Assembly (NCBI GenBank): GCA_016212295.1
Contig: JACRGO010000080.1
Coordinates: forward strand, 1-17,005
DNA length: 17,005 nt
Direction: 5' to 3'
Source: Nitrospinota bacterium
GTDB taxonomy: Bacteria; Nitrospinota; Nitrospinia; JACRGO01
This document shows positions 1-17,005 of the stretch, piece by piece. Every line of letters begins with the position of its first letter. The stretch's first letter is position 1. The notes beneath the pieces are model-generated. The model searched no databases. It was given only the letters and a program-made list of their open reading frames with translations, and was not told the DNA's origin. A program made the position numbers and the translations under genes.

Positions 1-133
1 AATATTTGAAATTTCAAAAAGGCGGCAAAAAGTGAAACGTTTTATGGCAAAAAGAGATAAATTTTCGGAATAGGCGAGTAAGTATCTCCAACCGTGAAAA
101 AACATTGCGCCTTTTTTGAAAATTTCAAATATT
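1..133. repeat. MITE-like element with terminal inverted repeats
   Basis: Positions 1-27 and about 104-133 are inverted copies of each other apart from three or four single-base indels or mismatches (left arm begins AATATTTGAAATTT, right arm ends AAATTTCAAATATT). The interior has no credible reading frame. It carries a 34-base block (54-87) that recurs with 5 mismatches at 3711-3744, so this is a dispersed family and not a single hairpin. The left arm starts at the window edge, so the true left end may lie outside. Up to position 249 I see no gene; a possible tail resembling the second copy (CCACATTAACCCTT) lies near 176-189. Confidence 0.55.
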
Positions 134-249
134 TTTGGCTATATTTTCAGCTAAGGCATCGCAAATGGCGCTGCGCCACATTAACCCTTGAAGAAGTCCT
201 TTTCACGAGTATGCCGCTCAACATCCTGTGTAAAGCTATCCCCCCTACG

Positions 250-477
250 TTAGTCTAAATCAGCCCCTTCTTTTTTTGCTTCAAGGACCTCCCTGTGTAT
301 CTCTTCTATCTTTTTATCTCCCCAGAACTTCTTGATTTCCTGAACAGAATCTCCCTTGCCCCTTTCAAAACTCACTATAAATCTCGTTGCATCCGCTTCC
401 CCCATATTATCTACAAGCAGATTCCACCCCTTCCTTACTATCTCATTCATTGCGACAGATTCTTCGTTCTTTATCAC
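250..477 (-). CDS. Small antitoxin-like protein, partner of the adjacent PIN toxin
   Basis: A 75-residue soluble protein with no recognisable catalytic motif; charged and probably helical, with a conserved-looking core (KGWNLLVDNMGEADATRFI) followed by a lysine/glutamate-rich tail. I chose the GTG start at 475-477 because a perfect AAGGAGGT SD site (483-490) lies 5 bases upstream; an internal ATG at 448-450 would give 66 residues but has no such site. The upstream PIN gene stops inside this SD site, so the two are translationally linked. Small proteins of this type are often found beside PIN-domain toxins, and I infer an antitoxin role. The toxin-first order is the reverse of the usual vapBC arrangement. 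The toxin gene is frameshifted, so this partner may now be an orphan. Confidence 0.6.
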   Translation of the reverse strand: MIKNEESVAMNEIVRKGWNLLVDNMGEADATRFIVSFERGKGDSVQEIKKFWGDKKIEEIHREVLEAKKEGADLD

Positions 478-488
478 GTCAGACCTCC

Positions 489-903
489 TTACTCCTCTGC
501 AACCTTTTCCATGCATCCCGCACCTTTTGCATCTGAGGTTACCTCGTCATCACATGTCAGAAAATATGTTGCTCCACCGGCCATGGCCGAGGCCAAGTGA
601 AGCGCATCCCTGTCTTTAATCCCACACCGATCACGAATAACAATACCAAGCTTCAATATTTCCTCTTTTTTCCTCAACCCTCTTTTTAGAAAGAGCAAGG
701 TATCTTTCCACCTCAGTTCTTTTAAGCGGGCTCAATATCTTTGTTATCTCATATTGCAATACGTCTGATGAGAGCGTGAGAAACCGGCCCTTCCTGACAC
801 CGTCTAGTATAACTTCAAAAGCATCGGTCTCTTCCCTAATCCTATCCTGCGCCTGGTTGTCAAATGGTCTGCAATAAACGTTAGTATCGAGGTAAATAAT
901 CAT
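489..903 (-). pseudogene. PIN-domain ribonuclease toxin, broken by a one-base frameshift
   Basis: Two overlapping frames together make one complete PIN protein of about 137 residues. The first frame (903 to about 670) gives the N-terminal half, with the first acidic residue in YLDTN (D6) and a second near E52. The second frame (about 670 to 489) gives the C-terminal half, with RDALHLA and the FLTCDD motif. Removing one base from a run of six T (666-671 on the plus strand; A on the coding strand) joins them without loss. All four acidic positions expected of the PIN fold are therefore present but split. The ATG at 901-903 lies 30 bases after the methyltransferase stop and its SD site is weak. 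This may be a real inactivating mutation, a phase-variable tract or a sequencing error in a homopolymer. Confidence 0.8.
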
Positions 904-933
904 GTGCTCTTTATCTTCTCGTTTCGATTTATT

Positions 934-3159
934 CTACCTGATTATCTTCAAGCTCTCTATTCCTCTTGCATCAATGATCTTAACGGCAACGGCCTTGCCT
1001 GGTTTAAACGGCAGGGAAACCGTCCCTCCATAGGACTCAATCTTTTCTTCATCAATTACCGCCTTCAGGTTCTTTGCCAGAGTAGTCCAACCTTCCTTTG
1101 CGCCTGCCATCGGGAAGAATACCTGAGATGGGAACAGGCTCCGGCCATCGTAGTCTGTATCCACCATCCACATGGCAATGTCGTTTTTGCCGCCGCTTTC
1201 CACCGTTCCGGTCTTTGGGTTGTAGTAATCAAAGCCGAGAACTTCAACTTGATATAAATCATCCTGTTCGCTTCGCTTACTTTCCCCCTTTGTCAAAGGG
1301 GGATTGAGGGGGATTTTGTTTCCGCCTCCGCCTGTAAATACCTTGTGCCGCTTAATGGTTCAACCCTTGCGAACTCAATCAGCTTGCCTCCTTTTGCCCT
1401 CACGCCCGCGCGAAGCAGCTCATCCCGCCAATTGCTTTGGCGAAGGGTTTCACCGCTGCGGGCAACGGAGGTATCCATCGACTGTCCGGTTTCCGAAGAG
1501 ACGGGTTTCAAATCCGCCCCCACGTCTTCAAACGACCGTGCCACCGGCGAAGGAACGGCCTCCACCGTAAAAGGCCCCGTTACCCTTTGCCGCTTGTTGT
1601 CAATAAAAGGCTGGTCGTACAATGTCTCCTGTCCGGGAGGCTCATTGTTGGCAATGCTTTTGAGGGTTACATGCGGAACGGTCTTGTATTTAAAGCCGCT
1701 TCCAACGCCTTCATGCGGATGGGCAAGCTCATAATAATCAAACACAGCCGTCATCAACCGTTGCCTGGCAAGGGTTACGGCAACCCTTGAAGTATCGCAG
1801 GTGATCCACCTCCTGCCCCAGTTCTCAGCCACGGCTGCCGTAGTGCCGCTGCCACAGGTTATATCTAAAACAAGGTCGCCGGGGTCGGTGGTCATGAGGA
1901 GGCAACGTTAAACTGCGTTAGTAGATGTTTGAACTACATATATTTTCCCTTCGATTCTATTCTGCACTCCACCAATGTCAGTCCACAAATTAGTAATTGG
2001 GAAAACCGGGAAGTCATCCAGAAATCTCAAAAATCGGGGAGAATTTCCTTCAATTACAACGCGCTTTGCTTTTAACAAGCGATTCAACCCTTCAACCGAA
2101 GTTTTCCAATGCATTCCCTTGGGAGGGGAATAACTTTTCTCTTCATAAATAAATTCAGAATCCGCCTCAGTTGGTCCCTGTGATGTGAGTGAATCAACGC
2201 TAACAAGTTTTTCTTCTGGCCACCAATTTTTTGGAATTGAACTTACATTCTTAACGGGTTTATATTTCGTTGCTCCTTCTTCCCCTGCAATTTTTTCTCT
2301 GTGTAATTGCCGATACTTTATTTTTTCAATATCTTTTGCATACCAAACAATATAATCACCAGCACGACTTAATGTTTTTGATGGAAAACCACTTGTAGTT
2401 GAAAAACTTATTAAGCTTACGAAATTCTCGTTCCCAAAAACCTCGTCCATCAAATTCCTTACCAGATGCACATTCTCATCACTGATCTGCACAAACACGC
2501 TCCCGCTTTCATGCAGCAGTTCGCGGGCTAGGAGCAAGCGGTCACGCAGGTAGGTGAGGTAGCTGTGTATCCCAAGCTCCCACGTATCCCGAAACGCCTT
2601 TATCATCTCCGGCTCGGCTGTCAGGTCTTCGTCCTTCCCGTCCTTCACATCCCGCTTGTTCACAAAGGGTTGAAAGTTGCTGCCATACTTAATCCCATAA
2701 GGCGGGTCGAAATACATCATCTGCACCTTACCGCCCATGCCTTCTTTTTCAAGCAGTGAATTCATCACCAGCAGGCTGTCACCGGCGACAAGGCGATTGC
2801 TCCAGTTCTCTTTGTGCTTGTAAAACTCTATGGCCTCACGCAGAGGTTTCTTCTCAGTCTCAAACAAGCTCATTTGCGCCATGCCGGGCGAAACCGAGGC
2901 ATCTTTCTTGACCGTCTCAATAATTCTGCGCGGGTCTATGCGCTCATGCACATGCAGACTCACGGTAGGAACCTCAAAACTGGTATGCTCCGCCTTCCCG
3001 GCCCATTGCAGTTGCGGGTCAAGGTGCGGGTCGTATTGGTATTCCTTTCTCTTCAGCCCGCCATTGTCGGTATGCGCATCCAGGTGGATTGTTCAACCGC
3101 ACCTTGTCCTTGTGCTCATACTGCTCAATGGGTTTTTTATTCTCTTTTTTTCTTGCCAT
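934..3159 (-). pseudogene. Type III-style site-specific DNA methyltransferase (mod), multiply broken
   Basis: Remnant of a large adenine-type DNA methyltransferase. The start at 3159 follows an AAGGTGAG SD site; the N-terminus contains EQYEHKDKVRLNNPP. The catalytic DPPY is at about 2697-2708 (YFDPPYG), and the SAM-binding motif I, DITCGSGTT, is at about 1845-1865, where the family usually has DPTCGSG. The C-terminus (DTDYDGRSLFP, QVFFPMAG) ends at TAG 934-936. Three lesions are visible. First, right after NNPP (about 3082) the frame shifts by one and several family-conserved residues are missing. Second, an in-frame TAA at 1908-1910 replaces one codon just before RCLLMTTDPGD. Third, around 1280-1316 a palindromic repeat replaces roughly 100 codons of the family's usual C-terminal part and changes frame. 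The usual family length is around 850-900 residues; only about 740 codons of DNA remain. Its restriction partner is not adjacent. Confidence 0.88.
1280..1316. repeat. REP-like palindromic repeat inserted in the mod pseudogene
   Basis: The core is a perfect 10-bp inverted repeat, TCCCCCTTTG / CAAAGGGGGA (1283-1292 and 1294-1303), with a one-base centre, followed by a second G5 block (GAGGGGGATTTT). Read through on the minus strand it adds the tail KSPSIPL and a stop to the methyltransferase fragment. This KSPSIPL-type tail recurs in proteins of many repeat-rich bacteria. A related palindrome lies at 16925-16962. Confidence 0.75.
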
Positions 3160-3182
3160 GTCTCACCTTATGTATTCTAATT

Positions 3183-3210
3183 GTTATATGCATCTATAGC
3201 TAACTCTCAA
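3183..3210 (-). promoter_or_regulatory. Candidate sigma-70 promoter of the mod pseudogene
   Basis: On the minus strand TTGAGA (3205-3210) and TATAAC (3183-3188) are 16 bases apart. They would start transcription about 15-20 bases before the mod start codon at 3159, leaving room for its SD site. Spacing is one base short of ideal, so this is only a candidate. Confidence 0.4.
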
Positions 3211-3252
3211 TTTAAATCCGCGCAGCTATTTGCGATCAGATGCAAACAAAGA

Positions 3253-3477
3253 TTAGGCAAGCAGTTGTAAAATAAAACCGACTCCCATCAACGCAAGACC
3301 GCAGCGGAAAAGGCCAGGATAAAGGAAGGACGCGAGATAAATGATTCGACCGGTTTCATCCTCTTGATTAGCCTCTCCGGGATTCTTGCCGAATGAGAAC
3401 GCCACAAAAATAGTGCCGACCAGGTTAAAAATCAAGCCGACGTGCGCCAAAGTGATTATTTTGAGGATATCATCCAT
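3253..3477 (-). CDS. Small hypothetical membrane protein with two membrane segments
   Basis: A 74-residue protein of no family that I recognise. It has two hydrophobic stretches, roughly residues 8-28 (ITLAHVGLIFNLVGTIFVAF) and 47-72 (region ending GVGFILQLLA), joined by a charged loop (GKNPGEANQEDETGR). That pattern predicts a two-pass inner-membrane hairpin. I chose the ATG at 3475-3477, with TTGGAG six bases upstream; a TTG four codons earlier is the alternative start. It stands alone between an intact vapBC and the mod promoter, with about 500 bases of repeat-rich DNA upstream. Hydropathy looks protein-like, which argues for a real gene, but nothing in the sequence shows its function. Confidence 0.55.
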   Translation of the reverse strand: MDDILKIITLAHVGLIFNLVGTIFVAFSFGKNPGEANQEDETGRIIYLASFLYPGLFRCGLALMGVGFILQLLA

Positions 3478-3986
3478 CGGAATCTCCAATACGCATATCG
3501 TCCAACGCCAAGGTAGCCATTGTTATACAATAAACCTAACCAAAGATATTTGAAATTTATTGCTATTAAGACACAAAGAGACGAAGGAAAAAACTTTATA
3601 AACCATTTTCCTCTAAGGAAGGCAGGAAGATTCTTTATAGTTTTTTGCTTTTCCGGTTTTTTCCTGGTTTCCTGCATTCCTTAGCTAAAAAGTTTTAATT
3701 TAAAATATGAGAGATAAATTTTCAGAATGAACGGGTAAGTATCTAAAAGACGCAGGGGAAAATAGGACTGAATTATTCCCCTAACACTTTGCGACATTGG
3801 CCACTTTACCCTTAACCGTCCCTGCGAAACCTCTCCCGCAGCCCTTCTATATTCCTGGTCCAAATAAACCGGAACTGGGGAAACTAAAAATCAAAATGCA
3901 ACCGGTAATTTTTTTTCCGTAACCGCTCCCTTGTGCCTCGTTTACATAAAAAAATTGAAAATATTATCTTGCCTTTAATTCAGACC
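3478..3986. other. Repeat-rich spacer without a convincing gene
   Basis: About 500 bases between the small membrane protein and vapC. It holds a 13-base copy of the left-edge inverted-repeat sequence (3546-3558), word arrays of the type 'acacaaagagacgaagg' (about 3567-3588) and 'ccggttttttcctggtttcc' (about 3651-3682), the 34-base block shared with position 54 (3711-3744), and a 7-bp hairpin (AGGGGAA 3754-3760 / TTCCCCT 3776-3782) without a following T run. The frames open here begin with non-ATG codons and lack SD sites, so I do not call them genes. Confidence 0.6.
3711..3744. repeat. Second copy of the 34-base dispersed block
   Basis: Matches 54-87 at 29 of 34 positions by eye, beginning GAGATAAATTTTC and ending GTAAGTATCT in both copies. 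Further downstream both copies have a CCACxTTxACCCTT-like tail (about 176 and 3798), which suggests a larger diverged element with internal indels. A weaker echo of its end (GAATAAGTACCT) is found at 13877-13888. Confidence 0.55.
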
Positions 3987-4391
3987 TTATGGCTTCAAGA
4001 CCCAGTTTTCTACTTTCAACCCTTTTACTCTCTTGAAATGCCTTTCATTGTTTGTCACAAGAGTTGCTTTGTAATCAAGCGCACAGGCGGCTATAAATAG
4101 ATCGGCATCATCGATAATCTTTCCATCTTTTTCCAGCATCGCTTTCAGCTTTCCAAAAATGCCGCATATTGATTCGTTCGAATCCATTAAACTCAGTTTT
4201 TTCTTTAAGATGTCTGCATTAGCAAGGTTGTGCTCCACTTGCTTGGATTTGTAGGCTCCGTAATATAGCTCACTCAAGGTGACGAAGGAAATGAATATTT
4301 TCGAAAGCCCAACCTTCAAAGCCTTTTTCTCAATATCTTCATTTCCTTTAAGCCAGTATATACAGGTATCAGTATCCAGCAGATAGTTCAT
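3987..4391 (-). CDS. vapC: VapC-family PIN-domain toxin ribonuclease
   Basis: A 134-residue PIN-domain protein, the normal length of VapC toxins, which cleave RNA (often tRNA or rRNA) with metal ions when freed from VapB. The acidic active-site residues are visible: D6 in LLDTD, E41 in LSELYYG, D95 and D97 in DDADLFIAA, followed by the TNNERHF motif near residue 113 that is typical of VapC. Its ATG overlaps the TGA of the upstream antitoxin gene by four bases (ATGA), so the two are translationally coupled. No lesion is seen, so the toxin should be functional. About 500 bases of repeat-rich DNA follow its stop. Confidence 0.93.
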   Translation of the reverse strand: MNYLLDTDTCIYWLKGNEDIEKKALKVGLSKIFISFVTLSELYYGAYKSKQVEHNLANADILKKKLSLMDSNESICGIFGKLKAMLEKDGKIIDDADLFIAACALDYKATLVTNNERHFKRVKGLKVENWVLKP

Positions 4392-4645
4392 AGTTCAACT
4401 TTTCTACCGCCTAATCCAGTCCTGCGCAAGCGGATATCCCTGATTATTTCCACAGCCGAGCGTTCATCCTTCCAAATACCGCAAAGACCGCTTCCTTTGG
4501 CTTCTCTTTTTTTATGTGAAGCCTTTACAGAAAGCACACTTTCCTTTAATGAATGGATGATCTTCACAACCTGCGGAAGCACCTCCCCAGGCATTTCCCG
4601 AACGTCCTTAAGTATCATCTTTTCATATTCAATCCTTGTCTCCAT
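4388..4645 (-). CDS. vapB: VapB-like antitoxin
   Basis: An 85-residue partner of the downstream VapC. The C-terminal part GIWKDERSAVEIIRDIR is the toxin-binding tail seen in many VapB proteins. The N-terminal half (ILKDVREMPGEVLPQVVKII) is helical and resembles small DUF2281-like antitoxins; I do not see a clear AbrB or RHH DNA-binding signature. I chose the ATG at 4643-4645 because GGAGG lies five bases upstream. A start 14 codons earlier would fall inside the mod remnant and lacks an SD site. The only good promoter nearby is the one at 4846-4874 in front of a truncated RHH antitoxin, so I infer that vapBC is transcribed from there. Confidence 0.85.
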   Translation of the reverse strand: METRIEYEKMILKDVREMPGEVLPQVVKIIHSLKESVLSVKASHKKREAKGSGLCGIWKDERSAVEIIRDIRLRRTGLGGRKVEL

Positions 4646-4659
4646 AATTTCCTCCGTAT

Positions 4660-4739
4660 CTCCATTAGGACTCAATTTTTTCTTCATTAATTACCGCACT
4701 CAGGTTCTTTGCCAGAGTAGTTCAGCCCTCCTTTGCGCG
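4660..4739 (-). pseudogene. 80-bp second copy of the mod 3' region
   Basis: This stretch matches 1026-1103 inside the mod pseudogene with about six substitutions and one indel (near 90% by eye). Its reading frame still spells AKEG-stop-TTLAKNL followed by NEEKIES, where the full gene has AKEGWTTLAKNL. The tryptophan codon has become TGA. It ends just before the vapB SD site. It must come from another mod homologue or a duplication, now reduced to one fragment. Confidence 0.85.
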
Positions 4740-4755
4740 CTCAAGTATCCTATTG

Positions 4756-4818
4756 TCAGTCCTTAGCGGTTAGAGGGGGGACGGATATAGTCATGACAGA
4801 CCTTTGTTGTGACGGCAT
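4756..4818 (-). pseudogene. Truncated ribbon-helix-helix antitoxin gene (5' stump)
   Basis: A 20-codon frame with an excellent SD site (AAGGAGGT, 4823-4830, four bases before the ATG at 4816-4818) and a promoter in front. The encoded MTISVPP is the usual opening beta strand of RHH (CopG-type) antitoxins, which goes on for 40-70 more residues in intact proteins. Here a TGA comes right after the strand and the DNA then runs into the mod remnant. Length and homology to that one strand are all that support this, so the family call is tentative. The start signals look intact, so it may now serve as a leader for vapBC. Confidence 0.55.
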
Positions 4819-4845
4819 ACGCACCTCCTTGTATTATTTTTTATT

Positions 4846-4874
4846 ACAGTATCAAGAATAGTATTGTCTGTCAA
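4846..4874 (-). promoter_or_regulatory. Candidate promoter for the RHH stump and vapBC
   Basis: On the minus strand a perfect TTGACA (4869-4874) is followed after 17 bases by TACTGT (4846-4851), a weak -10 with three of six consensus positions. An AT-rich stretch and the AAGGAGGT site of the RHH stump follow. No other promoter-like sequence of similar quality lies between here and vapB. Confidence 0.45.
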
Positions 4875-4896
4875 AAAAAGGGTTTCTTTCCTTTGT

Positions 4897-7818
4897 TCAC
4901 ATCAAAAAATTCGAGGCGCGCGCGTACACATCCTTTCGCGCGTTCAGGTAGTATTTCAGAAGCCGGCTTTTTTGAAAAACCTTGTGGGGATAGGTGGAGT
5001 GGCCGTTGTAGAGTTTCAGGCTTTTATCGAGGTCAACTACAATCCGCTTGGTCTTTTCGCCTGAGGGGTCCTTTTCAAAATAGGAGAACCGCTTCATAAG
5101 CGTGGCGAAATGAAAGGTCGCCATGAACGTGGAAAGCGTGATGTGGTCTTCCAGCCGCCGGATTCTCCCGCTCATTTTCAAGCCTGCGTCCTTGAGGTCC
5201 CTTTCTATGAGCTCGCGCGTCGGCTCGAAAAGCTGAAAGGGGCCCACTGACCTGGACCCGTCGCCGAAGATATTCATGAAATAGGTTTCATGGTGGGCGA
5301 TGGTGACCATGCTAGTCAGGGGAACGCCAAGAATTCTGGCGCAGTGGAAGATGTCCTCTGACAGCATCCTGGCATACTCCGGCAGATCATCCGGGATTTG
5401 CATTCCGAGGCTTTTGGAGAATATGGAATATTTTTCCACTATATAGGGAGAGATGGATTTCACGAATTCCTTAAAATTCATTTCCTCCAGTTCGCTGATC
5501 GGCAAATTTTGGCCTTCATGGAATATTTTTACTTCCTTGTCCCTGGGAAAAGCCGGGCTGGACGTCTCCATTGCTATAATGAATTTCGCCGCCTCCTTCG
5601 GCGCCACCCCCAGGTCCAGAAGGTTCAAATAGAGCCTGCTGAAGAAACCGGAATATTCGGGATTCATCCTCTTCTTTATTTCCTCGAACAACTTGAAAGC
5701 CTCCGAGCTTTGCGCGCCCGGCGCCCGTCCATTCTTGTTGATGAGAATGGGACCGTTATCGACGTTAGTCCAGTGAAGGGAGAAATTTTCAAAGACTGGA
5801 GAGAAAATCTCCCACTGTTTTTTATGGTCCAATTTGATATCCGGGGAGGCTGTGATTTTCTCTGGACCATACATCAAGGCGTGAATGATTTTATTAAGCT
5901 GGAGGTCCGTTTGGGGTTGCTCTTCCCTGTAGAGTTCCTGGAGCAAGGGTTCGCTTTTCAGATCGTCCGCGATCTTTTTTTCATCCACATGCGCAACCGG
6001 ATTGGAATAATAACCCAAACCCATCATGGGAATAAGCACGGCCAGGACCCGCCTGGATATAGGAGGTTTTCCGGTTTGTGGATAATCCAGCCTCCTGGCC
6101 TTGTCCATCCTGCGTTTTCTTCTTCTCCGCCATTGAAAAATCTTGAACATAAGGAAACTCCTTTTCCCTTCTTCCGGGGGAGGGGCTTGGCCTGAATCGC
6201 TTTCAGAGGCAGGGGCTTCCGTGGTCCGCGCCGGGACTTCAGAGAAAATGACCTTGGATAAATTCGTCAATTCAAACTCTCCGACCTCTTTTTCCTGATC
6301 GTAATTCCGGTCCAGGAGCCAGGAAATAGCGTTTCTGTCCGCGAGAGGTGAGAGGCAACGGTCAAAGTCCGCGTCTCTGCCTGCCGCGTCCAGCAAGGTC
6401 ACCGGCTTGACAGGCACATGGAGGATGTCCTTTTCCTTGAAGCCTTTCAGGGCTTCATCCCACTTGAGGGCGTCTTTCCGCGATTTTTTCAAAAGGCCCT
6501 CCATTTTTTCCAAAGCAGAGAGGTCCTGCTCCAACTGCTGCGACAGCCGGCGGTTTTCGACGATAAACCGGTCCGCTACTACGAGCGCGCCAGCCAACTC
6601 AAGGAGCGCCTTCAAGGTTTTAGCGGAAGCGGCCTCGATTTTCGACCGGTTGGATTTGGCGATTTTAGAGAGTGTGATGAAATAAAAAGATTTTTCCGCC
6701 TGGAGGTCCAGAAGCGCGTTTAAAAGGGCCTGGTATTCCTCAACTTGATGATTTTGTTTTTCCTTGATGGCCTTGAATGCCTTAATGAGCTTTCCCGCGT
6801 TTTTCCGTTCCTTCAGCAGGGCCTCCCTGTTTTTGCCTGTCCGTTCCTTGCACAACTGGACCAGAATGGGGGCCTCCGGCAGCCCGCGCAGCGTCTCGTC
6901 AATTTCCGCGGATTCCCGTCTCCATCTGGAAATGCGGTCCTTGAAGTCCTCCACCTTTTTAAGGTATCTCTTGTTGTTTTCCCTTTTTTGGAGAATGGCC
7001 TCCCTTGCCCTCTCGAGCCGTTTCTCCTCCATGGAAATTTTAACGAGGACCTCACTCAATTTTTCCCATATCGGCTCCATCCTTAAGAACCGTTCGTCTA
7101 TCTTGATGAGGTCCCCTTCCAAGGGGGAAAATTCCCGCCGGATAGCGCTCCCCTTCTCCAGCAAGGTTTTCTCTACTCTTTCATGGATGCCCCTGATTTC
7201 CTCAATCGCGCTTTTTTCCCTGGTCTTTTCAAACACCAGATCGCAGGCCCTCAGGACCTTTTCCCCAAGCGCGATAAATTGTTTTTTATATTTTGACGCC
7301 TTGGATTTTTTTTCGGAGTCATTGGAGCAGGAGCGAATTGCCTCCTTCAACTGAAGAAGGTCCTTCTTCCCCTTGTCCCTGGCGGCTTTCAGGTCCTCCA
7401 GCCTGGCCTCTATCCTTTCTCCGTAGGACATAAGAAGGTCCAGCCGGATTTTTTTCCCGCGCCATAAGGGCGGCCCGTCCTTTAACTCGCGGGCGATGCC
7501 GCCTTCCACCCTGGACCTCAGGCGGGCCTTGAATCCGCAAGCCCCTTCCCCCTCTTCCCCGCCGCCTTCAAACAGGCCCCTTAAAAAATCCAGTTCCTCC
7601 CTGGAGGCCAGGGGCAAGGCCGCGTTGAAAAAACAGAAGAACTCCTTGAGCCTGATGGCCTGATCCAGCCTTGCGCCGCCTGATTTCCATTCCTTCAGGC
7701 ACCTGAAAATAAAGTCCCAGGAAACCGGATGGGTCTTCGCATGGAGAAGTCCGGCATGGCCCTCCAATAGGGATGCGATATCGTCGCTTGAAAGGAATTT
7801 TTTAATTTCCAGGCTCAT
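4897..7818 (-). CDS. 973-residue coiled-coil membrane protein with lytic-transglycosylase-like C-terminus
   Basis: I do not recognise the full-length protein. Residues 1-100 are helical. About 110-490 are rich in K/E/L heptads (long coiled coil). About 530-552 are Pro/Glu/Ser-rich, followed by a strongly basic stretch (QWRRRRKRR, near 562-572) and one hydrophobic segment (RRVLAVLIPMMGLGYY, about 588-604). The remaining 370 residues end in an SLT/lysozyme-like domain: a predicted catalytic Glu844 in AHHETYF, then SVGPFQLFEPT, and YNGHSTYP from Y937, matching the E, GxxQ and YN motifs of lytic transglycosylases. Positive charges before the single segment predict a cytoplasmic coiled coil and a periplasmic enzyme domain. 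The ATG overlaps the asd TGA (ATGA), so translation is coupled to asd. A peptidoglycan-cleaving role is inference from motifs; the coiled coil may be a scaffold. The hydrophobic segment is short, so the topology is less certain. Confidence 0.8.
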   Translation of the reverse strand: MSLEIKKFLSSDDIASLLEGHAGLLHAKTHPVSWDFIFRCLKEWKSGGARLDQAIRLKEFFCFFNAALPLASREELDFLRGLFEGGGEEGEGACGFKARLRSRVEGGIARELKDGPPLWRGKKIRLDLLMSYGERIEARLEDLKAARDKGKKDLLQLKEAIRSCSNDSEKKSKASKYKKQFIALGEKVLRACDLVFEKTREKSAIEEIRGIHERVEKTLLEKGSAIRREFSPLEGDLIKIDERFLRMEPIWEKLSEVLVKISMEEKRLERAREAILQKRENNKRYLKKVEDFKDRISRWRRESAEIDETLRGLPEAPILVQLCKERTGKNREALLKERKNAGKLIKAFKAIKEKQNHQVEEYQALLNALLDLQAEKSFYFITLSKIAKSNRSKIEAASAKTLKALLELAGALVVADRFIVENRRLSQQLEQDLSALEKMEGLLKKSRKDALKWDEALKGFKEKDILHVPVKPVTLLDAAGRDADFDRCLSPLADRNAISWLLDRNYDQEKEVGEFELTNLSKVIFSEVPARTTEAPASESDSGQAPPPEEGKRSFLMFKIFQWRRRRKRRMDKARRLDYPQTGKPPISRRVLAVLIPMMGLGYYSNPVAHVDEKKIADDLKSEPLLQELYREEQPQTDLQLNKIIHALMYGPEKITASPDIKLDHKKQWEIFSPVFENFSLHWTNVDNGPILINKNGRAPGAQSSEAFKLFEEIKKRMNPEYSGFFSRLYLNLLDLGVAPKEAAKFIIAMETSSPAFPRDKEVKIFHEGQNLPISELEEMNFKEFVKSISPYIVEKYSIFSKSLGMQIPDDLPEYARMLSEDIFHCARILGVPLTSMVTIAHHETYFMNIFGDGSRSVGPFQLFEPTRELIERDLKDAGLKMSGRIRRLEDHITLSTFMATFHFATLMKRFSYFEKDPSGEKTKRIVVDLDKSLKLYNGHSTYPHKVFQKSRLLKYYLNARKDVYARASNFLM

Positions 7819-8822
7819 ATCAATAATTCAGCGATCTGGACGGCGTTCAGGGTCGCCCCCTTTCTGATGTTGTCGGACACGATCCACATCTGCAAGCCGT
7901 TCTTTATGGAGATGTCTTCCCTGATGCGGCCAACGAACACATCGTCCTTCCCCTCCGCCAGGATCGGCAAGGGGTAGATGTTTCTGGACGGATCATCCAT
8001 CACCGTCACTCCTGGGGCGCGCGAAAGAATCTCCCTCGCCTCATCCGCAGTGAGTTTTTCCTCGGTTTCAATTGACACCGACTCGGAGTGCCCTGCGAAC
8101 ACCGGCACGCGCACCGTTGTCGGGGCCACGGCTATGGACTGGTCGCCCATTATCTTCCTAGTCTCATTGACCATCTTCATCTCTTCCTTGGTGTATCCGT
8201 TTGGCTCGAACACGTCGATATGCGGAAGGCAATTGAATGCTATGGGATGCGGATACACAAGGCATTCGGCCTTTTCCCCGTTGAGCGCGTTCCCGCTCTG
8301 CCGCCGCAGCTCCTCAATCGCCTTCTTGCCGGTCCCTGACACGGCCTGGTATGTTGAGACCACGATGCGCTTGATCCTCGCGCGGTCATGAAGCGGCTTA
8401 AGGGCGACCACCATCTGAATGGTGGAGCAGTTAGGATTGGCGATGATTCCCTTGTGCTTGGGAATGTCTCCTGGATTTACTTCAGGGACCACGAGGGGCG
8501 TCCCGGGGTCCATGCGGAAGGCCGAGCTGTTGTCAATAACCACCGCCCCGGATTCCACCGCTGCCGGAGCGAACTCCTTGCTCCTTGAGGCCCCGGCGGA
8601 AAAAAGGGCTATGTCCACGCCCTGGAAGGAGTCTTTATTAAGGATACTTACCTTCTCTTCCTTCCCGTTAAAACGGAGGGTCGCCCCATCGGACCGCTCG
8701 GAGGCCAGGAGCGTTATCCTGTCAACCGGAAACTTTCGCTGCTCCAGGACCTTTATCATCTCGTTGCCCACAGCGCCGGTTGCTCCGACGACCGCCACAT
8801 TGTATTTTTCTTTTTTCTTCAT
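7815..8822 (-). CDS. asd: Aspartate-semialdehyde dehydrogenase
   Basis: A 335-residue enzyme, normal for the family, that reduces aspartyl phosphate to aspartate semialdehyde with NADPH. This is the branch point to diaminopimelate and lysine, threonine and methionine. Visible signatures are the nucleotide-binding GATGAVG (residues 13-19), the active-site cysteine Cys132 in NPNCSTIQM, the substrate-binding region STYQAVSGTG (156-165), and RVPVFAGHS with His245. The ATG at 8820-8822 has GTGAGGAAAT just upstream. It is separated from leuB by 429 bases of repeats, so it probably has its own promoter, although I see only weak candidates. The 3' end overlaps the start of the large transglycosylase-like gene. 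Confidence 0.97.
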   Translation of the reverse strand: MKKKEKYNVAVVGATGAVGNEMIKVLEQRKFPVDRITLLASERSDGATLRFNGKEEKVSILNKDSFQGVDIALFSAGASRSKEFAPAAVESGAVVIDNSSAFRMDPGTPLVVPEVNPGDIPKHKGIIANPNCSTIQMVVALKPLHDRARIKRIVVSTYQAVSGTGKKAIEELRRQSGNALNGEKAECLVYPHPIAFNCLPHIDVFEPNGYTKEEMKMVNETRKIMGDQSIAVAPTTVRVPVFAGHSESVSIETEEKLTADEAREILSRAPGVTVMDDPSRNIYPLPILAEGKDDVFVGRIREDISIKNGLQMWIVSDNIRKGATLNAVQIAELLI

Positions 8823-8834
8823 ATTTCCTCACTC

Positions 8835-9213
8835 GTATCAATTTAGATTCTAAAAAAATAATTCAATTGGGAATAGTCATTGGTCAATAGTCATTTGTCA
8901 TTGATAAGCAGGAAGACGGCCTAGTTGCTAATAAGTTCCGCCCTAAGTGCGATAAGTTCAACCAGGCACAGAGTAGGCCGGGAAAAGCATTAGTCGCCGT
9001 AAGGCTTAGAGTTTTTGCTTTCCGGGTCTCCCCGGAAAACAAAAGCATCTTAAACTCCGCGCTAATCCGTCTCATCCGCGTTATCCGCGTTCTATCTTTA
9101 ATTTAAATCTGTTCTTTTTTTCTCTCCGCGACCTTCGCGGCCTCCGCGGTAAAAACTGTATCAATTCAGATTTAAAAAAAATATAATTCGTGAATATTCG
9201 TGTAAATTCGTGG
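8835..9213. repeat. Composite repeat block filling the leuB-asd gap
   Basis: The 429-base gap holds no gene but is layered with repeats. About 30 bases beginning GTATCAATT occur twice in the same orientation (8835-8864 and 9158-9189) with few differences. Between and beside them are degenerate word arrays: GTCATT words (8873-8903), ATCCGCGTT words (9063-9096), CTCCGCG words (9124-9150) and ATTCGTG words (9185-9213). The CTCCGCG array is flanked by inverted TTTAAATCTG (9102-9111) and CAGATTTAAA (9167-9176). CGGCCTA (8917-8923) and TAGGCCG (8974-8980) form another inverted pair. The open frame at 8884-9075 runs through these repeats and is not a gene. Confidence 0.65.
9013..9044 (-). repeat. 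14-bp stem hairpin between leuB and asd
   Basis: TTTTGCTTTCCGGG (9013-9026) and CCCGGAAAACAAAA (9031-9044) pair with a four-base loop. The only imperfect pair becomes G-U in RNA read from the minus strand, the direction of leuB and asd transcription, but is an A-C mismatch in the plus-strand RNA. No U run follows, so it is not a standard terminator; it may be an RNA-stabilising or processing stem. Confidence 0.55.
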
Positions 9214-9251
9214 TGGAATTATTTTTTTTTAAAACATCTAAACCGCTGCCC

Positions 9252-10331
9252 TCACCCCAGATTTTCCACTACCTTGTCCCCCATTTCAGCGGTCCCGACC
9301 GCGCCGCATCCCGGGGCCATTATATCAGGGGTCCTGTACCCCTTTTTCAAGGCACTGGAAACGGCGCGGTCAATGGCCTCCGCCGCCGCCAGCAGGCCAA
9401 AGGAATATTTAAGCATCATGCCGACGGAAAGAATCGTGGCCAGGGGATTGGCCTTCCCTTGCCCGGCTATGTCCGGGGCGCTTCCATGCACCGGTTCGTA
9501 CATGCCGTTTTTCAATCCAATGCTGGCCGAGGGGAGCATCCCTATGGAGCCGGTCAGCATGGCCGCCTCGTCGCTCAATATGTCGCCGAACATGTTAGTG
9601 GTCAGGATCACGTCGAATTGCTTCGGATTTCGTATAAGCTGCATGGCGCAATTGTCAACGTACATGTGGCTGAGCGCCACGTCCTGGAAGTCCTTGTGGA
9701 CCTTGGTGACCACTCTTCTCCATAGTTCGGTGCATTCCAGCACGTTCGCCTTGTCAATCGAGGCCACTTTTTTTCCCCTCTTGCGGGCGATTTCAAACGC
9801 CACCTTGGCGATCCTTTCGATCTCGCCGGTCGTGTAGACCAGGGTGTTGACCCCGCGCTCCGTCCCGTCCTCCAGCATGGTGATTCCCTTGGGCTTTCCG
9901 AAGTATATCCCTCCTGTCAATTCCCGCACCACCAGGAGATCAGTCCCTTCCACCACTTCTCTTTTCAAGGTGGAGGCGTCCGCCAGCTCCGGAAATACCC
10001 TGGCCGGGCGCAGGTTAGCGAACAGGCCAAGCTCGGAGCGAAGCCCCAGAAGGGCCCTCTCCGGCCTTACGGAATAATCCAACGGCTCCCACTTCGGACC
10101 CCCTACAGCGCCAAGAAGCACGGCAGCGGCCTCTTTCGCCATCCGCAGGGTTTCCGGGGGAAGCGGATTGCCGGTCGCGTCATACGCCGCGCCTCCCACA
10201 AGACCATTCTTCAGGTTGTAAGTGAACCCGTGTTTTTTTGAAACCGCGTCCAGGACCTTCAGGCCTTCCTTCACTACCTCGGCCCCGATGCCGTCCCCTG
10301 GCAGGGCCAGGATATCGCCTATATTTTTCAT
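9252..10331 (-). CDS. leuB: 3-Isopropylmalate dehydrogenase
   Basis: A 359-residue enzyme of normal length that oxidatively decarboxylates 3-isopropylmalate to 2-ketoisocaproate with NAD+ in leucine synthesis. Seen are LPGDGIG at the N-terminus (residues 10-16), the LeuB-specific [10 protein letters not shown] (136-145), the catalytic lysine K194 in DKANVLE, the metal-binding aspartates D226 (YVDN), D250 and D254 ([10 protein letters not shown]), and the NAD-binding HGSAPDIAG (282-290). It begins two bases after the leuD stop, a tight operon. The SD site, AGAGG within the leuD end, is somewhat distant from the ATG, which suggests coupling. The repeat-rich gap follows. Confidence 0.98.
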
Positions 10332-10333
10332 TT

Positions 10334-10825
10334 TCAGCCGAACCTCTTTTGAATGTGTTTCATCAGTCCGCCGTCTTCGATCAGTTCCATCATGAAGGGC
10401 GGGATAGGGGTGGTTTTATATGACTCCTTGCGGGTGAGATTGGAGATGACGCCTTTGCCGGGATCAACCTCAATCTCGTCCCCGGCCTGGATTTTCTCCG
10501 AGGCGGCCTCGCTCTCGAATATGGGCAATCCCACGTTGAAGGAATTCCGGTAAAAAATCCGCGCGAAGGACTTGGCTATGACGCACGAGACCCCGGCCGC
10601 CTTGAGGGATATCGGGGCGTGTTCCCTGGAAGAGCCGCAGCCGAAATTCTTTCCGGCCACGATCACGTCGCCGGACGACATCTTGCTCATGAACTCAGGG
10701 TCGGCGTCCTCCATGCAATGCTTCGCGAGTTCCGCCGGATCGGAGGTGTTGAGATATCTTGCCGGGATAATGGCGTCGGTGTCCACGTCCGCGCCGAATT
10801 TCCAGGCCTTTCCTTTATGGGCCAT
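10334..10825 (-). CDS. leuD: 3-Isopropylmalate dehydratase small subunit
   Basis: The swivel subunit of the aconitase-type enzyme that isomerises 2- to 3-isopropylmalate. At 163 residues it is the short (archaeal/thermophile-type) LeuD and not the roughly 200-residue enterobacterial form. Motifs are [12 protein letters not shown] (residues 13-24) and [14 protein letters not shown] (58-71). I chose the ATG at 10823-10825, with AAAGGA 9 bases upstream; the upstream in-frame extension of 17 codons has no SD site and is not conserved-looking. It needs the iron-sulfur large subunit LeuC, which is not beside it: the upstream neighbour is an unrelated metalloprotease. Short LeuD proteins can also serve homoaconitase-type reactions, but the leuB neighbour favours leucine synthesis. 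Confidence 0.95.
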
Positions 10826-10874
10826 TTTTTTTTCCTTTAATAATGAGGGCTGTTTGAATTTGGAGGGAACTACC

Positions 10875-10904
10875 ATTATGTCAAATGCGCATGGAGGGGT
10901 TCAA
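10875..10904 (-). promoter_or_regulatory. Candidate promoter of leuD-leuB
   Basis: On the minus strand TTGAAC (10899-10904) and CATAAT (10875-10880) are 18 bases apart, about 50 bases before the leuD start. The -10 matches five of six consensus positions. No leader peptide rich in leucine codons and no T-box were evident in the 100-base gap. Confidence 0.35.
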
Positions 10905-10925
10905 GCCCTATAGCCCGATGTTCCA

Positions 10926-12011
10926 TCAATTCAATAAATTGATTTTCCCGCTCTTTCCGGCCCGGACCCCCTTATGCACCACCAGTGTCTTTCCGCTGGC
11001 CTTGCCGGAGGCATAGGCGTCCTCACAGCTTCGTGACCAGGCGTATGTGGCGCGCCGGAGCTTGGGATTTCTCCGGCGGAAAAATTTCATAAGGTCCGGG
11101 TCTCCTTTCCATACCAGTTTATCCAGGGGGCCAGTTGCGGCGCGTGAGTCCAGCTTTTCGTAAAAGCCGGTAAGGAGGCCGTAGATGAAGGTCCTGCGGT
11201 GTTTGTCGCCCGCCAACCCCTTTTTCTTCCTGTATTCCCGCCAAAGCGACTCCGAGACATTGTTCAAATAGTCATGCACGTATTCCGCCATCTCCACGTT
11301 TTCCGGTTTGCCGTATATCTCAAGAACCCGTCCCGTGCTATTCGTATGCTGGTTGTACCCGAAGACCCATATCGTTTCCACGAAGAAGAACTTGCCGATA
11401 ATGGTCCCGATCAGGGATTTCACCGGATTTTTTCTTCCCACCTCGCCGATCTGCTTGTGGATGTAATCCCCCTTGGCGCCGGCCTCCAATAAGGAGATGT
11501 TGTGTTTCAATAAAAGGTCGTGGGCCTTTTCCATGGCTGATTCCGCCTCATGCCGGTTGGCGCTTTGGGCCAGGGCCAAGAGCTTTTGGATCTTGTCCAG
11601 GGCCCGCCGGTTTTCAGGCTCCACGGCGCGGCCGTTTATTCGTCTCTCCACCCAGGGCCGGGGCTCGCCTGAGGCCGTTGGATCGATCCCGTGCTCCCGG
11701 CAAATCCTCCTGAACGCCTCGCCGTGGGGAAGGGCGTCCCGGATTCCAATCGCTTCCTCCACGAATTGGTGGGCCATTTCATGGTAAAGGACCTCCAGCA
11801 CCAGCTCCCACGAATGATTGCGGACCAGGAAATCGCTGATGAAAAGGGACCTGTGATGCCCCCCCTTCCAAAATCCCAATTGGCTGTTAGAACTCATGAG
11901 TCCGATGTTGGGGAGGCGCATCTTGTCCTGGAAATACGTGTAATTTGCGTTTTTCCAATCTTCCCTCAACTGCCGGACCCACGCTGATTTTAGTTGATTA
12001 TCGATATCCAT
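10926..12011 (-). CDS. SprT-like zinc metalloprotease with DUF2786 segment
   Basis: A 361-residue soluble protein. Residues 1-110 form a SprT-like domain: HEMAH (77-81) is the HExxH zinc site, and His96 in LPHGEAF is the likely third ligand. About residues 139-178 match DUF2786 (KIQKLLALAQSANRHEAESAMEKAH), a short helical module often found with SprT-like domains. The rest is basic, with no motif that I know. SprT/Spartan-type proteases degrade DNA-protein crosslinks in some organisms; whether this one does is inference. The ATG at 12009-12011 has CAGGAA upstream. It lies 57 bases after the small membrane protein gene and about 100 before leuD, on the same strand. Confidence 0.85.
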   Translation of the reverse strand: MDIDNQLKSAWVRQLREDWKNANYTYFQDKMRLPNIGLMSSNSQLGFWKGGHHRSLFISDFLVRNHSWELVLEVLYHEMAHQFVEEAIGIRDALPHGEAFRRICREHGIDPTASGEPRPWVERRINGRAVEPENRRALDKIQKLLALAQSANRHEAESAMEKAHDLLLKHNISLLEAGAKGDYIHKQIGEVGRKNPVKSLIGTIIGKFFFVETIWVFGYNQHTNSTGRVLEIYGKPENVEMAEYVHDYLNNVSESLWREYRKKKGLAGDKHRRTFIYGLLTGFYEKLDSRAATGPLDKLVWKGDPDLMKFFRRRNPKLRRATYAWSRSCEDAYASGKASGKTLVVHKGVRAGKSGKINLLN

Positions 12012-12068
12012 GATTTCCTGTGTCTTTTTTTAGTAAATGCCCCTGTTCCTAAATGCCAAAAATTCTAC

Positions 12069-12437
12069 TCATTTTAAATTTCCAGGAACCAATAGAAAAT
12101 TAATCTCCCTCAATAGCTCTGGCCTTGGGTGATTATCAAATGCCTCCTCCAATCTTTGGGCATATATTGCTTCCTTTTCTGTCCCCTTATGCTTCTTAAA
12201 ATCCATGAGTTTACGGGCGGTATTTTCGTCCAGGATAAGAGTTTTCCTGAGGTAGTTTATTCTTTTAGTTTTGACCCTGGCCTCCATGCTTTTGTCTGCC
12301 GGCCCTCCTGTCAGGTTTTTCTCCAGGCAGTACCTCTCTTCCTGATGAATAAAAAAGAGAATGGTCACGCCCATGGCCAAAAAGGTGGCCGTAAAAATTG
12401 CCACGGCCAAAATTACTTTTTTACCCAGTGTCTTCAT
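12069..12437 (-). CDS. Small single-pass membrane protein, unknown function
   Basis: A 122-residue protein with one N-terminal membrane segment (about residues 8-30, VILAVAIFTATFLAMGV onwards) preceded by lysines, so the 90-residue helical, charged tail should be periplasmic. No family is recognised. The ATG (12435-12437) shares its A with the TAA of the upstream polytopic protein gene (TAATG), so it is translationally coupled and probably works with that protein. The frame stays open upstream across the end of that gene, but this is an out-of-frame shadow. Overlap, hydropathy and the clean stop argue for a real gene. Confidence 0.75.
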   Translation of the reverse strand: MKTLGKKVILAVAIFTATFLAMGVTILFFIHQEERYCLEKNLTGGPADKSMEARVKTKRINYLRKTLILDENTARKLMDFKKHKGTEKEAIYAQRLEEAFDNHPRPELLREINFLLVPGNLK

Positions 12438-13825
12438 TACGCCATCCCAATCAGGTACAAAAATAGTTTCCATTTGTCCAAAAATATCTGGTCCCACCCA
12501 AGAGTATGGTCGCGGGCAACTCTTCCAAAGGCCGATTGCAAAAGGAACAAAATTTCCCAGGCGGCCATCAAAATGGAAATAAGAAAAGCCGCGTTGCTCC
12601 AAGCGCTGTATTTGGAAATAACACTGTAGAAACAAGAAAGGCCAATGATTAAAACGGCCGTGGATTGAACTATATACCGATAGCCGAAGGTGTCCCCCAT
12701 TTTCCATTCATAAGAGGAGGTGAACCACAAAATTATAATCAAGGAAAAAATGACGCTTTGCTTCAATCCGGGCTCTTTGGGACTCCAGAAGAAGAGTCCT
12801 GCAAAGGAAAAAATCAGGATAGGCGAACATGAGACAATCCCCGCGTAGCTGGAAAAAAAAAGAACACCCAAGGAAGGCGAGGCCAGATTAAAGGAGGCGC
12901 CTTCCTGGAGATATGATATCCCGAAAGGGTTCCCATAGTAATAATTCCACGCCAGCATTTGTGGCGCCAGCGCGATAAAGAAGGCCGCAAGAAAGAAGAC
13001 GCCCCCTTTGAACCAGCCACGGACGCCTTTTCCCCTGTCCTCAACTGCGTTTTTCAGGGCGTAGCCGTATTCAAAAAGCGCCGTCAACAGGTAAGCCCCG
13101 CTGTCCAGGCGGCAGATAATCATTAAACCCGATAGGAATCCAAGCACCATCCACTGCGAGCCCCTCTTCCGGCCCCATGTTTGTATTTGATAATAAAGAT
13201 ATAGGGTCACCGTGAACATGGAGGGTACATGGGCCATGGAGGGAAGGATCAGAAGATAAAAAATGAAGGGGGAGCCAAGCCAGACAAAGATGGCCCCCAT
13301 AAAGGCGTATTTCGGGGGGGCATATCGCGACGCAAGCTTCAAGGACAAAAAGATTCCGGCGAGACCGTAAACCATGGTCCCGAAGCAAGCTGACGCCTGG
13401 AAGGGAAAATCGAACCCATTGACGGGATAAAAGGTCCCCATGCTGTTCAGCATTAATGTCCACAGATGGCCCATGGAATAGAAGGGAAGCCACAGGATGG
13501 CGGGTCCGATGACCCAGTGAACAGTAGGGATTCCATGGGGATTTAGGACAAAATTATTTTCCAAGTCCCCGCCAAAATATGCCATCAATTCTGACAAAAT
13601 ATTCAGATTGCCGTCGAAGTATAGGGAGCGAAGCTGGACAAAATAAGCGAAAGTATCGATCCCGTGAAATTCAAATGGCGCGAATACAATTTTCCCCCTG
13701 AAAAAATAACGCATATAGAGCAGGAAAAGAAAAACAAGGAAAAGAAGGAGGTAATAAATCGGGCGGGGTGATTCCACGGATGGAAGTTTTTCACTATTTA
13801 AAAACGCGGTATTTGGGGGCGCCAT
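12437..13825 (-). CDS. Polytopic membrane protein, GT-C glycosyltransferase-like
   Basis: A 462-residue protein with about ten hydrophobic segments, starting with residues 23-40 (YYLLLFLVFLFLLYM). The first external loop contains HGIDTFAYFVQLRSLYFDGNLN, with Asp57 and Asp71. GT-C enzymes (ArnT, PMT, GT39-like) carry a catalytic acidic residue in this loop, using polyprenyl-phosphate sugars on the outer side of the inner membrane. The fit to GT-C is by topology and this loop only, so the sugar and acceptor are unknown. It lies between a membrane-anchored SGNH hydrolase and a small coupled membrane protein, which suggests an envelope polymer or glycolipid modification set. The ATG at 13823-13825 has only a weak SD-like TTGGA. 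Confidence 0.65.
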   Translation of the reverse strand: MAPPNTAFLNSEKLPSVESPRPIYYLLLFLVFLFLLYMRYFFRGKIVFAPFEFHGIDTFAYFVQLRSLYFDGNLNILSELMAYFGGDLENNFVLNPHGIPTVHWVIGPAILWLPFYSMGHLWTLMLNSMGTFYPVNGFDFPFQASACFGTMVYGLAGIFLSLKLASRYAPPKYAFMGAIFVWLGSPFIFYLLILPSMAHVPSMFTVTLYLYYQIQTWGRKRGSQWMVLGFLSGLMIICRLDSGAYLLTALFEYGYALKNAVEDRGKGVRGWFKGGVFFLAAFFIALAPQMLAWNYYYGNPFGISYLQEGASFNLASPSLGVLFFSSYAGIVSCSPILIFSFAGLFFWSPKEPGLKQSVIFSLIIILWFTSSYEWKMGDTFGYRYIVQSTAVLIIGLSCFYSVISKYSAWSNAAFLISILMAAWEILFLLQSAFGRVARDHTLGWDQIFLDKWKLFLYLIGMA

Positions 13826-13894
13826 AAATCCAATTCAAGTTTGAAGTGACTAAAGCATCAGAACTAAAATTGTGGTGAATAAGTACCTAATGGT

Positions 13895-15562
13895 TCATCT
13901 CATCATGGCCTTCTTGTTCCTGAGCAAAAACTTTTTATGGGCAGTCATTAACTGGGAAATATATTCGGCCCATCCATACCGTAAGAAGACAGCGATATCC
14001 TTCTTGGAAAGCCCCGTGGGTTTGGTGGCGGCCTTCATTAATTCAGGGGATGGAAAAAGATCATTTTCCAGCACTTTCGGGTCCCTGAATGGAACATCCT
14101 TTTCCATCTCTATATAACACCCTTCATCTCCTCCCAAGGATTTCTGTGTATATTTAAACACATATTTCCGCTGGCCAGCCGTTTCCATTTCCTTCCCGGA
14201 CGCAGGACCGCCGGCGAATCCCCGCGGCCCGCTGCTGAATAGATATGCGTTGTCTTGAAAAACAATGGTTTCCCATTTTTTCTTTTCCCCTGTTTCCGGA
14301 TCAAAATCCTTTTTTTCATATTCCAGGAATTTTCCTTTTTTATCAAATACTTTAGTGGAAACGGATTTATTGTTTTTGTTGAAGATCGTCCTCTGAAAAT
14401 GATAATTGCCAGCGTCTTTCCAAACCTTCAGCTCCAAATCGCCGGGCTCTTTTGGACCGCCTTTTTTATTGTAAACAAGAGGGCCGTTCCCCTCTTCGAT
14501 CCGGGAAATGCCTCCATCAAGTTCAGGGGCAAACCACTTGCCCAGAAGAAGTTCATCCGTAGCATAGGCGCCGCTGAAAGCGTGGAGGCGTTTGTATTGT
14601 TTTAAAGGTTCAAGCCTTTTAAAAAGGGCCTGGGCCGCTATTTCCGCTCCCTTTTCATTTAAATGCCAGTCCTCGGGTGAAACCCACAAGCTGGACGCTT
14701 TTTCCCCCTTGAATCCCGGCTCAAAAAGATCCACGAATGCTATGTCCCGCTTTTCGCAATACTCTCTCAACATATTATGCGGACGTGAAAATGGATACTC
14801 ATCGCCCAGCTTGTTTATAACCGGGACAACCGACAGCATGAGCTTTACATTTTTTATTTCGCAAGCTATATGGATGGCGTCAATGAATATCTTCTCCATT
14901 TCCCATCCGCGGGAGTCGTATATCCTTAAAGTGCATTCCTCGAAAGACGGCTTTTTACCGGTCTTTTCCAGAAGCCGGTTTACTCTTGCCTTAAGCAATT
15001 TATAAAGTTCCATTTTATTCACAAAGGCATGAAGCCCTTTCCAGGAGGAAGGGACCAAGTCCCGGTCCTCGCTGTCGCAGGAATAAAGCCCTGGCGTGGG
15101 AACATCGTTGTGGTAGTAGTTGAGGAGAACCATGTCAGGGTTAAAATCAAAGCCCTTTTCATATAGATAATACATGGCGTTATCAGTCCCCCATCCAGGC
15201 TTTGCGGCGTTTATCAATTCAAATCGAACGCCTTCCGCCCCCTTGTTTAAATAAGCCTCTAGCTTCTTGGGAAAGGTATTGCCCAGTTCCTCGATCCCTT
15301 GGCCGAATGTCATGGAGTCGCCAAGAACCAAAATCCGGAAAACCTTTTCCGGTTTTTCAAGGCTATATTCGTAATCCCGTAAACCGCGCGAATTCAACTT
15401 TACGTCCTTTTGGGACCATTCCCGGGCCGGCTTTTTGCCTCTCGCGATAATCCGGAAAAGCGCTTCGGAAACGGCCATGAAAAATATCACGACTGAAATC
15501 AGTATTGATATATTTATAGCGAAAGAGTATTTTTTCTTTTTATGAGAAATGGGTTTGGACAT
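13895..15562 (-). CDS. Membrane-anchored SGNH/GDSL-family hydrolase
   Basis: A 555-residue protein. An N-terminal membrane anchor (about residues 13-35, after KKKK) is followed by a periplasmic SGNH domain: block I GDSMTFGQG with Ser83, block II around residues 118-128 (NAAKPGWGTDN), block III HND with Asn152, and block V DWHLNEKG with Asp298 and His300 as the catalytic pair. These enzymes add or remove acyl groups on glycans or lipids. The last 240 residues (about 315-555) are a charged domain of unknown function. I chose the ATG at 15560-15562, with GGGGAG five bases upstream; an ATG 12 codons earlier starts almost at the predicted transcription start. It is the first gene of a leftward run with the GT-C-like protein. 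Confidence 0.87.
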   Translation of the reverse strand: MSKPISHKKKKYSFAINISILISVVIFFMAVSEALFRIIARGKKPAREWSQKDVKLNSRGLRDYEYSLEKPEKVFRILVLGDSMTFGQGIEELGNTFPKKLEAYLNKGAEGVRFELINAAKPGWGTDNAMYYLYEKGFDFNPDMVLLNYYHNDVPTPGLYSCDSEDRDLVPSSWKGLHAFVNKMELYKLLKARVNRLLEKTGKKPSFEECTLRIYDSRGWEMEKIFIDAIHIACEIKNVKLMLSVVPVINKLGDEYPFSRPHNMLREYCEKRDIAFVDLFEPGFKGEKASSLWVSPEDWHLNEKGAEIAAQALFKRLEPLKQYKRLHAFSGAYATDELLLGKWFAPELDGGISRIEEGNGPLVYNKKGGPKEPGDLELKVWKDAGNYHFQRTIFNKNNKSVSTKVFDKKGKFLEYEKKDFDPETGEKKKWETIVFQDNAYLFSSGPRGFAGGPASGKEMETAGQRKYVFKYTQKSLGGDEGCYIEMEKDVPFRDPKVLENDLFPSPELMKAATKPTGLSKKDIAVFLRYGWAEYISQLMTAHKKFLLRNKKAMMR

Positions 15563-15606
15563 CGGTTCTCCCCGGCCCTTATTTTTTGCGGTTAACATAA
15601 TTTGCT

Positions 15607-15635
15607 ATAATAAAGGCCAATATTTTTTTTGTCAA
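15607..15635 (-). promoter_or_regulatory. Near-consensus sigma-70 promoter of the SGNH gene
   Basis: On the minus strand a perfect TTGACA (15630-15635) and TATTAT (15607-15612, five of six) are separated by exactly 17 bases. Transcription would begin near 15600, giving a leader of about 38 bases that holds the GGGGAG SD site. This is the best promoter in the window and sets the start of the SGNH run. Confidence 0.75.
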
Positions 15636-15683
15636 ACCGTTGATTGAAGGGCGGAGGAATGAGTCATGTGCCATGAGCGTTTT

Positions 15684-15708
15684 TCCTGAATCCTGTATTC
15701 TGAATTCC
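15684..15708. repeat. Degenerate CTGAAT word array
   Basis: Three imperfect copies of a CCTGAATC/CTGTATT/CTGAATT word follow each other just before the helicase fragment. The style matches the word arrays in the leuB-asd gap. The TGA within it is the in-frame stop that closes the helicase frame upstream. Confidence 0.5.
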
Positions 15709-15719
15709 AAGGAATTTTT

Positions 15720-16678
15720 ATGTCCACTGACCTCGCCTTCATAACCAACGAGCCTGGTAAAAAGCTTGATGAATACGGCGGCGTGTTCCTTTCCGATGTG
15801 GTGGGTTTGGGAAAAACCTATATGCCCGCGCTCCTGGCGCGGGAACTTGACGGAAGAAGCCTGGTCATCGCGCCCCCGGCCTTGCTGGACCCAAACAATC
15901 CCGGATCATGGAGGAACGTGTTCTTCGACTTCCACGCGCCGCAAACGGACTTCGAGTCCATGGGAAAACTGGATAATTTGTTGAAGCGCGACATCTCCAG
16001 GTATTCCAATGTCTTTATAGATGAAGCCCACCGGTTCCGCGCGGAATCCAACCAGACCTATGAAAAACTGTCGCGGATTTGCCGGGGAAAGCGCGTGGTC
16101 CTTGTGAGCGCCACGCCCTTGAATAATTATCCTCGCGACATTCTCAGCCAGATCAAGCTTTTTCAGAACGGGAAAAACAGCGCCATCCCCAATGTCCGCA
16201 ACCTCGACGCCTTCTTCGCTTCCCTGGAAAAAAAGCTTAAAGGTCTGGACAGGCGGCAGGACCGGGAAAAGTACTTTTCCCTTGTCCGGGAAAATTCCAG
16301 GGAGATTCGGGAAAAGGTCCTGAAATACCTTATGGTCCGCCGCACCCGTTCAGAAATAGAAAAATATTACGGCGTTGATTTGAAAAAACAGGGGCTGCTG
16401 ATTTTAAATACGCCCGTCATAAGCCGCTGCTCTATTACAAGGGCGAGTGGGACGAATCGGAGCGACAGGGCCAGATCAACCTCGCCCGTTTTATGAAAAT
16501 TCTTTTGGTCAAACGCCTGGAAAGCAGTTTCCACGCCTTCCGGCTGACCTTGGCCCGTTTCATCAGGTCCTATGAGCGCGTTATCGCCGAGTTCCAAAAA
16601 GGCCATGTGTATATCAGCAAGGAAAAAATCAACAAAATATTCGAATACCTGGAGGCGGGGGATGAAGAATCCCTGTAA
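15720..16678 (+). pseudogene. SNF2/DEAH helicase of a defence-type family, truncated and deleted
   Basis: The first frame (15720 to about 16398) has helicase motif I, DVVGLGKTY, motif Ia-like LVIAPPALL, motif II DEAH (FIDEAHRFR), motif III SATPLNN, and VRRTRSEIEKYY. The family, roughly 1000 residues and often found with DNA methyltransferases or phospholipase-D-like nuclease domains, continues before motif I; here the frame is closed upstream, so the N-terminal domain is lost. At about 16395-16402 the frame jumps: the next frame (16400-16678) gives FKYARHKPLLYYKGEW and LLVKRLESSF, parts that normally lie tens of residues further on, so a deletion with frame change is likely. A TAA at 16676-16678 ends this part before the second RecA domain. 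AAGGAA precedes the ATG at 15720, so a truncated protein could still be made, but it would lack ATP-hydrolysis motifs V and VI. Confidence 0.85.
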
Positions 16679-16971
16679 AAGGAAATGGAGCCGCTGAAAG
16701 TCCTCGGCATCCTGCGCAGGGAAATTCCGGGTGAATTTTTCCGGCCCACTCGATCCGATCAAAGAGATTCAAGGGCAGGGCCGCGTGAAGTGATTTTGTC
16801 TTCTTTTTTGATATGAAACTTGAGGAAATCCAGGAAAAGTGGAAGCAAGACAAGTATGAAATAAGAAGCTGTCTTGAAAAAAACATTAAGGCTTGCATGC
16901 AAATAGCCGGAGAAATTCTTAACACACCCCGGCCTTCGGCCACCCCTCTCAAGAGGGGAATTTATATATGA
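16679..16971 (+). pseudogene. Degenerate coding DNA after the helicase fragment
   Basis: The helicase fragment's frame stays open after the TAA (16676-16678) and reads MEPLKVLGILRREIPGEFF, then PREVILSSF, until a stop at 16814. Adding one T to a run of six (16804-16809) would join it to the next frame, which reads KLEEIQEKWKQDKYEIRS and runs to TGA 16969-16971 through a palindromic repeat. The ATG at 16813-16815 has no SD site. This looks like more decayed coding sequence, perhaps a further piece of the same helicase operon. I do not recognise the family. Confidence 0.4.
16925..16962. repeat. REP-like palindromic repeat
   Basis: Two palindromes are back to back: GGCCTTCGGCC (16931-16941), then CCCCTCT / AGAGGGG (16943-16949 and 16952-16958) with a two-base centre. 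The CCCC...CAA...GGGGA design is the same as in the repeat at 1280-1316 inside the mod gene. It lies at the 3' end of degenerate coding DNA. Confidence 0.65.
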
Positions 16972-17005
16972 CGGCGCCTTTTCAACAGGCCATTATATTG
17001 TTACG

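Follow-up and report, generated by a model that had tools for sequence, protein, structure and literature searches.

The window analyzed here is a stretch of 17,005 nucleotides from a Nitrospinota bacterium (assembly GCA_016212295.1, contig JACRGO010000080.1, positions 1 to 17,005). According to open-frame analysis, its positions 4897..7818 hold, on the minus strand, a reading frame of 973 codons with an ATG start, whose product, P0001, is laid out as a coiled coil, a membrane segment and a lytic-transglycosylase-like domain. All features of P0001 below are given as window positions on the minus strand. Directly upstream on the same strand lies asd (7815..8822), the gene for aspartate-semialdehyde dehydrogenase, identified by the Pfam models Semialdhyde_dhC (2.7e-58) and Semialdhyde_dh (9.4e-36). 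The start codon of the P0001 gene (7818-7816) and the stop codon of asd (7817-7815) share the four base pairs ATGA at 7818-7815. A relative of 963 amino acids in another species of the genus (genome G001) is the nearest found; it matches P0001 end to end (38% identity, E 6e-193), which is why we regard the gene as real. Its layout is the same, and its gene too comes immediately after asd and shares an ATGA with it. The C-terminus is the most conserved part of the two proteins (52% identity over the last ~204 residues) and contains the shared strings IAH[HQ]ETYFMNI.GD...SVGPFQ and YNG. A preliminary description of this locus, made from the sequence, had reported the overlap with asd, a Pro-rich and an Arg-rich stretch, one hydrophobic segment and the E, GxxQ and YN signatures of transglycosylases, and all of these are present in the DNA and the protein.

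Residues 1-115 (7474..7818) form a helical N-terminal part, for which the full-length model gives low-confidence helices; they share conserved residues with the G001 protein, lack a clear heptad and would be cytoplasmic. They are followed by a rod rich in coiled coil (residues 120-460; 6439..7461). Its periodicity is in the heptad range, with a hydrophobic period of 3.4-3.7 over residues 100-460 (z 6.9 against shuffles), and low-confidence long helices are modelled at 248-311 and 317-388. The coiled coil of the preliminary description is seen over residues 100-460, but with no clear heptad in residues ~1-115 the N-terminal half is not one coiled coil. The full-length AF2 model, computed from two alignment rows, has a pLDDT of 36.5 and is unusable for the rod or the topology.

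Between the rod and the C-terminal domain, the sequence passes through a Pro/acidic linker (residues 530-550; 6169..6231) and an Arg/Lys-rich juxtamembrane stretch (551-590; 6049..6168) into a predicted signal-anchor or transmembrane segment (591-605; 6004..6048), which was located by hydropathy and lies ~383 residues before the C-terminus. The segment has just 15 residues, with a Kyte-Doolittle mean of 1.61 over 15 and 1.23 over 17 positions. Since the hydropathy maximum of P0001 for a single window falls within the coiled coil (404-420), the assignment draws mainly on its conserved position: most Desulfobacterota relatives have a hydrophobic segment ~380-405 residues before the C-terminus. 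The flanks differ in net charge (+14 for residues 551-590 versus -4 for 607-646). Lys and Arg before the segment and acidic residues after it suggest an N-inside orientation.

The lytic-transglycosylase-like domain with its lysozyme fold occupies residues 775-960 (4939..5496) and would be periplasmic. An SLT/lysozyme-like fold had been proposed for it, and a structure prediction around Glu844 had been named beforehand as the check. An AF2 model of residues 612-973, computed from an alignment of 23 family members, does predict a lysozyme-like fold there (pLDDT 70.8, pTM 0.72; residues 705-973 mostly at 70-97). In a VIA-align search with this model, the best 50 matches listed were lytic transglycosylases, GH23-type chitinases, goose lysozymes and other wall-lytic enzymes, one of them being a T7 core-protein entry. 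The scores included Z 11.2 for MltF (4oxv), 11.2 for MltC (4cfo), 10.7 for Slt (5ohu) and 10.6 for MltE (2y8p), and the aligned span covered model residues ~165-349, equivalent to P0001 residues ~776-960. Foldseek likewise placed Slt35, phiKZ gp144 and MltC at the top, with E-values of only ~0.01; these weak values are probably due to the low confidence of the first 93 model residues. A profile-profile comparison points to the same fold: hhalign matched the family profile to ordinary SLT proteins of the same class with a probability of 59%, whereas 100 column shuffles never exceeded 5.1% and the reversed profile reached 0.1%.

In the hhalign register, the putative catalytic acid Glu844 (5287..5289) falls on the catalytic glutamate of the SLT ES motif, Gln862 on the glutamine of GLMQ, and Tyr937-Asn938 on YN. 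The counterpart of GLMQ is GPFQ at residues 859-862 (5233..5244), with P and Q invariant, and the counterpart of the YNAG motif is YNG at 937-939 (5002..5010); YNG and Glu844 are invariant in the enzyme branch described below. The spacing from glutamate to glutamine is 18 in the P0001 family, as it is in 24 of 25 SLTs. The preliminary description had doubted activity because of HHE and GPFQ in place of ES and GLMQ. Both motifs do deviate, but the doubt is weakened by the family signature H[HQ]E[TS]..[FY].N..GD...S.[SG]P[FY]Q, whose H[HQ]E[TS]...[SG]P[FY]Q elements occur with the spacing of 18 in all 24 complete members of the enzyme branch. As judged from these sequences, HHE and GPFQ are hallmarks of the family and not signs of decay.

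Searches of Pfam, NCBIfam and PDB sequences returned no family call for P0001, and no Pfam or NCBIfam model exceeded its cut-off for P0001 or the family. For PF01464 (SLT), P0001 gave no match and was absent among the matches in its own genome; the best relative scored 13.2 bits against a gathering cut-off of 21.3. The MltB-type model PF13406 (SLT_2) did not list P0001 and its cut-off was not reached, its weak contact being with 13 of 23 family members (best E 0.0027). YceG/MltG models had no match to the family in the Pfam and NCBIfam scans, and the PDB sequence search yielded nothing with either the 2-row or the 23-row profile. Because it stays below the cut-offs of both PF01464 and PF13406, we class the domain as a new family of the SLT/lysozyme-like superfamily, outside either model as curated.

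Among 77 Nitrospinota genomes searched, two carry the family, both in one genus, even when the 23-row profile is used. Weak matches of the 2-row profile to other Nitrospinota lacked the motif and were rejected as chance. A 2-row profile (204 C-terminal columns) was run on 395 Desulfobacterota genomes and found 12 strong relatives (E 4e-21 to 2.5e-45) within long open reading frames, complete domains scoring between 1e-37 and 1e-45. In the class of genome G146 (Desulfobacterota), a relative occurs in 42 of 63 genomes, with 19 spanning essentially the whole domain. Layout and neighbourhood were compared for 33 Desulfobacterota loci, several of whose reading frames end at contig edges. The proteins reach ~2,000 residues and consist of an N-terminal part of coiled coil rich in Ala, Arg, Glu and Gln, a hydrophobic segment in most, and the same C-terminal domain. 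The order of coiled coil, membrane segment and enzyme is thus kept across two phyla; conservation of the fusion was one of the checks named in the preliminary description. No similarity was detectable between the N-terminal halves of P0001 and of the Desulfobacterota relatives, so that what these parts have in common, at the level of sequence comparison, is layout and not detectable homology. In the tree, P0001 and the G001 protein form a long separate branch.

The family divides according to its catalytic residues. The full signature, H[HQ]E[TS] ... GD...S.[SG]P[FY]Q with YNG, is present in 24 members including P0001, not counting one fragment (L173) whose contig ends inside the motif. In this enzyme branch, which spans two phyla at ~25-30% identity, Glu, [SG]P[FY]Q and YNG have been conserved. 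Another 11 members, all from Desulfobacterota (L174, L215-L224), have lost PFQ and YNG, and most of them the glutamate as well. They keep the first half of the domain, show the rod and the membrane segment in most cases, and are giant where complete (up to ~2,050 residues). Their next gene is always of the same MetE-like kind, and where the gene after that can be seen it is recN or ftsK (names assigned by inspection of the sequence). No recurring partner gene stands beside the enzyme branch as a whole.

With this degenerate branch in view, tethering may be no less important than cutting, and the branch is the basis of the main rival reading, in which the lysozyme-fold domain would bind glycan strands and thereby fasten a scaffold in the cytoplasm to the wall, cleavage being weak or incidental. 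For the degenerate branch itself such a role would fit the loss of motifs within a retained layout, and the constant MetE-like neighbour suggests that these genes are maintained. For the branch of P0001 it is opposed by the conserved glutamate, [SG]P[FY]Q and YNG, which a pure binder would not need, and we consider a mere tether unlikely as an account of P0001.

The preliminary description had also proposed that P0001 is made in step with asd. Within the genus the ATGA overlap probably does couple translation of P0001 to that of asd, but the arrangement is not general. Only one of the 33 Desulfobacterota loci (L170) has asd nearby, there directly following the family gene on the same strand; 16 of the loci reach 1.5 kb or more to either side. 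In Nitrospinota, 75 of the 77 genomes have no family gene, and most of these do have asd, which then precedes other genes, often one for an unrelated coiled-coil protein of ~760 residues. Co-translation for the sake of the wall precursor, with diaminopimelate supply and wall cutting rising together, could draw on the overlap in both species of the genus, on the independent adjacency in L170 of another phylum and on a murA two genes upstream of the family gene in L169 (name judged by eye). Given the distribution of asd, and since the gene also feeds the synthesis of Met, Thr and Lys, we regard this explanation as improbable. A specific tie of P0001 to diaminopimelate supply is not supported, and the overlap seems to reflect how the operon is arranged locally, not what P0001 functionally depends on.

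Other neighbours of the family, judged by eye, include sensor-like proteins (L168, L171, L210) and, in two Desulfobacterota genomes (L165 and L167), look-alikes of the chromosome partition genes parB/parA, to which the family gene is convergent. The gene for the ~760-residue coiled-coil protein lies 30-160 bp behind asd, and further off in some, in many Nitrospinota families; mtnP-, hemL- and eno-like genes come next, an arrangement found class-wide (L129, L131, L133, L136, L137, L139, L140, L144, L043). This coiled-coil protein is neither the source of the N-terminal half of P0001 nor was it replaced by P0001, because shuffled and reversed controls score equally well against that half and because it is present elsewhere in both genomes of the genus.

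The combination of a long rod, a hydrophobic segment and a muralytic domain recalls phage tail proteins, which, tape measure proteins among them, may be equipped with lysin domains (PMC6116005). The statement in the preliminary description that no described protein has such a layout was therefore too strong, as tape measure proteins also join a rod to a muralytic domain. P0001 might accordingly be a remnant or relative of a tape measure protein, and some predicted phage structures, one annotated as tail tape measure, match its domain. P0001 differs from tape measure proteins in its context and in its sequence: no phage gene was recognised in the window, three family members used as tblastn queries had no match in 50,697 phage records, no relative was found in IMG/VR, and the match in PHROG was short and chance-like, being to one 64-position model and outside the active site. 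Housekeeping neighbours (asd, leu genes, murA, parAB) and the class-wide presence of the family are further arguments against a phage origin, which we consider highly improbable.

We posit that P0001 belongs to a new family of lytic transglycosylases and is an active enzyme, bitopic in the inner membrane (N-inside, C-outside) and placed by its cytoplasmic rod, and we hold this reading to be the probable one, with some reserve. The data show the gene, its conserved layout, the fold as predicted, the conserved catalytic signature and, by position, the membrane segment; catalysis, topology, oligomerisation and the partner are inferred. P0001 would cross the inner membrane once, at residues 591-605, with the lysozyme-fold domain in the periplasm, where Glu844 would cleave the MurNAc-GlcNAc bond near the membrane. 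On the cytoplasmic side, the first ~550 residues would make up a rod, coiled coil for the most part, which oligomerises, attaches to an internal scaffold or to a division or morphogenesis partner, or does both. The rod would thereby keep the enzyme close to the membrane, and the wall would be cut only where the partner is. Counting against this reading are the membrane segment, which is short for a single pass, and the sister branch, which has the same layout yet no catalytic motifs; as that branch kept the layout after motif loss, the core function may be something other than catalysis. More tentatively, and with a little less than even confidence, we propose that P0001 represents a new family, as yet without a name, of wall hydrolases that are bitopic and occur in Desulfobacterota and in a single genus of Nitrospinota. 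In these proteins a periplasmic lytic transglycosylase would be positioned by a cytoplasmic rod, whose length ranges from ~500 to far more than 1,000 residues. With a catalytically dead sister branch that keeps the architecture, the family could be a transmembrane tether on which cutting is tunable.

P0001 resembles family 1 lytic transglycosylases and GH23-like SLT proteins (MltE, MltC, MltF, Slt70; PF01464, PF13406) in the predicted fold at ~776-960, the glutamate, the glutamine at +18 and YN in register. It differs from them in falling below the Pfam cut-offs and in having a signature of its own, and, whereas they are lipoproteins or soluble proteins, its enzyme domain is fused with a membrane segment and an extended coiled coil. 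Its nearest functional analogue is MltG/YceG, including AgmT of Myxococcus, in which one helix in the inner membrane carries a lytic transglycosylase in the periplasm; AgmT ties a cell-internal machine to the wall (PMC11444678). In outline P0001 would work alike, as a predicted inner-membrane enzyme acting outside. However, the single helix of AgmT lies at residues 4-25 (PMC11444678), so that AgmT has no long cytoplasmic rod, while P0001 would have such a rod and has no YceG match and a catalytic domain that matches the SLT/goose-lysozyme type. EzrA-type bitopic proteins have one membrane segment, and their extended helical rod in the cytoplasm binds a scaffold (PMC8563077). The predicted layout of P0001 is similar in these two elements; for EzrA no periplasmic enzyme is described (PMC8563077). 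In a literature search of incomplete coverage, no description of the layout of P0001 was found. The enzyme fold itself is known; what is new here are the family and the architecture.

It is not settled how cells restrict wall-cutting enzymes to their proper sites, a task usually done by separate adaptor proteins. In P0001, enzyme and cytoplasmic rod are parts of one polypeptide, and internal structures would decide the site of wall cutting. The family is spread through much of one Desulfobacterota class, including an apparent pseudoenzyme branch, with neither a Pfam nor an NCBIfam model. One polypeptide, a conserved family, a pseudoenzyme branch and the lack of an existing family model together open the idea that a scaffold in the cytoplasm directs cutting in the periplasm to tests by single point mutants and by truncation of the rod.

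Some other genes of the window, all on the minus strand, deserve mention. Just downstream of the P0001 gene, a PIN-domain protein and a small overlapping upstream open reading frame (3987-4687) likely form a toxin-antitoxin pair; the PIN-domain gene is missing at the matching place in G001, where a different gene is found. An N6/N4 DNA methylase at 1293-2963 is seemingly split, with 1908-2963 corresponding to the N-terminal and 1293-1895 to the C-terminal part of the model, and is probably broken or frameshifted. At 10926-12011, a single protein joins an SprT-like domain, DUF2786 and DUF7168.
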